From Rubrivivax gelatinosus (GTDB lineage Bacteria; Pseudomonadota; Gammaproteobacteria; Burkholderiales; Burkholderiaceae_C), in the NCBI RefSeq assembly GCF_004340905.1, contig NZ_SLXD01000001.1:496001-560000 (forward strand): DNA of 64,000 nucleotides, in the 5' to 3' direction. A program made the translations under genes and the position numbers. Below are positions 1 through 64,000 of this stretch, piece by piece (positions within the stretch are counted from its first letter, which is position 1; the number at the start of each line of letters is the position of its first letter). The notes under the pieces were generated by a model. The model was not told the DNA's origin and did no database searches. It saw nothing but the letters and a program-made list of their open reading frames with translations.

Positions 1-77
1 TCCTGCTCGTCATGGTCTACACCAAGGCCGAGCGCGCGAACGTCAGGCCCAAGGACATCGAGAAAGGCCGATCGTGA
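1..77 (+). CDS. C-terminal fragment of a probable RelE/HigB-like toxin (partial)
   Basis: Only the last 24 codons are present, and the gene runs off the left edge. The visible end (LLVMVYTKAERANV, then a charged tail) resembles the last beta-strand of RelE/HigB-type mRNA-interferase toxins, which often read LLxxYxKxExxxL. The stop (75-77) overlaps the GTG start of the following antitoxin-like gene, the tight coupling expected of a toxin-antitoxin pair. The family call rests on one short motif and on context. A BrnT-type toxin is also possible, because the partner looks like BrnA. Confidence 0.4.
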   Translation, partial: LLVMVYTKAERANVRPKDIEKGRS

Positions 78-394
78 AGACCCTCAAGACGCTGAACATC
101 GAAAAGGTCGCCGCTGCCGTCGAGGCCGACGCGGGGCAGGCGCTACCGGGCCTGCGCGAGTCGCTGGCCGAGGCGAAGGCCGGCAAGGTCGCGCGCACGC
201 ACTCGCCCGAGCAGATCGCGGCGCGCCGGCGCGGGCGGCCCTCGGGCAGCGTGGCCGCCGTCACCAAGGAGCCGGTGAAGCTGAGACTGGACCCGGACGT
301 GCTGGCCGCGCTGCGCGCCACCGGCGACGGCTGGCAGACACGCATCAACGACATGCTGCGCGCCAGCTTGGCGCTGGCGGGCAGGCTGAGCTGA
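74..394 (+). CDS. BrnA/CopG-like antitoxin of a type II toxin-antitoxin pair
   Basis: 106 aa from a GTG start that overlaps the stop of the upstream toxin-like gene by 4 bp. The C-terminal third (KLRLDPDVLAALRATGDGWQ, then TRINDMLRASL) matches the ribbon-helix-helix end of BrnA-type antitoxins, where the strand contacts the operator and the helix dimerises. The N-terminal half, up to the basic RRRGRPSG stretch at about residues 51-59, is probably the flexible toxin-neutralising part. The expected role is to bind and inhibit the upstream product and to repress the shared promoter. No partner promoter is visible because it lies outside the window. Confidence 0.65.
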   Translation: MKTLKTLNIEKVAAAVEADAGQALPGLRESLAEAKAGKVARTHSPEQIAARRRGRPSGSVAAVTKEPVKLRLDPDVLAALRATGDGWQTRINDMLRASLALAGRLS

Positions 395-578
395 CCGTTC
401 ACGGCCTGCAACCGTTCAACTCCTCATGGACGCGACACGCGCGACCGGCCAAGGGAGACGGGACGAGTGCACACGCTGAGGCACCTTTCCCACCAGCAAG
501 ACCGAGGCCGCCCCCGTGGACGGGTGCACCGCGCCGGCGCACGCCGTCGGACAGGCCCGACCCGCGAGCGCGACGCCC

Positions 579-1757
579 TCAGCGCCCGGCAGACATCGCG
601 GGCGCCAGCAGTTCGTCGTACAGCGCGCGATAGCGGCCGACCATCGCGTCGAGGCTGAAGCCGTCGACGACGCGGCGGCGGCCGGCGGCGCCCCGCGCGG
701 CGGCGCCGGCCGGGTCCGAGGCCAGCGCCACGAGGCCGGCCGCCAGCGCGTCGACATCGCCGGCCGGCACCAGCGCGCCGGTCGTGCCGTCGTCGACCAG
801 CTCGGCGTTGCCGCCGACGCGGGTGGCCAGCACCGGCAGGCCGCTGGCCATGGCCTCCAGGATGGTGTTGGAGATGCCCTCGGCCAGCGACGGCAGCACG
901 AAGGCGTCGAGCGAGCGCATCAGCTCGGGCACGTCGCGGCGCTCGCCGGGCAGCCAGGCCAGGTCGGCCGCGCCGCCCTGCGCCAGCACCGCCTGCGCCT
1001 CGGCACGCAGCGGGCCGTCGCCGACCATCACCAGGCGCAGCACCGGCCGCAGCCGCGGCGCGAGCTCCAGCGCGCGCACGAAGGCGCGCGCCAGCAGCGG
1101 CTGCGCCTTCACCGTCTGCATCCGGCCGACGGTGCCGGCGACGAACAGCGCCGGGTCGGCGAACGGCGAGCCGGCCAGCGCCTCGCGCCCGGCCGTGGCG
1201 GGACCAAAACGCCGGGTGTCGACGCCGTTGCAGATGCGCGCGATGCGCCGCGGCGGCACGCCCACGCGCCGCTCCAGGTAGCCGGCAAGGTCCTGCGACA
1301 GCGCCACGTAGCGGTGCACGAACGGGCGGTAGGCGCGCCGCATCCACTGGTAGCGGCGCACCGTGCCGTCGGGGTCGTCGACGTCGCGGCCGTGCTCGCC
1401 GTGCACGCGCGCCGGCACGCCGCACCAGGCCGCCGGCACCTGGAACTCCAGCGCTGCGAGGTTGCGCGTGTGCACGACGGCCGGCCGCAGATCACGCAAC
1501 AGCTGCGTCAGGCGGGGGTACAGCTTGACGCCGTGGCCGGGCGGCTTGTGCAGCGAGACGAACTCGACGTCGTCGCGCCGGATGCGCGCGGCGAAGCCCG
1601 GCACGACCTCGGTGATCGCGACCACAGCATGCCGGTAGGTCTCGCCCGGCATGTGGTTGATCAGGTTGACGACCCCGTTCTCCAGGCCGCCGGTGTCGAA
1701 GCGGTAGACGAGGTGCAGGACGAGCGGGCGCGTGTCGCCCGCGGCATGGACGCTCAT
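579..1757 (-). CDS. PEP-CTERM/XrtA-locus glycosyltransferase 2 (GT4 family, TIGR03088-like)
   Basis: 392 aa GT-B fold glycosyltransferase. The N-terminal acceptor domain starts with LVLHLVYRFDTGGLENGVVN, and the C-terminal nucleotide-sugar domain carries the E-x7-E type motif in PSLAEGISNTILEAMASGLP. It probably adds a sugar to the lipid-linked exopolysaccharide repeat at the cytoplasmic face of the inner membrane. It is the last gene of the minus-strand exopolysaccharide operon, 22 bp after the nucleotide-sugar dehydrogenase. The sequence matches the sugar transferase that travels with exosortase A. Sugar specificity cannot be read from the sequence. Confidence 0.88.
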   Translation of the reverse strand: MSVHAAGDTRPLVLHLVYRFDTGGLENGVVNLINHMPGETYRHAVVAITEVVPGFAARIRRDDVEFVSLHKPPGHGVKLYPRLTQLLRDLRPAVVHTRNLAALEFQVPAAWCGVPARVHGEHGRDVDDPDGTVRRYQWMRRAYRPFVHRYVALSQDLAGYLERRVGVPPRRIARICNGVDTRRFGPATAGREALAGSPFADPALFVAGTVGRMQTVKAQPLLARAFVRALELAPRLRPVLRLVMVGDGPLRAEAQAVLAQGGAADLAWLPGERRDVPELMRSLDAFVLPSLAEGISNTILEAMASGLPVLATRVGGNAELVDDGTTGALVPAGDVDALAAGLVALASDPAGAAARGAAGRRRVVDGFSLDAMVGRYRALYDELLAPAMSAGR

Positions 1758-1779
1758 CGCCGTGCCCTGCCCTCCGCGT

Positions 1780-3060
<1,281 letters not shown>

Positions 3061-3095
3061 GGTGGTTCTCGCTTTCTGCTGTGGATCTGTGGGTG

Positions 3096-4649
3096 TCAAC
3101 GGGTGTCGTGCACGCGCTGCAGCAGCGTGCCGAGCGCGGCGTGCTGGCCGCGCAGGAAGTCTTCGATCACGGCGTCGGCCTCGTCGCCGTCGGCGTGCAG
3201 CAGCAGCGTCGCGCCCTCGTTGCCGTGGCCGGCCAGGCGCGCCGCAGCGCCGGCGATCTTGGCCTCGACGTCGCCGCCGTAGAAACGCCCGTCGATCCAG
3301 TACAGCCGCCAGACCACCAGGCGGCGCTGGCGGCTGCCGGACAGCGAGACGCGGCCGTGGACCTCGGAGCGCCGCAGCACGAGGCGGCGGCCGTCGAGCT
3401 CGAGCGTGCGCGCCTCGTGGCGCGGCACGCTGAGATCGGGGTCGCGCATGCCGACGAGCAGGCGGTGGGTGCTGACGACCTTGAGCGTCTCGTCCTGGCC
3501 GCGGTAGTAGTCGACGAGCACGCCCACGCTGCCGGACGGGCCGGCGTAGGCGGCACGCGCGCGCGCCGAGGCGTCGTCGTAGTCGGGCGTCCAGTCGGCG
3601 ACACCGGCGCCGGCCGTGGACCAGGCGCCCAGCGTCGGCGGCAGTTCCAGGCGAGGCGCGGCGGCGGCGCCTTCGGCCCGTTCGAGCATCGCCAGCACGC
3701 CGTGCGGCAGCAGCGCGACGGCGGCGACGGCGAGCGCCGCCAGCACGACACGCCGCGCCGGCGGCGCCGAGGCCAGCGCCTCGCCGGCGGCCGGCGTGCG
3801 CGCCTCGGCGGCGGGCTCGGACCAGCGCGACCCGACGAAGAACATCGCCAGGATGATCACGCCGAAGAAGACCCAGCCGTAGAGGATGTGGTCGACGCCG
3901 ACCGCGAGCTTGTTGCCCGAGAGATGGGCCAGCATCACGATCATGTAGGCCCGCAGCCAGTTGGCGACGATGGGCACCGCGATCGACACCGCCATGAAGG
4001 CCGCACGCCGCCACCACGAGCGATAGCTCAGGTAGGCGAACAGCGAGCCGACCATGAACGACGCCATCAGGTAGCGGATGCCGCTGCACTCGTCGATGAC
4101 CGACCAGGTGCCGCTGGGCACGACGAAGTTCTGGCCTTCGCGGTAGACCGGCACGCCGGTCAGCTGCAGCGCGCCGACGACGAAGTCGGCGGTCCACTCC
4201 ATCATCCACGGCAGCGCGAACTCGCCGAAGGGCACGGCGAAGAACGAGAACATCAGCGGGAAGAAGATCGTGCGCGCCACCGGCCAGCCCAGCACCGCCG
4301 GCACCGCCAGCACCAGCGTGGCGACGAAGGCGAACTGGGTCGCGGCGTTGACCGCCACCAGCTCGGCCAGCAGCCACAGCGCGGCGATGCCCAGCATCGG
4401 CAGCAGCAGCCAGGGCTGCGGCCGCGGCGCCAGCGCCGCGAGTTCGGCGCGTCTGCGCCAGACCAGCCAGAGCACGATCGGCGGCACCAGCAGGCAGTGG
4501 GCGAAGGTCTCCGAGCGCCACCAGACCTCGGCCATGGCCAGCGCGGCGTCGCGGTAGAACCAGCCGACCACCAGCAGCAGCGGCACGAAGACGGCGAGCG
4601 CCGGCCGCCAGGGCGAGGCCTCGGGCAGGGTCGCGGGCACGGCGCTCAT
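3096..4649 (-). CDS. xrtA: Exosortase A with fused EpsI domain
   Basis: 517 aa polytopic membrane protein. Exosortases are transpeptidase-like enzymes that cleave PEP-CTERM tails at the inner membrane during export to the surface. The predicted catalytic residues are visible: Cys188 in DECSGIRYL, Arg233 in NWLRAYMI and His254 in GVDHILYGW. Residues about 20-275 hold around eight hydrophobic segments. After a linker and another hydrophobic segment (about 295-320) comes a soluble EpsI-type domain (about 325-517, with GVLVDYYRGQ and STHRLL), the usual architecture of exosortase A. It is preceded by glycosyltransferase 1 with an 11 bp gap. The substrate at 16671 lies in the same locus. Confidence 0.95.
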   Translation of the reverse strand: MSAVPATLPEASPWRPALAVFVPLLLVVGWFYRDAALAMAEVWWRSETFAHCLLVPPIVLWLVWRRRAELAALAPRPQPWLLLPMLGIAALWLLAELVAVNAATQFAFVATLVLAVPAVLGWPVARTIFFPLMFSFFAVPFGEFALPWMMEWTADFVVGALQLTGVPVYREGQNFVVPSGTWSVIDECSGIRYLMASFMVGSLFAYLSYRSWWRRAAFMAVSIAVPIVANWLRAYMIVMLAHLSGNKLAVGVDHILYGWVFFGVIILAMFFVGSRWSEPAAEARTPAAGEALASAPPARRVVLAALAVAAVALLPHGVLAMLERAEGAAAAPRLELPPTLGAWSTAGAGVADWTPDYDDASARARAAYAGPSGSVGVLVDYYRGQDETLKVVSTHRLLVGMRDPDLSVPRHEARTLELDGRRLVLRRSEVHGRVSLSGSRQRRLVVWRLYWIDGRFYGGDVEAKIAGAAARLAGHGNEGATLLLHADGDEADAVIEDFLRGQHAALGTLLQRVHDTR

Positions 4650-4660
4650 CGTCGGGGGCC

Positions 4661-5872
4661 TCAGGCGGCACGCGCGGCCAGCGCCGCGGCAAGGTGGTCG
4701 TCGATGCGCGCCAGGTTGGCGCTCCAGGAATAGTCGGCGAGCACGTGCTCCCGCCCCGCGGCGCCCAGCGCCGAGGCACGCGCCGGGTTGGCGAGCAGCG
4801 CGCCGACCTCGTGCACGAAGGCCGGCGCGTCGGCGGCGAGCACGATCTCGCGTCCGTCCACCGCGCCGACCGTCGAGCCGCAGCCGGTGGCGGCGACCAC
4901 CGGGCGCGCCATCGCCATCGCCTCCAGCACCTTGTTCTGGATGCCGCGCGCCAGGCGCAGCGGCGCGACGACGACGTCGGCGTGCTGCAGATACGGCCGC
5001 ACGTCGGCCACGGTGCCGGTGACGTTCACCGCCTCGCCGGCCAGCGCACGCACCGCCGGCGCCGGGTTGCGGCCGACGACGTGCAGCGTCAGCCCCGGGT
5101 GCGCGGCGCGCAGCGCCGGCAGCGCCTGCTGCACGAACCAGACGACGGCGTCGACGTTGGGCCAGTAGTCCATCGCGCCGGTGAAGGCGATGGCCGGCGC
5201 GCCGGCCGGGTACGGCGAAGCACGCGCCGGGTCGGGCGCGAAGTAGTCGGCGTCGACGCCGTTGGCCAGCGCGTCGACGGCGCCGGCGCATTCGGGGGCC
5301 AGCGAGCGGAACAGCTCGGTCTCGCGTTCGGTGACGAAGTACGAACGTTCGACACGCGCGGCGACCTCGCGCTCGTAGGCCAGCAGGCGCTCGCCTTCGC
5401 GCCGGTACAGCCAGGCCAGCGGGCCGCCGCGGTCGGTGGCGAACTGGGTCCACTTGGCCGAGTCGACGTCGACGAAGTCCACCAGCGTCGGCAGCCCCAG
5501 GCCTTCGGCGTACTGGGCCATCGACGAGCAGAAGACGACGACGGCGTCGATGCGGCGCTCGGCGACGGTGCGGCGCACCCAGCGCGCCATCGCCGCGTCC
5601 TGGTAGTAGCGCAGCGTCAGCGCGCGGCCGTCGAGCAGCGCGGCCAGGCTGGCGGCGCGCGCGCGCAGCGGGTGCAGGCGCGGCGCGAACAGGCTGGCGC
5701 AGTCGCGCGCCAGCGTCGGCACGTGGGCCTCGTCCTCGGGGTCGTCGACGAAGCTGCCGACGTGCACCTCGTGGCGCGCCAGCAGGTGGCGCAGCAGGTG
5801 GTACGAACGCACCTTGTCGCCCTTGTTGGGCGGGTACGGCAGGCGGTGGGCGAGGAAGAGCAGCCGCGCCAT
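4661..5872 (-). CDS. PEP-CTERM/XrtA-locus glycosyltransferase 1 (GT4 family, TIGR03087-like)
   Basis: 403 aa. It begins MARLLFLAHRLPYPPNKGDK with the KGDKVRSYHLL segment typical of the XrtA-associated transferase 1. The C-terminal domain carries the donor-site pattern PLRLARGIQNKVLEAMAMARP. It is predicted to transfer a sugar to the growing lipid-linked repeat unit in the cytoplasm. The ATG lies only 2 bp after the stop of the FemAB-like gene, so translation is probably coupled. Donor and acceptor sugars are unknown. Confidence 0.9.
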   Translation of the reverse strand: MARLLFLAHRLPYPPNKGDKVRSYHLLRHLLARHEVHVGSFVDDPEDEAHVPTLARDCASLFAPRLHPLRARAASLAALLDGRALTLRYYQDAAMARWVRRTVAERRIDAVVVFCSSMAQYAEGLGLPTLVDFVDVDSAKWTQFATDRGGPLAWLYRREGERLLAYEREVAARVERSYFVTERETELFRSLAPECAGAVDALANGVDADYFAPDPARASPYPAGAPAIAFTGAMDYWPNVDAVVWFVQQALPALRAAHPGLTLHVVGRNPAPAVRALAGEAVNVTGTVADVRPYLQHADVVVAPLRLARGIQNKVLEAMAMARPVVAATGCGSTVGAVDGREIVLAADAPAFVHEVGALLANPARASALGAAGREHVLADYSWSANLARIDDHLAAALAARAA

Positions 5873-5874
5873 GC

Positions 5875-6912
5875 TCAGCCCAGGCTGCGCACGATGTGCG
5901 GGCCGATCGTGTTGGCCATCGCCAGCGGCATCTTGCGCCAGGCGCGGATCAGCAGCTGGTACTTGGCATTGCTCGGGTTGTGCTGCGGCACCGACTCGCG
6001 CTTGAACAGCCGGTATTCGTAGGCCAGCGGCGTCGGCTCGAAACCCCAGTTCTTCTTGAAGGCGTAGGGGCCGGTGCCCTGTTTGCTGCGGCCGTAGTCG
6101 AAGGTCGCGAGGCCGCGCGCACAGGCGTGGCGCATCAGCTCCCAGTACTTGAAGTCGTTGGCCGCCAGCTCGCGTGCGGCCTCGTCGTCGCCGGCGTAGT
6201 ACGGCAGGATCTCGTCGCGGAAATAGAAGCTCAGCACCGAGGACAGCGGCCGGCCGTCGGGGGCGGCGACGGTGAGCACGCTGCAGTCCTCGCCGAACTC
6301 GCGCCGCAGCGCCTGGAACCAGCGCCGGGGCATCGCCGGCGTGCCGTGGCGGTGCACGTTGTCGGCGTAGAGCGCGAAGAAGCGCTCGACGCCGTCGTCG
6401 AAGGCGCTGGTCAGGCCGTTCTTCAGCCCCTTGCGCACCATCGCGCGCTGCTTGCGCGGGATGGCCAGCAGGTTGGCCTCCTCGTCGGGCAGGATCTGCT
6501 TGCGGAAGGTGACGTAGAGCTCCTGGCGCGGCCAGCCCTCGTGGCGGCGCGCCAGCTGGCGCAGCTCCAGGTGCTCGACGCCGGTCTCGCGGCCCAGGCG
6601 CTCGGCGGCGGCCTCGAGCAGCAGCGCGGTGTCCTCGTCGTCGGCCACGGCACCGCCGTAGACGGCGAACGGCAGGCTGGTCAGCGCATGGCCGAACAGC
6701 AGGCTCTTCACGCGCGCCAGCGGCAGCACGCCGACGATGCGCCCGCCGCGTTCGGCGTAGAGGAAATGCGTGTCGTGGCGGAACACCTCGCGCAGCACAC
6801 GCTGCCAGCCGGCACGGTGGAAGAAGGTCGCCTGCGGGCAGGCGAAGACGTACTCGTCCCAGGCCGCGGCGAGGCGGCCGTCTTCGGGGGCAAGACGCTG
6901 GACCGTGGTCAC
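5875..6912 (-). CDS. FemAB-related XrtA/PEP-CTERM system protein (GNAT fold)
   Basis: 345 aa. The sequence reads as a FemAB-like double-GNAT protein: acceptor-side segment AWDEYVFACPQATFFHRAGW near residue 20, and a late motif DFGRSKQGTGPYAFKKNWGF typical of the XrtA-associated FemAB family. Cell-wall FemABX proteins use aminoacyl-tRNA to add amino acids; the XrtA-locus version has no proven substrate. An acyl or aminoacyl decoration of the polysaccharide or a precursor is the usual guess. It lies 6 bp downstream of the deacetylase, inside the operon. Confidence 0.85.
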   Translation of the reverse strand: MTTVQRLAPEDGRLAAAWDEYVFACPQATFFHRAGWQRVLREVFRHDTHFLYAERGGRIVGVLPLARVKSLLFGHALTSLPFAVYGGAVADDEDTALLLEAAAERLGRETGVEHLELRQLARRHEGWPRQELYVTFRKQILPDEEANLLAIPRKQRAMVRKGLKNGLTSAFDDGVERFFALYADNVHRHGTPAMPRRWFQALRREFGEDCSVLTVAAPDGRPLSSVLSFYFRDEILPYYAGDDEAARELAANDFKYWELMRHACARGLATFDYGRSKQGTGPYAFKKNWGFEPTPLAYEYRLFKRESVPQHNPSNAKYQLLIRAWRKMPLAMANTIGPHIVRSLG

Positions 6913-6918
6913 GGCGGC

Positions 6919-7782
6919 TCAGGCCGGGCGCGCCGCGTCGGCGTCGCGGGCGAGGAAGATGTGGTCCATGCGGCCCCAGCGGAAGTCGTCGAGCAGGCTG
7001 GCGAGCTTGCGCTCCATGCGGGCGATGTTCACGTAGTGGCGAAAACGCGTCTTCGCGTCGATGCCGGGCACACGCGGCTGGTCGGCGTCGATCTCCCAGG
7101 GGTGGAAGTAGAAGACTGCCGCCTGGCGGTCCTCGCGGTTGACGCGGCCGATCAGCCAGCGCGATGCGGCATACGGCAGCAGCCGGAAGTAGCCGCCGCC
7201 GCTGGACGGCAGGTTGCGGCCGGCCAGGCGCACCGTGGTCACCGGAACCTCCAGCAGGCCGCCGGCGACGCGGTGGGCGAAACGCGGCGCGTCGGGCATG
7301 CCGTAGTGGTCGTGGCGGATCGGGTAGAGGCTGCTGCTGTAGGCGTGGCCGGTCTCGGCCAGCGTGTCGAAGGCCCAGAGGTTGCGTTCGCCGATCGAGA
7401 AGCTGGGCGCGCGGTAGCCGCGCACGGCGACGCCGCCGAGGTCTTCGAGGATGGCCTTGGCGCGGGCGACGTCGTCGCGGAAGGCGGCGCGGTCCAGGTC
7501 GCTGGCGCGCTGGTGGCCGTAGCCGTGGCTGGCCAGCTCGTGGCCGCCGGCGACGATGCGGCGCACCAGCTGCGGGTAGCGCTCGGCGACCCAGCCCAGC
7601 GTGAAGAAGGTGGCCTGCACGCCGCGTGCGTCGAGCAGCGCCAGGATGCGCTCGACGTTGCGCTCGACGCGGCACTCGCGTGCGTCCCAGTCGCTGCGGC
7701 GGATGTAGGGCGCGAACGCCGAGACCTGGAAGTAGTCCTCGACGTCGATCGTCAGCGCGTTCGTGATCGCGGGGGCGAGCAT
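6919..7782 (-). CDS. XrtA-locus polysaccharide deacetylase (NodB domain plus DUF3473)
   Basis: 287 aa. The NodB-type carbohydrate esterase domain shows the catalytic and metal-binding motifs: TIDVEDYFQV (Asp13 and Asp16), SHGYGHQ with the two metal-ligand histidines, and RGYRAPSFSI. The C-terminal part (FYFHPWEIDADQPR, then RFRHYVNIARMERKL) is the DUF3473 extension of PEP-CTERM-associated deacetylases. It probably N-deacetylates HexNAc residues of the polymer. No signal peptide is visible, so a cytoplasmic action on lipid-linked intermediates or non-classical export is possible. It begins 13 bp after wecB. Confidence 0.92.
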   Translation of the reverse strand: MLAPAITNALTIDVEDYFQVSAFAPYIRRSDWDARECRVERNVERILALLDARGVQATFFTLGWVAERYPQLVRRIVAGGHELASHGYGHQRASDLDRAAFRDDVARAKAILEDLGGVAVRGYRAPSFSIGERNLWAFDTLAETGHAYSSSLYPIRHDHYGMPDAPRFAHRVAGGLLEVPVTTVRLAGRNLPSSGGGYFRLLPYAASRWLIGRVNREDRQAAVFYFHPWEIDADQPRVPGIDAKTRFRHYVNIARMERKLASLLDDFRWGRMDHIFLARDADAARPA

Positions 7783-7795
7783 CGGCAGCCGGGCC

Positions 7796-8917
7796 TCACG
7801 ACAGCCAGTGCGCCAGATCGGCGGCGATGCGCTCGGCGGCGTGGCCGTCCCAGAGCTCGGGCACGCGGCCGCGTTTGCCGCGGCCGGCGAGGATCTCGTC
7901 GACGCCGGCCAGGATCGCGGCGCGGTCGCGGCCGACCATCGTGTTCGTGCCTTCGTCGACGGTGATCGGGCGCTCGGTGTTCTCGCGCATCGTGAGACAG
8001 GGCACGCCCAGCGCGGTGGTCTCCTCCTGCAGGCCGCCGGAGTCGGTGAGCACGACGGTGGCGCCGGCCATCAGGCCGAGCATCTCCAGATAACCCTGCG
8101 GCGGCAGCAGCGTCACGCGCGCCGGATCGAGCAGGTGGCCGAGGCCGAAACGCTCGACGTTGGCACGCGTGCGCGGGTGCAGCGCGAAGACCAGCGGCAG
8201 CCGCTCGGCCACCAGCGCCAGCGTCTCGAGCACGTCCTGCAGCGTGGCGGCGTCGTCGACGTTGGACGGCCGGTGCAGCGTGACGACGCCGTAGCCGGCC
8301 GGGCCGGCCAGGCGCGCCGACGCGTGGCCGTGGGCCTGCATCGTGGCGGCCGCCGTGCGCGCACGCTCGCGGCAGGCGAGCAGCGTGTCGATCATCACGT
8401 TGCCGACGAAGCACACGCGCTCGGCGGCGACGCCTTCGCGCAGCAGATGCCCGAGCGCGCCGCGTTCGGTGGTGTAGAGCCGGTCGGCGAGCTGGTCGGT
8501 CAGCACGCGGTTGATCTCTTCGGGCATGCGCCGGTCGAAGCTGCGCAGGCCGGCCTCGACGTGCACCACCGGCACGCCCTTCTTGGCGGCCACCAGCGCG
8601 CAGGCGAGCGTGGAGTTGACGTCGCCGACGACCAGCACGCAGCTCGGCCGGTGGGCGTCGATCGCGGGCTCGAAGCGGCGCATGACCTCGGCGGTCTGCA
8701 CCGCGTGGCTGCCCGAGCCGACCTCCAGGTTGAGATCCGGGTGCGGCAGGTTCAGGTCCACGAACAGCTTGTCGTTCATGTCCTGGTCGTAGTGCTGGCC
8801 GGTGTGCACCAGCAACGCGGGAATCGGCGGCTGGTGCGCGGCGAAGGCGCGCAGGATCGGCGCGATCTTCATGAAGTTCGGCCGCGCGCCGACGACGCAG
8901 AGCACGGGGCCGTTCAC
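7796..8917 (-). CDS. wecB: UDP-N-acetylglucosamine 2-epimerase, non-hydrolysing
   Basis: 373 aa from a GTG start whose first bases overlap the TGA of the preceding ATPase gene (GTGA). The fold and motifs are those of WecB/MnaA: VVGARPNFMKIAP at the N-terminus, HTGQHYD, VHVEAGLRSFD, MPEEINR, and TDSGGLQEE in the C-terminal domain. The enzyme interconverts UDP-GlcNAc and UDP-ManNAc. With the TviB-type dehydrogenase downstream, the operon could supply UDP-ManNAcA or UDP-GlcNAcA-type precursors. That route is an inference. Confidence 0.93.
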   Translation of the reverse strand: MNGPVLCVVGARPNFMKIAPILRAFAAHQPPIPALLVHTGQHYDQDMNDKLFVDLNLPHPDLNLEVGSGSHAVQTAEVMRRFEPAIDAHRPSCVLVVGDVNSTLACALVAAKKGVPVVHVEAGLRSFDRRMPEEINRVLTDQLADRLYTTERGALGHLLREGVAAERVCFVGNVMIDTLLACRERARTAAATMQAHGHASARLAGPAGYGVVTLHRPSNVDDAATLQDVLETLALVAERLPLVFALHPRTRANVERFGLGHLLDPARVTLLPPQGYLEMLGLMAGATVVLTDSGGLQEETTALGVPCLTMRENTERPITVDEGTNTMVGRDRAAILAGVDEILAGRGKRGRVPELWDGHAAERIAADLAHWLS

Positions 8918-10017
8918 GGCTTCTCCGACGGCTTGGCCGGCGCGGCGGCCTCGACGAGCCGGGTCAGCATCGCCAGCGTCTGCAGGTTGATGCGCTCCAG
9001 GCGCAGCAGGCTCTTCTCCAGCCGCTGCAGCTGGTCGCCACGCTGGTCGGCGGCCAGGGCCTGGATCTGGCGCGTCATCGCCTCGGCCTCCTCGGCCGGC
9101 AGCTGCAGGCTGGACAGGTCGACGTCCAGCGAGGCGCTGACCGCGGCCGCGGCGGCGGCCAGGGCCTCGGCCCCGGCGACGGCCTTGACCGGCTTCGTCG
9201 GCACCTCGGCTTCCTGCTGGAACTCGCGCACGACCTCGGTGACGTCGTCGGCGCCCAGGTGCGTCTTGCCGGCCAGGAAACCGGCCAGCAGCAGGCGGTC
9301 GCAGACGGTGTTGACGCGCCGCGGGATGCCGCCGGTGGCCTGGTAGATGCCGTCGAAGGCCGCCGGCTCGAAGCTCGGCTTGCCGGTCGAGCCGGCGCAC
9401 TTCAGGCGGTGCTCGATGTAGCGCTGGGTTTCCTCGGCGTCGAGCGGGCCGATGTGGCAGGTGGCCGCGACACGCTGGCGGAACTGCTCCATCTCCGGGC
9501 GCTGCAGGATCTCGCGGAACTCGGGCTGGCCGACGAGGAAGCTCTGCAGCAGCGCCTGGTTGCCGAACTGGAAGTTCGACAGCATGCGCAGCTCCTCGAC
9601 GGCGCGCGGCGTCAGGTTTTGCGCCTCGTCGACGATCAGCAGGCAGCGTTTGCCCTTGCTGGTCTGGCTGATCAGGAAGGCTTCCAGCGTGATCAGCAGC
9701 TCGCTCTTGGGCACGTCCTTGACGCGGAAACCGAAGGCCGCGCCGACCATGCGCAGCGTGTCCTCGGCGCCGAGCTGGGTCGTCACCAGGTGGCCGGCGA
9801 TGACGTTGCTGCCGTGCAGGCCGTCGATCAGCGAGCGCAGCACGGTCGTCTTGCCGGCGCCGATCTCGCCGGTGATGACGATGAAGCCCTCGTTGCGCGA
9901 GACGCCGTACTCCAGGTAGGCCTTGGCGCGGCGGTGCTGCTTGCTGCCGAAGAAGAAGCTCGGGTCGGGGTTGAGCTGGAACGGCTTGCTGCTCAGCCCG
10001 TAGAACGCTTCGTACAT
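8914..10017 (-). CDS. XrtA-locus AAA ATPase (ExeA-like, TIGR03015 type)
   Basis: 367 aa. It starts MYEAFYGLSSKPFQLNPDPS, the hallmark opening of ExeA/PEP-CTERM ATPases. Walker A is GEIGAGKTT (about residues 50-58) and Walker B LLIVDEAQNL (about 126-135), followed by the AAA lid. Residues about 285-367 form an Ala/Glu-rich tail likely to be coiled-coil. ExeA relatives help secretion complexes assemble; the exact job in exosortase loci is unknown. The stop overlaps the wecB start by 4 bp and the gene begins 2 bp after the outer-membrane protein. Confidence 0.9.
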   Translation of the reverse strand: MYEAFYGLSSKPFQLNPDPSFFFGSKQHRRAKAYLEYGVSRNEGFIVITGEIGAGKTTVLRSLIDGLHGSNVIAGHLVTTQLGAEDTLRMVGAAFGFRVKDVPKSELLITLEAFLISQTSKGKRCLLIVDEAQNLTPRAVEELRMLSNFQFGNQALLQSFLVGQPEFREILQRPEMEQFRQRVAATCHIGPLDAEETQRYIEHRLKCAGSTGKPSFEPAAFDGIYQATGGIPRRVNTVCDRLLLAGFLAGKTHLGADDVTEVVREFQQEAEVPTKPVKAVAGAEALAAAAAAVSASLDVDLSSLQLPAEEAEAMTRQIQALAADQRGDQLQRLEKSLLRLERINLQTLAMLTRLVEAAAPAKPSEKP

Positions 10018-10019
10018 GG

Positions 10020-11528
10020 TCAGAACCGGTAGTTGAGCGATCCGACGATCGCGGATTCCCGGTAGGGGTTCGTCTCGCTGTCGAACCAGACGCGGCGCAC
10101 GGCCAGGGTGCCTTGCGTGCGTGCCCCGAGTTCGTTCGAGACGGACAGCTCCAGGCGGCGGAGTTCGGTGCCCGGCTGGGTGTCTTCGTCGAGGGTCTTC
10201 AGCAGCGTCGCCGTCAGCGACATCGAGGCCTTCGGCGTCAGCCGGTGGCCCAGCCCGGCCGTCAGGCCGTACTGGCGCACACGCGGCACGATGGCGAGGT
10301 CGCCGGCGTCGTACTGCTGGTCGCCCAGGCGCTCGGTCTTGGAGCTCGTCGCCGCCAGCGTCAGCGTGTTGCGCACGCCCTGGACGGCCAGCGTCAGCGT
10401 CTGGCTGCGCTGCAGCGACGGGGCGCTGTTGAGGAAGCCGAGCGAGTCCAGGCCGTCCAGGCCCAGGCTGTTGCGGGTGATCGTCGTGCAGCGCACGCTG
10501 TCGTTGAGCACCGCCATGCAGGTGTTGAAGACCGCCAGGTAGAGCTGGCGCAGCGTGCCCAGGGTCTCGTTGTTCTGGCCGCTGACGCCGCGCGTGTCGG
10601 TGTAGGTCAGATGCGCGCGCCGGAACCGGTGGCTGAGGCTGAAGCTGTGCGAGTTGCCGTAGAAGTGGCGGTCGGCCTGCGCCGACACTCGGGTGCGCAC
10701 CGACGGCAGCCAGGTGAGCCCCCAGCCGTTGGTCGACGACTTCTGCTCGCCCGACCCGAGGATGTCCGAGCGGTCCTCGCCGTGGCGGCCGAAGACCTGC
10801 AGCCGGGGCGTCAGCGACACGCTCAGCGTGGCGGTGGCGTTGTCGCTGATGTAGCGGTCGCCGCCGTTGTAGGCGTTGGTCTGGCGCGTGCCGCTGAGGT
10901 TCCAGCCGAAGATGCCGTGCGTGGCGCCGGCCTGCACGGTCGCGTCCCAGTCGGTGCGGTCGCCCAGCGTGCTGTCCTTGGCGCGCGTCGCATCCCAGTT
11001 GGCCACCGCCGACAGCTGCACCTTGCCGCCCAGCAGCGCGCGCGCGGACGGCGAGACCGACACCGTGGCGACGTCGGTGCGGTTGTCGTTGTCGACGCCG
11101 CTGGCGCTGGACTGCTGACCGAAGGCCGAGATCGACTGCTGCGACACGCTGGCCGAGGCGTCGAGGAAGACGTGGCGCGGCACGAGTTCGGCGGCGCCGT
11201 CGGCGTTGAGCTGGTGGTGGTAGGTGCTGCGGCCCGATTCGCGCGCGTACTGCACGAGGTCCAGCCGGTAGTCCAGCGAGCCTTCGACACGCCCGGATCG
11301 CCCGGAGGCCCGGATGCCCGGGCGGATCTCGGTGATCGCTTCGGACTTGCGGTCGTCATCGCTGAGCCGGCCGTTGTCGGTGAGGGTCTGCTGCAGGTCG
11401 ATGGAACGCTCGACGACGATGCCGGCACGCTCCTGCGCCAAGGCCGGCGCCGCCAGCATCGCGACGAGGCCGAACACCGCCAGGGACACCGGGTGCGGAC
11501 GCGGCGCCGGATTCGTCGGGCGCTTCAT
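10020..11528 (-). CDS. XrtA-locus outer-membrane beta-barrel protein (TIGR03016-like)
   Basis: 502 aa. A signal peptide (hydrophobic stretch then APALAQ, cleavage near residue 32) is followed by alternating polar/hydrophobic strands rich in aromatic residues. The protein ends SLNYRF, with the terminal Phe typical of BAM-inserted outer-membrane barrels. It matches the uncharacterised outer-membrane family found beside the BY-kinase and ATPase of exosortase A loci. A role as secretin partner or polysaccharide porin is plausible but unproven. The start ATG lies 4 bp after the kinase stop. The same DNA carries a long antisense frame that I treat as a shadow. Confidence 0.85.
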   Translation of the reverse strand: MKRPTNPAPRPHPVSLAVFGLVAMLAAPALAQERAGIVVERSIDLQQTLTDNGRLSDDDRKSEAITEIRPGIRASGRSGRVEGSLDYRLDLVQYARESGRSTYHHQLNADGAAELVPRHVFLDASASVSQQSISAFGQQSSASGVDNDNRTDVATVSVSPSARALLGGKVQLSAVANWDATRAKDSTLGDRTDWDATVQAGATHGIFGWNLSGTRQTNAYNGGDRYISDNATATLSVSLTPRLQVFGRHGEDRSDILGSGEQKSSTNGWGLTWLPSVRTRVSAQADRHFYGNSHSFSLSHRFRRAHLTYTDTRGVSGQNNETLGTLRQLYLAVFNTCMAVLNDSVRCTTITRNSLGLDGLDSLGFLNSAPSLQRSQTLTLAVQGVRNTLTLAATSSKTERLGDQQYDAGDLAIVPRVRQYGLTAGLGHRLTPKASMSLTATLLKTLDEDTQPGTELRRLELSVSNELGARTQGTLAVRRVWFDSETNPYRESAIVGSLNYRF

Positions 11529-11532
11529 GGCG

Positions 11533-12468
11533 CTAGTCTCCCGTCCGCTGCGCGGCCGGCTCGGCCCCCGCGGGTTCGACCCCCGGCTCCTGGTCGTAGC
11601 CGTAGCCGTAGCCATAGCCGTAACCCTGGCCCGAGCCGTAGCCCGCGCTGTCGGAACGCGCCTTGTTGAGCACCAGCAGCCGCACCGGGCAGGCGTCGAT
11701 GGTGTCCAGCGCCTGCTGCACCGCCGACTGCTGGGTGCGCCCGGCCGCCACGACGACGACGATCTGGCCCATGTGCGAAGCGAGCACACGCGACTCGGTG
11801 GTCAGCAGCAGCGGCGGCGAGTCGAAGATCACGATGCGGTCGGGATAACGCGTCGCCATCTCGTCGAGCAGGCGCTCCATCGCGTCGCTGGCGAGCAGTT
11901 CGGTGGCCTTGGCGTGCGGCGTGCCGCTGGGCAGCAAGGTGAGCTTGTCGACGTTGGTGCGCAGCAGCACGTCGGACAGTTCGGCCTTGCCTTCGAGCAC
12001 GTCGAGCAGGCCGGCGCTGGCCGGCAGGCCCAGCATGCGCAGCAGCGAGGGCCGCGCGACGTCGGCGTCGACGAGCACGACGGTGTGGTCGAGCTCGGCG
12101 GCGATGCTCATCGCCAGGTTCACCGAGGTGAAGCTCTTGCCCTCGCCGGCCATCGCGCTGGTGACCATGATGAGGTTGCCGTGCTTGAGCGTCGCCGCGC
12201 CCTTGCCGACGGCGTTGGCGATCAGCGGGCGCTTGATGACGCGGAACTGGTCGGCGACGACGGTGCGCGGCGCGCTCGGCGTCACGATGCCGGCCTCGTT
12301 GAGCTCGTCGAAATCGAGTTCGACGCGGCGCGAGGTGACGGCCGGCTCGGTGCGCTCCGGCTCCGGGCGTGTTTCGGGCGAGGCCGGCGCGCCGACCTCG
12401 GGGATCGCGACGCCGGCCTGGCGAAGCTGCTCGAGGCGCTGCGCGGCCTGTTCGATCAGACTGGTCAT
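11533..12468 (-). CDS. BY-type tyrosine autokinase of the exopolysaccharide system (TIGR03018-like)
   Basis: 311 aa cytoplasmic bacterial tyrosine kinase. Walker A is AMAGEGKSF (about residues 105-113), Walker A' VLVDAD (131-136) and Walker B IVIFDS (212-217). The C-terminus carries six tyrosines between residues 277 and 291 in a Gly-Tyr repeat, which is the autophosphorylation cluster. Kinase and the membrane activator (chain-length protein, 7 bp upstream) are separate polypeptides, as in Gram-positive and XrtA systems and unlike the Wzc fusion. Phosphorylation cycles of this tail normally set polymer length and export. Confidence 0.93.
   Translation of the reverse strand: MTSLIEQAAQRLEQLRQAGVAIPEVGAPASPETRPEPERTEPAVTSRRVELDFDELNEAGIVTPSAPRTVVADQFRVIKRPLIANAVGKGAATLKHGNLIMVTSAMAGEGKSFTSVNLAMSIAAELDHTVVLVDADVARPSLLRMLGLPASAGLLDVLEGKAELSDVLLRTNVDKLTLLPSGTPHAKATELLASDAMERLLDEMATRYPDRIVIFDSPPLLLTTESRVLASHMGQIVVVVAAGRTQQSAVQQALDTIDACPVRLLVLNKARSDSAGYGSGQGYGYGYGYGYDQEPGVEPAGAEPAAQRTGD
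11594..11643 (-). repeat. Short tandem repeat encoding the Gly-Tyr tail of the BY-kinase
   Basis: On the plus strand the segment reads as repeats of the 6-mer GTAGCC with small variations (CATAGC, GTAACC). In the minus-strand reading frame each unit encodes Gly-Tyr, giving the phosphotyrosine cluster. A 6-bp unit keeps frame whatever the copy number, so the number of tyrosines could vary between strains by slippage. Confidence 0.7.
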
Positions 12469-12475
12469 ACGGGTC

Positions 12476-14062
12476 TCACGCGGCGATGGCGCGCTGGGCC
12501 ATCAGGGCCACCGCGACGATGCCAAGGACGTACAGGCCGACGAGCCCGCCGGAAGCCCCGAGGAAACGCAGCGTCATCCTGCGTTCACGGCGGCGCTCGT
12601 CGTCGCTGAGCACCATCGACACGACGCCCAGCAGCGGCAGGCCGGTCTTGGTGCGCAGTTCGGTGGCGTCGTTGTAGACCGGGCGCAGCTGGCTGGCGGC
12701 GAACGCCAGGCCCAGCCCGGCCGCCAGCGCGACACCCAGCGCGCCCAGCAGCAGCAGCAGGCGGTTGGGCGCCACCGGCTCGGGCGCGACGCGCGGCGGG
12801 TCGATGAGGCGGAAGTCGGCCACGCCCGAGGCGACCTCGAGCTCGCCGGACATGATGGCCGACTGGCGCCGCGCCACCAGGTCCTCGTAGTTCTTCTTGT
12901 AGACGTCGTAGTCGCGGTTGAGCTGGGCGGCCTCGGCCTCGATCTGCGGCGCCACCTTGAGCCCGGAGCGGGCCTGCGCCAGGCGCGACTGGAACTCGCC
13001 GACACGGGTGCGCAGCGAGGCGACCTGCACTTCGGCGGCCGCGAGCATGCGCGCGAGTTCCTGCACGGCCGGGTTGCCGCCCGCCGCCGGGTTCGCCGAC
13101 GCCGCCGCCTGCGCGGACTTGCGCAGCTCGGCCATCTCCTTCTTCTTCTGCTCCTCGAGGTCGCGGATCAGGCGCTTGGTGATGATGACCTCGGGGTGCT
13201 GGTCGGTGAAACGCTGCTCGAGGTTGTCGAGGTTGCGCTTCTGGGCGTCGATGCGCGCGTCGAGTTCGGGCGTGGAGATGCCCAGCGCGGCGTCGTCGGC
13301 CGCGACGTGGCCGGTGCCGGCCTCGGCGTTGCGCTTCTCCTCGGAGAGCTGGGCCTTGACGGCGTCGCGTGCGTTCTCGGCCTCGCGCAGCTCGAGCTGC
13401 GCCTGCTGCAACGCCGCCGAGGCCTCCGACAGGCGCGAGGTGGCGCTCTTGCCGTCGTCGGGCTGCATCTCGATGTTGCGCAGCTTGAACTCCTTGAGCC
13501 GCGCCTCGGCTTCCTCGAGCTTCTGCTCGTACTGCTTGATCTGCTCGTTGAGGAAGGTCTTGGCCGAGTCGGTGTCCTTGCGGCTGGCGCCCAGGCTGGA
13601 CTCGACGAAGATCGACACCAGCGACTGGATCACGCGCTTGGCCTTCTCGCTCTCGCGGTCGCGGTAGGCCAGCGAGTACAGGTTGTCGCGGCCGGTGTTG
13701 CGGATCTGGACTTCCTTGGTCAGGCGCTGGATCAGCTCTTCCTGCTGCACCGCCGAGCCCTCTTCGAGGTCGAGATCGGCCATGCGGATCAGCTTCTCGA
13801 TGTTCGGGCGGCTGATCAGCGTGCGGCTGAGCATGGAGATCTGCTGCTCGACGTTGGGCTGCACCGTCAGGCCGGACATCAGCGGCTTGAGGATCGACTG
13901 GGTGTCGACGTAGATGCGCGCCGACGCCTCGTACTGGTCAGGGATGCGGAACACGAGCACCGCGGCGACGAGTCCGACGACCCACGAGGCGATCAGCCCC
14001 TGCCAGCGGTAGTTCCACATGCCCCGCAGGACGGCGAGGGCTTGGCGAACGAGATCTTGCAT
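12476..14062 (-). CDS. Polysaccharide chain-length determinant / BY-kinase activator (Wzz-GNVR, TIGR03007-like)
   Basis: 528 aa inner-membrane protein. One membrane segment is near residues 22-40 and two more lie near the C-terminus (about 425-450 and 505-525). Between them is a long periplasmic region rich in coiled coil (about 160-410), including the GNVR-type end SELEVASGVADFRLIDPPR. It belongs to the XrtA-specific branch of the Wzz/Wzc family. It sets chain length and activates the separate kinase encoded 7 bp downstream. The export lipoprotein gene precedes it by 36 bp. About 70 residues separate the last two membrane segments, a cytoplasmic loop that could contact the kinase. Confidence 0.92.
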   Translation of the reverse strand: MQDLVRQALAVLRGMWNYRWQGLIASWVVGLVAAVLVFRIPDQYEASARIYVDTQSILKPLMSGLTVQPNVEQQISMLSRTLISRPNIEKLIRMADLDLEEGSAVQQEELIQRLTKEVQIRNTGRDNLYSLAYRDRESEKAKRVIQSLVSIFVESSLGASRKDTDSAKTFLNEQIKQYEQKLEEAEARLKEFKLRNIEMQPDDGKSATSRLSEASAALQQAQLELREAENARDAVKAQLSEEKRNAEAGTGHVAADDAALGISTPELDARIDAQKRNLDNLEQRFTDQHPEVIITKRLIRDLEEQKKKEMAELRKSAQAAASANPAAGGNPAVQELARMLAAAEVQVASLRTRVGEFQSRLAQARSGLKVAPQIEAEAAQLNRDYDVYKKNYEDLVARRQSAIMSGELEVASGVADFRLIDPPRVAPEPVAPNRLLLLLGALGVALAAGLGLAFAASQLRPVYNDATELRTKTGLPLLGVVSMVLSDDERRRERRMTLRFLGASGGLVGLYVLGIVAVALMAQRAIAA

Positions 14063-14098
14063 GCGTACGGCCGGACGTCGGGCGGCGCGGGGCCTGGG

Positions 14099-14731
14099 TC
14101 AGAAGAAGCTCTGCGGGACGATCAGGATGTCGCCGGGGCGCATCTCGACGTTGGCCGAGACGTCGCCGTCCTTGACTAGGTCATCCAGGCGCACCGAGTA
14201 CTGCTGGTTGCCCTCGGAGGTGCGCAGGATGGTGGCGCGGTTGCCGGCAGCGAAGTCGGTGAGGCCGCCGACGGCGATCATCACGTCGAGCACCGTCATC
14301 TTGGTCTTGAACGGCAGGAACTGCGGCCGCGCGGCCTCGCCGACGACGCGGATCTGCTCGCTGTAGGGGCCGACGAAACCGTTGACGAGCACCGTGACGA
14401 TCGGGTCGCGCACGTACTTGGAGAGCACCTGCTCCAGGTCGCGCGCCAGCTGCACCGAGGTCTTGCCCTGGGCCATCACCTCGTCGACCAGGGGCGCCGA
14501 GACCTTGCCGTCGGGACGCACCGGCACCGACATCGACAGCTCGGGGTTGCGCCAGACGATGATGTTGACCGAGTCGCCGGCGCCGATGATGTAGGTGTAG
14601 TCCTGCTGGGCGGCCTGGGCAGGCGCCGGCGGATACGACTTCAGCGCCGAGCACGCCGCCAGGCTCGCCACGGCGACCAGGACACCGAACACGCGGCAGA
14701 CCGAGGCCGCCGTTGCAGACATGAGCTTCAC
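14099..14731 (-). CDS. Polysaccharide export outer-membrane lipoprotein (Wza-like, TIGR03027 type)
   Basis: 210 aa. The signal peptide ends in a lipobox (SLAACS, acylated Cys at about residue 27). The Poly_export domain follows (YIIGAGDSVNIIVWRNPELS, about 47-66), then an SLBB-like repeat (IRVVGEAARPQFLPF onward). It ends PGDILIVPQSFF. It should form the periplasmic and outer-membrane channel for the exopolysaccharide, working with the chain-length protein and the beta-barrel. It is the first gene of the twelve-gene minus-strand operon, so the promoter should lie in the 164 bp between it and the ThiF-like gene. No sigma-54 site is recognisable there. Confidence 0.93.
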   Translation of the reverse strand: MKLMSATAASVCRVFGVLVAVASLAACSALKSYPPAPAQAAQQDYTYIIGAGDSVNIIVWRNPELSMSVPVRPDGKVSAPLVDEVMAQGKTSVQLARDLEQVLSKYVRDPIVTVLVNGFVGPYSEQIRVVGEAARPQFLPFKTKMTVLDVMIAVGGLTDFAAGNRATILRTSEGNQQYSVRLDDLVKDGDVSANVEMRPGDILIVPQSFF

Positions 14732-14895
14732 GCGAGATCTCCCGGGGAATTCCGTGTGGCCGAGGGCCGAATCTGGCCGGGAATCATGTCATATCCGATT
14801 GACGCGAATTCCGCCCGGCGCCCCCCCGAACCAAGGTTCCAGGCGGCAAGATTCCACGTTCCGTGGGGGGCGGGCCGAGCGCCGTCGCGCCGCGC

Positions 14896-15759
14896 TCAGT
14901 CCAGGCCGAGCTGGGGCCGTATGAAGCGCAGCAGCAGGCGCTGCAGCGGGTTGGCGTTGCCGCCCGGGCGCCAGGTGAACGACAGCTTCTGACGGTAGGC
15001 GTCGAACTGCATCGCCCAGGGCGCGGGCTTGAGCTCGCCGCGCCCGCACAGCAGCTTGAGCACCGCCGTGCCGGTGACGCCGGCGCACAGGTCGCAGGCC
15101 ATGATCGTCGACGGCCCGCGCTGCTCGGCGAAGTTCACCGCCTGCGGATGCACCAGGTAGCCGCGCTGCAGCATCGCCGGCGACAGCCCGGCGATGAAAC
15201 GCGCGAACTGCTCCTGGCGGGTGCAGCCTTCGAGCCGGAAGTAGTCCTCGAAGCTCATGCCGCGCGGCGAGAAGTACAGCAGCGACACGCCCATGCCCAG
15301 CGGCGCGGCGGTCACCGCCGGGATGCCGCGCGCGTGGCAGGCGGCGAACAGCATGCGCCGGGCCTCGACGGCGAAGAAGTCGATCGCGTCGACGTAGACG
15401 TCCACGCCGTCGAGGAAGGCGTCGAGGTTGTCCTCGTCGACACCACGCTCGAAGGCGACGACCTCGGCCTCGGGATCGACGTCGCGCGCGATGCGCGCCA
15501 TCACCTCGCACTTGGGCTGGCCGATGGTGGAAACGAAGGCGCCGGCCTGACGGTTGAAGTTGTGGACCTCGAAACGGTCGAAGTCGGCGATGCGAAAGCG
15601 CCCGATGCCCAGCCGCGCCAGCGTCACGAGGTGCGCGCCGCCGACGCCGCCCAGCCCGGCGATCGCCACGCGCGCGCCCCGCAGGCGCTGCTGCTCGGCG
15701 GGCGTGAGCCAGCCGATGTTGCGGGAGACCGCCGCGTCGTAGTCGAAGGGCTGGGCCAC
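14896..15759 (-). CDS. ThiF/MoeB/HesA-family E1-like adenylyltransferase
   Basis: 287 aa from a GTG start (VAQPFDYDAAVSRNIGWL), 14 bp after the methyltransferase. The nucleotide-binding motif is GLGGVGGAHL, followed by DFDRFEVHNFNRQ, the Asp/Asn/Arg/Gln set that binds ATP-Mg in E1 enzymes. Later cysteines (EGCTRQE, MACDLCAG) are candidates for a thioester or metal site. Such enzymes adenylate a C-terminal carboxylate of a ubiquitin-like or small protein, or cyclise tRNA t6A. No ubiquitin-like partner is visible here. The pairing with a methyltransferase just before an exopolysaccharide operon is unusual, and the substrate is unknown. Confidence 0.8.
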   Translation of the reverse strand: MAQPFDYDAAVSRNIGWLTPAEQQRLRGARVAIAGLGGVGGAHLVTLARLGIGRFRIADFDRFEVHNFNRQAGAFVSTIGQPKCEVMARIARDVDPEAEVVAFERGVDEDNLDAFLDGVDVYVDAIDFFAVEARRMLFAACHARGIPAVTAAPLGMGVSLLYFSPRGMSFEDYFRLEGCTRQEQFARFIAGLSPAMLQRGYLVHPQAVNFAEQRGPSTIMACDLCAGVTGTAVLKLLCGRGELKPAPWAMQFDAYRQKLSFTWRPGGNANPLQRLLLRFIRPQLGLD

Positions 15760-15773
15760 GGTCCGACTCGCGC

Positions 15774-16454
15774 CTAGGGCTGCGGCTTGCGGGCCATCAC
15801 GTCGTAGCAGTTGCCGACGACGCGCTCGCTGAGGATCTCGAAGCCCGCCTCGACGATGCGGCGGCGGATCTCCGTGGACTCGTAGGGCGTGTAGAGAATG
15901 CCTTTGCGGATGCCCCAGCGGTTGATGGCGTCGGCCAGCGGGCGCAGCGGCCAGGAGCCGCGCGGGAACAGCAGCACGTTGGCCGCCAGCGTGCCGCCGG
16001 GCTTGAGCACACGCAGCATCTCGCGCAGGCTGGCGTCGACCTCTGGCAGGCAGTGCACGGCGTTGGCGATGTTGACGGTGTCGAACTCGCCGGTCTGGAA
16101 CGGCATCGCCGCGGCGTCGGCGTGCCTGAAGCTCAGGCGCGGCTGGCCGCGGAAACGGTGGATCGCGCCGGCGAGCATCGACTCGGCGTAGTCCGCGCCG
16201 ACGATGTCGACCTCGGGCAGCTTCTTCCAGCGCCGCCAGCGCAGGAAGAGCTCGAGCAGCGTGCCGGTGCCGCAGGCCAGTTCCAGGTGCCGCGGGCCGA
16301 AGTGCGGGCCGAAGAAACGCAGCTGCGCCGGCAGCGTGCTGTTGTAGGCGAAGGTCAGGATGAAGAAGCCCCGGACGTCGTACCACCACGGCTCCGACTT
16401 GTAGGCCGTGGCGATCTCCTCCTTCGATTTGGGTCCGCGGGGGGCGTCGCTCAT
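15774..16454 (-). CDS. Class I SAM-dependent methyltransferase
   Basis: 226 aa with a Rossmann methyltransferase core. Motif I is HLELACGTGTLLE (about residues 56-68), then VGADYAESML and the post-II segment DTVNIANAVHCLPE, followed by LRVLKPGGTL. These are features of the UbiE/Methyltransf_11 group. The substrate cannot be inferred. It lies directly upstream of the ThiF-like gene on the same strand and is divergent from the PEP-CTERM gene, so it probably shares the 216 bp intergenic region at 16455-16670. Confidence 0.85.
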   Translation of the reverse strand: MSDAPRGPKSKEEIATAYKSEPWWYDVRGFFILTFAYNSTLPAQLRFFGPHFGPRHLELACGTGTLLELFLRWRRWKKLPEVDIVGADYAESMLAGAIHRFRGQPRLSFRHADAAAMPFQTGEFDTVNIANAVHCLPEVDASLREMLRVLKPGGTLAANVLLFPRGSWPLRPLADAINRWGIRKGILYTPYESTEIRRRIVEAGFEILSERVVGNCYDVMARKPQP

Positions 16455-16527
16455 CGCTGACTAGTCTACTCAAGGAAGACCCCGCGTTACGCCTTCTTGC
16501 GGCGCGATCCGCGCCCCGCCGCGGGCA

Positions 16528-16546
16528 GTGTCGGACGGCTTTACAC
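16528..16546. promoter_or_regulatory. GTGT-N11-ACAC dyad, possible PrsR upstream activating site
   Basis: An interrupted palindrome, GTGT at 16528-16531 and ACAC at 16543-16546, sits about 64 bp upstream of the -24 element of the sigma-54 promoter. That is a normal position for an enhancer-binding-protein site. The half-sites are short, so chance is a real alternative. Confidence 0.3.
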
Positions 16547-16608
16547 CGCCTGGCCAGCGAAGCCGAAACATAAACGCAAGCCGTTGTTTTTCAAGGATTT
16601 TCCCACTC

Positions 16609-16625
16609 TGGCACGGCAGCTGCTT
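16609..16625 (+). promoter_or_regulatory. Sigma-54 (-24/-12) promoter of the PEP-CTERM gene
   Basis: The sequence TGGCACGGCAGCTGCTT matches the consensus TGGCACG-N4-TTGCW, with invariant GG at 16610-16611 and GC at 16622-16623 and exactly 10 bases between them. It lies about 45 bp upstream of the start codon at 16671. PrsR, encoded at 29456, has the GAFTGA sigma-54 contact loop and is the obvious activator. Confidence 0.85.
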
Positions 16626-16670
16626 TATCCACCGCGCAACCTTCCCGGTTCAACCCACGGAGTCCTCAAC

Positions 16671-17486
16671 ATGTTTCTCAAGCGCGCTCTCTCCATGATC
16701 GCCGTCGGTGCGGCCGTGGCGTTCGGCCCGGGGCAGGCCTTCGCCGCCGCTGCGCCGGTTCCGTTCTGTATCGACGACTCGGCGGCCAACGGCGGCGCGC
16801 TGAGCACCAGCAGCAACTGCTCGAACGGCTCGGGCACGAACGGCTTTGCGGTCGACCTGATCAACGGCGGCTACGTCGAAAAGGCCCTGGTCACCGACAC
16901 CGGCTCGGGCCTGGCCTTCAACGCGACGATCGTCGTCGATTTCGGCCAGTACCAGCTGGGCGGCAGCGAGGTCGATGCGGGCCTCGGCGGCGTGTACGAC
17001 CTCTACGCTGTCGTCACGGCCAGCGGCGTGCTGACCGGCGCGAACACCTTCAAGGCCAACACCGCCACGCTGAGCTTCTACCTGGACACCGGCGACAACA
17101 CGACGCTGGACCTGACGTCCATCGACAGCGGCACGCTGGCGTTCACGCCGGGCCTGGGCGACCTGCTGCTCGGCACCTCGACCACGCTGCTCAGCGGCTC
17201 CGGCTCCACCGCCTCCAGCGGCGGCAGCGACGGTTTCGCGGTGACCTTCACCGACTTCGGCCTGAGCCCGGACGGCGAAGAATTCTTCATCGCCCCGCGC
17301 CCGTTCTACTTGTCGGTCTACAGCGACGGCGACATCAACGACGGCACCGTCGACGTGGTCGGCCCGGGCCTGCTGGAACTTCGCGGCGACGTCAGCGCGA
17401 ACTTCTTCATCCCGGAACCGGGCACCCTGGCCCTGGTCGGCCTGTCGATGCTCGGCCTGGGCATCGCCCGCCGCCGCAAGGCCTGA
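16671..17486 (+). CDS. PEP-CTERM sorting-domain protein, predicted exosortase A substrate
   Basis: 271 aa. A signal peptide (MFLKRALSMIAVGAAVAFGP, then AFA) is followed by a low-complexity Gly/Ser/Thr/Asp-rich body with predicted beta-strands. The C-terminal sorting signal begins at about residue 248: PEPGTLALVGL, a hydrophobic helix, then the basic end ARRRKA. Exosortase should cut near PEP and release or attach the protein at the surface or in the exopolysaccharide matrix. The ATG at 16671 is preceded by GGAG at 16659-16662. It is a single-gene unit with its own sigma-54 promoter and terminator. No enzymatic domain is recognisable. Confidence 0.93.
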   Translation: MFLKRALSMIAVGAAVAFGPGQAFAAAAPVPFCIDDSAANGGALSTSSNCSNGSGTNGFAVDLINGGYVEKALVTDTGSGLAFNATIVVDFGQYQLGGSEVDAGLGGVYDLYAVVTASGVLTGANTFKANTATLSFYLDTGDNTTLDLTSIDSGTLAFTPGLGDLLLGTSTTLLSGSGSTASSGGSDGFAVTFTDFGLSPDGEEFFIAPRPFYLSVYSDGDINDGTVDVVGPGLLELRGDVSANFFIPEPGTLALVGLSMLGLGIARRRKA

Positions 17487-17505
17487 AGCGGTTCACCCGC
17501 ACGGC

Positions 17506-17535
17506 AAAAGGAGCGCTTCGGCGCTCCTTTTCTTT
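17506..17535. terminator. Rho-independent bidirectional terminator
   Basis: A perfect 11-bp stem, AAAAGGAGCGC (17506-17516) and its complement (17521-17531), closes a TTCG tetraloop. T-rich sequence follows on the plus strand, and the A-run acts as a T-run for the minus strand. It separates the PEP-CTERM gene from the convergent methyltransferase. Confidence 0.92.
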
Positions 17536-17556
17536 TGTGCGGCGCGCGGACGCTTC

Positions 17557-18405
17557 TCAGCGCAGCGCCTGCAGGCGCCGCAGCATCGTCTCCTCCAGGC
17601 GCACGCCGGCGTCGCAGCGTGCGCGCATCGCACGCACGTAGGCCTCGACCACCGGCGACGGCGGGCAGCGGTCGGGGCTGGAGATGAAATAGAAGAAGTC
17701 GACGAAACGGCTGGAGGTGGCGCGCAGCGGGCGACGGAACTGGCGCCGCGCCGCGCCGATCACGGCGTCGATCGGGAAGGCCGCGCGCAGCGAATGCGCG
17801 TAGTCCACCGCCGTGACCGGCGGCGCCTTGCGCGCGACCTCGGCCACCAGCAGGTCGCGCGTGTGCTGCGAGCGCACCAGGCCGAAGTCGAAGAAATAGA
17901 CCGCGCCATCGGCCGCGAGCACGTGTTCGGCACGCGCGAACACCTGCTCCAGGCAGTCCAGGTCGGGCAGGTGGTGCAGCGCCGAGGTGGAGATCACCAC
18001 GTTCACCGCGCCGGCGTCGATCCCGGGCAGCTCCCGGATGTCGGCACACAGCGTCTCGATGTTGCGGATGCCGCGCTCGCGGCATTGTTCGGCCAGCGCG
18101 TCGAGCATCGGCGGGGACAGGTCCGCGCCGATGAAGCGGCAGTCGGGGAACAGCGGAGCCAGCTCGAGCAGCAGCGGGCCCGGCCCGCAGGCCAGGTCGA
18201 GCACGGTGTCGCCGGGCCGGATCAGCGTCGACAGTCGCGTCAGATGGTGCAGTTGCAGCGCCGAGGTCGGCCCGCCCCACTCGTAGGCCTTGACGTAGGC
18301 GCGGATCTGCCCCGGATCGACCATCGCCTCGGAGGGCTCGGGAACACGCGGCGCCGGCGCCGCCGAACGCCATTCATGCCACACGAGTTTGTGAATGGGC
18401 AGCAT
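17557..18405 (-). CDS. Class I SAM-dependent methyltransferase
   Basis: 282 aa from an ATG preceded by a GGGGGAT-type ribosome binding site. The core motifs are LDLACGPGPLLLEL (motif I), FIGADLSPPML and VVISTSALHHLPDLDCLEQ, typical of Methyltransf_25/11 proteins. It has a 60-residue N-terminal extension and an Arg-rich C-terminal third. The target is unknown. It is convergent with the PEP-CTERM gene and divergent from the ABC operon. Its place inside the XrtA region suggests a role in polymer or lipid modification, but that is context only. Confidence 0.82.
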   Translation of the reverse strand: MLPIHKLVWHEWRSAAPAPRVPEPSEAMVDPGQIRAYVKAYEWGGPTSALQLHHLTRLSTLIRPGDTVLDLACGPGPLLLELAPLFPDCRFIGADLSPPMLDALAEQCRERGIRNIETLCADIRELPGIDAGAVNVVISTSALHHLPDLDCLEQVFARAEHVLAADGAVYFFDFGLVRSQHTRDLLVAEVARKAPPVTAVDYAHSLRAAFPIDAVIGAARRQFRRPLRATSSRFVDFFYFISSPDRCPPSPVVEAYVRAMRARCDAGVRLEETMLRRLQALR

Positions 18406-18570
18406 CAGTGATCCCCCGACGTGACGCCACGCCGCCGAAACCGAGTATGGCGGAAGTGCCGCATCCCACCCTGAACAGTGGGTCGCCGCCGCCGGCGGCG
18501 GCTTGCACGGCGACATCGCTGACGCAATGATCGGAGGATCTAGACTGCTTCGCCGCCCTGGAGCCCGCCC

Positions 18571-19315
<745 letters not shown>

Positions 19316-19323
<8 letters not shown>

Positions 19324-20722
19324 GTGGTCGCTCGCGCTGCGCAACCTGCGCCGCAACCGCCGGCGCTCGCTGTCGACGCTGATCGCGCTGGGCCTGGGCC
19401 TGATGGCCGTGCTGCTGTTCTCGGGCTTCAAGGCCAACCTGATCGACACCGGCCTGACCACCTACGTGCGCGCCGGCGGCCACCTGCAGGTGCAGCACCG
19501 CGACTACGCGCTGTTCGGCAGCGGCAACCCGACGGCCTACGGCATCGAACACTACGAACGCCTGGTGCGCACGATCCGCAGCGACCCGGAACTCGCGCCG
19601 ATGCTCGCGGTGGTGACGCCGTCGCTGCGTTTCGGCGGGCTGGCCGGCAACTTCACCGCCGGGATCTCGCGTGCCGTGATCGGCAACGGCTATGTCGCCC
19701 CCGAGGTGCAGCTGATGCGCCGCTGGAACGAGTTCGGCGTTCCGATCGCGCGGCCCGACTTCCCGCTCGTGGGCACCGCCGACGACTCGGCGGTGCTCGG
19801 CGAGGCGCTGGCGCGGGTGCTGCAGCTGTGCGCCGCGCTGCGCATCGCCGACTGCCCCCAGCCCCAGATCGCGCCGCCGGCGCCCGCTGCCGCCGCCGCT
19901 GCGCTGCCCGACGACATCGCCGCGCTCGCGGCGCAGGAGCAGCCGGCCGCATCCGGGCCGTCCGCCGACGGCGAGCCCCGGGTCGAGCTGCTGGCGAGCA
20001 CGTCGCGCGGCACGCCCAACGTCGCGTCGCTCGTCGTCGCGGCGGCCGAGAACCAGGGCTTTCGCGAACTCGACGAGATCTCGGTCGTGCTGCACCTGGA
20101 GCAGGCGCAGAAGCTGGTGTTCGGCCGCGATGCGCCCAAGGTCACGTCGATCATGGTGCTGCTGCAACGCAGCGCCGACCGCCCCCGGGCCTACGCCAGG
20201 CTCAGGCAACTGGTGGCCGACGACCCCGAAGGCGCGACGCTGGCGGTGCGGGACTTCGAGGAACTGAACCCGTTCTACGTCCAGACCGAGCGCATGTTCG
20301 ACGTCATCTTCGGCTTCATCTTCGTGCTCATCTCCAGCATCGTGCTGTTCACGGTGGGCAACACGATGAGCGCCGCGGTCATCGAGCGCACCGTCGAGGT
20401 GGGCACGATCCGTGCGATCGGCCTGCGCCGCGGCGGCGTGCGCCGCCTGTTCGTCATCGAGGGCTTCATCCTCGGCTGCACCGGGGCGCTCGTCGGCCTG
20501 GCGGCGGCCGTGGGTGCGGGCGAACTGATCAACATGTCCGGGCTGACCTGGCTGCCGCCGGGCAGCGCGGAACAGCTGCCGCTGCAGCTGCGTGTGCTGC
20601 GCGACGTGCCGGCGGTCGCCGGCTCGACGCTGGGGCTCGTGCTCGTGGCGACGGCCTCCGCCTGGTGGCCCGCCTGGCGCGCCGCCCGGCTCGAAATCGT
20701 CAACGCACTGCGCCATGTCTGA
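19316..20722 (+). CDS. FtsX/MacB-like ABC transporter permease
   Basis: 468 aa. One N-terminal membrane segment (about residues 18-35) is followed by a large periplasmic MacB_PCD-like domain (about 40-320). Three C-terminal membrane segments make up the FtsX domain, beginning with the VIFGFIFVLISSIVLFTVGN helix. An Ala/Pro-rich insert at about residues 180-220 interrupts the periplasmic domain. This is the topology of LolC/LolE and MacB, which move lipoproteins or peptides at the periplasmic face. There is only one permease gene, so a homodimer is expected. It is coupled to its neighbours by 8-bp overlaps on both sides. Confidence 0.9.
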
Positions 20723-21506
20723 ACACTCGCCGCGGCGCCGCCGCTTCGCCCTCGTCGCCGCCCTGCTGGCGGCCCTGCCCTTGGCCGCCGCCGCCCAGGC
20801 CGACGCCCAGCAGCTGCTGAGCGCCAGCGACGCGATCCGCAACCCGGAGCGGTCGTTCCGCGCCACCGTCACCGTGACGGAGTTCGAGAAGGGCGCGCAG
20901 GTGAACTCGCTCACGCTGCTGAGCTTCGCCCGCATGGCCGAAGGCGGCGGCCAGTTCGCCACGCTGATGCGCTTCACCCAGCCGCCGCGCGACGCCGGCA
21001 AGGTGATGCTGAAGAACGGCGCCGACCTCTGGTTCTACGACCCGTCGACCAAGGCCGCGGTGCGCATCTCGCCGCAGCAGCGCCTGATCGGCCAGGCCGC
21101 CAACGGCGACGTCGTGACGGTGAACTTCGCACGCGACTACCAGGCACGCCTGGCGGGCGAGGAGACGATCACCGACGGCGAGCGCAAGACGCGCGCTTCG
21201 CAAAAGCTCGAGCTGCGCCCCTCGGGCGACGGTGCGGTCTACGCGGCGATCGAGCTCTGGATCGACGCGGCGAGCAAGGCGCCGATCAAGGCGCGTTTCT
21301 TCGCCGACTCCGGGCGCCTGCTGAAGACCGCGTACTACCGCAAGTTCCAGCGCCAGCTCGGCGCCGACCGGCCGACCGAGACGGTGATCATCGACGGCGT
21401 GGACACCCAGTCGGTGACGCTGGTGCGCCTGTCGGACTACGCGGTCCGCGACCTGCCGGCGGCCTGGTACCAGAAAGAGTTCCTGCCCCGATTCAACGCC
21501 GAATAG
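20715..21506 (+). CDS. Outer-membrane lipoprotein-sorting (LolA-like) protein
   Basis: 263 aa from the ATG at 20715, which overlaps the permease stop by 8 bp. A signal peptide (basic RRRR followed by a hydrophobic run ending AAAAQA) precedes a LolA/LolB-like half-barrel domain. Visible segments include the motif LKNGADLWFYDPSTKAAVRI and the end ITDGERKTRASQKLELRPSG, both found in the DUF4442/PF17131-type lipoprotein-sorting family. The likely role is a periplasmic carrier for whatever the ABC transporter extracts. It differs from housekeeping LolA in length and context. Confidence 0.85.
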   Translation: MSEHSPRRRRFALVAALLAALPLAAAAQADAQQLLSASDAIRNPERSFRATVTVTEFEKGAQVNSLTLLSFARMAEGGGQFATLMRFTQPPRDAGKVMLKNGADLWFYDPSTKAAVRISPQQRLIGQAANGDVVTVNFARDYQARLAGEETITDGERKTRASQKLELRPSGDGAVYAAIELWIDAASKAPIKARFFADSGRLLKTAYYRKFQRQLGADRPTETVIIDGVDTQSVTLVRLSDYAVRDLPAAWYQKEFLPRFNAE

Positions 21507-21519
21507 AAGAACCCGCTCC

Positions 21520-22773
21520 ATGCGAACGTTTCCGCTGACGGCGCTGGCCGTCGTGCTCTGCGCCGTTTCCGCCGGGCCCTGCCTGGCCCAGGACTTCGAC
21601 CCGCTGGCCCTGGAGGCCGAGGCACCGCCCGCGGCCGGCAGCTCGCCATGGCGCATCGGGCTGGATCTCGCCGCCGGCCGCCTCTCCACGCGCGGCGGCG
21701 CCAGCGACGACACGTCGCGCGCGTCGGTCGACCTGCGTTACACGCACGCGTTCTCGCCGGCCTGGCAGTTCGTGCTGTCCGACCGCGTCGACCGCGTCGA
21801 GCCGCCGCTGCCCGGGCGCCCGAACACGACCAACAGCCTGCGCGAGCTCGCGCTGGGCTGGCGCAATGCCGACGCCACGACCAGCGTCGACCTGGGCCGG
21901 GTCACGGTGCGCCAGGGGCCGGCCTACGGCTACAACCCGACCGACTTCTTCCGCGACGGCGCGCTGCGCGCCGTCACCACCACCGACCCGGTCGCGCTGC
22001 GCGAGACCCGCCTGGGCACGGCGATGCTCCGCGCCGGCACGCTCTGGGACGACGGCGGCCTGTCCGTCGCCTACGCGCCGCGGCTGGACGACCCCGATCC
22101 GGCCACGGCCTCGGTCGACCTGGGCAGCACCAACCATCGCGACCGCTTCGTCGCCACGCTGGACCGCCGCTTCGGCGAGCGCAGCAGCGTGCAGGGCCTG
22201 GTGATGCTCGAGGCCGGGCGCGGCGCGGCGCTGGGCGCCAGCGGCAGCACGCTGATCGGCGACGCGCTCGTCGCCTACGGCGAATGGAGCTGGGGCAAGA
22301 GCGGGAAACTGCTGCCCCAGGTGCTCGGGCTGGACGAGGCGCTCGAGCGCCATCATCGTGCGGCCACCGGCCTGACCTACACCCTCCCGACCGGCCTGGC
22401 CCTGACCGTCGAGGCCGAGTACAACGGCGCCGGCCTGGACGAGGCCGACTGGCGCACGCTGGCGGCCATCGGCGCCCCGGCCTACGCGTCCTACCTGGGC
22501 GTGACCCAGCCCAGCCAGGAGATGGGCGCGCGCCGCGCCTGGCTCGTCTACCTGTCGCAGAAGTCGCTCGGGACGAAGAACCTGGACCTCACCGCGTTCG
22601 TGCGCCACAACGCCAGCGACGGCAGCCGCCTCGCGTGGCTGGAGCTGCGCTACCACTTCAGCGCGCTGGACCTGGCGCTGCAGTGGCAGCACAGCAGCGG
22701 CGACGCGGCCTCGGAGTTCGGCGCGAATCCCTATCGCCGGGTGCTGCAAGCCGTCGTCGGCGCCGTCTTCTGA
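21520..22773 (+). CDS. Predicted outer-membrane beta-barrel protein of the ABC operon
   Basis: 417 aa. The signal peptide is MRTFPLTALAVVLCAVSAGP followed by CLAQ. The mature part has repeated amphipathic strands, and the last residue is Phe (QAVVGAVF), the outer-membrane insertion signature. I recognise no conserved enzymatic motif; it resembles the barrel proteins encoded after lipoprotein-sorting and FtsX-like permease genes. It starts 13 bp after the LolA-like gene and is the last member of the four-gene operon. It may be the outer-membrane exit for the exported molecule. Confidence 0.78.
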   Translation: MRTFPLTALAVVLCAVSAGPCLAQDFDPLALEAEAPPAAGSSPWRIGLDLAAGRLSTRGGASDDTSRASVDLRYTHAFSPAWQFVLSDRVDRVEPPLPGRPNTTNSLRELALGWRNADATTSVDLGRVTVRQGPAYGYNPTDFFRDGALRAVTTTDPVALRETRLGTAMLRAGTLWDDGGLSVAYAPRLDDPDPATASVDLGSTNHRDRFVATLDRRFGERSSVQGLVMLEAGRGAALGASGSTLIGDALVAYGEWSWGKSGKLLPQVLGLDEALERHHRAATGLTYTLPTGLALTVEAEYNGAGLDEADWRTLAAIGAPAYASYLGVTQPSQEMGARRAWLVYLSQKSLGTKNLDLTAFVRHNASDGSRLAWLELRYHFSALDLALQWQHSSGDAASEFGANPYRRVLQAVVGAVF

Positions 22774-22826
22774 CGGCTGCCGGCCAGAGCGCCTCCCCTG
22801 ACCCGTTCGCCAAAGGAACCGACCCC

Positions 22827-25607
22827 GTGTCTGCCATCGCCTTCAGACAACTCGCCGCCCGCAGCCTGCTGGCCGGTGCCGTCGCCCTGGCCGCCGGCTG
22901 CGGCGGCGAGTCGGAGCAGGAACTCACGACCGCGGCCAGGAGCTCGCTGGAACAGAACAAGCCCGACACGGCCATCGTGCAGCTGAAGGCGGCCCTGCAG
23001 AAGAACCCCGACTCGGGCGAGCTGCGCTTCCTGCTCGGCGACACCCTGATGAAGACCGGCGACGCCAAGGCCGCGGTCGTCGAACTCGGCAAGGCCGCCG
23101 ACCTCAAGTTCGACGACAAGCGCGTGCTGCCGGCGCTGGTGATGGCGATGATCGCCACCGGCCAGTCCAAGCAGGCCGTTCACCTGTACGGGCGCACGAC
23201 GCTCACCGAACCCAAGGCCGCCGCGGAGCTGAGCGTCGCGCTGGCGACGGCGCACGTCGTGCTCGACGAACGCGAGGCGGCCGAAGCCGCGGTGCAGCGC
23301 GCCCTGGCGCTGGACCCGAAGAACGAGGCCGCGCAGCTGCTGGACGCGCGTTTCATGGCCGGGCACGGCCTGACGGCCAAGGCGCTCGAACGCGTGCGTC
23401 CGCTGACGCAGCAAGGCGGCAAGCGGCGCGAGGCGCTGCAGCTGGCCGGCGAGATCCAGTGGAAGGGGCTCAACGATCTGGACACGGCGGCCAAGAGCTT
23501 CCGCGAGGTCATCGCGCTGGACCGGCGCTACGTCAACGCCTACACCGCGCTGCTCGCGATCGATCTGCGCCGCCAGGACCACGAGGGCCTGCGGCGCGAC
23601 CTGAAGGCGATGAAGGAAGCGCTGCCCAACCACCCGGAGACACGCTTCTACGACGCCCAGCTGGCGCTGATCGACGGCGACGTCAAACGCGCCCGCGAGA
23701 CGGTGCAGCAGCTGCTGAAACTGAACCCGAACAACGTCCGGGTGCTGCAGCTGGCCGGAACGATCGAGTCGGCAGCCGGCTCGACGCTGGTCGCCGAGAC
23801 GCACCTCACGAAGGCGCTGCAGCTGTCGCCGGAACTGTCGTTCGCACGCCGGCTGCTCGCCGAGGTGCTGATCCGGGCCGGCCAGCCCGCGCGTGCGGTG
23901 ACGACGCTCAAGCCGCTGCTGGACCAGGACGCGCCTTCGGCCGACGTGCTGGCGCTGGCCGCCGAAGCCCTTCTGATGACCGGCGACGCGGCGCAGGCGG
24001 AGCGGCTGTTCGTGCGGGCGTCACGCGCAGACCCCAGCAACCTGAAGCTGCAGGCCAACCTGGCGCTGACCGAGATCGCACGCGGCCGCACCGACGACGG
24101 CTTCGCCCAGCTCGAGTCCGTGGCGCAGCGCGACCGCTCTGCCTATGCCGATCTGGCGCTGATCGGCGCCCGGCTGCGGCGCCAGGACGGCAAGGGCGCC
24201 CTGGCGGCGATCGACCGGCTGCAGGCGAAGACGCCGGACAAGCCGCTCGCGGCGCAGCTGCGCGGCCAGGTCCTGATGCAGCAGGGTGACCGGGCGGGCG
24301 CGCGCAAGAGCTACGAACGCGCGCTGACGATCGATACGCAGTACCTGCCGGCTCTGGCGGGGCTGGCGACGATCGACATGGCCGAGAAGAAGCCCGAGGC
24401 GGCGATCAAGCGCTACGAGGACCTGATCCGGCAGGAGCCGAAGAACAGCCGCGCCATCACCGCGCTGGCCGAACTCAAGCGCGCCAACGGCGCTCCGGCC
24501 GAGGAGGTCGCCAAGGCGCTGCAGGAGGCGATCCGCCTCAACCCGACCGATCCGACCCCGCGTGCGCAGCTGGTGGAGCTGCACCTGTCCACGCGCAACA
24601 CGAATGCCGCGATGGCGACCGCCCAGGAGGCGGCCGCCACCTTGCCGGATGACCCTCAGACGCTGGTCGCCCTGGGGCGTGCGCAGATCTTCGCCCAGGA
24701 GGTCCAGCAGGCGATATCGACCTTCGGCAAGCTGGCGGCGTCGCGGCCGTCGGACCCCCGGTTCCAGTTGCTGCTGGCCGACGCCTACGACCTCGGCAAG
24801 GACAGCGCCGGGGCCGAGCGGGCGCTGGTGAAGGCACTGGAACTCGACCCGGACCTGCTGGCAGCGCAGAGCCGCCTGGTGCAGGGCCGCGTCGCCCAGA
24901 AGCGTTACGAGGCGGCGCTCCAGGTCGCGAGAACCGCCCAGAAGCAGCGCCCGAAGGAAGCCGCCGGCTACCTTCTGGAAAGCAACGTGCACGTCGCGAC
25001 GAAGGCCTGGCCTCAGGCCATCGGCGCGATGCGCGCGGCGCTCGATCGCCAGCCGAGCGCCGACAACGCCATGAAGCTGCACGGCATCCTGCTGCTGGCC
25101 GAGCAAGCCCAGGAGGCCGAGCGCTTCGCGGCCGACTGGATGCGCACGCACCCTCGCGACCCGGTGTTCCTGGCCCACCTGGGCAACGTGTCCCTCACGC
25201 GCGGCCAGTGGGCGCGCGCCGAGACCCATTACCGCAGTCTGGCCGCGCTGCACCCCGACGACGCCACCGCCCAGAACAACATCGCCTGGCTGCTGCTGCA
25301 GCAGAACAAGCCCGGCGCGCTCGCGGTCGCACAGCGCGCCGTCGAGCTCGCGCCCGGGCGCCCCGACTCGATGGACACGCTGGCCAGCGCCCTGGCCGCC
25401 GAAGGCCAGATGGCCAAGGCCATCGAATGGCAGCGCAAGGCGGCCGAAACGCCGAACGCCTCGCCCAGCTACCGGCTGAACCTCGCCCGGCTGCTGATCA
25501 AGGCCGGTGACCGCGCGGCCGCACGCGGCGAACTGGACAAGCTCGCCAAGCTGGGCGACAAGTTCCCCTCCCAGAAGGAAGTCGGCGACCTGATGAAGAC
25601 GCTGTAG
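22827..25607 (+). CDS. prsT: PEP-CTERM system TPR-repeat lipoprotein PrsT, copy 1
   Basis: 926 aa from a GTG start with AAAGGAA nine bases upstream. The signal peptide ends in a lipobox (ALAAGC, Cys at about residue 25), so it is probably an outer-membrane lipoprotein facing the periplasm. The remainder is a near-continuous solenoid of about 20 TPR units (for example ALQKNPDSGELRFLLGDTLM and ALDPKNEAAQLLDARFMAG). PrsT is a marker of exosortase A loci and is thought to scaffold export or sorting complexes. The close paralogue at 30900 shares the whole architecture. Confidence 0.93.
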   Translation: MSAIAFRQLAARSLLAGAVALAAGCGGESEQELTTAARSSLEQNKPDTAIVQLKAALQKNPDSGELRFLLGDTLMKTGDAKAAVVELGKAADLKFDDKRVLPALVMAMIATGQSKQAVHLYGRTTLTEPKAAAELSVALATAHVVLDEREAAEAAVQRALALDPKNEAAQLLDARFMAGHGLTAKALERVRPLTQQGGKRREALQLAGEIQWKGLNDLDTAAKSFREVIALDRRYVNAYTALLAIDLRRQDHEGLRRDLKAMKEALPNHPETRFYDAQLALIDGDVKRARETVQQLLKLNPNNVRVLQLAGTIESAAGSTLVAETHLTKALQLSPELSFARRLLAEVLIRAGQPARAVTTLKPLLDQDAPSADVLALAAEALLMTGDAAQAERLFVRASRADPSNLKLQANLALTEIARGRTDDGFAQLESVAQRDRSAYADLALIGARLRRQDGKGALAAIDRLQAKTPDKPLAAQLRGQVLMQQGDRAGARKSYERALTIDTQYLPALAGLATIDMAEKKPEAAIKRYEDLIRQEPKNSRAITALAELKRANGAPAEEVAKALQEAIRLNPTDPTPRAQLVELHLSTRNTNAAMATAQEAAATLPDDPQTLVALGRAQIFAQEVQQAISTFGKLAASRPSDPRFQLLLADAYDLGKDSAGAERALVKALELDPDLLAAQSRLVQGRVAQKRYEAALQVARTAQKQRPKEAAGYLLESNVHVATKAWPQAIGAMRAALDRQPSADNAMKLHGILLLAEQAQEAERFAADWMRTHPRDPVFLAHLGNVSLTRGQWARAETHYRSLAALHPDDATAQNNIAWLLLQQNKPGALAVAQRAVELAPGRPDSMDTLASALAAEGQMAKAIEWQRKAAETPNASPSYRLNLARLLIKAGDRAAARGELDKLAKLGDKFPSQKEVGDLMKTL

Positions 25608-25649
25608 CCCCGAGACCGGGCTCGCCTGCCGCGATGGCGTCGCTTCCCG

Positions 25650-25670
25650 TGCGACAGCCTTGCGACAGCC
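25650..25670. repeat. Pair of direct 10-bp repeats TGCGACAGCC
   Basis: Two copies of TGCGACAGCC occur at 25650-25659 and 25661-25670, an 11-bp period (one helical turn). They lie in the 297-bp gap upstream of the priming sugar transferase, a spacing compatible with a regulator binding on one DNA face. No further site is evident. Confidence 0.3.
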
Positions 25671-25904
25671 ACGGCATTTCATGACCGAAATCACGATCCG
25701 CAGCGCTACAGCGCGCTAGGGGCACCGATCCCGCGAGCCGGGGGTTGTGACGCCCTCGCGCCGATCCCTACAGTGGCCGCACAGGTCACGCCTGCTTGCA
25801 ACCGCAACAAACAACCGGCCGGGCGCACCGGTCTGCCGACATCACCCAGAAGCGCTCGCGCGCGGGGTGGTCGTCGCCTCGGAGCCGTCACCCCGGTAGC
25901 GAAC

Positions 25905-27287
25905 ATGATCCGCATCTTCAGCCACTACGTGCATCGCCAGACCGTTCTGCAGGTCTCGTCGGACTGCGCCCTGCTCGTGCTGATGCTGGTGGCGGTGTTC
26001 TTCGTCCCCTTCGGCCATGCGCCCGAGCTGCTGTCGGTGGCCGGCCCGCACGTGCTGTCGCTGGCCGCCGGCATGGTCGTCATCAGCGCGGCCACCGGCA
26101 TCTACCAGCGCGGCCCCCACCTGACGCCGGTGCAGTCCTGCGCACGCGCCACCGCGATGCTCGTCATCGCGCTGCCGCTGGCCTGGCTGACCTTCGGCCT
26201 GCTGCCCGAGGCCACGCCCGACCGCCACGTGGTGCAGGTGGCGGCGATGGCCGGCATCGCGGCGGTCGTCACGCGCCGCGTCTACGTGACCCACTGGGGC
26301 GCGCATGACCGTGACCGGGTGCGCGTGATGGTCTTCGGCTCGGGCACGGCGGCACACATCGTCGGCCAGACGCTGGAGTCCTCGGACCCGAGCGTCGAGA
26401 TCGTCGGCTTCGTGCCCGGCCCGAACGAGAAGGAACCGGCGGTGCCGGAAGAACGCATCCTGCGCTCGGACCAGCCGCTGCCGGCGCTGGCCGAGCAGCT
26501 CGGAGTCGACGAGATCATCGTCGCGCTCACCGAGCGCCGCTCGGGCAGCATGCCGCTGCGCCAGCTGCTCGACTGCAAGCTCTTCGGCGTCAAGGTCTAC
26601 GACCTGTCCACGCATTTCGAGAAGCGCCTGGGCCAGATCCGCATCGACTTCGTCAACGCCGGCTGGCTGATCTTCGGCGAAGGCTTCAACCAGGGCGCGC
26701 TGCGCACCGCGATCAAGCGTGTCTTCGACATCCTCTTCAGCACGCTGCTGATCGTGCTGGCGACGCCGGTGATGCTGCTCACGGCGCTGGCGATCAAGAT
26801 CGACAGCCGCGGCCCGGTGTTCTACAGCCAGGAGCGTGTGGGCCTGGGCGGCGCGAGCTTCATGGTGACCAAGTTCCGCAGCATGCGCACCGACGCCGAG
26901 AAGGACGGCAAGCCGCGCTGGGCCACGGCGCAGGACGACCGCGTCACGCGGGTCGGCCACGTCATCCGGCTGCTGCGCATCGACGAGCTGCCGCAGCTGT
27001 TCAACGTGCTCAAGGGCAAGATGAGCCTCGTCGGCCCGCGCCCTGAACGGCCCTTCTTCGTCGAGCAGCTGACGCGCGAGATCCCCTTCTTCGCCGTGCG
27101 CCACAGCGTCAAGCCGGGTGTCACCGGCTGGGCCCAGGTGCGCTACCAGTACGGTTCCACCGTCGAGGACTCGCAGCAGAAGCTGCAGTACGACCTCTAC
27201 TACGTGAAGAACCACTCCCTGTTCCTCGACCTCGTCGTGCTGTTCGAGACGGTCGGCGTCGTGCTGACGGGCAAGGGCGCGCGCTGA
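25905..27287 (+). CDS. Exosortase-system polyprenyl-phosphate sugar-1-phosphate transferase (TIGR03013-like)
   Basis: 460 aa. The N-terminus holds four or so membrane helices and a Rossmann-like CoA-binding type domain (VRVMVFGSGTAAHIVGQTL). The C-terminal bacterial sugar transferase domain begins with a membrane anchor (KRVFDILFSTLLIVLATPVM) and has the catalytic motif IDSRGPVFYSQERVGL, then ELPQLFNVLKGKMSLVGPRP. It primes polymer synthesis by moving a sugar-1-phosphate onto undecaprenyl phosphate. The ATG at 25905 is preferred over an upstream frame extension with no family resemblance. It follows prsT and precedes prsK. Confidence 0.93.
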   Translation: MIRIFSHYVHRQTVLQVSSDCALLVLMLVAVFFVPFGHAPELLSVAGPHVLSLAAGMVVISAATGIYQRGPHLTPVQSCARATAMLVIALPLAWLTFGLLPEATPDRHVVQVAAMAGIAAVVTRRVYVTHWGAHDRDRVRVMVFGSGTAAHIVGQTLESSDPSVEIVGFVPGPNEKEPAVPEERILRSDQPLPALAEQLGVDEIIVALTERRSGSMPLRQLLDCKLFGVKVYDLSTHFEKRLGQIRIDFVNAGWLIFGEGFNQGALRTAIKRVFDILFSTLLIVLATPVMLLTALAIKIDSRGPVFYSQERVGLGGASFMVTKFRSMRTDAEKDGKPRWATAQDDRVTRVGHVIRLLRIDELPQLFNVLKGKMSLVGPRPERPFFVEQLTREIPFFAVRHSVKPGVTGWAQVRYQYGSTVEDSQQKLQYDLYYVKNHSLFLDLVVLFETVGVVLTGKGAR

Positions 27288-27304
27288 GCCGCCGGCCGGG
27301 GCCC

Positions 27305-27310
27305 TAGAAT
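27305..27310 (+). promoter_or_regulatory. Possible -10 element upstream of prsK
   Basis: TAGAAT matches the sigma-70 -10 consensus at five of six positions. It lies in the 69-bp gap between the sugar transferase and prsK, but no convincing -35 sequence is seen. A short hairpin, CGCTCC/GGAGCG (27315-27332), follows it. Confidence 0.3.
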
Positions 27311-27356
27311 TTCCCGCTCCTCGCACGGAGCGCCCCCGCCGGTGCACGCCTGAACC

Positions 27357-29455
27357 ATGGAACGCCCCGAGGCCGGACTCGCCCTGCTCGGTTTCGCGCT
27401 CGCGGCGCTGGTGCATGCCGGCTTCGTGGCGCTGCTCGTGCGTGCCCAGGAGTCGGCGCAGGAGCGCAGCCCGCACCGCGGCCTGTTCCTGGCGGCGCTG
27501 CTGGCCACGGTCGCCTGGGGCCTGGCGTCGGCCTGGCAGACCGGCGCGCCCACGGTCGCCGGCGGCTATCTGGCGGCGCTGGCCGACCTGCTGCGCCTGG
27601 GCCTGTGGCTGGCCTTCATGCTGGCCCTGCTCGAACCGGGGCTCGGCTCCGAGCCCGACCCGGCGCTGCGGCCGCTGCGCACGGCCGCCGGCGTTGCGCT
27701 GATCGTGGCCTTGTGCGGCGTCGTCGGTTTCGGTCTGGCGCGCGAGGCCGGCTCGATGCTGCGCCTGGTCTTCGCCGGCTGGCTGCTGATCGCCATCGTC
27801 GGCCTGGTGCTCGTCGAGCAGCTGTTTCGCAACCTGCCCGAGGACTCGCGCTGGAACGCCAAGCCGGTGTGCCTGGGGCTGGGCCTGCTGTTCGCGTTCG
27901 ACCTCTACGTCTACGCCGAAGGCGTGCTCTTCGGCCGCCCGGACCCGGACGCGCTGGCCGTGCGCGGCTTCGTCGTGGCGCTGGCCATGCCCTGGCTGCT
28001 GGTGGCGGCACGCCGGCGGCGCGACTGGATCCGCCGGCTGCAGGTCTCGCGTTCCGCCGCCTTCTATTCGGCGACGCTGATCCTCGTCGGCGCCTACCTG
28101 CTGGTGATGGCCGGCGTCGGCTACTGGGTGCGCGACTTCGGCGGCGACTGGGGGCGCGGGCTGCAGATCGTGCTCGCCGCGGCCGGCGTGCTCGGCCTGG
28201 CGCTGCTGGTGCTGTCGGGCGCGGCGCGCTCGCGGCTGCGCGTCTTCGTCGGCAAGCACTTCTTCAGCTACCGCTACGACTACCGCGAGGAATGGCTGCG
28301 CTTCACGGCGATGCTGTCCTCGCGCGGTTCGCCGCAGGAGATCGGCGGCCTGGTCGTGCGCGGGCTGGCGAACATGGTCGAGTCGCCTTCGGGCAGCCTG
28401 TGGCTGCGCGGCGGCGCCGACGGCGCGTATCGCCAGTCGGCGCGCTGGAACACCGCCGAGGTCGACGCCGCCGAGGCCGCCGACTCGGCGCTCGCCGCCT
28501 TCCTCGCCGAACCCGGCTGGGTGGTCGACCTCGACGAGTTCCGCGACGCCCCGCGCCGCTACGGCAGTCTGGCGCTGCCGGCCTGGCTGCAGCCCGGCGG
28601 CGACACCTGGCTCGTGGTGCCGCTGCCGGTGGCCGGCGAACTGCTGGGCTTCGTCACGCTGGGCCGGCCGCGCACGCCGCAGGAACTGAACTGGGAGGTG
28701 CGCGACCTGCTCAAGACCGCCGCGCGCCAGGCCGCCGGCATCCTGGCGCAGATGCAGGCCACCGAGGCGCTGCTGGAAGCCCGCAAGTTCGAGGCCTTCA
28801 ACCGCATGTCGGCCTTCGTCGTGCACGACTTGAAGAACATCGTCACCCAGCTCTCGCTGATGATGAAGAATGCCCAGCGTCTGCACGCCAACCCGGAGTT
28901 CCAGCAGGACATGCTGATGACGGTGGAAAGCTCGCTCGAGAAGATGCGCCGCCTGATGCTGCAGCTGCGCGAGGGCGCGACGCCGCCCGGCGGCTCGCGC
29001 GGCGTCGAGCTGGCGGCCGTCGTCGGGCGCATCGCCTCGGGAGCCCGCAGCGCCGGCCGCCATGTCGAGACCGACTGCGCTGCGGGCCTGGCCACGCGTG
29101 GCCACGAAGACCGCCTCGAGCGCGTGCTCGGCCACCTGGTGCAGAACGCACTGGACGCGACACCGGCCGAGGGCCGCGTCTGGGTGCGTTGCTCGCGCCA
29201 CGGCGGCCAGGTCAAGCTCGAGATCGGCGACACCGGCTGCGGCATGAGCGAGGACTTCATCCGCAACAAGCTCTTCCGCCCGTTCAGCAGCACCAAGACG
29301 AGCGGCATGGGCATCGGCTCCTACGAGAGCTTCCAGTACCTGCGCGAACTCGGCGGCAGCGTCGACGTCGACAGCCGCGTCGGCGAAGGCACCGTCATCA
29401 CGCTGCTGATGCCGCTGTTCGAGCCCCACGCCTCTTCCGACCTCCGGATGTCCGC

Positions 29456-29459
<4 letters not shown>
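27357..29459 (+). CDS. prsK: PEP-CTERM system histidine kinase PrsK
   Basis: 700 aa membrane sensor kinase. The first about 300 residues contain eight or so hydrophobic helices, the typical PrsK sensor. A GAF-like domain follows (about 310-455). The HisKA region has the phospho-acceptor His490 in FVVHDLKNIV. The HATPase domain shows QNALDATP, GDTGCGM and KTSGMGIGSYE. It phosphorylates PrsR, whose start overlaps the prsK stop by 4 bp (ATGA). The pair is thought to switch PEP-CTERM gene expression through sigma-54. The signal sensed is unknown. Confidence 0.94.
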
Positions 29460-30829
<1,370 letters not shown>

Positions 30830-30899
30830 CGACGGCGCCCCGGGCGACGCCGATCCCTGCGCCCGAAGACCGCGCCGACTCCGGCCTCGAACACCCGAC

Positions 30900-33668
30900 A
30901 TGAACACCTTTGCCCGCACCGCCGCCGCGATCGCCGTCGCCACGCTGCTCGCCGCCTGCGGCGGCCCGTCCGAGGCGGAACTGCTCGCCTCGGCCCAGGA
31001 CTCGCTCGCGCGCCAGGACACCAAGACGGCGACGATCTCGCTGAAGTCCGCGCTGCAGAAGAACCCCGAACTCGCCGAGGCCCGGCTGCTGCTGGGCACC
31101 ACGCTGCTGGCCAGCGGCGACGCCGCCGGCGCCAGCGTCGAACTGCGCAAGGCCTCGCAACTGAAGCTGCCCGAGGCGCGTGTCTTGCCGCCGCTGGCCC
31201 GCGCGCTGCTCGCCAGCGGCGAGGACCGCCGCATCGTGCAGACCTGGGCCGCCACGCGGCTGGACACGCCCGAGGCCGACGCCGACCTGTCGACCACGCT
31301 GGCCCAGGCCTACCTGAGGCTGGACCAGCCCACCCAGGCCCGCGAGGCGGTCGACGCCGCGCTGCGGGCCCTGCCGGCCTACGCGCCGGCCAAGCTGCTG
31401 AAGGCGCGCCTGCTGGCCGCCGACCAGGACGTGGACGGCGCGATCGTCCTCGTCGACGAGATGACCGCCGCCGACACGCGCCAGGCCGACGCCTGGCTGC
31501 TCAAGGGCCAGCTCGAACAGTACGGCCGGCGCGACGCCCAGGCCGCGATCGCCGCCTACCGCCGCGCCGTCGAGGCCGATCCGCGCCGCATGGCGGCGCA
31601 TCAGGCCCTGGTCGGCCTGCTGGTGGCCGGTGGCGATATCGCCGCCGCCGAGGCCCACGTGCAGCAGCTCGTCAAGACCCAGCCCGACATCGCGGGCACG
31701 CAGCTGCTGCAGGCCCAGATCGCCTACCTGCGTGCCGACTACGAAGGCGTGCGCCGCCTGGTGCAGCCGCTGGTGCAGGCAACGCCGAACAACCCCGTCG
31801 TGCTGCAGCTCGCCGGCGCGGCGGAGTTCCAGCTGCGTGCGCTGCCGCAGGCCGAGACACTGCTGGCCAAGGCCGTGCAGCTGCAGCCGGGCATGCCGCT
31901 GGCGACGGGGCTGCTGGTGCAGCTGTACCTGCGCACCGGGCAGGCGGACAAGGCGCTGGCGCTGCTGCAGCCCGAACTCGACGGCGGCAAACCGCGGGCC
32001 GAGACGCTGCTGCTGGCCGGCCAGGCCCACCTGCAGAACGGCGAAGCGCGCCAGGCCGAAGCCGCGTTCGCCCAGGCGGCCAGGCTCGCGCCGCAGGATC
32101 CGCGCGCCCGCACCGCGCTGGCGCTGGGCAAGATCGGCCGCGGCGAAGCCGCCGCCGGGCTCGGCGAACTCGAATCGCTGGCCGCCAGCGACGCGGGCAT
32201 CGGTGCCGACATGGCGCTCATCGCCTCGCAGCTGCGCCGCGGCGAGCGTGCCAAGGCGCTGAAGGCGATCGACGCGCTGGATGCCAAACGCCCGCAGGAC
32301 CCGACGCCCCAGCTGATGCGCGGCCGTGTGCTGCTGGCCAGCGGCGAGCGCGCCGCTGCCCGCAGCGCGTTCGAGAACGCACTGGCACGCGACGCCGCCT
32401 ACTTCCCCGCCGTCGCCGGCCTGGCCGCGATCGACCTGGCCGAGGGCAACACCGCCGCGGCGCGCCAGCGCTTCGACGCCGCCCTCGCGCGCGACCCGAA
32501 GAACTGGCGCGCGATGCTCGCACTGGCCGAATGGCTGGAGCGCACCGGCGCCGGCGCCGACGCGGTGAGCGCGCAGTACGCCGCGGCCGTGAAGGCGGCC
32601 CCCGGCGAGGTGCTGCCGCGGCTGCGGCTGATCGACGAGCGCCTCGCGCGGCGCGACACCAGCGGCGCCCTGGCCGCGGCCCGCGAGGCCGCAGCGGCCC
32701 TGCCGTCGAACCGCGAGCTGCTGGGCGCGCTGGGGCGCGCCGAACTCGCCAACCGCGACTACCAGCAGGCGTTGACCCGCTTCCAGAAGCTCTCCCAGCT
32801 GCAGCCGCGTTCGCCGGCCGGGCTGCTGGGCCAGAGCGACGCCTACATCGGACTGAAGGACATGGCGGCGGCCGAACGGGCGCTCAAGTCGGCGCTGGAG
32901 CTGGTGCCGCGCCTGCTGCCCGCGCAGCAGGCGCTGGTGGCGCTGTACACCGGCGAGGGCCGCTATGCCGAGGCGGTGGGGCTGGCACGCGAGATCCAGA
33001 AGCAGCGCCCGGCCGAGGCCGCCGGTTACTTCGCCGAAGCGGCGGTCGAGCAGGCGCGCCGCAAGCCCGAGGCCGCCCTGGCGATCTACCGCACGGCGCA
33101 GCAGAAGGCGCCGGGCGCCGAGACGGCGATCCGGCTGCACGCCGCGCTGCACGCCGCCGGCCAGGCCGAGGAGGCCGGACGTCTCGCCGCCGGCTGGCAG
33201 AAACAACATCCGCAGGACCTGGCCTTCCGCTTCCACCTGGGCGACCTCGCGCTGACGCGCCAGGACTGGGCCGGTGCCGAGGCGCGTTACCGCGAGGTGC
33301 TGGCGCGCCAGCCGGACAACCCGCTGGCGCTGAACAACGTCGCCTGGCTGATGCTCAGGCAAGGCAAGCCGGGCGCCCTGGCGCTGGCCGAGAAGGCCAA
33401 CACCGCCGCGCCCGGGCAGCCCGCGCTGCGCGACACGCTGGCGCTGGCGGCCGCGGCCGAGGGCCAGCTGCCGCGGGCCCTGGCGCTGCAGAAGGACACG
33501 GTGCAGCGCGCACCGGAAGCCCCGGCGCTGCGGCTGACGCTGGCCAAGCTGCTGCTGCAGTCGGGCGACAAGGCGGCGGCCCGCGTCGAGCTGGACAAGC
33601 TGAACAAGCTGGGCAGCGGTTTCGACGGCCAGGCCGAGGTCGCCGAACTGCTGAAGAAGGCAAGCTGA
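30900..33668 (+). CDS. prsT: PEP-CTERM system TPR-repeat lipoprotein PrsT, copy 2
   Basis: 922 aa. The signal peptide ends at lipobox LLAACG (Cys20), then comes a TPR solenoid of about 20 repeats. It aligns with the first PrsT from the start of the mature protein (SLKSALQKNPELAEARLLLG against QLKAALQKNPDSGELRFLLG) to the shared end ARxELDKLxKLG. The two paralogues bracket the sugar transferase, prsK and prsR, suggesting duplication within the locus followed by divergence. Copy 2 is more Ala-rich. It lies 70 bp downstream of prsR and may be cotranscribed. Distinct clients or redundancy cannot be told apart from sequence. Confidence 0.93.
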   Translation: MNTFARTAAAIAVATLLAACGGPSEAELLASAQDSLARQDTKTATISLKSALQKNPELAEARLLLGTTLLASGDAAGASVELRKASQLKLPEARVLPPLARALLASGEDRRIVQTWAATRLDTPEADADLSTTLAQAYLRLDQPTQAREAVDAALRALPAYAPAKLLKARLLAADQDVDGAIVLVDEMTAADTRQADAWLLKGQLEQYGRRDAQAAIAAYRRAVEADPRRMAAHQALVGLLVAGGDIAAAEAHVQQLVKTQPDIAGTQLLQAQIAYLRADYEGVRRLVQPLVQATPNNPVVLQLAGAAEFQLRALPQAETLLAKAVQLQPGMPLATGLLVQLYLRTGQADKALALLQPELDGGKPRAETLLLAGQAHLQNGEARQAEAAFAQAARLAPQDPRARTALALGKIGRGEAAAGLGELESLAASDAGIGADMALIASQLRRGERAKALKAIDALDAKRPQDPTPQLMRGRVLLASGERAAARSAFENALARDAAYFPAVAGLAAIDLAEGNTAAARQRFDAALARDPKNWRAMLALAEWLERTGAGADAVSAQYAAAVKAAPGEVLPRLRLIDERLARRDTSGALAAAREAAAALPSNRELLGALGRAELANRDYQQALTRFQKLSQLQPRSPAGLLGQSDAYIGLKDMAAAERALKSALELVPRLLPAQQALVALYTGEGRYAEAVGLAREIQKQRPAEAAGYFAEAAVEQARRKPEAALAIYRTAQQKAPGAETAIRLHAALHAAGQAEEAGRLAAGWQKQHPQDLAFRFHLGDLALTRQDWAGAEARYREVLARQPDNPLALNNVAWLMLRQGKPGALALAEKANTAAPGQPALRDTLALAAAAEGQLPRALALQKDTVQRAPEAPALRLTLAKLLLQSGDKAAARVELDKLNKLGSGFDGQAEVAELLKKAS

Positions 33669-33738
33669 GCCGGCACCTGCGAGGCCGCAAGGCCTGGCAC
33701 GCCCGCCGCCGGGCGCGACATCACCCCGACCGGCCGGG

Positions 33739-34842
33739 TCAGCCTTCCTGGCGCTGCGCGGCTTCCTGCTCGCGCAGCTCGGCGCCCGTGACACGGCGCC
33801 AGGCCTTGCGCGCGAGGTGGCGCACGAGCAGCGGCAGCGGCATGCGCAGCCAGTGCGAGCGCAGATACAGCGCCAGCCTCGCCGCCGGCGCGCCCGGCGT
33901 CTCGCAGCTCGGGTGCTGCGGCTGCAGCACGCGTTCGTAACACGCGTCCAGCAGCGCCGGCAGCGGCCAGGGCGGGGCCGAGCGCGCCAGTTCGCGCTGC
34001 ACCTCGGGCGGGACCGGCGTGCCCAGCACACGCGCGCTGTGGCGCAGCGCGTAATGCAGCGGCCGGCGCAGCCCCAGCCGGCCGGCGCGTTCGACCGTGC
34101 GGTCCCAGTAACCGGGCTCGGCGCCGCCGTGGCGAACCAGTGCGTCCAGGTCGAACAGGTCGCGCAGGCCGTTGGCGAACTCGCCTTCGTGGAACAGGTG
34201 CGTGGCGCTGTGCAGCAGCAGGTCCGGCGGCGCGAAGGTCGACAGGCCCGGCCAGTCGGCCAGCGGACGAAGGTCCTCGAACAGCGCCGGCGTCGCCAGC
34301 GCGGTGCGCGAGGTCAGCGGCAGCAGCGTGTGGTGCACGTCGAGCACGGTGCCGCGGCGGCGGTGGCGCATCGGCGGCAGCTCGTGCATCCAGCGCCGGT
34401 AGTACTGCTCGTCGTAGGGCGACAGCGGCTCGACGACCCAGCCGTGGCTCAGCAGCCGGCTCTCGACTTCGGCCAGGGTCTCGCGTGGCACCAGCAGGTC
34501 GAGGTCGCCGTACAGCCGCGAGCGCGCCAGCGGCAGGTCCAGCGCCAGATAGGCGCCGCCCTTGAGCACGACGGCCTGCGCCGCCCCGTCCAGCGCCTGG
34601 GCGACACGGTCGAGCTCCCAGCGCATGCGCTGGCGCTGGGCGTCGGCGATGCGGCGAGCCGCTCCCAGGTGCACCCGGGCCACGGCGGGCGCCTCGAGGC
34701 CGGCATCGGCCAGCGCGTCGTGCAGACGGGCGAGCAGGTTCGCGCGCCGCGCCTGGCGCAGCAGCAGGTCCCAGCCGGGCAGGGGCAGCGAGGCCGCGCG
34801 TGCCGGATCGAGCAGCACCTCGACGAGCAGGCTGCGATTCAC
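33739..34842 (-). CDS. Nucleotidyltransferase family protein (PF14907-like) of the HprK/PqqD cassette
   Basis: 367 aa from a GTG start overlapping the stop of the kinase gene by 4 bp. The nucleotidyltransferase signature is LKGGAYLALDLP followed by RLYGDLDLLVPRE, with the metal-binding Asp-x-Asp in GDLDLLV. Then comes LDVHHTLLP and an extended helical C-terminus. Relatives accompany HPr-kinase-like enzymes in some lasso-peptide clusters, where they further decorate a phosphorylated serine. Here the gene is third in a cassette after PqqD-like and kinase genes. The substrate is unknown. Confidence 0.82.
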   Translation of the reverse strand: MNRSLLVEVLLDPARAASLPLPGWDLLLRQARRANLLARLHDALADAGLEAPAVARVHLGAARRIADAQRQRMRWELDRVAQALDGAAQAVVLKGGAYLALDLPLARSRLYGDLDLLVPRETLAEVESRLLSHGWVVEPLSPYDEQYYRRWMHELPPMRHRRRGTVLDVHHTLLPLTSRTALATPALFEDLRPLADWPGLSTFAPPDLLLHSATHLFHEGEFANGLRDLFDLDALVRHGGAEPGYWDRTVERAGRLGLRRPLHYALRHSARVLGTPVPPEVQRELARSAPPWPLPALLDACYERVLQPQHPSCETPGAPAARLALYLRSHWLRMPLPLLVRHLARKAWRRVTGAELREQEAAQRQEG

Positions 34843-35753
34843 GGCAGATCCCCCGCGGCGAGCGCGTCGAAAGCCGGCGCCAGCTCGTCGAGCGCGCCAT
34901 AGCTGAAGCGCAGGCAGGCGGTGTGGCCGACCATCGTCGTCAGCGCGTCGAAGCCCTGCAGCCCGAGCACGTGGTAGTTGAACGACTGCTCGGCCAGCAG
35001 CAGCGCCGCCTCGGCGCGGTCGATGCGCTCGAAGGCGGCGCGCGCACCGGCCTGCCAGCGTGGCAGCACGACCCAGGCCGGCCGTGCCGGCTCGGCACGC
35101 CGGCTCACGGCTTGGGCCGGCGGGCGCATCAGCGCGATCGTGCCCTTGAGCGTGTCGGGCACCGGCGGCGAGATCACCGCCTCGGGCACGAAACCGGCCA
35201 CGAGGCCGATCGACGCGTTCTTCAGGTTCACCGCGCGTGCCATGCCATGCACCAGGCCCGTCGCCGGGTCCAGCAGCGCGAGCTCGTCGGACAGCAGGCG
35301 CCAGCCACGGTGCGCCAGCACCGCCGTCAGCGTGCTCTTGCCCGAGCCCGGCGGCGCCGGCAGCACGAGCGCGCGGCCGTCGCGCTCCAGAACCGCCGCG
35401 TGGCAGACCAGGAACTGGTGCGCGTGCGCGGCGACACACCAGTTCAGGCCCCATTCGAGCATCGTCGGCGCCTGGTTCGCCGGCAGGCTGACGAAAGCCG
35501 GCAGGCCGTCGAAGACGAAACGGGCGCGCCGCCGCCCGGGCAGCCCGAAACGCGACGCCCGGATCTCGAGGTGGTAGTCGACGAAACCGTCCTGCGGGGC
35601 GAGCGGGAAGTCGGCGTACAGCAGCGCCACCGCGTCGGCGACGGCCGGCAGGCCCGAGCGCACGCAGGCCACGAAAGGCAGGATGTCCAGGCGCAGCCCG
35701 TCGGCACGGAGGCGGCGCAGCAGCGACGCCCGGTCAAGGTCGGATACCTTCAA
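34839..35753 (-). CDS. HprK-related kinase A
   Basis: 304 aa, apparently from a TTG start that overlaps the stop of the PqqD-like gene (TTGA). The P-loop APPGSGKST is at about residues 133-141, followed by LLSDELALLD, the HPr-kinase-like metal/catalytic region. It lacks the N-terminal domain and HPr-recognition elements of true HPr kinase/phosphorylase. It matches the HprK-rel-A group that is found next to small PqqD-like proteins. The likely reaction is ATP-dependent Ser/Thr phosphorylation of a peptide or protein presented by the PqqD-like protein. Confidence 0.85.
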   Translation of the reverse strand: MKVSDLDRASLLRRLRADGLRLDILPFVACVRSGLPAVADAVALLYADFPLAPQDGFVDYHLEIRASRFGLPGRRRARFVFDGLPAFVSLPANQAPTMLEWGLNWCVAAHAHQFLVCHAAVLERDGRALVLPAPPGSGKSTLTAVLAHRGWRLLSDELALLDPATGLVHGMARAVNLKNASIGLVAGFVPEAVISPPVPDTLKGTIALMRPPAQAVSRRAEPARPAWVVLPRWQAGARAAFERIDRAEAALLLAEQSFNYHVLGLQGFDALTTMVGHTACLRFSYGALDELAPAFDALAAGDLP

Positions 35754-36040
35754 GGCGCAGGCAGCAGCGTGGCGAGGCCCCGGGTCGACAGACGCAGGAG
35801 TTCGACCTGGACGTCGCTCGCGAGCGAGCCCGGAGCGGCAGCCCCGAGATCCCGGGCCAGTTCATCGACCAGATCCTCGAGCACGCCCGCCGGGTGCTCG
35901 GCCAGGCGCAGCAGGAGCTCCTGCGCCAGGGCGCTCAGCAGGAAGGTGTCGCCGCTGCGATCGTCGTAGGCGATGGCGCTGCCGTCGTCGCCGAAGGTCC
36001 GGATGTGCACCGCCGGCTGCGGCACCAGGGCCCAGCGCAC
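35750..36040 (-). CDS. PqqD-family peptide chaperone of the HprK-related kinase system
   Basis: 96 aa from the GTG at 36040 (VRWALVPQPAVHIRTFGDDG). The winged-helix PqqD fold is suggested by AIAYDDRSGDTFLLSALAQE followed by LLLRLAEHPAGVLEDLVDEL. PqqD-like proteins bind the leader of a precursor peptide and hand it to the modifying enzyme. It is sandwiched between the Tat-like protein gene (7 bp upstream) and the kinase (overlapping), which supports a dedicated modification system. A longer upstream frame exists but has no family resemblance. Confidence 0.8.
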   Translation of the reverse strand: MRWALVPQPAVHIRTFGDDGSAIAYDDRSGDTFLLSALAQELLLRLAEHPAGVLEDLVDELARDLGAAAPGSLASDVQVELLRLSTRGLATLLPAP

Positions 36041-36047
36041 GACGGCG

Positions 36048-36728
36048 TCACTTCGGTCGCGCCAGGTTGTTCTGGACCACGTAGTCCGTGATCTCCGAGC
36101 GACCCCAGGCGGACTTGCCGGACTTCGGATCGAAGCTGCCGGTGGCCATGTCCCGGACATGCGAGGACGGGGCGCAATTCGTGGGCGAGTAGCTGCTATT
36201 GGACAGCAGCTTCTGGTTCAGCAGGGCGACGAGGACCGCCCGCGTGAAGTCGCTGGAGCCGCTGCAGCGGCCGTTGAGCGCGGCGTCCAGAAGCTCGGTC
36301 TTGGCCAGCCCCGACGGCACCGCGTCGAGACCGCACTGCTCGAGCGTCAGCTTCTTCTTGGCGTCGGTGTAGTTGAAGTTGCCCCACTTGTCGTAGTGCT
36401 TCTTCAGGTTCGAGCACAGGACGTTCCAGGGCTTGCCGTAGCCGGCGTAGTCCTGGTTGCCGCACCAGTGCGTATGCGACCAGCCGTCGATCTTGGTGCC
36501 CGCCGACGAGCCGGTGCCCGCGCTGGCCGAGGCCATCGCCGAGCCCCAGGCCGAGGTCGAGATGCAGTTGTAGGTGGCGTGAACCGGCCGCCCGACCAGC
36601 AGCAGCGAGGCCGGCGCAGCCCCGCCGGCGATCTTCAGCAGGCGCCGGCGGCGTGCAGCGAACGCGGCCGACGCGGCGGCGTCGGGGCGCGGTTCGGGGG
36701 ATTCGACGGGGTGTTGGCTGTCGTTCAT
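36048..36728 (-). CDS. Putative Tat-exported Cys/Ser-rich protein, candidate substrate of the HprK/PqqD cassette
   Basis: 226 aa of unknown function. The N-terminus has a twin-arginine-like motif (RRRRLLK, residues 26-32), a hydrophobic stretch and PVHA just before residue 52, so it is probably exported folded. The mature part is Ser-rich near its start (residues 57-76) and has six cysteines (55, 89, 105, 132, 155, 185). Other features are HTHWCGNQDYAGYGKPW and a basic C-terminus. No domain is recognised. It is the first gene of the four-gene minus-strand cassette, so it is the best candidate for the protein acted on by the kinase and nucleotidyltransferase. Confidence 0.7.
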   Translation of the reverse strand: MNDSQHPVESPEPRPDAAASAAFAARRRRLLKIAGGAAPASLLLVGRPVHATYNCISTSAWGSAMASASAGTGSSAGTKIDGWSHTHWCGNQDYAGYGKPWNVLCSNLKKHYDKWGNFNYTDAKKKLTLEQCGLDAVPSGLAKTELLDAALNGRCSGSSDFTRAVLVALLNQKLLSNSSYSPTNCAPSSHVRDMATGSFDPKSGKSAWGRSEITDYVVQNNLARPK

Positions 36729-36957
36729 CGCGGCTCCCTCGGAATGGGCGCAGGGCGTGGCCCTGGAGCGGGTCCGGTCAGCCGGAGTGTAGACCGCCAC
36801 CCCCGGCGGACACACCTTGCAACGGGCCCTTGAATCGGTGGTCGAGGCCAGCGTCGGGCGGCCATCCGTGCGGAGTTCCTCGGCTGGCGCCCGGCACTCA
36901 ATTGCGACAAGCTGTTGCAGGGCCTCAATCCGGCGCCGCGCGCGCCGTAACCGTGTC

Positions 36958-38271
36958 ATGAGCACCCGCCTGCGCAAGAACCTCCACGCCGGACTGCGTT
37001 CGGCGATGGGCATGCTGCCCCAGACCACGCGGCACGCGATCTTCCGGCGCATGGTCGACTGCGACCCGGCGCCGGACGACCGGCTGCAGGTGCGCATCGT
37101 CGACGCGCGGCAGGACCTGGAGGCCTGTTTCGGGCTGCTGCACGACGCCTACGTTGCCAGCGGCTTCATGAAGCCCCACCCCTCGGGCCTGCGCGTGACG
37201 CCCTACCACGCGCTGCCGACGACGACGACGATCGCCGCGTTCTGGGACGGCGAGGTCGTCGGCACGATGTCGATGATCCGCGAAGGCGTCTTCGGCTTTC
37301 CGCTGCAGTCGGTGTTCGACCTGAGCGCGGTGCGCGCCCAGCCCGGCCGCGTGGCCGAGATCTCGGCGCTGGCGGTGCACCGGAAGTTCCGCGCCAGCGG
37401 CGGCAAGATCCTGTTCCCGCTGATGAAGTTCATGTACGAGTACTGCTCTCAGTACTTCGACACCCGGCATCTGGTCATCGCGGTCAATCCGAACAAGATC
37501 GAGCTCTACGAGTCGCTGCTGTTCTTCCGCCGCCTGCAGGCCGCCACGGTGGAGAACTACGACTTCGCCAACGGCGCGCCGGCCGTGGGCGCGACGCTGG
37601 ACCTGCACCAGGCGCCCGAGACCTTCCGCGCCGCCTACACCGGCCGCGAGGGCCGCAAGGACCTGCACCACTACTTCGTCGAGCAGCGCCTGCCCAACCT
37701 GAAGCTGCCCGAGCGCCGCTACTTCACCACCAACGACCCGGTGATGACGCCGGCGCTGCTGGACTACTTCTTCACCCAGCGCACCGACTGTTTCGCCCAG
37801 CTCGACCCGCGCCGCCTGGGGCTGCTGCACAGCATCTACGACAGCCCCGAATACGCCGCGGTGCTGCCGCCGCTGCCCTACGGCCACCAGGCCGGCAGCG
37901 CGGCGCTGCGCCGCCATCCGCGCTACTCGATCAAATGCCCGGCGGTGCTGACGCTGGAGGACCGCCCGCAGGCGCTGGAAGTCGTCGAGCTGTCGCAGCA
38001 GGGCTTCCAGGCCCATGGTGCCAACGACCTGGCGATGGGCGCCCGCGGCTGGATGAAGGTGCAGCTCGGCGAGGGCGTCGAGTCCACCGTGCTGGCCGAG
38101 GTGGTGCGCCGCGTGCCGACGGCCGTCGGCCACTTCCACGGCTTTCGCGTCGAGGCGCCGGACCCGGCCTGGCTGCGCTGCGTGCGCCTGCTGGAGACCG
38201 GCACCACACACGCCGACCTGGCCGCCGAACGCCCCGCCGGCAGCCTGCCCTCCGAACGCCGGGCGGCCTGA
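36958..38271 (+). CDS. FeeM-like N-acyl amino acid synthase fused to a PilZ domain
   Basis: 437 aa. Residues about 40-250 form a GNAT/FeeM-type acyltransferase domain (CFGLLHDAYVASGFMKPHPS, then VAEISALAVHRKFRASGGKI, typical of PEP-CTERM/exosortase-associated acyltransferases and FeeM). The C-terminus, about 315-415, is a PilZ-like domain starting RRHPRYSIK with ELSQQG in place of the usual (D/N)xSxxG. FeeM joins acyl groups from acyl-ACP to amino acids. The PilZ part suggests control by cyclic di-GMP. It is divergent from the Tat-like gene across 229 bp and is followed by a protease gene. Confidence 0.8.
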   Translation: MSTRLRKNLHAGLRSAMGMLPQTTRHAIFRRMVDCDPAPDDRLQVRIVDARQDLEACFGLLHDAYVASGFMKPHPSGLRVTPYHALPTTTTIAAFWDGEVVGTMSMIREGVFGFPLQSVFDLSAVRAQPGRVAEISALAVHRKFRASGGKILFPLMKFMYEYCSQYFDTRHLVIAVNPNKIELYESLLFFRRLQAATVENYDFANGAPAVGATLDLHQAPETFRAAYTGREGRKDLHHYFVEQRLPNLKLPERRYFTTNDPVMTPALLDYFFTQRTDCFAQLDPRRLGLLHSIYDSPEYAAVLPPLPYGHQAGSAALRRHPRYSIKCPAVLTLEDRPQALEVVELSQQGFQAHGANDLAMGARGWMKVQLGEGVESTVLAEVVRRVPTAVGHFHGFRVEAPDPAWLRCVRLLETGTTHADLAAERPAGSLPSERRAA

Positions 38272-38302
38272 ACGCGGGGGCGGCCCCGGCCCGGCCGGGT
38301 GC

Positions 38303-38308
38303 TATGCT
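38303..38308 (+). promoter_or_regulatory. Possible -10 element (TATGCT) for the S1C protease gene
   Basis: TATGCT, in the sequence GTGCTATGCTGGCC, matches the sigma-70 -10 pattern at most positions and lies 89 bp before the chosen TTG start. No clear -35 is visible. If used, the hairpin at 38353-38385 lies in the 5' untranslated region. Confidence 0.3.
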
Positions 38309-38352
38309 GGCCGCACCGTGCGTGCCCCGCTCCCGATCCGGAATCCAGGCCC

Positions 38353-38385
38353 GTCCGTCCGCGTGATGACACGCGGCCGACGGAC
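38353..38385 (+). other. Strong hairpin just upstream of the S1C protease start
   Basis: Arms GTCCGTC (38353-38359) plus CGCGTG (38360-38365) pair with CACGCG (38370-38375) and GACGGAC (38379-38385) around an ATGA loop, leaving a three-base GCC bulge. It ends six bases before the predicted TTG start and could either terminate the upstream transcript or restrict ribosome access. No T-run follows. Confidence 0.6.
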
Positions 38386-38391
38386 AGACGT

Positions 38392-39204
38392 TTGAAACCC
38401 GATACCCGTCGCCGCGCGTGGCTCGCCGCCACGCTGCTGGCGCTGGCACTGCCCGCGCGCGCCGGGCTGCCGGAGGTCATCGCCGTGGCCAAGCCCGGCG
38501 TCGTCGCCGTCGGCACCTTCAACCCGCTGGACAGCCCGCGCTTCGCGTTCCGCGGAACCGGTTTCGCGGTGCACGACGGCAGCTACGTGATCACCAACCA
38601 GCACGTGCTGCCGTCGCCCGGCGAAGCCGAGCAGCTGTCGCGGCTGTCGGTGCTGGTGGCGCGCGGCGGCCGCGTGTCCGAGGCGCGGTCGGCGCGCATT
38701 GCCGGCACCGATCGCGCCCACGACCTGGTGCTGCTGAAGATCGAGGGCCCGTCGCTGCCGCCGCTGGCGCTGGGCGACGCCGACGCCGCGCGCGAAGGCA
38801 TGTCGATCGCGCTCGTCGGTTTCCCGATCGCCGGCGCGCTCGGTTACTCGCCGGTCACGCACCGCGGCATCGTCTCGGCGATCACCGCGATCGCGCTGCC
38901 GGCCTCGACCTCGCGCCAGCTCGACCCGCGCGCGCTGCAGAAGCTGCGCGAGGGCCCGTTCGACATCTTCCAGCTCGACGCGACGGCCTATCCGGGCAAC
39001 AGCGGCGGGCCGGTGCTCGACGCCGAGACCGGCGAGGTGGTCGCCGTCGTCAACATGGTGCTGGTACGCGGCACGCGCGAGAACGCGATCCAGTTCCCCT
39101 CGGGCATCAGCTACGCGATCCCCGTGCGCCACGTGCACGAGCTGCTGCAGCAGGCCACCACGCCGGCGGCTGAGCCGACGGCCTCGGCTCAGCCGCCGCG
39201 CTGA
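38392..39204 (+). CDS. Secreted trypsin-like serine protease (S1C/HtrA-like, no PDZ domain)
   Basis: 270 aa from a probable TTG start. A signal peptide (LKPDTRRRAWLAATLLALAL then PARA) precedes a chymotrypsin-fold domain. The catalytic His is in VITNQHVLPS, the Asp in RAHDLVLLKIEG and the Ser in YPGNSGGPV. It is shorter than DegP because it lacks PDZ domains, so it is probably a soluble periplasmic protease. Its place after the FeeM-PilZ gene, within the XrtA neighbourhood, hints at processing of surface proteins. It ends directly against the convergent epimerase (0 bp gap). Confidence 0.85.
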   Translation: MKPDTRRRAWLAATLLALALPARAGLPEVIAVAKPGVVAVGTFNPLDSPRFAFRGTGFAVHDGSYVITNQHVLPSPGEAEQLSRLSVLVARGGRVSEARSARIAGTDRAHDLVLLKIEGPSLPPLALGDADAAREGMSIALVGFPIAGALGYSPVTHRGIVSAITAIALPASTSRQLDPRALQKLREGPFDIFQLDATAYPGNSGGPVLDAETGEVVAVVNMVLVRGTRENAIQFPSGISYAIPVRHVHELLQQATTPAAEPTASAQPPR

Positions 39205-40212
<1,008 letters not shown>

Positions 40213-40286
40213 GTCGGCGACGATTCTGGCATGCGGTCCTGGCCGCCGCCGCCCCCGTGCTCGCGGGCGGCGGCGTGCAGTTCTGC

Positions 40287-41054
40287 TCAGCGCATCAGCA
40301 TTCGTCGCGCGAAGACGCTGGCCGCGTCGACCGCCAGCACCAGCACGATCATCGCCAGCAGCACCGTCGCCGTGCGCCCCATCTGGAACAGCCCGAGGTG
40401 AAAGGCCAGCATCTGCCCCAGCCCGCCGGCGCCGACGACGCCCAGCACCGCGGCGGCGCGGATGTTGTTCTCCCAGCGGTACAGCGTGTAGCTGACGAGC
40501 TGCGGCAGCACCTGCGGCAGCGTCGCCCAGGCGGCGACGCGCCAGCCCTCGACGCCCTGGGCGCGCAGCGCCTCGGCCGGACCGGGCGGCGCGTTCTCGA
40601 TCGCCTCGCCGAACAGCCGGCCGAGCACGCCGGTGGTGTGCAGCGCCAGCGCCAGCGTGCCGGTCATCGGCCCCAGGCCGGCGGCCACCAGCAGCAGCGC
40701 CGCCCAGACGAGTTCGGGCACCGCACGCAGCGCGTTCATCAGCCAGCGCGCCAGCCAGCGCCCGCGGCGCGGCAAGGCCAGCGCCAGCCCGCCGACGGCC
40801 GCCAGCGCGGTGCCCAGCAGCGACATCGCCAGCGTCTCGCCGGCGCCGCGCAGCACCTTGGCGACGAACACCGGGTCGTGCGCCGGCGGGAAGAACTCGG
40901 CGACGAAGCGCGCCATCGAGCCCAGCGCCTCGGCCGAGAAGAAGGCCCGCCACTGCAGGTCCAGCGAGACGAAGCTGGCGACGACCAGCGCCGCCAGCGC
41001 GGCCAGCAGCACACGCGTGCGGACGTCGGTGCGCGGAGGGCGGCGCGGGTTCAT
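40287..41054 (-). CDS. PhnE-like ABC permease of a probable selenium-oxyanion transporter, second permease
   Basis: 255 aa with about six membrane segments. The binding-protein-dependent transport motif is [20 protein letters not shown] (EAA loop), and [20 protein letters not shown] matches PhnE proteins. The start overlaps the stop of the first permease (ATGA). It is the last gene of a four-gene operon encoding binding protein, ATPase and two permeases. Context next to selD points to selenate or another selenium oxyanion, not phosphonate. Confidence 0.85.
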
Positions 41055-41872
41055 CCGAGCACCTTGCGGATCGTCGCGCTGGCGCGGTCGGCCAGCGCCA
41101 CCAGGGCGACGAAGACGATCAGCATCGTCGCCACCTCGGCGCCGGCAAACATCTTCAGCGAACCGTCCAGCTCCTGGCCCAGGCCGCCGGCGCCGACGAA
41201 ACCGAGCACCACCGACGAGCGGATCGCGCATTCCCAGCGGTAGACGGTGTACGAAGCCAGTTCGTGCGCGTTCTGCGGCAGCAGCGCCCAGAAGAAGGCC
41301 TGCAGCCGGCCCGCGCCCTGGCGCAGCAGCGCCTGCGCCGGCGCCGCCTCGCCGCTGTCCAGGATCTCGGCGTAGACCTTGCCGAGCATGCCGCCGTAGG
41401 TCAGCGCGATCGCCAGCACACCCGCGGTCGGCCCGAGGCCGACGACGCGCACGAAGACCAGCGCCCAGACGAGTTCGGGCACGCTGCGCAGCACCACGAG
41501 CAGCGCGCGCACCGCCTGGCGCAGCACCAGCGGCGCGGCGGCCATCGGCCCGGCCAGCGCCGAGAGCGACAGCACACGTGCCGTCAGCAGCGCGCCCGGC
41601 ACCGCGATCAGCAGCGCCAGCGTGATGCCGGCGGTGGCGATGGCCACCGTGCGCCAAGTCGCTTTGGCGACGAGTTCGAGGAACTCGGGCGAGAGCGCCG
41701 GCGGGAAGAAGGCGGCCAGGAATCGGCCGCTGACGGCCAGCGTCTCGGGCTCGAACAGGCGCAGCGGCCGGAACTCGGTGGCCACGACCAGCGGCCACAG
41801 CAGCACCAGCACGGCGCCGGTCCAGAAGACCCGGCCGGCCCAGGCCGGGTCGCGGCGCGCCGGGTTCAGCAT
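41051..41872 (-). CDS. PhnE-like ABC permease of a probable selenium-oxyanion transporter, first permease
   Basis: 273 aa, about six membrane segments, with the EAA-like loop [20 protein letters not shown] and the [20 protein letters not shown] segment shared with the second permease. The two permeases are clearly paralogous (both have YTVYRWE/YTLYRWE followed by a VGAGGLGQ motif), suggesting an ancient tandem duplication that now forms a heterodimeric channel. The start overlaps the ATPase stop by 7 bp. Confidence 0.87.
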
Positions 41873-42681
41873 CGGCCGGCGACCAGCGGGCGTTCGGCCG
41901 ACAGATCCTCGATCACCGGCGCGAAGTCCTCGCGCGCCGCGTACAAGGCCTGCAGCCGCGCCGGCGTGACCTCGGCGGCCGGCAGGTCGAAAGCCAGGCG
42001 GCCGTCGCGCAGGCCGACGACCCGCGGGAAGGCGGCCAGCGCCGCGTCGACCTGGTGCAGCGACGCGACCAGCGTCACGCCGCGCGCCGCGGCCTCGTCA
42101 CGCAGGGCGGCCAGCGCCTGGGCGGCACGCGCCGGGTCCAGCGCCGACAGCGGCTCGTCGACCAGCCACAGCGCCGCCGGCGACAGCAGCGCCCGCGCCA
42201 GGCCGACGCGCTGGCGCTCGCCGCCGGACAGGCGGTCGACACGCTCGAAGAGTTTGTCGGCGAGGTCGAAGCGCGCCAGCGCAGCCTCGGCCGCGCCGAT
42301 GTCCTGCGCGTGCACCAGCGCCGCCAGGCTCTGCCAGAAGCCCATCGCCGGCAGCCGGCCGGCCGTCACCGCGGTGACGACACGCTGGCGCGGCGGCAGC
42401 GGCGGCGTCTGCGGCGCCAGGAACAGCTGGCCGCGCAGGCGCTGCAGCGTTGGGCGCGGCAGCGTCCACGGATCGCGGCCGTCGAGCACGACCTGCCCGG
42501 CCGAGGGCCGCAGCGCCGCGGCGATGAGCTGCAGCAGCGTCGTCTTGCCGGCGCCCGACGGGCCGATGACGGCGACCGCCTCGCCGGGCGCGATGTCCAG
42601 CGTCAGCGCGGCTATCGCCGCCGGCGCGTCGGCCCGTGCCGCCGGGTGGCGGCCGACCGCGGCGGCCAGCGCGATGCGCAT
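41866..42681 (-). CDS. PhnC-like ABC ATP-binding protein of the same transporter
   Basis: 271 aa. Walker A is GPSGAGKTT, the signature LSGGERQRVGLARALLS and Walker B LWLVDEPLSALD. The family is PhnC (phosphonate/phosphite/selenium-oxyanion importers). It begins 11 bp after the binding-protein gene and overlaps the permease. The C-terminal about 40 residues (EVTPARLQALYAAREDFAPV) have no assigned role. Confidence 0.88.
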   Translation of the reverse strand: MRIALAAAVGRHPAARADAPAAIAALTLDIAPGEAVAVIGPSGAGKTTLLQLIAAALRPSAGQVVLDGRDPWTLPRPTLQRLRGQLFLAPQTPPLPPRQRVVTAVTAGRLPAMGFWQSLAALVHAQDIGAAEAALARFDLADKLFERVDRLSGGERQRVGLARALLSPAALWLVDEPLSALDPARAAQALAALRDEAAARGVTLVASLHQVDAALAAFPRVVGLRDGRLAFDLPAAEVTPARLQALYAAREDFAPVIEDLSAERPLVAGRC

Positions 42682-42692
42682 CGGGCCTGCGC

Positions 42693-43553
42693 TCAGATCA
42701 GGCCGGCGGCGCGCGCCGCGGCCTCGATGCCCTTGTAGTTGTCCGGGCTGGTCGGCACGAAACGCGTCGCGCGCTGCAGCTCCAGCACTTCGCGGCCTTC
42801 GGCGCTGTCGCGCGACAGCGCCAGGAACGCGGCCTTGAGCTTCTCGCGCAGCGCCGCCGGCATCTGGGCGTGCACGGTCCAGTTGTAGTCGTAGTAGGTG
42901 GGCGTCGTGTAGAAGACGTGCACACGCTTCGTGTCGACCTTGTTCTCGGCGACCAGCTTGTCCCAGACCGAGATGTTCAGCGCCCCGGCGGCCACCTTGC
43001 CGGCGGCGACCGCGGCCACCGTGGCGTCGTGCGCCCCGCTGTAGGCGACGCGGCGGAAGTCGCGGTCGGGCTCGATGCCGGCCTGCATCAGGAAGCTGCG
43101 CGGCATCAGGTGGCCCGAGGTCGAGCTCTGCGAGCCGAAGCTGAAGTCGCGGCCCTTGAGGTCGGCCAGCGAGCGCACCGCGGGGTCCGCGCTGACGAAG
43201 ACCGAGCGGAACTTCTGGTCCTCCTCGCGCTGCACCAGCGGGATCACCTGGCCGCCGGAGCGGATGCTGGCCTGCACGAAGGTGAAGCCGCCGAACCAGG
43301 CGAGGTCTATCTTGCGCGTGACCAGGGTCTCGACGGCCGCGGCGTAGTCGGTGACCGGCGTGTACTCGACCTTCATCGCGAGCCTGGACTCGAGGTACTT
43401 GACCAGCGGCGCGGCCTTGCGCGCCAGTTCGGTCGGCGACTCGTCGGGGATCGCGGTGACACGCAGCACCTGCTGGGCGTGGGCGCCCACGGCGGCGAAG
43501 GCGGCGGTGACGGCGGCGACACGCAACGCACGCGAGATCAGGCGGTGGAACAT
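42693..43553 (-). CDS. Periplasmic binding protein, putative selenate/selenium-oxyanion (PhnD family)
   Basis: 286 aa. A signal peptide (MFHRLISRALRVAAVTAAFA ending AHAQ) precedes a PhnD-fold solute-binding protein: DLAWFGGFTFVQASIRSGGQ, then SQSSTSGHLMPRSFLM, the Ser/Thr-rich anion-binding loop. The pattern agrees with the group usually annotated as putative selenate ABC transporter protein. The gene is divergent from selD, which uses selenide. Substrate assignment is by family memory and context. Phosphite or phosphonate are alternatives. Confidence 0.75.
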   Translation of the reverse strand: MFHRLISRALRVAAVTAAFAAVGAHAQQVLRVTAIPDESPTELARKAAPLVKYLESRLAMKVEYTPVTDYAAAVETLVTRKIDLAWFGGFTFVQASIRSGGQVIPLVQREEDQKFRSVFVSADPAVRSLADLKGRDFSFGSQSSTSGHLMPRSFLMQAGIEPDRDFRRVAYSGAHDATVAAVAAGKVAAGALNISVWDKLVAENKVDTKRVHVFYTTPTYYDYNWTVHAQMPAALREKLKAAFLALSRDSAEGREVLELQRATRFVPTSPDNYKGIEAAARAAGLI

Positions 43554-43671
43554 GGGCTCTCCCTGCGGCGAAATGGGGCGCGATTATGGAATTTCGGCCC
43601 GGCCCGCGCAGGCGCTCGGTTTCCCGGGCCGGACTATGCTCGCGGCCGACCCGTTCTTGCGAAAGCCGCCG

Positions 43672-44739
43672 ATGACCCCACCTCCCGCCGCCACCGAACC
43701 CCGCCTGACCTCGCTGTCGCACGGCGGCGGCTGCGGCTGCAAGATCGCCCCGGGCGTGCTGACCGAGATCCTGCGCGGCGCGACCGCGATGCCGGTGCCG
43801 CCCGAGCTGCTGGTCGGCATCGAGACCAGCGACGACGCCGCGGTCTACCAGTTGAACGACGAGCAGGCGCTGGTGGCGACGACCGACTTCTTCATGCCGA
43901 TCGTCGACGACCCCTTCGACTTCGGCCGCATCGCGGCGACCAACGCGCTGTCCGACGTCTACGCGATGGGCGGCAAGCCGATCCTGGCGCTGGCGCTGGT
44001 CGGCATGCCGATCGCGGTGCTGTCGACCGCCACCATCGGGCGCGTGCTCGAAGGCGGTGCCTCGGTCTGCCGCGCCGCCGGCATCCCGATCGCCGGCGGC
44101 CACTCGATCGATTCGGTCGAGGCGATCTACGGCCTCGTGGCGCTGGGCCTGGTGCACCCGCAGCGCGTGCGCCGCAATGCCGGCGCCAAGCCCGGCGACC
44201 TGCTGGTGCTGGGCAAGCCGCTGGGTGTCGGCGTGATGTCGGCGGCGCTGAAGAAGGGCGCGCTCGGCACCGAAGGCTATGACCGGATGATCGCGACGAC
44301 GACGAAGCTCAACACGCCGGGGCCCGACCTCGCGGCGCTGGACGCGGTGCACGCGCTGACCGACGTCACCGGCTTCGCGCTCGCCGGCCACGCGCTGGAG
44401 ATGGCACGCGGCTCGGGCCACGACGCCGTGCTCGACTGGGCCGCGGTGCCGCTGCTGCCGGGCGTGCGTGCGCTGGCCGGCCAGGGTTTCGTCACCGGCG
44501 CCTCGGGCCGCAACTGGGCCAGCTACGGCGCCGAAGTCGAACTGCCGGACGGTTTCGCCGCCGAGGACCGCGCGCTGCTGACCGACCCGCAGACCAGCGG
44601 CGGCCTGCTCGCCGCCTGCGCGCCCGAGGCGCTGGACGCGGTGCTGGCGATCTTCCGCGAGCACGGTTTCGGCGACGCCGCCGTCGTCGGCCATGTCGCC
44701 CCGGCCGCCGGCCCGGCGCCGCGGCTGCGCGTTCGCTGA
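43672..44739 (+). CDS. selD: Selenophosphate synthase
   Basis: 355 aa. The N-terminal catalytic motif SHGGGCGCKI carries Cys21 and Cys23 (Cys21 corresponds to E. coli Cys17) and Lys24. Here the residue is encoded by an ordinary TGC, so this is the Cys form and not the selenocysteine form. Later motifs are VATTDFFMPIVDDPFDFGRI, the GGHSID loop and LTDPQTSGGLL. It makes selenophosphate from selenide and ATP. No SelA, SelB or tRNA-Sec gene is in the window. An ATG at 43636 would add 12 residues, but it sits inside a TATGCT element that may be a promoter. Confidence 0.95.
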   Translation: MTPPPAATEPRLTSLSHGGGCGCKIAPGVLTEILRGATAMPVPPELLVGIETSDDAAVYQLNDEQALVATTDFFMPIVDDPFDFGRIAATNALSDVYAMGGKPILALALVGMPIAVLSTATIGRVLEGGASVCRAAGIPIAGGHSIDSVEAIYGLVALGLVHPQRVRRNAGAKPGDLLVLGKPLGVGVMSAALKKGALGTEGYDRMIATTTKLNTPGPDLAALDAVHALTDVTGFALAGHALEMARGSGHDAVLDWAAVPLLPGVRALAGQGFVTGASGRNWASYGAEVELPDGFAAEDRALLTDPQTSGGLLAACAPEALDAVLAIFREHGFGDAAVVGHVAPAAGPAPRLRVR

Positions 44740-44749
44740 GGCCAAAAAA

Positions 44750-44770
44750 ACGGGGCCGCGAGGGCCCCGT
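44750..44770. terminator. Hairpin terminator after selD
   Basis: An 8-bp stem, ACGGGGCC (44750-44757) and GGCCCCGT (44763-44770), has a 5-base loop. An A-run (44744-44750) precedes it, so it has a T-run only for minus-strand transcripts. Downstream on the plus strand the sequence is only moderately T-rich. Confidence 0.65.
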
Positions 44771-44914
44771 AACTCGATCTTCCTGACCACCCGACGTCCG
44801 GAACCGTCAGGCAGCGAAGCCATTCTGGGCCGGGTGCGCCGCCGATGCCAAAACGCCGCTCCATGGCCCCGGACGCGAAAGGTTCAAGCCGGCACACGGT
44901 GTCAAGGTCAGGCG

Positions 44915-45754
44915 ATGCGTGAGGGAACTTCGTTCAGCGAGCTGGATTTCGACGGCCGCCGGGTGCGCATCGAGTGGCGCGAGATCGGCCGCGACGCGCC
45001 GCCGGGCACACCCTGGCTCGTCTTCCTGCACGAAGGCCTGGGCTCGGCCGCGGCCTGGCGCGACTTCCCCGACCGGCTGTGCGCCGCGCTCGGCTGGCGC
45101 GGGCTGGTCTATTCGCGCCCCGGCTACGGCCGGTCGACGCCGCGCCCGGCCGACGAACACTGGGACGCCGGCTACCTGCACCGCCAGGCGCAGGCGCTGC
45201 TGCCGGCGCTGCTCGCCGATCGCGGCCTCGACCCGGCACGCGAGCCGCTCTGGCTCTTCGGCCACAGCGACGGCGCGACGATCGCGCTGCTGCACGCCGC
45301 GGCCTTCCCCGGCGTGGCCGCCGGCGCGGTGATCGTCGCGCCGCACCTGTGGGTGGAAGACGTCACGCTGGCCGGGCTGCGCGGCGCGCGCCGCGCCTAC
45401 GTCGACGGCGATCTGCGCCCTCGGCTGGCACGCTGGCACGACGATCCCGATTCGGCCTTCTGGGGCTGGAACGGCGTCTGGCTGGACGAGCGCTTCCACG
45501 GCTGGTCCATCGTCGAGGAGGTCGGTGCGATCCGCTGCCCGCTGCTGGCGGTGCAGGGCGACCGCGACGACTACGGCACGCTGGAGCAGATCCGCACCGT
45601 CGCGCGGCAGGTGCCGGGCACGGTGCTGCTGGAACTGCCAGGCTGCGGCCACGTGCCGCATCGCGAGCGGCCGCGCGAGCTGATCGCCGCGGTGGCGAGT
45701 TTCGTCGCGCGGTCCGCCGACCCGCCTCAATCAGCCCAGCACTGGTGCACGTAG
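44915..45754 (+). CDS. Alpha/beta-hydrolase family protein
   Basis: 279 aa. The alpha/beta-hydrolase fold shows the oxyanion segment FLHEGLGSAAAW, nucleophile elbow FGHSDGATIA (Ser in GHSDG), a later acid in VQGDRDDYGT and the catalytic His in GCGHVPHRE. No signal peptide is seen, so it is probably cytoplasmic. The substrate is unknown; an esterase or C-C hydrolase acting on aromatic or lipid products is possible. It follows selD but a hairpin separates them. Its last 28 bp overlap the convergent phaC gene. Confidence 0.82.
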   Translation: MREGTSFSELDFDGRRVRIEWREIGRDAPPGTPWLVFLHEGLGSAAAWRDFPDRLCAALGWRGLVYSRPGYGRSTPRPADEHWDAGYLHRQAQALLPALLADRGLDPAREPLWLFGHSDGATIALLHAAAFPGVAAGAVIVAPHLWVEDVTLAGLRGARRAYVDGDLRPRLARWHDDPDSAFWGWNGVWLDERFHGWSIVEEVGAIRCPLLAVQGDRDDYGTLEQIRTVARQVPGTVLLELPGCGHVPHRERPRELIAAVASFVARSADPPQSAQHWCT

Positions 45755-47496
45755 GTGCCCGGCGCGGCGCAGACGACGTCGGCCCTGGCCGGCGTGCGCG
45801 CCTTGGCGGTGTCGCCGCTGCCCTGGGCCAGCAGCCACTCGTGCCAGGCCGTCCACCACGAGCCTTCGTGGCGTGTCGCCTGCTCGGCCCAGGCCTGGGG
45901 GTCGACCCAGGCGCCGTCGACCTCGCGCGTCGCCATGCGGTAGCGCCGGTTGGCGTGGCCGGGCTCGCTGACGATGCCGGCGTTGTGGCCGCCGCTGGTC
46001 AGCACGAAGGTGATCGTGGTGTCGGCCAGCCGGTGGATCTTGTAGACCGACTTCCACGGCGAGACGTGGTCCTTCTCGGTGCCGACGACGAACATCGGTG
46101 CGGCGATGTCCGACAGCGACACTGCCCGGCCCTCGACCGGGAAACGCCCTTCGGCGATCTCGTTGCGCAGGTAGCAGCGGCGCAGGTACTCGCTGTGCAT
46201 CGCCGCCGGCATGCGCGTGAGGTCGGCGTTCCAGGCCATCAGGTCGTTGGGGCTGTCGGGCTCGCCGAGCCAGAACTCGCGCAGCCGGCGCGACCAGACC
46301 TGGTCGCGCGAATGCAGGTAGGCGAAGGAGCCGGCCATCTGCGCGCCGGTGAGGAAACCGCGCTCGGCCATCATGTCCTCGAGCAGCGTGACCTGCGACT
46401 CGTCGATCAGCACCCCCATCTCGCCGGGTTCGGTGAAGTCGGTCTCGGCCGCCAGCAGCGAGACGCTGGCGAGTTCGGGCAGCAGCTCGGCGCGTGCGAT
46501 GCGCCCGGGCCGCGCCAGCGCCGCCGCCGCCAGCGACAGCAGCGTGCCGCCCAGGCAGTAGCCGCAGGCGTGCACACGCTGGCCGGGGATCATCCGGGCG
46601 ATCTGCGCCAGCGGGTCGAAGATGCCGAGCTCCAGGTAGTCCTGCATCGCCAGCAGCGCGTCCGACTCGTCGGGGTTGCGCCAGCTGAGGATGAAGACCG
46701 TGTGGCCCTGCTCGACCAGCCACTTGACGAACGAGTTGTGCGGCGACAGGTCGAGGATGTAGTACTTCATGATCCACGACGGCACGATGAACACCGGCTC
46801 GGCCTGCACCGAGGCGGTCAGCGGCAGGTACTGGATCAGCTCGACGAGGTGGTTGCGCCAGACCACCTGGCCCGGCGTCACCGCGACGTCGACACCGGGT
46901 TCGTAACGCCGCTCGGGCGTGCGCAGCGGCTCCAGGCCGTGCTGGCGGCGCCAGTCGTCCAGCGCGTGCAGCGTGCCGTCGACGAGGTTGGCGCCGCCGC
47001 GTTCGGCGGTGCGCTGCAGCACCTCGGGGTTGGCCAGGCCGGCGTTCGACGGCGCCAGCATGTCCAGCCACTGGCGGGCGAAGAAGCGCACGACCTCGCG
47101 GTGATGCGGGTCGACGCCGCGCAGGTCGGTCGCGTCCTGCCACCAGCGTTCGGCGGCGTGCCAGCCGTGCACCGCCGGCGCCCAGGGCCATTGCTTCCAG
47201 GCCGGGGCGGCAAAACGTGCGTCGCCGTTGCCGGGTTCGGCATGGCCCAGCATCTCGCCCCAGGCCTGCAGCCAGGACTGCTGGGCGCGCGCGACCAGCG
47301 CCAGCGCGGTGGCCGGCTGCGTCGCCAGGTGCAGCGCCCAGTCCTGCCAGGCGAGCGCCAGCGAGATCGGCGACAGGCCCGAGAAGGCCGGCGCGACGGC
47401 GGCGTGGAAATGGCTGTCGAGGCGGCGCGCGGCGGCCAGCGCCGGGTCCAGCGCGGGGTCGGCCAGCACGGCGGCGGCGACGTTCGGGTTGTGCAT
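45727..47496 (-). CDS. phaC: Class I poly(3-hydroxyalkanoate) synthase
   Basis: 589 aa with a good ribosome binding site (AAGGAGT) before the ATG. The PhaC N-terminal region is visible (DATDLRGVDPHHREVVRFFA). The lipase-like box GYCLGGTL holds catalytic Cys314, the Asp is in VVGTEKDHVSPW and the His in SGGHNAGIV. It polymerises 3-hydroxyacyl-CoA onto granules. It is last in a three-gene operon after a MaoC-Pta fusion and ackA, linking polymer storage to acetyl-phosphate metabolism. It is 17 bp downstream of ackA. Confidence 0.95.
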   Translation of the reverse strand: MHNPNVAAAVLADPALDPALAAARRLDSHFHAAVAPAFSGLSPISLALAWQDWALHLATQPATALALVARAQQSWLQAWGEMLGHAEPGNGDARFAAPAWKQWPWAPAVHGWHAAERWWQDATDLRGVDPHHREVVRFFARQWLDMLAPSNAGLANPEVLQRTAERGGANLVDGTLHALDDWRRQHGLEPLRTPERRYEPGVDVAVTPGQVVWRNHLVELIQYLPLTASVQAEPVFIVPSWIMKYYILDLSPHNSFVKWLVEQGHTVFILSWRNPDESDALLAMQDYLELGIFDPLAQIARMIPGQRVHACGYCLGGTLLSLAAAALARPGRIARAELLPELASVSLLAAETDFTEPGEMGVLIDESQVTLLEDMMAERGFLTGAQMAGSFAYLHSRDQVWSRRLREFWLGEPDSPNDLMAWNADLTRMPAAMHSEYLRRCYLRNEIAEGRFPVEGRAVSLSDIAAPMFVVGTEKDHVSPWKSVYKIHRLADTTITFVLTSGGHNAGIVSEPGHANRRYRMATREVDGAWVDPQAWAEQATRHEGSWWTAWHEWLLAQGSGDTAKARTPARADVVCAAPGTYVHQCWAD

Positions 47497-47512
47497 ACGG
47501 ACTCCTTGGAAC

Positions 47513-48694
47513 TCAGGCGGCGTCGAGATGGCGGAAGGCGGCGTCGGCGGCGACGCGGCCTTCGTCGGTCGGCACGACCCAGACCTCGACCGCGCTGGCG
47601 GCAGCGTGCACCGGCACCGGCCGGTCGGGCGGCGCAGCGCGGTTGGCGGCGGTGTCGAGCACCAGGCCGGTGAAACCCAGCCCTGCGGCGACGTCCTCGC
47701 GCAGCTGCGCGTCGTGTTCGCCGATGCCGCCGGTGAAGGCCAGCAGATCCAGCCCGCCGAGCACGGCGACGATGGCGCCGGCCTCGCGCAGCAGGCGGTG
47801 GGTGAAGAGCGTGATCGCCTCGGCCGCCGCCGGCTCGGCACTGGCGCGCAGCGTGCGCATGTCGGCCGACAGCCCGGAGACGCCGAGCAGGCCCGACTGC
47901 TTGTAGAGCAGACGCTCGACCTGCTCCAGCGTCCAGCCCTCGCGCCACAGGTAGAGCAGCACGCCGGGGTCGAGCGCGCCGCTGCGGGTGCCCATCATCA
48001 GCCCGTCCAGCGCCGACAGGCCCATCGACGAGGCGACCGAACGCCCGCCGATCGTGCCGCAGAGGCTGGCGCCGTTGCCCAGGTGGGCCATCAGCAGCCG
48101 GCCGCCGGCGCGCGGCGAGACGCTGGCCAGCGTGCCGCTGACCGACTCGTAGGACAGGCCGTGGAAGCCGTAACGCCGCAGGCCACGCGACTCGAAGTCA
48201 CGCGGCAGCGGCAGCCGGCGTTCGACCTCGGGCATGCTCGCGTGGAAGGCGGTGTCGAAGCAGGCGACCTGCGCCAGGCCGGGCAGCGCACGGTGGATCG
48301 CGGCGACGCCGGCCAGGTTGTGCGGCTGGTGCAGCGGCGCCAGCGGCTCCAGCGTGTGCAGGTAAGCCAGCAACTCGGCGTCCAGCACGCAGGGTGCGAC
48401 GCAGCGCGACCCCCCGTGCACGACGCGGTGCGCCACCGCCGCCAGCCGCCGCCCGCGGGCCGCCAGCAAAGCCAGCAGCGCGTCCAGCGCGGCGGCGAAA
48501 CCGTCCTGCCCGGGCGCCGGCACCAGCGTGCGCGCCGCTTCGCCGGCGAGGTGCCAGCTGGGCGCACCGCCGGGCTCCAGCCCTTCGAAGAGGCCGGTCC
48601 ACAGCGCCGGGCCCTGGCGCTCGTAGACCCCGAACTTCAGCGACGAGGAGCCCGCGTTGAGCGCCAGCACCGCGTCGCGCGGTGCCGCGCTCAT
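47513..48694 (-). CDS. ackA: Acetate kinase
   Basis: 393 aa. The signature LALNAGSSSLKFGVY opens the protein, and later motifs are AHRVVHGG, FDTAFHASMP, GFHGLSYE, HLGNGASL and DEGRVAADAA. It interconverts acetyl phosphate plus ADP and acetate plus ATP. Its start overlaps the stop of the MaoC-Pta gene (ATGA), so the acetyl-CoA to acetate route and the PHA synthase are translated as one unit. Confidence 0.95.
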   Translation of the reverse strand: MSAAPRDAVLALNAGSSSLKFGVYERQGPALWTGLFEGLEPGGAPSWHLAGEAARTLVPAPGQDGFAAALDALLALLAARGRRLAAVAHRVVHGGSRCVAPCVLDAELLAYLHTLEPLAPLHQPHNLAGVAAIHRALPGLAQVACFDTAFHASMPEVERRLPLPRDFESRGLRRYGFHGLSYESVSGTLASVSPRAGGRLLMAHLGNGASLCGTIGGRSVASSMGLSALDGLMMGTRSGALDPGVLLYLWREGWTLEQVERLLYKQSGLLGVSGLSADMRTLRASAEPAAAEAITLFTHRLLREAGAIVAVLGGLDLLAFTGGIGEHDAQLREDVAAGLGFTGLVLDTAANRAAPPDRPVPVHAAASAVEVWVVPTDEGRVAADAAFRHLDAA

Positions 48695-50097
48695 CGCGCC
48701 TTCGCGGCGGCGATGGCGCGTGCGACGACGCCGGCCAGCGCCGCCGAGGCCATGCGCGAGATCGCCGCGTCGGCGCGGCTGGTCAGCGCGATCGGCACGC
48801 GCGCGCCGAGCACGACGCCGCAGCTGGCGGCGCCGGCCAGGTACTCGAGCTGCTTGGCGAGCATGTTGCCGGCTTCCAGGTCGGGCACGACCAGGATGTC
48901 GGCATTGCCGGCCACCGGCGACTCGATGTGCTTGATACGTGCGGCCTCCACCGAGATCGCGTTGTCGAAGGCCAGCGGGCCGTCGAGCAGCGCGCCGGTG
49001 ATCTGGCCGCGGTCGGCCATCTTGCACAGCGCCGCGGCGTCCAGCGTCGAGGCCAGCCGCGGCGTCACCGTCTCCACCGCCGACAGCAGCGCGACACGCG
49101 GCTGGTGCACGCCCAGCGCGTGCGCCAGCTCGACGGCGTTGCGCACGATGTCGGCCTTCTCGGCCAGCGAGGGCGCGATGTTGATCGCCGCGTCGGTGAC
49201 CAGCAGCGGCTTCGGGTACGCCGGCACCTCGAAGCGGTAGACGTGCGACATGCGCCGCCCGGTGCGCAGCGAGCTCTCGTCGAGCACGGCCTTGATCAGC
49301 TCGTCGGTGTGCAGGCTGCCCTTCATCAGCATCTGCGCCTCGCCGCGTGCGGCCAGCGCGGCGGCCGCCACCGCCGCGGCATGGCTGTGCGGCACGTCGA
49401 CGATCTCGATGCCGTCCAGCGACACCTCCAGCTGCTCGGCCAGCGTGCGCATGCGCAGCGCCGGGCCGACGAACACCGGCTCGATCAGCCCGTGCGCGCG
49501 CGCGTCGAGCGCGCCGTGCAGCGAGCCTTCGTCGCAGGGGTGCACGACGACGCAGCGCACCGGCGCGTGGCCGCTCTGGGTCTGCACCCAGGCTTCGAGC
49601 CGCGCCTCGGGGTCGAAGAGGTGCATCGTCGGCATCGCCGTGCGCGGACGCACGATCTTCTGCGTCGGCGCGCGCACCAGCGCACGGCCGGTGACGACCT
49701 GGTCGCCGTGCTGGTTGAGCACGATGCAGTCGAGCGCCACGTTGCGCGTCGCGTCGTCCTTCTCGGCCACCGTGACACCCACCGTCAGCGTGTCGCCGAG
49801 GTGCACCGGGCGGTGGAAACGCAGGCTCTGCTCGAGGTAGATCGTGCCGGGGCCGGGGAACTCGGTGCCCAGCAGGCTGGAGATCAGCGCGCCGGCCCAC
49901 ATGCCGTGCGCGATGACGCCCTTGAAACGTGTGCCCTCGGCGTACTCGGCATCGACGTGCGCCGGGTTGACGTCGCCGGAGACGAGCGCGAAGGCGTTGA
50001 TGTCGTCCATCGACAGCGTGCGCATCATCTGCGCACGCTGGCCCGGACGCAGCTCGTCGTAGGTCAGGTTCTCGATCAGGCCTTCCTGGGCACCCAT
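48691..50097 (-). CDS. Bifunctional MaoC-type enoyl-CoA hydratase / phosphate acetyltransferase
   Basis: 468 aa from the ATG at 50097 (MGAQEGLIENLTYDELRPGQ). The N-terminal about 140 residues form a MaoC hot-dog domain with the hydratase motif AFALVSGDVNPAHVDAEYA (catalytic Asp and His). The C-terminal about 300 residues form a PTA/PTB domain (HPCDEGSLHGALDARAHGL, later DALFDNAIS-like segment PLAFDNAISVEAA). It could supply (R)-3-hydroxyacyl-CoA to PhaC and make acetyl phosphate for AckA. An FNR-like box lies about 210 bp upstream. Confidence 0.92.
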   Translation of the reverse strand: MGAQEGLIENLTYDELRPGQRAQMMRTLSMDDINAFALVSGDVNPAHVDAEYAEGTRFKGVIAHGMWAGALISSLLGTEFPGPGTIYLEQSLRFHRPVHLGDTLTVGVTVAEKDDATRNVALDCIVLNQHGDQVVTGRALVRAPTQKIVRPRTAMPTMHLFDPEARLEAWVQTQSGHAPVRCVVVHPCDEGSLHGALDARAHGLIEPVFVGPALRMRTLAEQLEVSLDGIEIVDVPHSHAAAVAAAALAARGEAQMLMKGSLHTDELIKAVLDESSLRTGRRMSHVYRFEVPAYPKPLLVTDAAINIAPSLAEKADIVRNAVELAHALGVHQPRVALLSAVETVTPRLASTLDAAALCKMADRGQITGALLDGPLAFDNAISVEAARIKHIESPVAGNADILVVPDLEAGNMLAKQLEYLAGAASCGVVLGARVPIALTSRADAAISRMASAALAGVVARAIAAAKAR

Positions 50098-50309
50098 GGA
50101 TCGGTCCTCGCTGGTCGTCTCGGCGGTGCGTCCGCCGCGGCGCGGCAGGACGGCGGCGCCGCGCGGCAAGCGCACGGCGCGGCGGCCGACCGGTCGAGAC
50201 CCGGGGCAGCCGACGGACCGATTCTGGCGGGACCGGGCCGCGCCGTGTGGGGCGCAGTGCCTAGCGCGGCCGGTCAGCGGGTGGGGCGCGCTGTATTGCT
50301 GCAGCGCAC

Positions 50310-50323
50310 ATGACCTGCGTCAA
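50310..50323. promoter_or_regulatory. FNR/ANR-like box upstream of the MaoC-Pta operon
   Basis: ATGACCTGCGTCAA has the dyad TGAC-N4-GTCA and resembles the FNR/ANR consensus TTGAT-N4-ATCAA at 7 of 10 defined positions. It lies between the chemoreceptor stop and the operon start, 213 bp from the start codon. No -10 element at the class II distance is obvious. Confidence 0.5.
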
Positions 50324-50349
50324 GCGCGGCGACGGGCGCCGCGCCCGGG

Positions 50350-52056
50350 TCAGAAGCTGGTCCAGTCCTCGCTGGTGGCCGTCGTCGCCGGCACGGGCGC
50401 CGCGGCCGGGCGCGGGGCCGGTTTGGGCGTCGCAGGCCGCACGGGCGGCCGCGGCGTGGCGGCGGCGCGCGTCGGTGCCGGCTCGCCGGCGGCGAGCCGG
50501 AACACCGAGACCAGCGTCGTCAGGCGCTCGGCCTGCTGGCGCAGGCTTTCGGCGGCCGCAGCGCTCTCTTCGACCAGCGCGGCGTTCTGCTGCGTCGCCT
50601 GGTCCAGGCCGCCGACCGCGATGCTGACCTGGGCGATGCCGGCGGTCTGTTCCGCCGTGGCATGGCCGATCTCGCCGATCAGGTCGGCCACGCGCTGCAC
50701 CTGGGTCACGATCTCGGCCATCGTGCGGCCGGCGTCGCCGACGAGGCGCGAGCCGGCCTCGACCTTCTCGGACGAGCTGCCGATCAGCGCCTTGATCTCG
50801 CGCGCCGCTTCGGCCGCGCGCTGGGCCAGCGAGCGCACCTCGCCGGCGACGACGGCGAAGCCGCGGCCCTGCTCGCCGGCACGCGCGGCCTCGACCGCGG
50901 CGTTCAGCGCCAGGATGTTGGTCTGGAACGCGATGCCGTCGATGACGCCGGTGATGTCGGCGATGCGGCGCGAGCTGTCGCTGATCTCCTGCATCGTCGA
51001 GACGACGGCACCGACGACTTCACCGCCCTGGCGCGCCACGGTGCTCGCCGAGCCGGCGAGTTGGGTGGCCTGCTGCGCGGTCTCGGCGTTGTGACGCACC
51101 GAGGCGCTCATCTGATCCATCGACGCGGCGGTCTCGGCCAGGTTGGACGCCTGGGCCTCGGTGCGCTGCGACAGGTCGGCGTTGCCGGTGGCGATCTGCG
51201 AGGTGCCGGTGGCGATCGAGTCGGAGGCCGAACGCACCTGGGCGACGATGCGCGCCAGGCTCTGCTGCATCGCGCCCAGCGAGGCGAGCACGCTGCCCGC
51301 CGGGGCGCGTTCGGCACCCGGCACCGGGCCGAGGTCGCCGTCGGCCACGCGCGAAGCCGCCGCACCGAGTTCACCCGGCTCGGCACCCAGCGCCCGCGTG
51401 ATGCCACGCGTCACCAGATGGGCCAGCACGCCGGCCAGCAGCATCGCGGCCAGGCCGACACCGACCATCAGCCAGCGCTGCGCGGCGAACGCGGCATCGG
51501 CCTGCGCGACGTGCTCGGCGGCCAGTTCGTTGCCGTGTTGGACGTAGGCGTCGGCCGCAGTGATCAGGCGCGCCAGCAGCGGCCGGCACTGCTCGTCGAT
51601 GCGGCGGATCGCCTCTTCGCGCTGGCCTGAGGCGCCCAGTTCGACGATCGCGCGCGCCACCGGGCCGTACTCGGCCTCGATGCGTTCGATGGTGCTGAAG
51701 AGTTCGCGCTCACGCTCGCCGATGTCGTCGGCAGCGGCGAGCGCCTGCTTCAGGCGCGCGAGGTTCTGCTGCACACGCTGGTCGGCCTGGCCGACGGCCG
51801 ACTTCAGCGCCGCGCGTTCGGACTCGGAGTCGACGATGACCAGATCGCGCGCGCCGATCGCACGCGCGCTGGCGGCGTCGAGCACCCGGTTGGACAGTTG
51901 CAGGCGCTGCGCGTCTTCGTTGATGTAGCCGGCGAAGACGCGGTAGCTCTTCCACTGTGCGTGCAGCGCGAAGCCGCTGACCACGAGAACGAGCGAAGCG
52001 AGCAGCCCGAAGCTGGCGAGCAGCCGGGTGCGGACGGTGAAAGCGGTGATGTTCAT
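50350..52056 (-). CDS. Methyl-accepting chemotaxis protein
   Basis: 568 aa from [20 protein letters not shown]. Two membrane segments (about 10-30 and 190-210) flank a four-helix-bundle ligand domain. A HAMP-like region follows, then the signalling domain with the kinase-contact hairpin [20 protein letters not shown]. The end, EDWTSF, resembles the C-terminal docking pentapeptide for CheR/CheB, after an Ala/Pro-rich linker. It senses an unknown periplasmic ligand and signals to CheA. The gene is a single transcription unit between operons. Confidence 0.94.
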
Positions 52057-52152
52057 GCCGTTGTTCTTTGGATCGAACGGGGCCCCGCACAGTGGAGCCA
52101 CAGATTCGATCATCGGGAATAACGGCGGTGGCAGTCGTTGCAAAAGACCGGG

Positions 52153-52160
52153 TTATCGGT
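52153..52160 (-). promoter_or_regulatory. Possible sigma-28 -10 element for the chemoreceptor gene
   Basis: On the minus strand the sequence reads ACCGATAA, one base from the FliA -10 consensus GCCGATAA. It lies about 97 bp upstream of the start. The expected -35 TAAA is absent, so confidence is low. Confidence 0.25.
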
Positions 52161-52196
52161 CCTGAAACGCGCCAGAACGGTCAAATTGCGCAAAAA

Positions 52197-52220
52197 GGCA
52201 AAACTGATAAATATCAGCTT
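52197..52220 (-). terminator. Terminator-like hairpin after ubiT
   Basis: The dyad CTGATA-AA-TATCAG (52204-52217) begins 13 bp downstream of the ubiT stop. Read on the minus strand it is followed by TTTTGCCTTTTT, which makes a plausible intrinsic terminator for ubiUVT. Confidence 0.65.
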
Positions 52221-52229
52221 TGCGCCGGA

Positions 52230-52682
52230 TCAGAAGCGGAACAGCGGCCCGAGCGCATCGAGCGTGTTCTTCAGCACCAGGCCCATCTCGGTGTCGCCTT
52301 CCATCACCAGGGCACGCTCGAAGAACAGGCGGTCGGCGTCGTCCTCGCCGCGCAGCAGGCGCAGGTAGTCGGGCAGCGCGGCGGCGATGCGCAGCGCGAC
52401 CGGCTGGCTCTGCGGCGCGAGCACGAAGCCACGTTCGCCGAGCTGCAGCTTCATCGCCAGGCCCAGGTCGGTGACCGCGACCTCGACGCTGCGGCCCGAC
52501 AGCGCCGCCTTGGCATCGGCCGGCAGGCGCGGCAGCAAGAGCTTGTTCATCGCCAGCGCCAGCACCAGGCTGGGCGGCTGCATCGGCAGGCGCTGCACGA
52601 CGGGCTTGACCTTGGCGGCAGCCAGCGCGTGCAGCTCGGCCAGCGAGCGCGGCGCGACGAAGGCTTGGGACTTGGGGCTCAT
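52230..52682 (-). CDS. ubiT: O2-independent ubiquinone biosynthesis lipid carrier UbiT (SCP2 domain)
   Basis: 150 aa. The start at 52682 overlaps the ubiV stop (ATGA), which decides against a second ATG 12 bp upstream. An SCP2-type lipid-binding domain covers residues about 35-145 (LALAMNKLLLPRLPADAKAA, then GDTEMGLVLKNTLDAL). UbiT binds hydrophobic ubiquinone precursors for the anaerobic hydroxylation pathway with UbiU and UbiV. The three genes are in order ubiU-ubiV-ubiT on the minus strand. It is shorter than E. coli UbiT (about 174 aa). Confidence 0.88.
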   Translation of the reverse strand: MSPKSQAFVAPRSLAELHALAAAKVKPVVQRLPMQPPSLVLALAMNKLLLPRLPADAKAALSGRSVEVAVTDLGLAMKLQLGERGFVLAPQSQPVALRIAAALPDYLRLLRGEDDADRLFFERALVMEGDTEMGLVLKNTLDALGPLFRF

Positions 52683-53608
52683 GCGGCTTTCCATTCCATG
52701 CCGGCGCGACCTTGCGCGTACCCGTTGGCCAGGCCGCCCGGCAGTGCGATGGCCTCGAGCTCACGGCGCGCGGCCGCGGCCGGCGCACCCTGGTTCATCA
52801 CCTGCTCGAAGCAGGCGAGCACGGTCGTGAAGTGCTGCGAGCACGGCGACAGGCGCAGCCGGCGCACGCCGTTGGCGACGATCTGCTCGCGCTGCTCGAT
52901 CAGGCAGTGCTGCGCCGCGCCCTGGGTCTGGATGCCGTTGAGCACCAGGAAGGGCTTGCCGTCGCTGGTCGACAGCAGCAGGCCGTCGGGGTAGTCCTGG
53001 CAGCGGAACTCGCACTGGTCCTTGCTCAGCCGGTGGTGGCGCGCGGTGAAGCAGCGCGCCGAGAACGCCAGCGGCATGCGGCCGAAGGCGAAGGCCTCGG
53101 TCTCGACCGGCGTCTGGCCGGCCTTCACCGGGTCGGCGGCGGGGTTGACGCGGCCCATCGCGTCCAGCGGCAGCTCGGCCGGCGCCGTCCAGCGCACGGC
53201 GCCGAAACCGGCGTGCTCCTCAAGCGCGGCGCGGCTGTAGACGTTCAGGTGCGGGCCGATCGCGAACGGCACGCCGGCCTGTTCGAGCACCGCCAGCGCC
53301 GAGCCGTCGCCGGCTTCGACCAGGTAGTCGCGCTGCTCGGCGATGCGGCGCACGACACGCAGGTCGGATTCGGACTCGATCAGGCCCTGCGTCGCGAGCA
53401 CGATCTCCTTGCCGGCGGCGCGCAGATCGGCGGCCAGGTCCAGCCAGTCGTCGAGCTTGAACTCGTAGCGGCGCGAGCAGACGACCTCGCCCAGCACGAC
53501 GGTGTCGGCGGCCGATTCGGCGACGCCGGCGTAGAAATCCATCAGCGCCTGGCGCGTCCAGTAGGTCAGCACCGGGCCGACGGTCAGCTTTATGCGTTCG
53601 GAACTCAT
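52679..53608 (-). CDS. ubiV: O2-independent ubiquinone hydroxylation protein UbiV (U32 family)
   Basis: 309 aa U32 peptidase-family protein without peptidase function. The four cysteines that bind the [4Fe-4S] cluster are present: Cys44 in GEVVCSRR, then Cys186, Cys199 and Cys203 in ARCFTARHHRLSKDQCEFRC. With UbiU it hydroxylates ubiquinone precursors without O2, using prephenate as oxygen donor. It starts 4 bp after the ubiU stop and overlaps ubiT. Confidence 0.93.
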   Translation of the reverse strand: MSSERIKLTVGPVLTYWTRQALMDFYAGVAESAADTVVLGEVVCSRRYEFKLDDWLDLAADLRAAGKEIVLATQGLIESESDLRVVRRIAEQRDYLVEAGDGSALAVLEQAGVPFAIGPHLNVYSRAALEEHAGFGAVRWTAPAELPLDAMGRVNPAADPVKAGQTPVETEAFAFGRMPLAFSARCFTARHHRLSKDQCEFRCQDYPDGLLLSTSDGKPFLVLNGIQTQGAAQHCLIEQREQIVANGVRRLRLSPCSQHFTTVLACFEQVMNQGAPAAAARRELEAIALPGGLANGYAQGRAGMEWKAA

Positions 53609-53612
53609 GCTC

Positions 53613-54632
53613 TTACCGCCACGGGCGGTCCAGGGCGCCGAGGGTGTGCTGCTGGCCTTCGGCGAGGTGGCCCAGCGTCGCGGTCCAGGTGGGCTGGACG
53701 CTGAAGCGGTCGGGCGAGGCCTTGGCGGCGTCGATGGCCTGGCGCCAGACCTTGGTCACCTGCTCGGTGTAGGCGGGGCTGCGCTGGCGGCCTTCGATCT
53801 TCAGCGCCTTGACGCCCATCTTCATCAGCTCGGGCAGGATGGCCAGCGTGTTCAGGCTGGTCGGCTCCTCGATGGCGTAGTCGCGTTTGCCTTCGACGAC
53901 GAAACGGCCCTTGCAGATCGTCGGGTAGCCACGCGGCTCGTCGGGCGCGTAGTGGTCGATCAGCATGCCGCCCAGGCGCGACTCGACGCCCGAGGGCGTG
54001 TCGGTCCAGCGCACGGCCGACGGCGGCGAGCACACGCCGACGTTGTTCGGCGACTGGCCGGTGGCGTAGGACGACAGCGTGCAGCGGCCTTCGACCATCA
54101 CGCACAGGCTGCCGAAGGCGAAGCACTCGATCTCGACCGAGGTGTTGCGCAGCACGTGCTGCACCTGCTGCAGCGTCAGCACGCGCGGCAGCACCGCGCG
54201 CTGGATGTTGTAGTGGCGCTGGTAGAAGTTGATCGCCTCGTAGCTCGTCGCCGAGGCCTGCACCGACAGGTGCAGACGCAGCTCGGGGTGCGTGCGCGTG
54301 GCGTAGCCCATCACCGCGGTGTCGGCGCAGATCAGCGCGTCGGCGCCGAAGTCGACCGCGGTGTCCACCGCGCGGTACCAGGGCGTCACGTCCGCCGACT
54401 GGGCGAAGGTGTTCAGCGCCATCAGGACCTTGCGGCCGCGCTTGTGCGCGTAGGCGATGCCTTCGCGGACCTGGGCGTCGTCGAAGTTCAGGCCGGCGAA
54501 GTTCCGGGCGTTGGTGGCGTTCTTCAGGCCCAGGTAGACCGTGTCGGCGCCGGCGTCGACGGCCAACTGGAGGGCCCGCAGAGAGCCCGCGGGGCAGACC
54601 AGTTCGGGCGCCGCGAAGGGGGGCTGTTGCAT
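53613..54632 (-). CDS. ubiU: O2-independent ubiquinone hydroxylation protein UbiU (U32 family)
   Basis: 339 aa. Iron-sulfur ligands are Cys177 (FGSLC), Cys184 (EGRC), Cys201 (GVC) and Cys240 (YPTICKG), matching the pattern of E. coli UbiU. The opening is LVCPAGSLRALQLAVDAGAD, typical of the U32 family. It forms a heterodimer with UbiV. It is the first gene of the minus-strand operon and is divergent from nrdD. The shared 277-bp region contains FNR- and NrdR-like boxes. Confidence 0.94.
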   Translation of the reverse strand: MQQPPFAAPELVCPAGSLRALQLAVDAGADTVYLGLKNATNARNFAGLNFDDAQVREGIAYAHKRGRKVLMALNTFAQSADVTPWYRAVDTAVDFGADALICADTAVMGYATRTHPELRLHLSVQASATSYEAINFYQRHYNIQRAVLPRVLTLQQVQHVLRNTSVEIECFAFGSLCVMVEGRCTLSSYATGQSPNNVGVCSPPSAVRWTDTPSGVESRLGGMLIDHYAPDEPRGYPTICKGRFVVEGKRDYAIEEPTSLNTLAILPELMKMGVKALKIEGRQRSPAYTEQVTKVWRQAIDAAKASPDRFSVQPTWTATLGHLAEGQQHTLGALDRPWR

Positions 54633-54814
54633 GGCGGGCGGAGTCTAGGCGCCGGCTCCGCCGGCGGCTTGCGGGACGTCAAGAGCGGTGCGAACCGGGC
54701 GCCCGCAAACGCCCCGAAACGGCACGGACACCACACGGCCGCCAGGGTCCGCGACCGGCGCCGGGCGCGTCAAGCGCCAGGCCGCGGCCGGCGCAAGCCC
54801 TTCGCGCAGCGAAC

Positions 54815-54828
54815 TTGCACTGCATCAA
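54815..54828. promoter_or_regulatory. FNR/ANR-like box between ubiU and nrdD
   Basis: TTGCACTGCATCAA agrees with TTGAT-N4-ATCAA at 8 of 10 defined positions. Its centre is about 88 bp before nrdD and about 189 bp before ubiU, so either or both could be activated without oxygen. Confidence 0.55.
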
Positions 54829-54885
54829 GTGCGGCCGTGTTCGGGATCGATGGACGCTAGCGGTTGGGTATCGTTCGCCGCCTAC

Positions 54886-54901
54886 ACACCATAGATAGTG
54901 T
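54886..54901. promoter_or_regulatory. NrdR box upstream of nrdD
   Basis: ACACCATAGATAGTGT is a 16-bp near-palindrome that agrees with the NrdR consensus (about ACACWATATATWGTGT). It lies 8 bp before the chosen nrdD start. A weaker copy at 54854-54869 (10 of 16 matches) is 32 bp upstream, close to the usual spacing of paired NrdR boxes. Confidence 0.75.
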
Positions 54902-54909
54902 CAACGCGC

Positions 54910-56952
54910 ATGACAGACGCCGCCCTGCCCCCCTCTGCCGACACCCAGGCCGCCCCGCTGGCGGTCATCAAGCGTGAAGGCCGCACCGTCGCCTTCGACC
55001 CCTCCAAGATCGCCGACGCGCTGGCGCGTGCCGGCGCCGCGACCGGCGAATACGACGCCGAACGCGCCGCCGAGCTGACCCGCCAGGTCAGCGAGCGCCT
55101 GCGCCGCCGCGTCACCGGCGTCGAGCAGATCCAGGACGAGGTCGAGCGCGTGCTGCAGGAGGCCGGCCACTTCGACACCGCGCGCGCCTACATCGTCTAC
55201 CGCGAGCAGCGCCGCGCGCTGCGCCAGGACCGCAGCGTCGCCGTCGACGTCGAGCGCTCGGTCAACGAGTACCTGGCGCGCCAGGACTGGCGTGTCAACG
55301 CCAACGCCAACCAGGGCTACTCGCTGGGCGGGCTGATCCTGAACGTCTCGGGCAAGGTGGTCGCCAACTACTGGCTCAACCACGTCTACCCGCCGGAAGT
55401 GGGCATCGCCCACCGCGAGGCCGACCTGCACATCCACGACCTGGACATGCTCTCGGGCTACTGCGCCGGCTGGTCGCTGCGCACGCTGCTGCACGAGGGC
55501 CTGAACGGCGTGCCGGGCAAGGTCGAGGCCGGCCCGCCCAGGCACCTGTCCAGCGCCGTCGGCCAGATCGTCAACTTCCTCGGCACGCTGCAGAACGAGT
55601 GGGCCGGCGCCCAGGCCTTCAGCTCCTTCGACACCTATCTCGCGCCCTTCATCCGCAAGGACGGGCTGACGTACGACCAGGTGCGCCAGAGCCTGCAGGA
55701 GCTGATCTACAACCTGAACGTGCCTTCGCGCTGGGGCACGCAGACGCCGTTCACCAACCTGACCTTCGACTGGACCTGCCCCGAGGACCTGCGCGAGCAG
55801 GTGCCGGTGATCGGCGGCCAGGAGATGCCGTTCGCCTACGGCGATCTGCAGGCCGAGATGGACATGATCAACCGCGCCTACATCGACGTGATGATGGAAG
55901 GCGACGCCAAGGGCCGCTCGTTCACCTTCCCGATCCCGACCTACAACATCACCCGCGACTTCGACTGGGAGCACCCGAACACGCTGCCGCTGTTCGAGAT
56001 GACGGCCAAGTACGGCCTGCCGTACTTCCAGAACTTCCTGAACTCGGACCTGCAGCCGAACATGGTGCGCTCGATGTGCTGCCGGCTGCAGCTGGACCTG
56101 CGCGAGCTTCTGAAGCGCGGCAACGGCCTGTTCGGCTCGGCCGAGCAGACCGGCTCGCTGGGCGTGGTGACGATCAACTGCGCCCGCCTGGGTTATCTGC
56201 ACGCCGGCGACGAAGCCGGCCTGCTGGCGCGCACCGACCGCCTGATAGCCATCGCGCGCACCAGCCTGGAGATCAAGCGCAAGGTCATCCAGGGCCACAT
56301 CGACAGCGGCCTGTTCCCGTACACCAAGCGCTACCTGGGCACGCTGCGCAACCACTTCTCGACGATCGGCGTGAACGGGATCAACGAGATGATCCGCAAC
56401 TTCAGCGCCGACCGCAGCGACATCACCTCGCCCGAGGGCCACGCGATGGCGGTGCGCTACCTGGACCACATCCGCGCACGCATCGTCGAGCTGCAGGAGG
56501 AGACCGGCCACCTCTACAACCTGGAGGCGACGCCGGCCGAAGGCACGACCTACCGCTTCGCCAAGGAAGACAAGAAGCGCCTGCCCGGCATCCTGCAGGC
56601 CGGCACGGCGGAGCGCCCGTACTACACGAACTCCTCGCAGCTGCCGGTCGGCTTCACGACCGACCCCTTCGAGGCGCTGGAGCGCCAGGAGGAACTGCAG
56701 CGCAAGTACACCGGCGGCACCGTGCTGCACCTGTACCTGGGCGAACGGGTCTCGTCGGCACTCGCCTGCCGCGACCTGGTGCGCCGTTCGCTCGAACGCT
56801 ACCGGCTGCCCTACATCACGGTGACGCCGACCTTCTCGATCTGCCCGAAACACGGCTACCTCGCCGGCGAGCACGCGTTCTGCCCGAAGTGCGACGAGGA
56901 AGCCCTGGCACGCAAGGCCGCCAAGGCCGCACGCGCCACCCCGGCCGCCTGA
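54910..56952 (+). CDS. nrdD: Anaerobic (class III) ribonucleoside-triphosphate reductase, large part without its glycyl-radical end
   Basis: 680 aa from the ATG at 54910; a GTG at 54898 would add four residues but lies inside the NrdR box. An N-terminal ATP-cone (IKREGRTVAFDPSKIADALA) precedes the reductase barrel (SLGGLILNVSGKVVANYWLN, NCARLGYLHAGDE). The C-terminal zinc site is formed by CPKHG and FCPKCD. After this point the chain ends in an Ala-rich tail, so the RVxGY glycyl-radical motif is missing. That motif is encoded by the small gene at 56982, 29 bp downstream with its own ribosome binding site. Confidence 0.93.
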   Translation: MTDAALPPSADTQAAPLAVIKREGRTVAFDPSKIADALARAGAATGEYDAERAAELTRQVSERLRRRVTGVEQIQDEVERVLQEAGHFDTARAYIVYREQRRALRQDRSVAVDVERSVNEYLARQDWRVNANANQGYSLGGLILNVSGKVVANYWLNHVYPPEVGIAHREADLHIHDLDMLSGYCAGWSLRTLLHEGLNGVPGKVEAGPPRHLSSAVGQIVNFLGTLQNEWAGAQAFSSFDTYLAPFIRKDGLTYDQVRQSLQELIYNLNVPSRWGTQTPFTNLTFDWTCPEDLREQVPVIGGQEMPFAYGDLQAEMDMINRAYIDVMMEGDAKGRSFTFPIPTYNITRDFDWEHPNTLPLFEMTAKYGLPYFQNFLNSDLQPNMVRSMCCRLQLDLRELLKRGNGLFGSAEQTGSLGVVTINCARLGYLHAGDEAGLLARTDRLIAIARTSLEIKRKVIQGHIDSGLFPYTKRYLGTLRNHFSTIGVNGINEMIRNFSADRSDITSPEGHAMAVRYLDHIRARIVELQEETGHLYNLEATPAEGTTYRFAKEDKKRLPGILQAGTAERPYYTNSSQLPVGFTTDPFEALERQEELQRKYTGGTVLHLYLGERVSSALACRDLVRRSLERYRLPYITVTPTFSICPKHGYLAGEHAFCPKCDEEALARKAAKAARATPAA

Positions 56953-56981
56953 CGGCCGCCACCCCAACCAAGGAAAACCGC

Positions 56982-57200
56982 ATGAGCCACAGCCAGACCC
57001 CTCTCGTCCACCCGCAGCTCGAAGAGCATGAACGCACCCGCTGCGAAGTCTGGACGCGCGTGATGGGCTACCACCGCCCGATGGCCTCGTTCAACATCGG
57101 CAAGCAGGGCGAGTTCATGGAGCGCCGCTACTTCGACGAGCCGGGGCGCCCGGCCGCCGCGGCCGACGTGACGGCCAGCGTCGAGTGTGGCTGCGCCTGA
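56982..57200 (+). CDS. Separately encoded glycyl-radical domain of NrdD
   Basis: 72 aa from an ATG with AAGGAAAA at 56970-56977. It contains CEVWTRVMGYHRPMASFNIG, which is the C-terminal radical loop of class III ribonucleotide reductase, with the radical Gly at about residue 29 (RVMGY). The end is VECGCA. The strong start signal and clear spacer argue for a real gene and not a frameshift or sequencing error. It probably docks on NrdD and is activated by NrdG, much as GrcA (YfiD) repairs damaged pyruvate formate-lyase. It overlaps nrdG by 14 bp. Confidence 0.85.
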   Translation: MSHSQTPLVHPQLEEHERTRCEVWTRVMGYHRPMASFNIGKQGEFMERRYFDEPGRPAAAADVTASVECGCA

Positions 57201-57879
57201 GGCGCTGGCCGTCGGCGGCTTCCAGCCGCTGAGCACCACCGACTGGCCCGACCGCCTCGCGGCGGTCGTCTTCGTCCAGGGCTGCCCCTGGCGCTGCGTC
57301 TACTGCCACAACCCGGCGCTGCAGCCGCGGGACGGCGCCGCCGGGCCGCACTGGGACGAGGTCGTCGCGACGCTGGCGCGCCGCCGCGGGCTGCTCGACG
57401 GCGTCGTCTTCAGCGGCGGCGAGCCGACGCTGGACCCGGCGCTGCCCGAGGCCGTGGCCACCGCGCGCAGCCTGGGGTTCGCCGTCGGCCTGCACAGCGC
57501 CGGCATCTACCCGAAGAAGCTCGAGGCGCTGCTGCCGGCGCTGGACTGGGTCGGCCTGGACCTGAAGACCGACCTGGCCGGCCACGACGCGCTGACCGGC
57601 CGCCCGTGCAGCGGCGCGCCGGTGCACGAGGCGCTGGCCGCCGTCGTCGCCAGCGGCGTCGACCACGAGGTGCGCACGACCTACCACCCGGCACTGCAGA
57701 GTGACGAGACGCTGGCGAAGATGGCGCTGACGCTGAAGAGCGCCGGCGCGAAACGCTGGGTGCTGCAGCAGTGGCACCCGCGAGCGGGCACACCGGGTTT
57801 CGAGCAGCCCTGGCGCTGGCCCGAGCCGGCGGTGCTGTCCTGGCTGCGCGAACTCGGCCCCGAGCTCACGCTGCGCTGA
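57187..57879 (+). CDS. nrdG: Anaerobic ribonucleotide reductase activase (radical SAM)
   Basis: 230 aa, GTG start overlapping the small radical-domain gene by 14 bp. The radical SAM cluster motif CPWRCVYC gives Cys33, Cys37 and Cys40, followed by the SAM-binding GGEPTLDP. It fits the NrdG2-type activases. It installs the glycyl radical in the NrdD partner. It ends directly against the convergent alcohol dehydrogenase (stops adjacent). Confidence 0.92.
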   Translation: MAAPEALAVGGFQPLSTTDWPDRLAAVVFVQGCPWRCVYCHNPALQPRDGAAGPHWDEVVATLARRRGLLDGVVFSGGEPTLDPALPEAVATARSLGFAVGLHSAGIYPKKLEALLPALDWVGLDLKTDLAGHDALTGRPCSGAPVHEALAAVVASGVDHEVRTTYHPALQSDETLAKMALTLKSAGAKRWVLQQWHPRAGTPGFEQPWRWPEPAVLSWLRELGPELTLR

Positions 57880-59196
57880 TCAGGCCGGCGCGGCGGCCTT
57901 CCTGCGCGCGGCGGTCTTCTTCGCCGCCGGCTTGGCGGCTGTCTTGGCCGCCGTGCGCTTGCGCGCCGCCGCCTTGGCCGGCAGCAGTGACCGCAGGATG
58001 GCTTCGCAGTCGCCCTGCGTCATCACGCGCGGCACCGGGTAGTTGGCGTCGGCCTCGCGGCAGGCGGCCTGGGCGAGCTTGGGGATGTCGGCGGCACGCA
58101 GCGCGTCGACCGTCGCCGGGATGCCGATGCGCCGGTTGAGCTCGGCCACGGCGTCGATGAACTTGTGCGCCAGCGTCGTGTCGCCGTCGTCGGGCGCACC
58201 GACTCCGGCGCGCCGCGCCAGCGCCGCCAGCCGCGGCTCGCAGTTCGGCGCCGAAAACCGCAGCACCGCCGGCAGCACGATGGCATTGGCCAGCCCGTGC
58301 GGCACGTGGTACAGGCCGCCCAACTGGTGCGCGATCGCGTGCACGTTGCCGACGTTGGCGCGGGTGAAGGCCAGGCCGGCGTAGGTCGAGGCCAGCGCCA
58401 TGCGTTCGCGTGCGACGAGGTCGCCGCCGTCGGTGACGGCGCGCTCCAGCTGCTCGAAGACCATGCCGACCGCGGCCAGCGCCCAGCGGTCGGTGGTGTC
58501 GGTGCACCAGTCGCCGATGTAGGCCTCGACGGCGTGCGTCAGCGCGTCCATGCCGGTGGCGGCGGTGATCGCCGGCGGCAGGCCGACCATCAGCTCCGGA
58601 TCCAGCGCCGCCATGCGCGGCACCAGCCGCGTGTCGGCGACGACCAGCTTGCGCTGCGCCTTCGGGTCGGAGATCACCGCGGCGACGGTGACCTCGCTGC
58701 CGGTGCCGGCGGTCGTCGGCACCGCGTACAGCGGCAGCGGGCCGTGCAGGCCCTTGAAGTAACCGACCAGCGCCCGCGGCGGTTTGCCGTTGGCCACCGC
58801 CAGGCCGATGACCTTGGCCGCGTCCATCACCGAGCCGCCGCCGAAGGCGACGATGGCGTCGCAGGCCTCGTCGCGCAGCAGCGTGATGCCGGCGTCGATG
58901 ACCGGGATCGGCGCGTCGGGCTCGACGCGGTCGAAGACCACGACCGCGGTGCCCGCCGCGGCCAGCGCGGCGCACAGCGGTTCGGCCAGGCCGAGCTTCA
59001 TCACCGTCGCGTCGGTGACCAGCATGACCTTCCGATGGGTGAAATCCCCGATCGCCTGGCCGAGCTTGGCGCTTGCTCCCGGCCCTACGATCAACAAGGG
59101 CTGCGGGATCGGCAGCCGCTTGGTGACGACGCCTGCTGCCTGCTTCAGCTTGGGGAGCCCGACGGTGCGGGCCATGTCCCCGATCAAGTTGGCCAT
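57880..59196 (-). CDS. Iron-containing (type III) alcohol dehydrogenase with a Lys/Ala-rich tail
   Basis: 438 aa from an ATG after a GAGGAG ribosome binding site. The NAD(P) motif is AFGGGSVMDAAK. The metal ligands lie in GMDALTHAVEAY (Asp, His) and VHAIAHQLGGLYHVPHG (His, His). The last about 30 residues are a histone-H1-like Ala/Lys tail (AAKTAAKPAAKKTAARRKAA) not usual for this family. It is divergent from the acyl-ACP-reductase-like gene at 59250, which also has a basic Ala-rich tail. A fatty aldehyde to alcohol role is plausible. Confidence 0.88.
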   Translation of the reverse strand: MANLIGDMARTVGLPKLKQAAGVVTKRLPIPQPLLIVGPGASAKLGQAIGDFTHRKVMLVTDATVMKLGLAEPLCAALAAAGTAVVVFDRVEPDAPIPVIDAGITLLRDEACDAIVAFGGGSVMDAAKVIGLAVANGKPPRALVGYFKGLHGPLPLYAVPTTAGTGSEVTVAAVISDPKAQRKLVVADTRLVPRMAALDPELMVGLPPAITAATGMDALTHAVEAYIGDWCTDTTDRWALAAVGMVFEQLERAVTDGGDLVARERMALASTYAGLAFTRANVGNVHAIAHQLGGLYHVPHGLANAIVLPAVLRFSAPNCEPRLAALARRAGVGAPDDGDTTLAHKFIDAVAELNRRIGIPATVDALRAADIPKLAQAACREADANYPVPRVMTQGDCEAILRSLLPAKAAARKRTAAKTAAKPAAKKTAARRKAAAPA

Positions 59197-59249
59197 CTCC
59201 TCAACCCTCCACCATGCCCGTCCCGGGTCCACTCTGGCGCGAACAACGT

Positions 59250-61469
59250 ATGAAGAGCGTGATCGGCATCAGCCTCGGCGCAGCAGCGCAGGACTTTGAA
59301 CTGCGCACCACGCTGCTCGGCCAGCCCTTGCGCGTGCGGCGCATCGGCACCGACGGCGACACCGAGGTCGCCGCGCGCCGGCTGGCCTACTGGGACCGCC
59401 GCGCCGCCGCGATCGGCATCGGCGCCGGGCCCGACCCGCGCAGCGTCGGCGCCACGACCGGCGGCGCCGAACTCGCCGCCACGCTCAAACACGCGCCCTG
59501 CACCACCGGCGCCCACCTGGCCGAAATCTATCTCGAATGGGCGCTGCGCCATGTGCAGGCCGATCTCGGGCGCTACTTCGACAACGCGCTGGTGCTGTTC
59601 TTCTCCGGCGTCGCCAACCGCAAGCTGGCCTCGGCGATGGCCGAGTTCACGCCCAACCTGTTCTTCGCCGACCCGCTGCTGCAGCTGGGTGTGCCCAAGC
59701 TGCTGACCTCGCTGGACGCGCTGTCGCTGTACGCCACCGGCTCGCACTACGTCGCCGGCTGGGCTCCGAAGCGCCTGCCGAGCACCACGCTGCTGGAGCG
59801 CTGGACCGACCACGTGCTGCGCCAGGCGATGAAGAAGGCCACCGTCATCGTCGCGCCGGTGCACGAGCTCGACCGCTTCGGCACCGAGGAGCTGGCCGGC
59901 AAGACGATCGTCACCGCGACCGTCAACGACGCCCGTCTCGAAGCCTTCCGCGAGAAGGGCGTGGCGATGGTCGTCGACGCCTCGCCGGTCGTCCAGGGCC
60001 GTGTGCTCGGCCACGAGCTGCTCGACGCGATGATCCTCGCGGCCACCGGCAAGGCGCCGGGCACGCTGTACGACGACGACTACCTCGAGCTGATCCAGAT
60101 GCTCGACGCACGCCCGCGCGTGCTCTACCCCAACGGCGTGCAGCGCAAGAACCGCTTCGCCTTCGTCATCCACCCGCTGTCGCAGGAGTACTTCAAGAAG
60201 GTCAAGCCGATCGAGATGCTGTCCAGGGTCTCGCCGCCGCTGCTGATGGACTCGCTGGAGAAGGCGATGGCCTACGCGCCGCCCTTCGTCTACTCGAAGA
60301 TCGAGGGCATCAAGTCGCCGACCGGCGCCGAGGCCGAGGGCTGGCTGATCTCGGTGGGCGGCACGCCGCGCGAGATCATGAGCCACCCGCCGGAGTTCAC
60401 CTACCGCCGGCTGCTCGCCGCCGCCGAGATGGCGAGGAAGCTCGGCGCGCAGATCATGGGGCTGGGCGCCTTCACCAAGGTCGTCGGCGACGCCGGCGCG
60501 ACGGTGGCGCGGCGCGCGACGCTGCCGATCACCACCGGCAACAGCTACAGCGCCTCGGGCGCGCTGTGGGCGGCGCACGACGCGCTGCTGCGGCTGAAGC
60601 TCGTCGAGCCGCCCCAGGGCGACGAACGCGTGAAGTTCAAGGCCATGGTCGTCGGCGCCACCGGCGCCATCGGTTCGGCCTGCGCGCGGCTGCTGGTGCG
60701 CGCCGCCGAGGAGGTGACGCTGGTCTCGCCCGAGACCGCCAAGCTGCTGGCGCTGCAGGAGTCCATCCTGCGCCAGACGCCCGACGCGAAGATCGTGCTC
60801 AGCGCCAAGGCCGACACGCACATCGCCCAGATGGACATGATCGTCACCGCGACCTCGGGCGCCGGCAAGAAGGTGCTGGACATCATGAAGGTCAAGCCCG
60901 GCTGCGTGATCACCGACGTCGCGCGGCCGCTGGACCTGTCGCCCGAGGACGTGGCCAGGCGCCCCGACGTGCTGGTCATCGAGTCCGGCGAGATCCAGCT
61001 CCCCGGCCAGGTGAAGATGAAGAACATCGGCCTGCCGCCGGGCGTCGCCTACGCCTGCCTGGCCGAGACCATCGTGCTGGCGCTGGAAGGCCGTTTCGAG
61101 AACTTCACCGTCGGCCGCGCGATCGAGTGGGAGAAGGTGCGCGAGATCTACAAGCTGGGCCTGAAACACGGGATGAAGCTGGCCGCGATCTCCGGAGTCA
61201 ACGGCGTCATCACCGAGCGCGACATCGCGCGTGTGCGCCGGCTGGCGCTGGCGGCGCGCAAGCGCGAAGCCGAGGCGGCCGCGCCGACGAAGCGGCGCCC
61301 GCGGGCCGCCGCGGCGCCGGCCGTCGAAGCCGCCGAGCCTAAGAGCGCGCCGAAGAGCGCGCCCAAGGCGCGCCGCGGCAAGCCCGCGCCGGCGGCCACC
61401 CCGCAACCGGCGCTGGACGGCCTGGGCCGGCGTTCGCGCGCACGCAGCCGCACCGAACCGGTCGCCTGA
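59250..61469 (+). CDS. Long-chain acyl-ACP reductase-like protein with a large N-terminal extension
   Basis: 739 aa. Residues about 300-660 resemble cyanobacterial acyl-ACP reductase: [37 protein letters not shown], the Rossmann motif [16 protein letters not shown] and catalytic Cys603 in [13 protein letters not shown]. The first about 300 residues have no family I recognise. The last about 75 are Lys/Arg/Pro/Ala-rich. The predicted reaction is NADPH reduction of an acyl-ACP or acyl-CoA to a fatty aldehyde. It is divergent from an iron alcohol dehydrogenase. An ATG at 59214 is an alternative start adding 12 residues. Confidence 0.78.
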
Positions 61470-61782
61470 ACGGCGCGGGCATCCGGCTTGCCCCGGGGCG
61501 GCATGGCCCCGCATTCCGAACGGTTTTCCCGATGACGGCACGGCCGCCGCTGTGCCGCCCGTTCTGCGGCCTGGCCGCCGGCCGGCCGCGTGCGCCTGCG
61601 CGCGCGCACGCCGCGGCGCGCCGGCCGCAGCACCGCCTCGCGACGCGGGCACCCCGGCTGCCGGCACGCTGACCGGCAGCGCGGCGCGGCCGGCACCGTC
61701 GTGGCCCGGCGGTGTCTTCCTACACGAGCACCCGGCTCCGCCTGCGGACACTGACGGCGGTCCTGCTGCCCTCCACCCCCCG
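61470..61782. other. Intergenic region with nested inverted repeats, no gene seen
   Basis: This 313-bp gap holds no convincing gene. The reading frame upstream of the endonuclease is open but Ala/Pro/Arg-rich and has no family match. Nested complementary segments GAACGG (61518) with CCGTTC (61559), and CGGCAC (61536) with GTGCCG (61552), could fold into a hairpin. It may be a leader, a weak terminator or simply GC-rich noise. Confidence 0.4.
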
Positions 61783-62538
61783 ATGAAGAGCCCGCCTTCG
61801 ATCCGCGTCCTGACCGTGAACACGCACAAGGGATTCACCGCGCTGAACCGCCGCTTCGTGCTGCACGAGCTGCGCGACGCGGTGCGCGCGGTCGACGCCG
61901 ACCTCGTCTTCCTGCAGGAGGTGCATGGCACCCACCGCCGCCACTCGGAAGGCGTCGCGCGCTGGCCCCAGGCACCGCACTACGAGTTCATCGCCGACCA
62001 GCTGTGGCCGCAGTTCGCCTACGGCCGCAACGCCGTCTACCCGCACGGCGATCACGGCAACGCGCTGCTGTCCAAGTACCCGATCGTCGCCTACACCAAC
62101 CACGACGTCTCGGTCGACGGCCACGAGGCGCGCGGCCTGCTGCACTGCACGCTGCGCCTGCCGGCCGAAGGCGCGCAGGTGCACGCCGTCTGCGTGCACC
62201 TGGGGCTGGCCGAGGGCCATCGCCGGCGCCAGCTCGACCGGCTGTGCGAGCTGGTGCGGCGCGAGGTGCCCGACGACGCGCCGCTGGTCGTCGCCGGCGA
62301 TTTCAACGACTGGCGCGACCGCGCCCACCCGGTGCTCGAGCGCGGCCTCGGTCTGCACGAGGTGTTCGTGAAGGCGCACGGTCGTTCGGCACGCACCTTC
62401 CCGGCGCGATTCCCGCTGCTGCGCCTGGACCGCATCTACGTGCGCAACACGCGCGGCCACCGCCCGCTGCCGCTGCCGCACCGGCCCTGGGCGCATCTGT
62501 CGGACCACGCGCCGCTGGCTGCGGAGATCGCGCTGTGA
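61783..62538 (+). CDS. Endonuclease/exonuclease/phosphatase family protein (YbhP-like)
   Basis: 251 aa. The EEP fold shows VNTHKGF, the metal-binding FLQEVHG (Glu), [31 protein letters not shown] (Asp, Asn) and HLSDHAPL (catalytic Asp-His). It could act on phosphodiesters of nucleic acid or lipid head groups. In E. coli ybhP precedes clsB and ybhN, and the same order is found here. Its stop overlaps the clsB start (GTGA). Confidence 0.88.
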
Positions 62539-63776
62539 AGCTGCGGCCACGCTGGCAGGACGGCAACACCGTCGAGCTGCTCGAAAACGGCGAGGCCTTC
62601 TTCCCCGCCGTCTTCGACGCCGTCCGCAACGCCCGCCACGAGGTGCTGCTGGAGACCTTCATCCTCTTCGAGGACAAGGTCGGGCTGGCGCTGCACGCGG
62701 CGCTGCTGGAGGCCGCACAGCGCGGCGTGCAGGTCGACGTGATGGTCGACGGCTTCGGCTCGCCCGACCTGTCGCCCGAGTTCACCGGCTCGCTGCGCGC
62801 CGCCGGCGTGCGCCTGCGCAGCTTCGACCCGAGCTGGCGGCTGTTCGGCCGGCGCTTCAACGTGCTGCGCCGCATGCACCGCAAGATCGTCGTCGTCGAC
62901 GGCGAGACGGCCTTCGTCGGCGGCATCAACTACTCGGCCGACCACCTGGCCGACTTCGGGCCGGAGGCCAAGCAGGACTACTCGGTGCGGCTGCGCGGGC
63001 CGGTGGTCGAGACCATCCGCCAGTTCGCGCTCGCCGCGATCCGCGGCGGCACACGCGGCGAGCCGCCGGTGCAGCGGCCGCGGCTGCCGCCGCCGCGCAC
63101 CGAAGGCCCGGTGCAGGCAATGCTCGTCACGCGCGACAACCTCGAGCACCGCGCCGACATCGAACGCCAGTACCGCGCCGCGCTGCGCGCCGCGCGCCAC
63201 AGCGTGATCATCGCCAACGCCTACTTCTTCCCCGGCTGGCGTTTCCTGAAGGAGCTGCGGCGCGCGGCCCGGCGCGGCGTGGACGTGCGCCTGGTGCTGC
63301 AGGGCACGCCCGACATGCCGATCGTGAAGACCGCCGCCGGCCTGCTCTACGAGCACCTGCTGCGCGACGGCGTGCACATCCACGAGTACTGCGACCGGCC
63401 GATGCACGGCAAGGTGGCGGTCGTCGACGAGGACTGGGCGACGGTGGGCTCGAGCAACCTCGACCCGCTGAGCCTGTCGCTGAACCTGGAGGCCAACGTC
63501 ATCCTGCGCGACCGCGGCTTCGCGGCGCAGCTGCGCGAGCGGCTGCAGCACCTGATCCGCCACAGCTGCGAGGAGGTGAAGCCCGAGCCGACGCCGCGCT
63601 GGCGGCTGTGGGTGCGGCTGCGCAGCTACTTCGTGCTGCGCTTCGCCCAACGCTTCCCGCTCTGGGCGCGTGTGCTGCCGGCGCACCGGCCGACGCTGCA
63701 GCTGGTCGAAACCCCGCCGCCGCCCGCGCCGGCCTCCGAACGCGAAGACGAGGCGCGGAGCCTGCATGCCGGATGA
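62535..63776 (+). CDS. clsB: Cardiolipin synthase B (phospholipase D family)
   Basis: 413 aa from a GTG overlapping the upstream stop. Two PLD domains carry HKD motifs: [17 protein letters not shown] (first half) and [19 protein letters not shown] (second half). The enzyme joins phosphatidylglycerol, or phosphatidylglycerol and another phospholipid, into cardiolipin at the inner membrane. The C-terminus is basic and Pro-rich. It is the middle gene of the ybhP-clsB-ybhN operon. Confidence 0.93.
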
Positions 63777-64000
63777 GGCCGCACCGCGCCGCGCTCGCGC
63801 GCCTTCGTGGTGGCCGCGCGCACGCCGCTGGCTGGGCATCGCCTTCATCGTCGTCGTCGGCGCGCTCGTCGCCAAGGTTGCACGTTCGATGGACTGGGGC
63901 GCGGCCTGGGACGCGCTGCAGCGTGTCGAGCCGGGGACGCTCGCGCTCGCGGCGGCGCTGGCCGCGGCCAGCCACGCGCTCTACGCCACCTACGACCTGA
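63766..64000 (+). CDS. YbhN-like integral membrane protein (UPF0104/TIGR00374), partial
   Basis: Only the first 78 residues are present before the right edge. It starts [16 protein letters not shown], with a basic stretch and a first membrane helix (LGIAFIVVVGALVAKV). The segment HALYATYDL is typical of the lysylphosphatidylglycerol-synthase-like transmembrane family. The start overlaps the clsB stop by 11 bp. Its position after clsB matches ybhN in E. coli. Confidence 0.8.
   Translation, partial: MPDEAAPRRARAPSWWPRARRWLGIAFIVVVGALVAKVARSMDWGAAWDALQRVEPGTLALAAALAAASHALYATYDL

Follow-up and report, generated by a model that had tools for sequence, protein, structure and literature searches.

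A cassette encoding an HprK-related kinase, a PqqD-like protein and a nucleotidyltransferase in an exosortase A locus of Rubrivivax gelatinosus may modify exported proteins at a short serine motif

Results

A four-gene cassette of R. gelatinosus probably encodes a system that modifies exported proteins under the guidance of their leaders. It lies on the reverse strand of the window, that is, the whole stretch of 64,000 nucleotides analysed (contig NZ_SLXD01000001.1, positions 496,001 to 560,000). Its first gene (36048-36728) encodes the class A partner protein P0001, a proposed substrate of 226 aa in which a twin-arginine-like leader is followed by an SxxxS motif and a GYW/LLN-type domain. Behind it lie the genes of a PqqD-like protein (35750-36043; HPr-rel-A system peptide chaperone), the proposed leader binder; of the HprK-related kinase A P0003 (34839-35753; 304 aa, TTG start), the proposed serine kinase; and of a PF14907 nucleotidyltransferase (33739-34842; 367 aa, GTG start), the proposed second-step enzyme. 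The three enzyme and chaperone assignments of the original prediction were borne out by scores above the curated cut-offs: 348.9 bits for the kinase (TIGR04352, cut-off 200), 47.7 bits for the PqqD-like protein (TIGR04353, cut-off 35) and 165.1 bits for the nucleotidyltransferase (PF14907, cut-off 31.2). Four nucleotides separate the P0001 gene from the PqqD-like gene, and the start and stop codons overlap at the next two junctions (TTGA and GTGA, read from the sequence), an arrangement compatible with the translational coupling that had been predicted. The PqqD-like protein is small, as predicted, and comprises 97 aa rather than the 96 aa first given if translation starts at GTG 36043; further in-frame starts exist upstream.

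The catalytic residues of both enzymes are conserved. H118, K139, D156 and E157 of the kinase were invariant in 56 of 56 sequences (alignment of 55 of the 60 kinases listed plus P0003), and none of the 168 trimmed kinases lacked the D-E pair (found by pattern in 147 and by eye in 21). A profile search gave a match to HPr kinase (E 7.8e-4) and Foldseek assigned the PEPCK/HprK fold. PF07475 did not match P0003 itself; E 0.01 was reached in 17 of the 56 relatives, the best value being 1.1e-4. In locus L154 the kinase is fused to the nucleotidyltransferase; L154 is absent from the kinase tree because the P-loop pattern missed it. K94, G95, D113, D115 and D168 were invariant in 36 of 36 nucleotidyltransferases (35 of the 61 listed were aligned), and no solved relative was found. 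The nucleotidyltransferase gene was found in 78 of 80 named loci, both misses lying at contig ends, and in 162 of all 177 loci by a looser rule; a first count of 107/177 was dropped as too strict, since start codons are ill-placed in GC-rich ORFs. Some class B loci are without it, including at least L180, which has none downstream. The PqqD-like gene was likewise found in 78 of the 80 named loci. A profile of 49 PqqD-like relatives (alignment covering 48 of 65 listed) best matched the lasso B1 proteins TbiB1 (5v1u, E 0.0018) and TfuB1 (6jx3, E 0.006), against E 0.71 for PqqD (3g2b); PF05402 was detected in 7 of the 49 at E 0.01.

The block is conserved beyond chance. The 177 loci represent 169 distinct kinases, and a leader-bearing partner was encoded near the kinase in 161 of these 169 loci, so that the check proposed with the original prediction, a search for cassettes frequently lacking the Tat-like gene, gave no refutation. 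The system is widespread in the Burkholderiales-type order sample, where 50 of 300 genomes were kinase-positive, and occurs in 61 of 398 elsewhere in the phylum, and all 50 of the former encode a small protein with a twin-arginine-like leader nearby (a tally in which genome G067 is the weakest case). P0001 is not a rare gene: searching with P0001 alone found it in 3 of 300 genomes, but the family alignment in 40. Four loci of family f44 (L015, L023, L029 and L030) that had seemed partner-less carry the partner downstream of the nucleotidyltransferase.

The partner had been predicted as a single Tat-like, Cys- and Ser-rich protein. The leader (with RRRRLLK) and the six cysteines (55, 89, 105, 132, 155 and 185) are indeed present in P0001, yet only C55 is nearly invariant among relatives, and what is conserved is a short serine motif, not the six cysteines or the richness in serine. 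R27, R28, S59, S63 and N171 were invariant in 26 aligned relatives; in a larger set of 71, made up of P0001 and 70 of the 80 named loci, they were conserved to 90% or more. Nor do the partners form one family: the slot is filled by four or more classes, between which no similarity was detected outside the leader. Partners of the other classes were found by a position-based reading of the loci; six were added by hand (L138, L080, L169, L171, L026 and L092), and L148 was excluded. Partner class tracks the kinase tree, with 11 changes against 50.4 after shuffling. P0001 gave no match at E 0.1 in Pfam or NCBIfam, Foldseek with the partner gave no known fold (best E 2.6), and a search for a known family yielded no convincing candidate, the members scanned matching no NCBIfam family. 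Long ORFs matched by the class A model (L181 to L184) have just the GYWKNH-type domain in common with it but neither leader nor motif, and were rejected as partners.

Partner leaders carry a twin arginine followed by a hydrophobic stretch, as in Tat substrates. RR was found in 168 of 169 leaders, the leader position itself being defined on RR, RK or KR. A leader model built from class A only, seeded from the same loci as those tested, recovered 12 of the 54 partners outside class A, together with a single other ORF out of 10,715. TatC is present. The NCBIfam Tat model TIGR01409 did not match P0001, and none of the sequences scanned passed its cut-off (L125, 13.9 bits vs 16.7).

Motifs were counted on 132 dereplicated partners out of 169. 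In class A, S-x3-S stands right behind the leader in 88 of 90 (500 shuffles: mean 41.4, maximum 55), the fuller form of the class A motif being S-[GA]-x-x-S; L082 is without SxxxS. In P0001 it reads S59-A-W-G-S63, the proposed modification site, whose codons lie at 36540-36554 on the reverse strand as computed from the residue number. In the full enumeration of residue pairs in class A, SxxxS ranked eighth by z, with GYW-type pairs ahead. Among non-A partners, [STA]-[ACGS]-[WFYLIM]-x-S, a pattern picked after inspecting the sequences, occurs near the C-terminus in 35 of 42 (shuffles: mean 3.4, maximum 9) and is absent from L061, L095, L113, L119, L162, L164 and L166. Its distance from the C-terminus is 1-16 residues in 30 partners of class B, 5-6 in 9 of class D and 10-13 in 5 of 6 of class C. 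Neither motif is enriched at the other end, and it is possible that the motifs at the two termini are distinct. A serine motif near one end probably serves as the site at which the partner is tagged before export.

The predicted exosortase setting was recovered: the cassette is surrounded by an XrtA/PEP-CTERM exopolysaccharide locus. The window encodes exosortase A (XrtA; 3096-5453, reverse strand; TIGR03109, 344.5 bits, cut-off 208), and the cassette is neighboured on the forward strand by genes for the XrtA/PEP-CTERM histidine kinase PrsK (27357-29459; TIGR02916, 792.7 bits) and the TPR protein PrsT (30900-33668; TIGR02917, 673.9 bits). An HtrA-like protease gene of a kind recurring near the cassette lies at 38299-39204 on the forward strand (TIGR02037, E 3.6e-20, below its cut-off). 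Of the 50 kinase genomes, 47 have exosortase A above its cut-off, compared with 26 of the remaining 250 genomes (Fisher p 2.7e-32, relatedness ignored), and all 50 have an exosortase of some type. A sigma-54 promoter core lies upstream of 44 partner genes out of 158, where 0.7 would be expected; no such site was found upstream of the window cassette. The sigma-54 sites of L135 and L144 lie far upstream and are doubtful.

Discussion

We propose that the partner is synthesised with its twin-arginine-like leader, which would be bound by the PqqD-like protein, as its resemblance to lasso B1 proteins suggests, and thereby offered to the kinase. The kinase would phosphorylate a serine of the motif, in the window S63 or else S59, and the nucleotidyltransferase, where present, may then move a nucleotide or sugar onto the phosphate; both chemistries are carried over by analogy from lasso-peptide enzymes. 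Export of the modified partner would follow, probably through Tat, its destination being the cell surface or the matrix made by the XrtA/exopolysaccharide locus. It is conceivable, at odds slightly short of even, that a common leader and a short serine motif suffice for unrelated scaffolds to be phosphorylated and then subjected to nucleotidyl- or glycosyl-phosphate transfer, in which case exosortase A bacteria would apply RiPP-style leader logic to whole exported matrix proteins.

Four other readings have to be weighed. The phosphoserine might be an attachment point at which the nucleotidyltransferase adds a sugar-phosphate to prime or anchor exopolysaccharide, and the partner would then be a polysaccharide-linked matrix protein. 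In favour of this are the presence of XrtA in most kinase genomes, the 32 of 50 long named loci that have a gene of the XrtA/EPS locus no more than 10 kb away, and the addition of hexoses to phospho-Ser by PsmN (PMC9266682). Against it stands at least L180 in class B, where no nucleotidyltransferase gene follows, and we hold the reading to be unlikely. Alternatively, the modified motif tail might be cleaved, e.g., by the nearby HtrA-like protease, leaving a small phosphorylated or glycosylated RiPP peptide as the product and the rest of the partner as a carrier. This is again rather unlikely: although the motif sits near an end, the L158 partner has only 82 aa and ends in ASCLDSFNGL, the PqqD-like proteins are similar to lasso B1 and 20 of the 50 long named loci have an HtrA-like gene at a distance of 10 kb or less, class A retains a large domain (W101, L170 and N171 near-invariant; pLDDT of the model mostly 80-95 past residue 80) and no dedicated RiPP protease was found in the four-gene block.

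That the kinase and nucleotidyltransferase have another target, such as an HPr-like or glycan substrate, while the partner is merely co-transcribed or recognised as cargo, is about equally improbable. Partner class tracks kinase phylogeny, and partners between which no similarity was detected outside the leader have the serine motif in common, even though the motif could be structural. SxxxS might be a structural or export feature (a post-leader linker or disulfide neighbourhood) and no modification site: in class A it adjoins the near-invariant Cys directly behind the leader, and in class B a Cys lies inside it. Classes C and B', however, have no Cys within the motif, which moreover sits at opposite ends in different classes, and we give this reading little weight. 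Leader-guided modification of an exported partner thus remains our preferred reading. The original prediction was largely right but missed the motif, the swapped scaffolds and the breadth of the system.

If true, this scheme would carry leader-guided recruitment of enzymes over from small natural-product peptides to proteins that are exported, and would add a protein-modification branch to the exosortase A/exopolysaccharide regulon.

The statement that no function had been described for such an arrangement was too strong, because NCBIfam already names the kinase and the PqqD-like protein as the HPr-rel-A system, to whose curated models both window proteins belong by score. Those models name two proteins without a function, whereas the partners, their classes and the serine motif lie outside the NCBIfam families (members scanned). 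This long-named, unexplained system thereby gains a family of candidate substrates, a prediction of where they are modified and a set of swapped scaffolds, and its function is therefore directly testable by mass spectrometry.

The kinase shares its fold, P-loop region and H and D positions with HprK (HPr kinase/phosphorylase) and differs from it in that P0003 has no Pfam match and the family has an additional conserved N-terminal part. Weak similarity in the P-loop region connects it to SynChlorMet ScmC (E 5.2e-5) and HprK-related kinase B (E 0.0041), but it scores far under both curated cut-offs.

Another close parallel is lasso-peptide tailoring (PadeK/ThcoK, PsmK/PsmN; PsmN is annotated as PF14907-type), which likewise involves an HprK-like kinase, a B1-like leader binder and a serine near the substrate end. 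According to PMC9266682, PadeK phosphorylates a Ser in lasso clusters, PsmN adds hexoses to phospho-Ser, and lasso kinases use an H-K-D-D catalytic set, compared with H-K-D-E in the window kinase family. A lasso cluster proper was rejected, in line with the predicted lack of a lasso cyclase and leader peptidase: PF13471, the B2 leader peptidase family, is absent from the whole genome, and all PF00733 hits (Asn-synthase, lasso-cyclase-type) above the cut-off lie at G000:C1 470-495 kb, ahead of the window, which begins at 496 kb. In contrast to lasso precursors, the putative substrates described here are exported proteins, mostly of 130-290 aa, in an exosortase setting.

The cassette and its genomic setting

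The first gene of the cassette (33739-36728, minus strand) is that of P0001, the proposed 226-aa substrate; downstream of it come the genes for a 97-aa PqqD-like protein, a 304-aa HprK-related kinase and a 367-aa nucleotidyltransferase. The first two genes are separated by a 4-nt gap and start/stop overlaps occur at both other junctions. The kinase scored above the curated cut-off of TIGR04352 and the PqqD-like protein above that of TIGR04353, a pair named the 'HPr-rel-A system' in NCBIfam; the fourth product passed the PF14907 cut-off, and P0001 had no match in Pfam or NCBIfam. A literature search covering few subscription papers returned no paper on HprK-related kinase, HPr-rel-A, TIGR04352 or TIGR04353, none joining exosortase with HprK and none pairing exosortase with PqqD; one paper, a cyanobacterial genome comparison, pairs exosortase with nucleotidyltransferase. 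The name given to the system by NCBIfam is already known, and the partner classes and serine motif described below are new.

A full exosortase A (XrtA)/PEP-CTERM exopolysaccharide (EPS) locus surrounds the cassette, with genes for exosortase A, FemAB, a deacetylase, an ATPase, an outer-membrane protein, a tyrosine autokinase, a chain-length protein, an EpsB-type transferase, PrsK and two PrsT-like proteins. Both PrsT-like TPR genes (21648-25607 and 30900-33668, plus strand, each above the TIGR02917 cut-off) lie within this one locus. TIGR04352 was above cut-off in 50 of 300 genomes sampled from the order and 61 of 398 sampled from the phylum. In the order sample, an exosortase match was present in all 50 kinase genomes (120/300 overall), weakly in two (G135 and G137), and XrtA exceeded its cut-off in 47 of the 50 versus 26 of the 250 others. 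An XrtA/EPS-locus gene lay within 10 kb in 32 of the 50 named-genome loci with long flanks.

An HtrA-like protease is encoded at 38299-39204 (plus strand), and 20 of these 50 loci have a relative of it no more than 10 kb from the kinase; in 13 of the 20 it is on the same strand, some 2.5-2.9 kb ahead of the kinase and immediately preceding the partner gene. Such a protease could process the partner. The gene facing away from the cassette (36957-38271, plus strand) has a product weakly resembling an N-acyl/GNAT-type protein, matching only PRK14852 far below cut-off, and has relatives near 3 of the 50 loci.

Of 158 partner genes, 44 are preceded by the sigma-54 core TGGYV-N6-TTGCW, compared with none on the reverse strand and a mean of 0.7 (maximum 4) in shuffles. 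Haft and colleagues describe a sigma-54 motif preceding PEP-CTERM genes linked to PrsK/PrsR/PrsT (PMC1569441), so many of these cassettes probably belong to this PEP-CTERM sigma-54 regulon. No such site was found upstream of the window cassette.

A leader-bearing partner accompanies the kinase

P0001 as sole query matched in just 3 of 300 genomes, both foreign matches adjoining the kinase; examination of the slot by position showed the reason, which is that the partner is highly divergent. A class A model (the class of P0001) matched near the kinase in all 80 named-genome loci, which are those retrieved with the kinase alignment (weakly in L061 and L113), and in 74 the match lay within 600 nt upstream. 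In family f44, the partner gene is downstream of the nucleotidyltransferase gene. With all sets together, a small partner with a twin-arginine-like leader was present at 161 of 169 distinct kinases. Among the other eight, the L029 flank was too short and its genome (G201) does have a match, L106 has a truncated partner, and no partner was found in the flanks examined of six (L148, L150, L151, L157, L177 and L178).

The distinct partners comprised 107 of class A, 30 of B, two of B', six of C, nine of D and four others; three further partners, in gammaproteobacterial-type genomes, were class-A-like. Typical C-terminal ends are SCWTSF-like in class B, SATAYTSL-like in C and TCFASLQMPRG-like in D. 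A class-A-only leader model (E <0.001) matched 12 of 54 non-A partners, which shows that the leader is common in part; it matched only one other ORF among 10,715, and this ORF is itself at a partner locus, in an overlapping frame. Partner class also follows the kinase tree, with 11 changes in total versus 50.4 with shuffled labels (FastTree, near copies kept in); by class, C, D and B' changed once each, B three times and A seven times. The partner at L158:2685-2933 is just 82 aa, a leader with a short tail ending ASCLDSFNGL, and would be a near-minimal substrate. In L061, a Planctomycetaceae MAG by title, the kinase groups with proteobacterial class A kinases, and the partner combines the leader with a GGSGGTSGNMS stretch but lacks the GYW domain; this may reflect either transfer or mis-binning.

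A serine motif in the partners

Only R27, R28, S59, S63 and N171 were invariant in 26 aligned class A proteins; in 71, these were still at least 90% conserved, as were C55, W101 and L170. Motif counts were made on 132 dereplicated partners of 169 (90 class A, 42 non-A). Of the 90 class A partners, 88 had S-x3-S within 35 residues past the leader (500 shuffles: mean 41.4, maximum 55), one of the two misses being a misplaced leader (L022) and the other genuine (L082). In the last 40 residues of non-A partners, [STA][ACGS][WFYLIM]xS, a pattern picked after inspecting the sequences, occurred in 35 of 42 (3.4 on average in shuffles, at most 9); for [ST]C[WFYLI]xS the count was 28 (0.2 on average in shuffles, at most 3). 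Of the seven misses of the first pattern, three (L061, L162 and L166) have SxxxS near the N-terminus. There was no enrichment in the last 40 residues of class A (SxxxS, 15/90 versus 13.2 expected from shuffles) or the first 35 of non-A partners (9/42 versus 9.7). Two points count against the motif: the after-the-fact choice of the non-A pattern, and the rank of SxxxS in a blind residue-pair enumeration of class A, where it came eighth by z, behind GYW-motif pairs.

In the P0001 model, the motif precedes the folded part and lies in a region modelled with low confidence (residue blocks 51-70, pLDDT 71 and 61; mostly 80-95 from residue 81 on), which is compatible with an exposed tail. The fold has no similar solved structure (Foldseek, best E 2.6). 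ORFs of 1046-2888 aa at other loci (L181-L184) contain the same GYWKNH-type domain as class A partners but have neither leader nor motif.

The enzymes

The kinase profile resembled HPr kinase across the P-loop region (E 7.8e-4), and Foldseek matched the kinase model (pLDDT 96.3) to PEP carboxykinase at E 3.1e-7 and to the HPr kinase 3tqf at E 3.0e-4, two folds that are kin. H118, K139, D156 and E157 were invariant in all 56 kinases aligned, and the Asp-Glu pair after the P-loop was present in all 168 tree kinases (147 by pattern, the other 21 by eye). The PqqD-like gene was found at 162 of 177 loci (78 of 80 named loci). The same two counts hold for the nucleotidyltransferase, which retains the acidic residues of its fold (D113, D115 and D168); both of its misses among the named loci are at contig ends. 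At L154:1444-3564, kinase and nucleotidyltransferase form a single 706-aa ORF. No nucleotidyltransferase gene was found in about 1.5 kb downstream at eight class B loci (L137, L145-L147, L155, L156, L159 and L160) or in about 3 kb downstream at another (L180), where a TPR protein takes its place; therefore, the second step seems optional.

Proposed mechanism and comparison with lasso peptide tailoring

We consider it moderately likely that the cassette carries out a leader-guided modification, in which the PqqD-like protein would bind the partner's leader, the kinase would phosphorylate a motif serine, the nucleotidyltransferase would usually put a nucleotide or sugar on the serine phosphate, and the folded partner would exit via Tat (TatC is encoded in the genome) to the matrix. 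As a weaker guess, the modified serine may be S63 rather than S59, S63 being in the consensus of all classes. The proposed chemistry is modelled on lasso tailoring, where, according to PMC9266682, PadeK phosphorylates the C-terminal serine of a linear lasso precursor and PsmN adds hexoses onto phosphoserine. The best matches of the PqqD-like profile were lasso B1 proteins (TbiB1, E 0.0018; TfuB1, E 0.006), with PqqD itself ranking behind them (E 0.71). The same paper reports that lasso kinases require H-K-D-D, whereas the HPr-rel-A kinases studied here have H-K-D-E, differing in the last residue.
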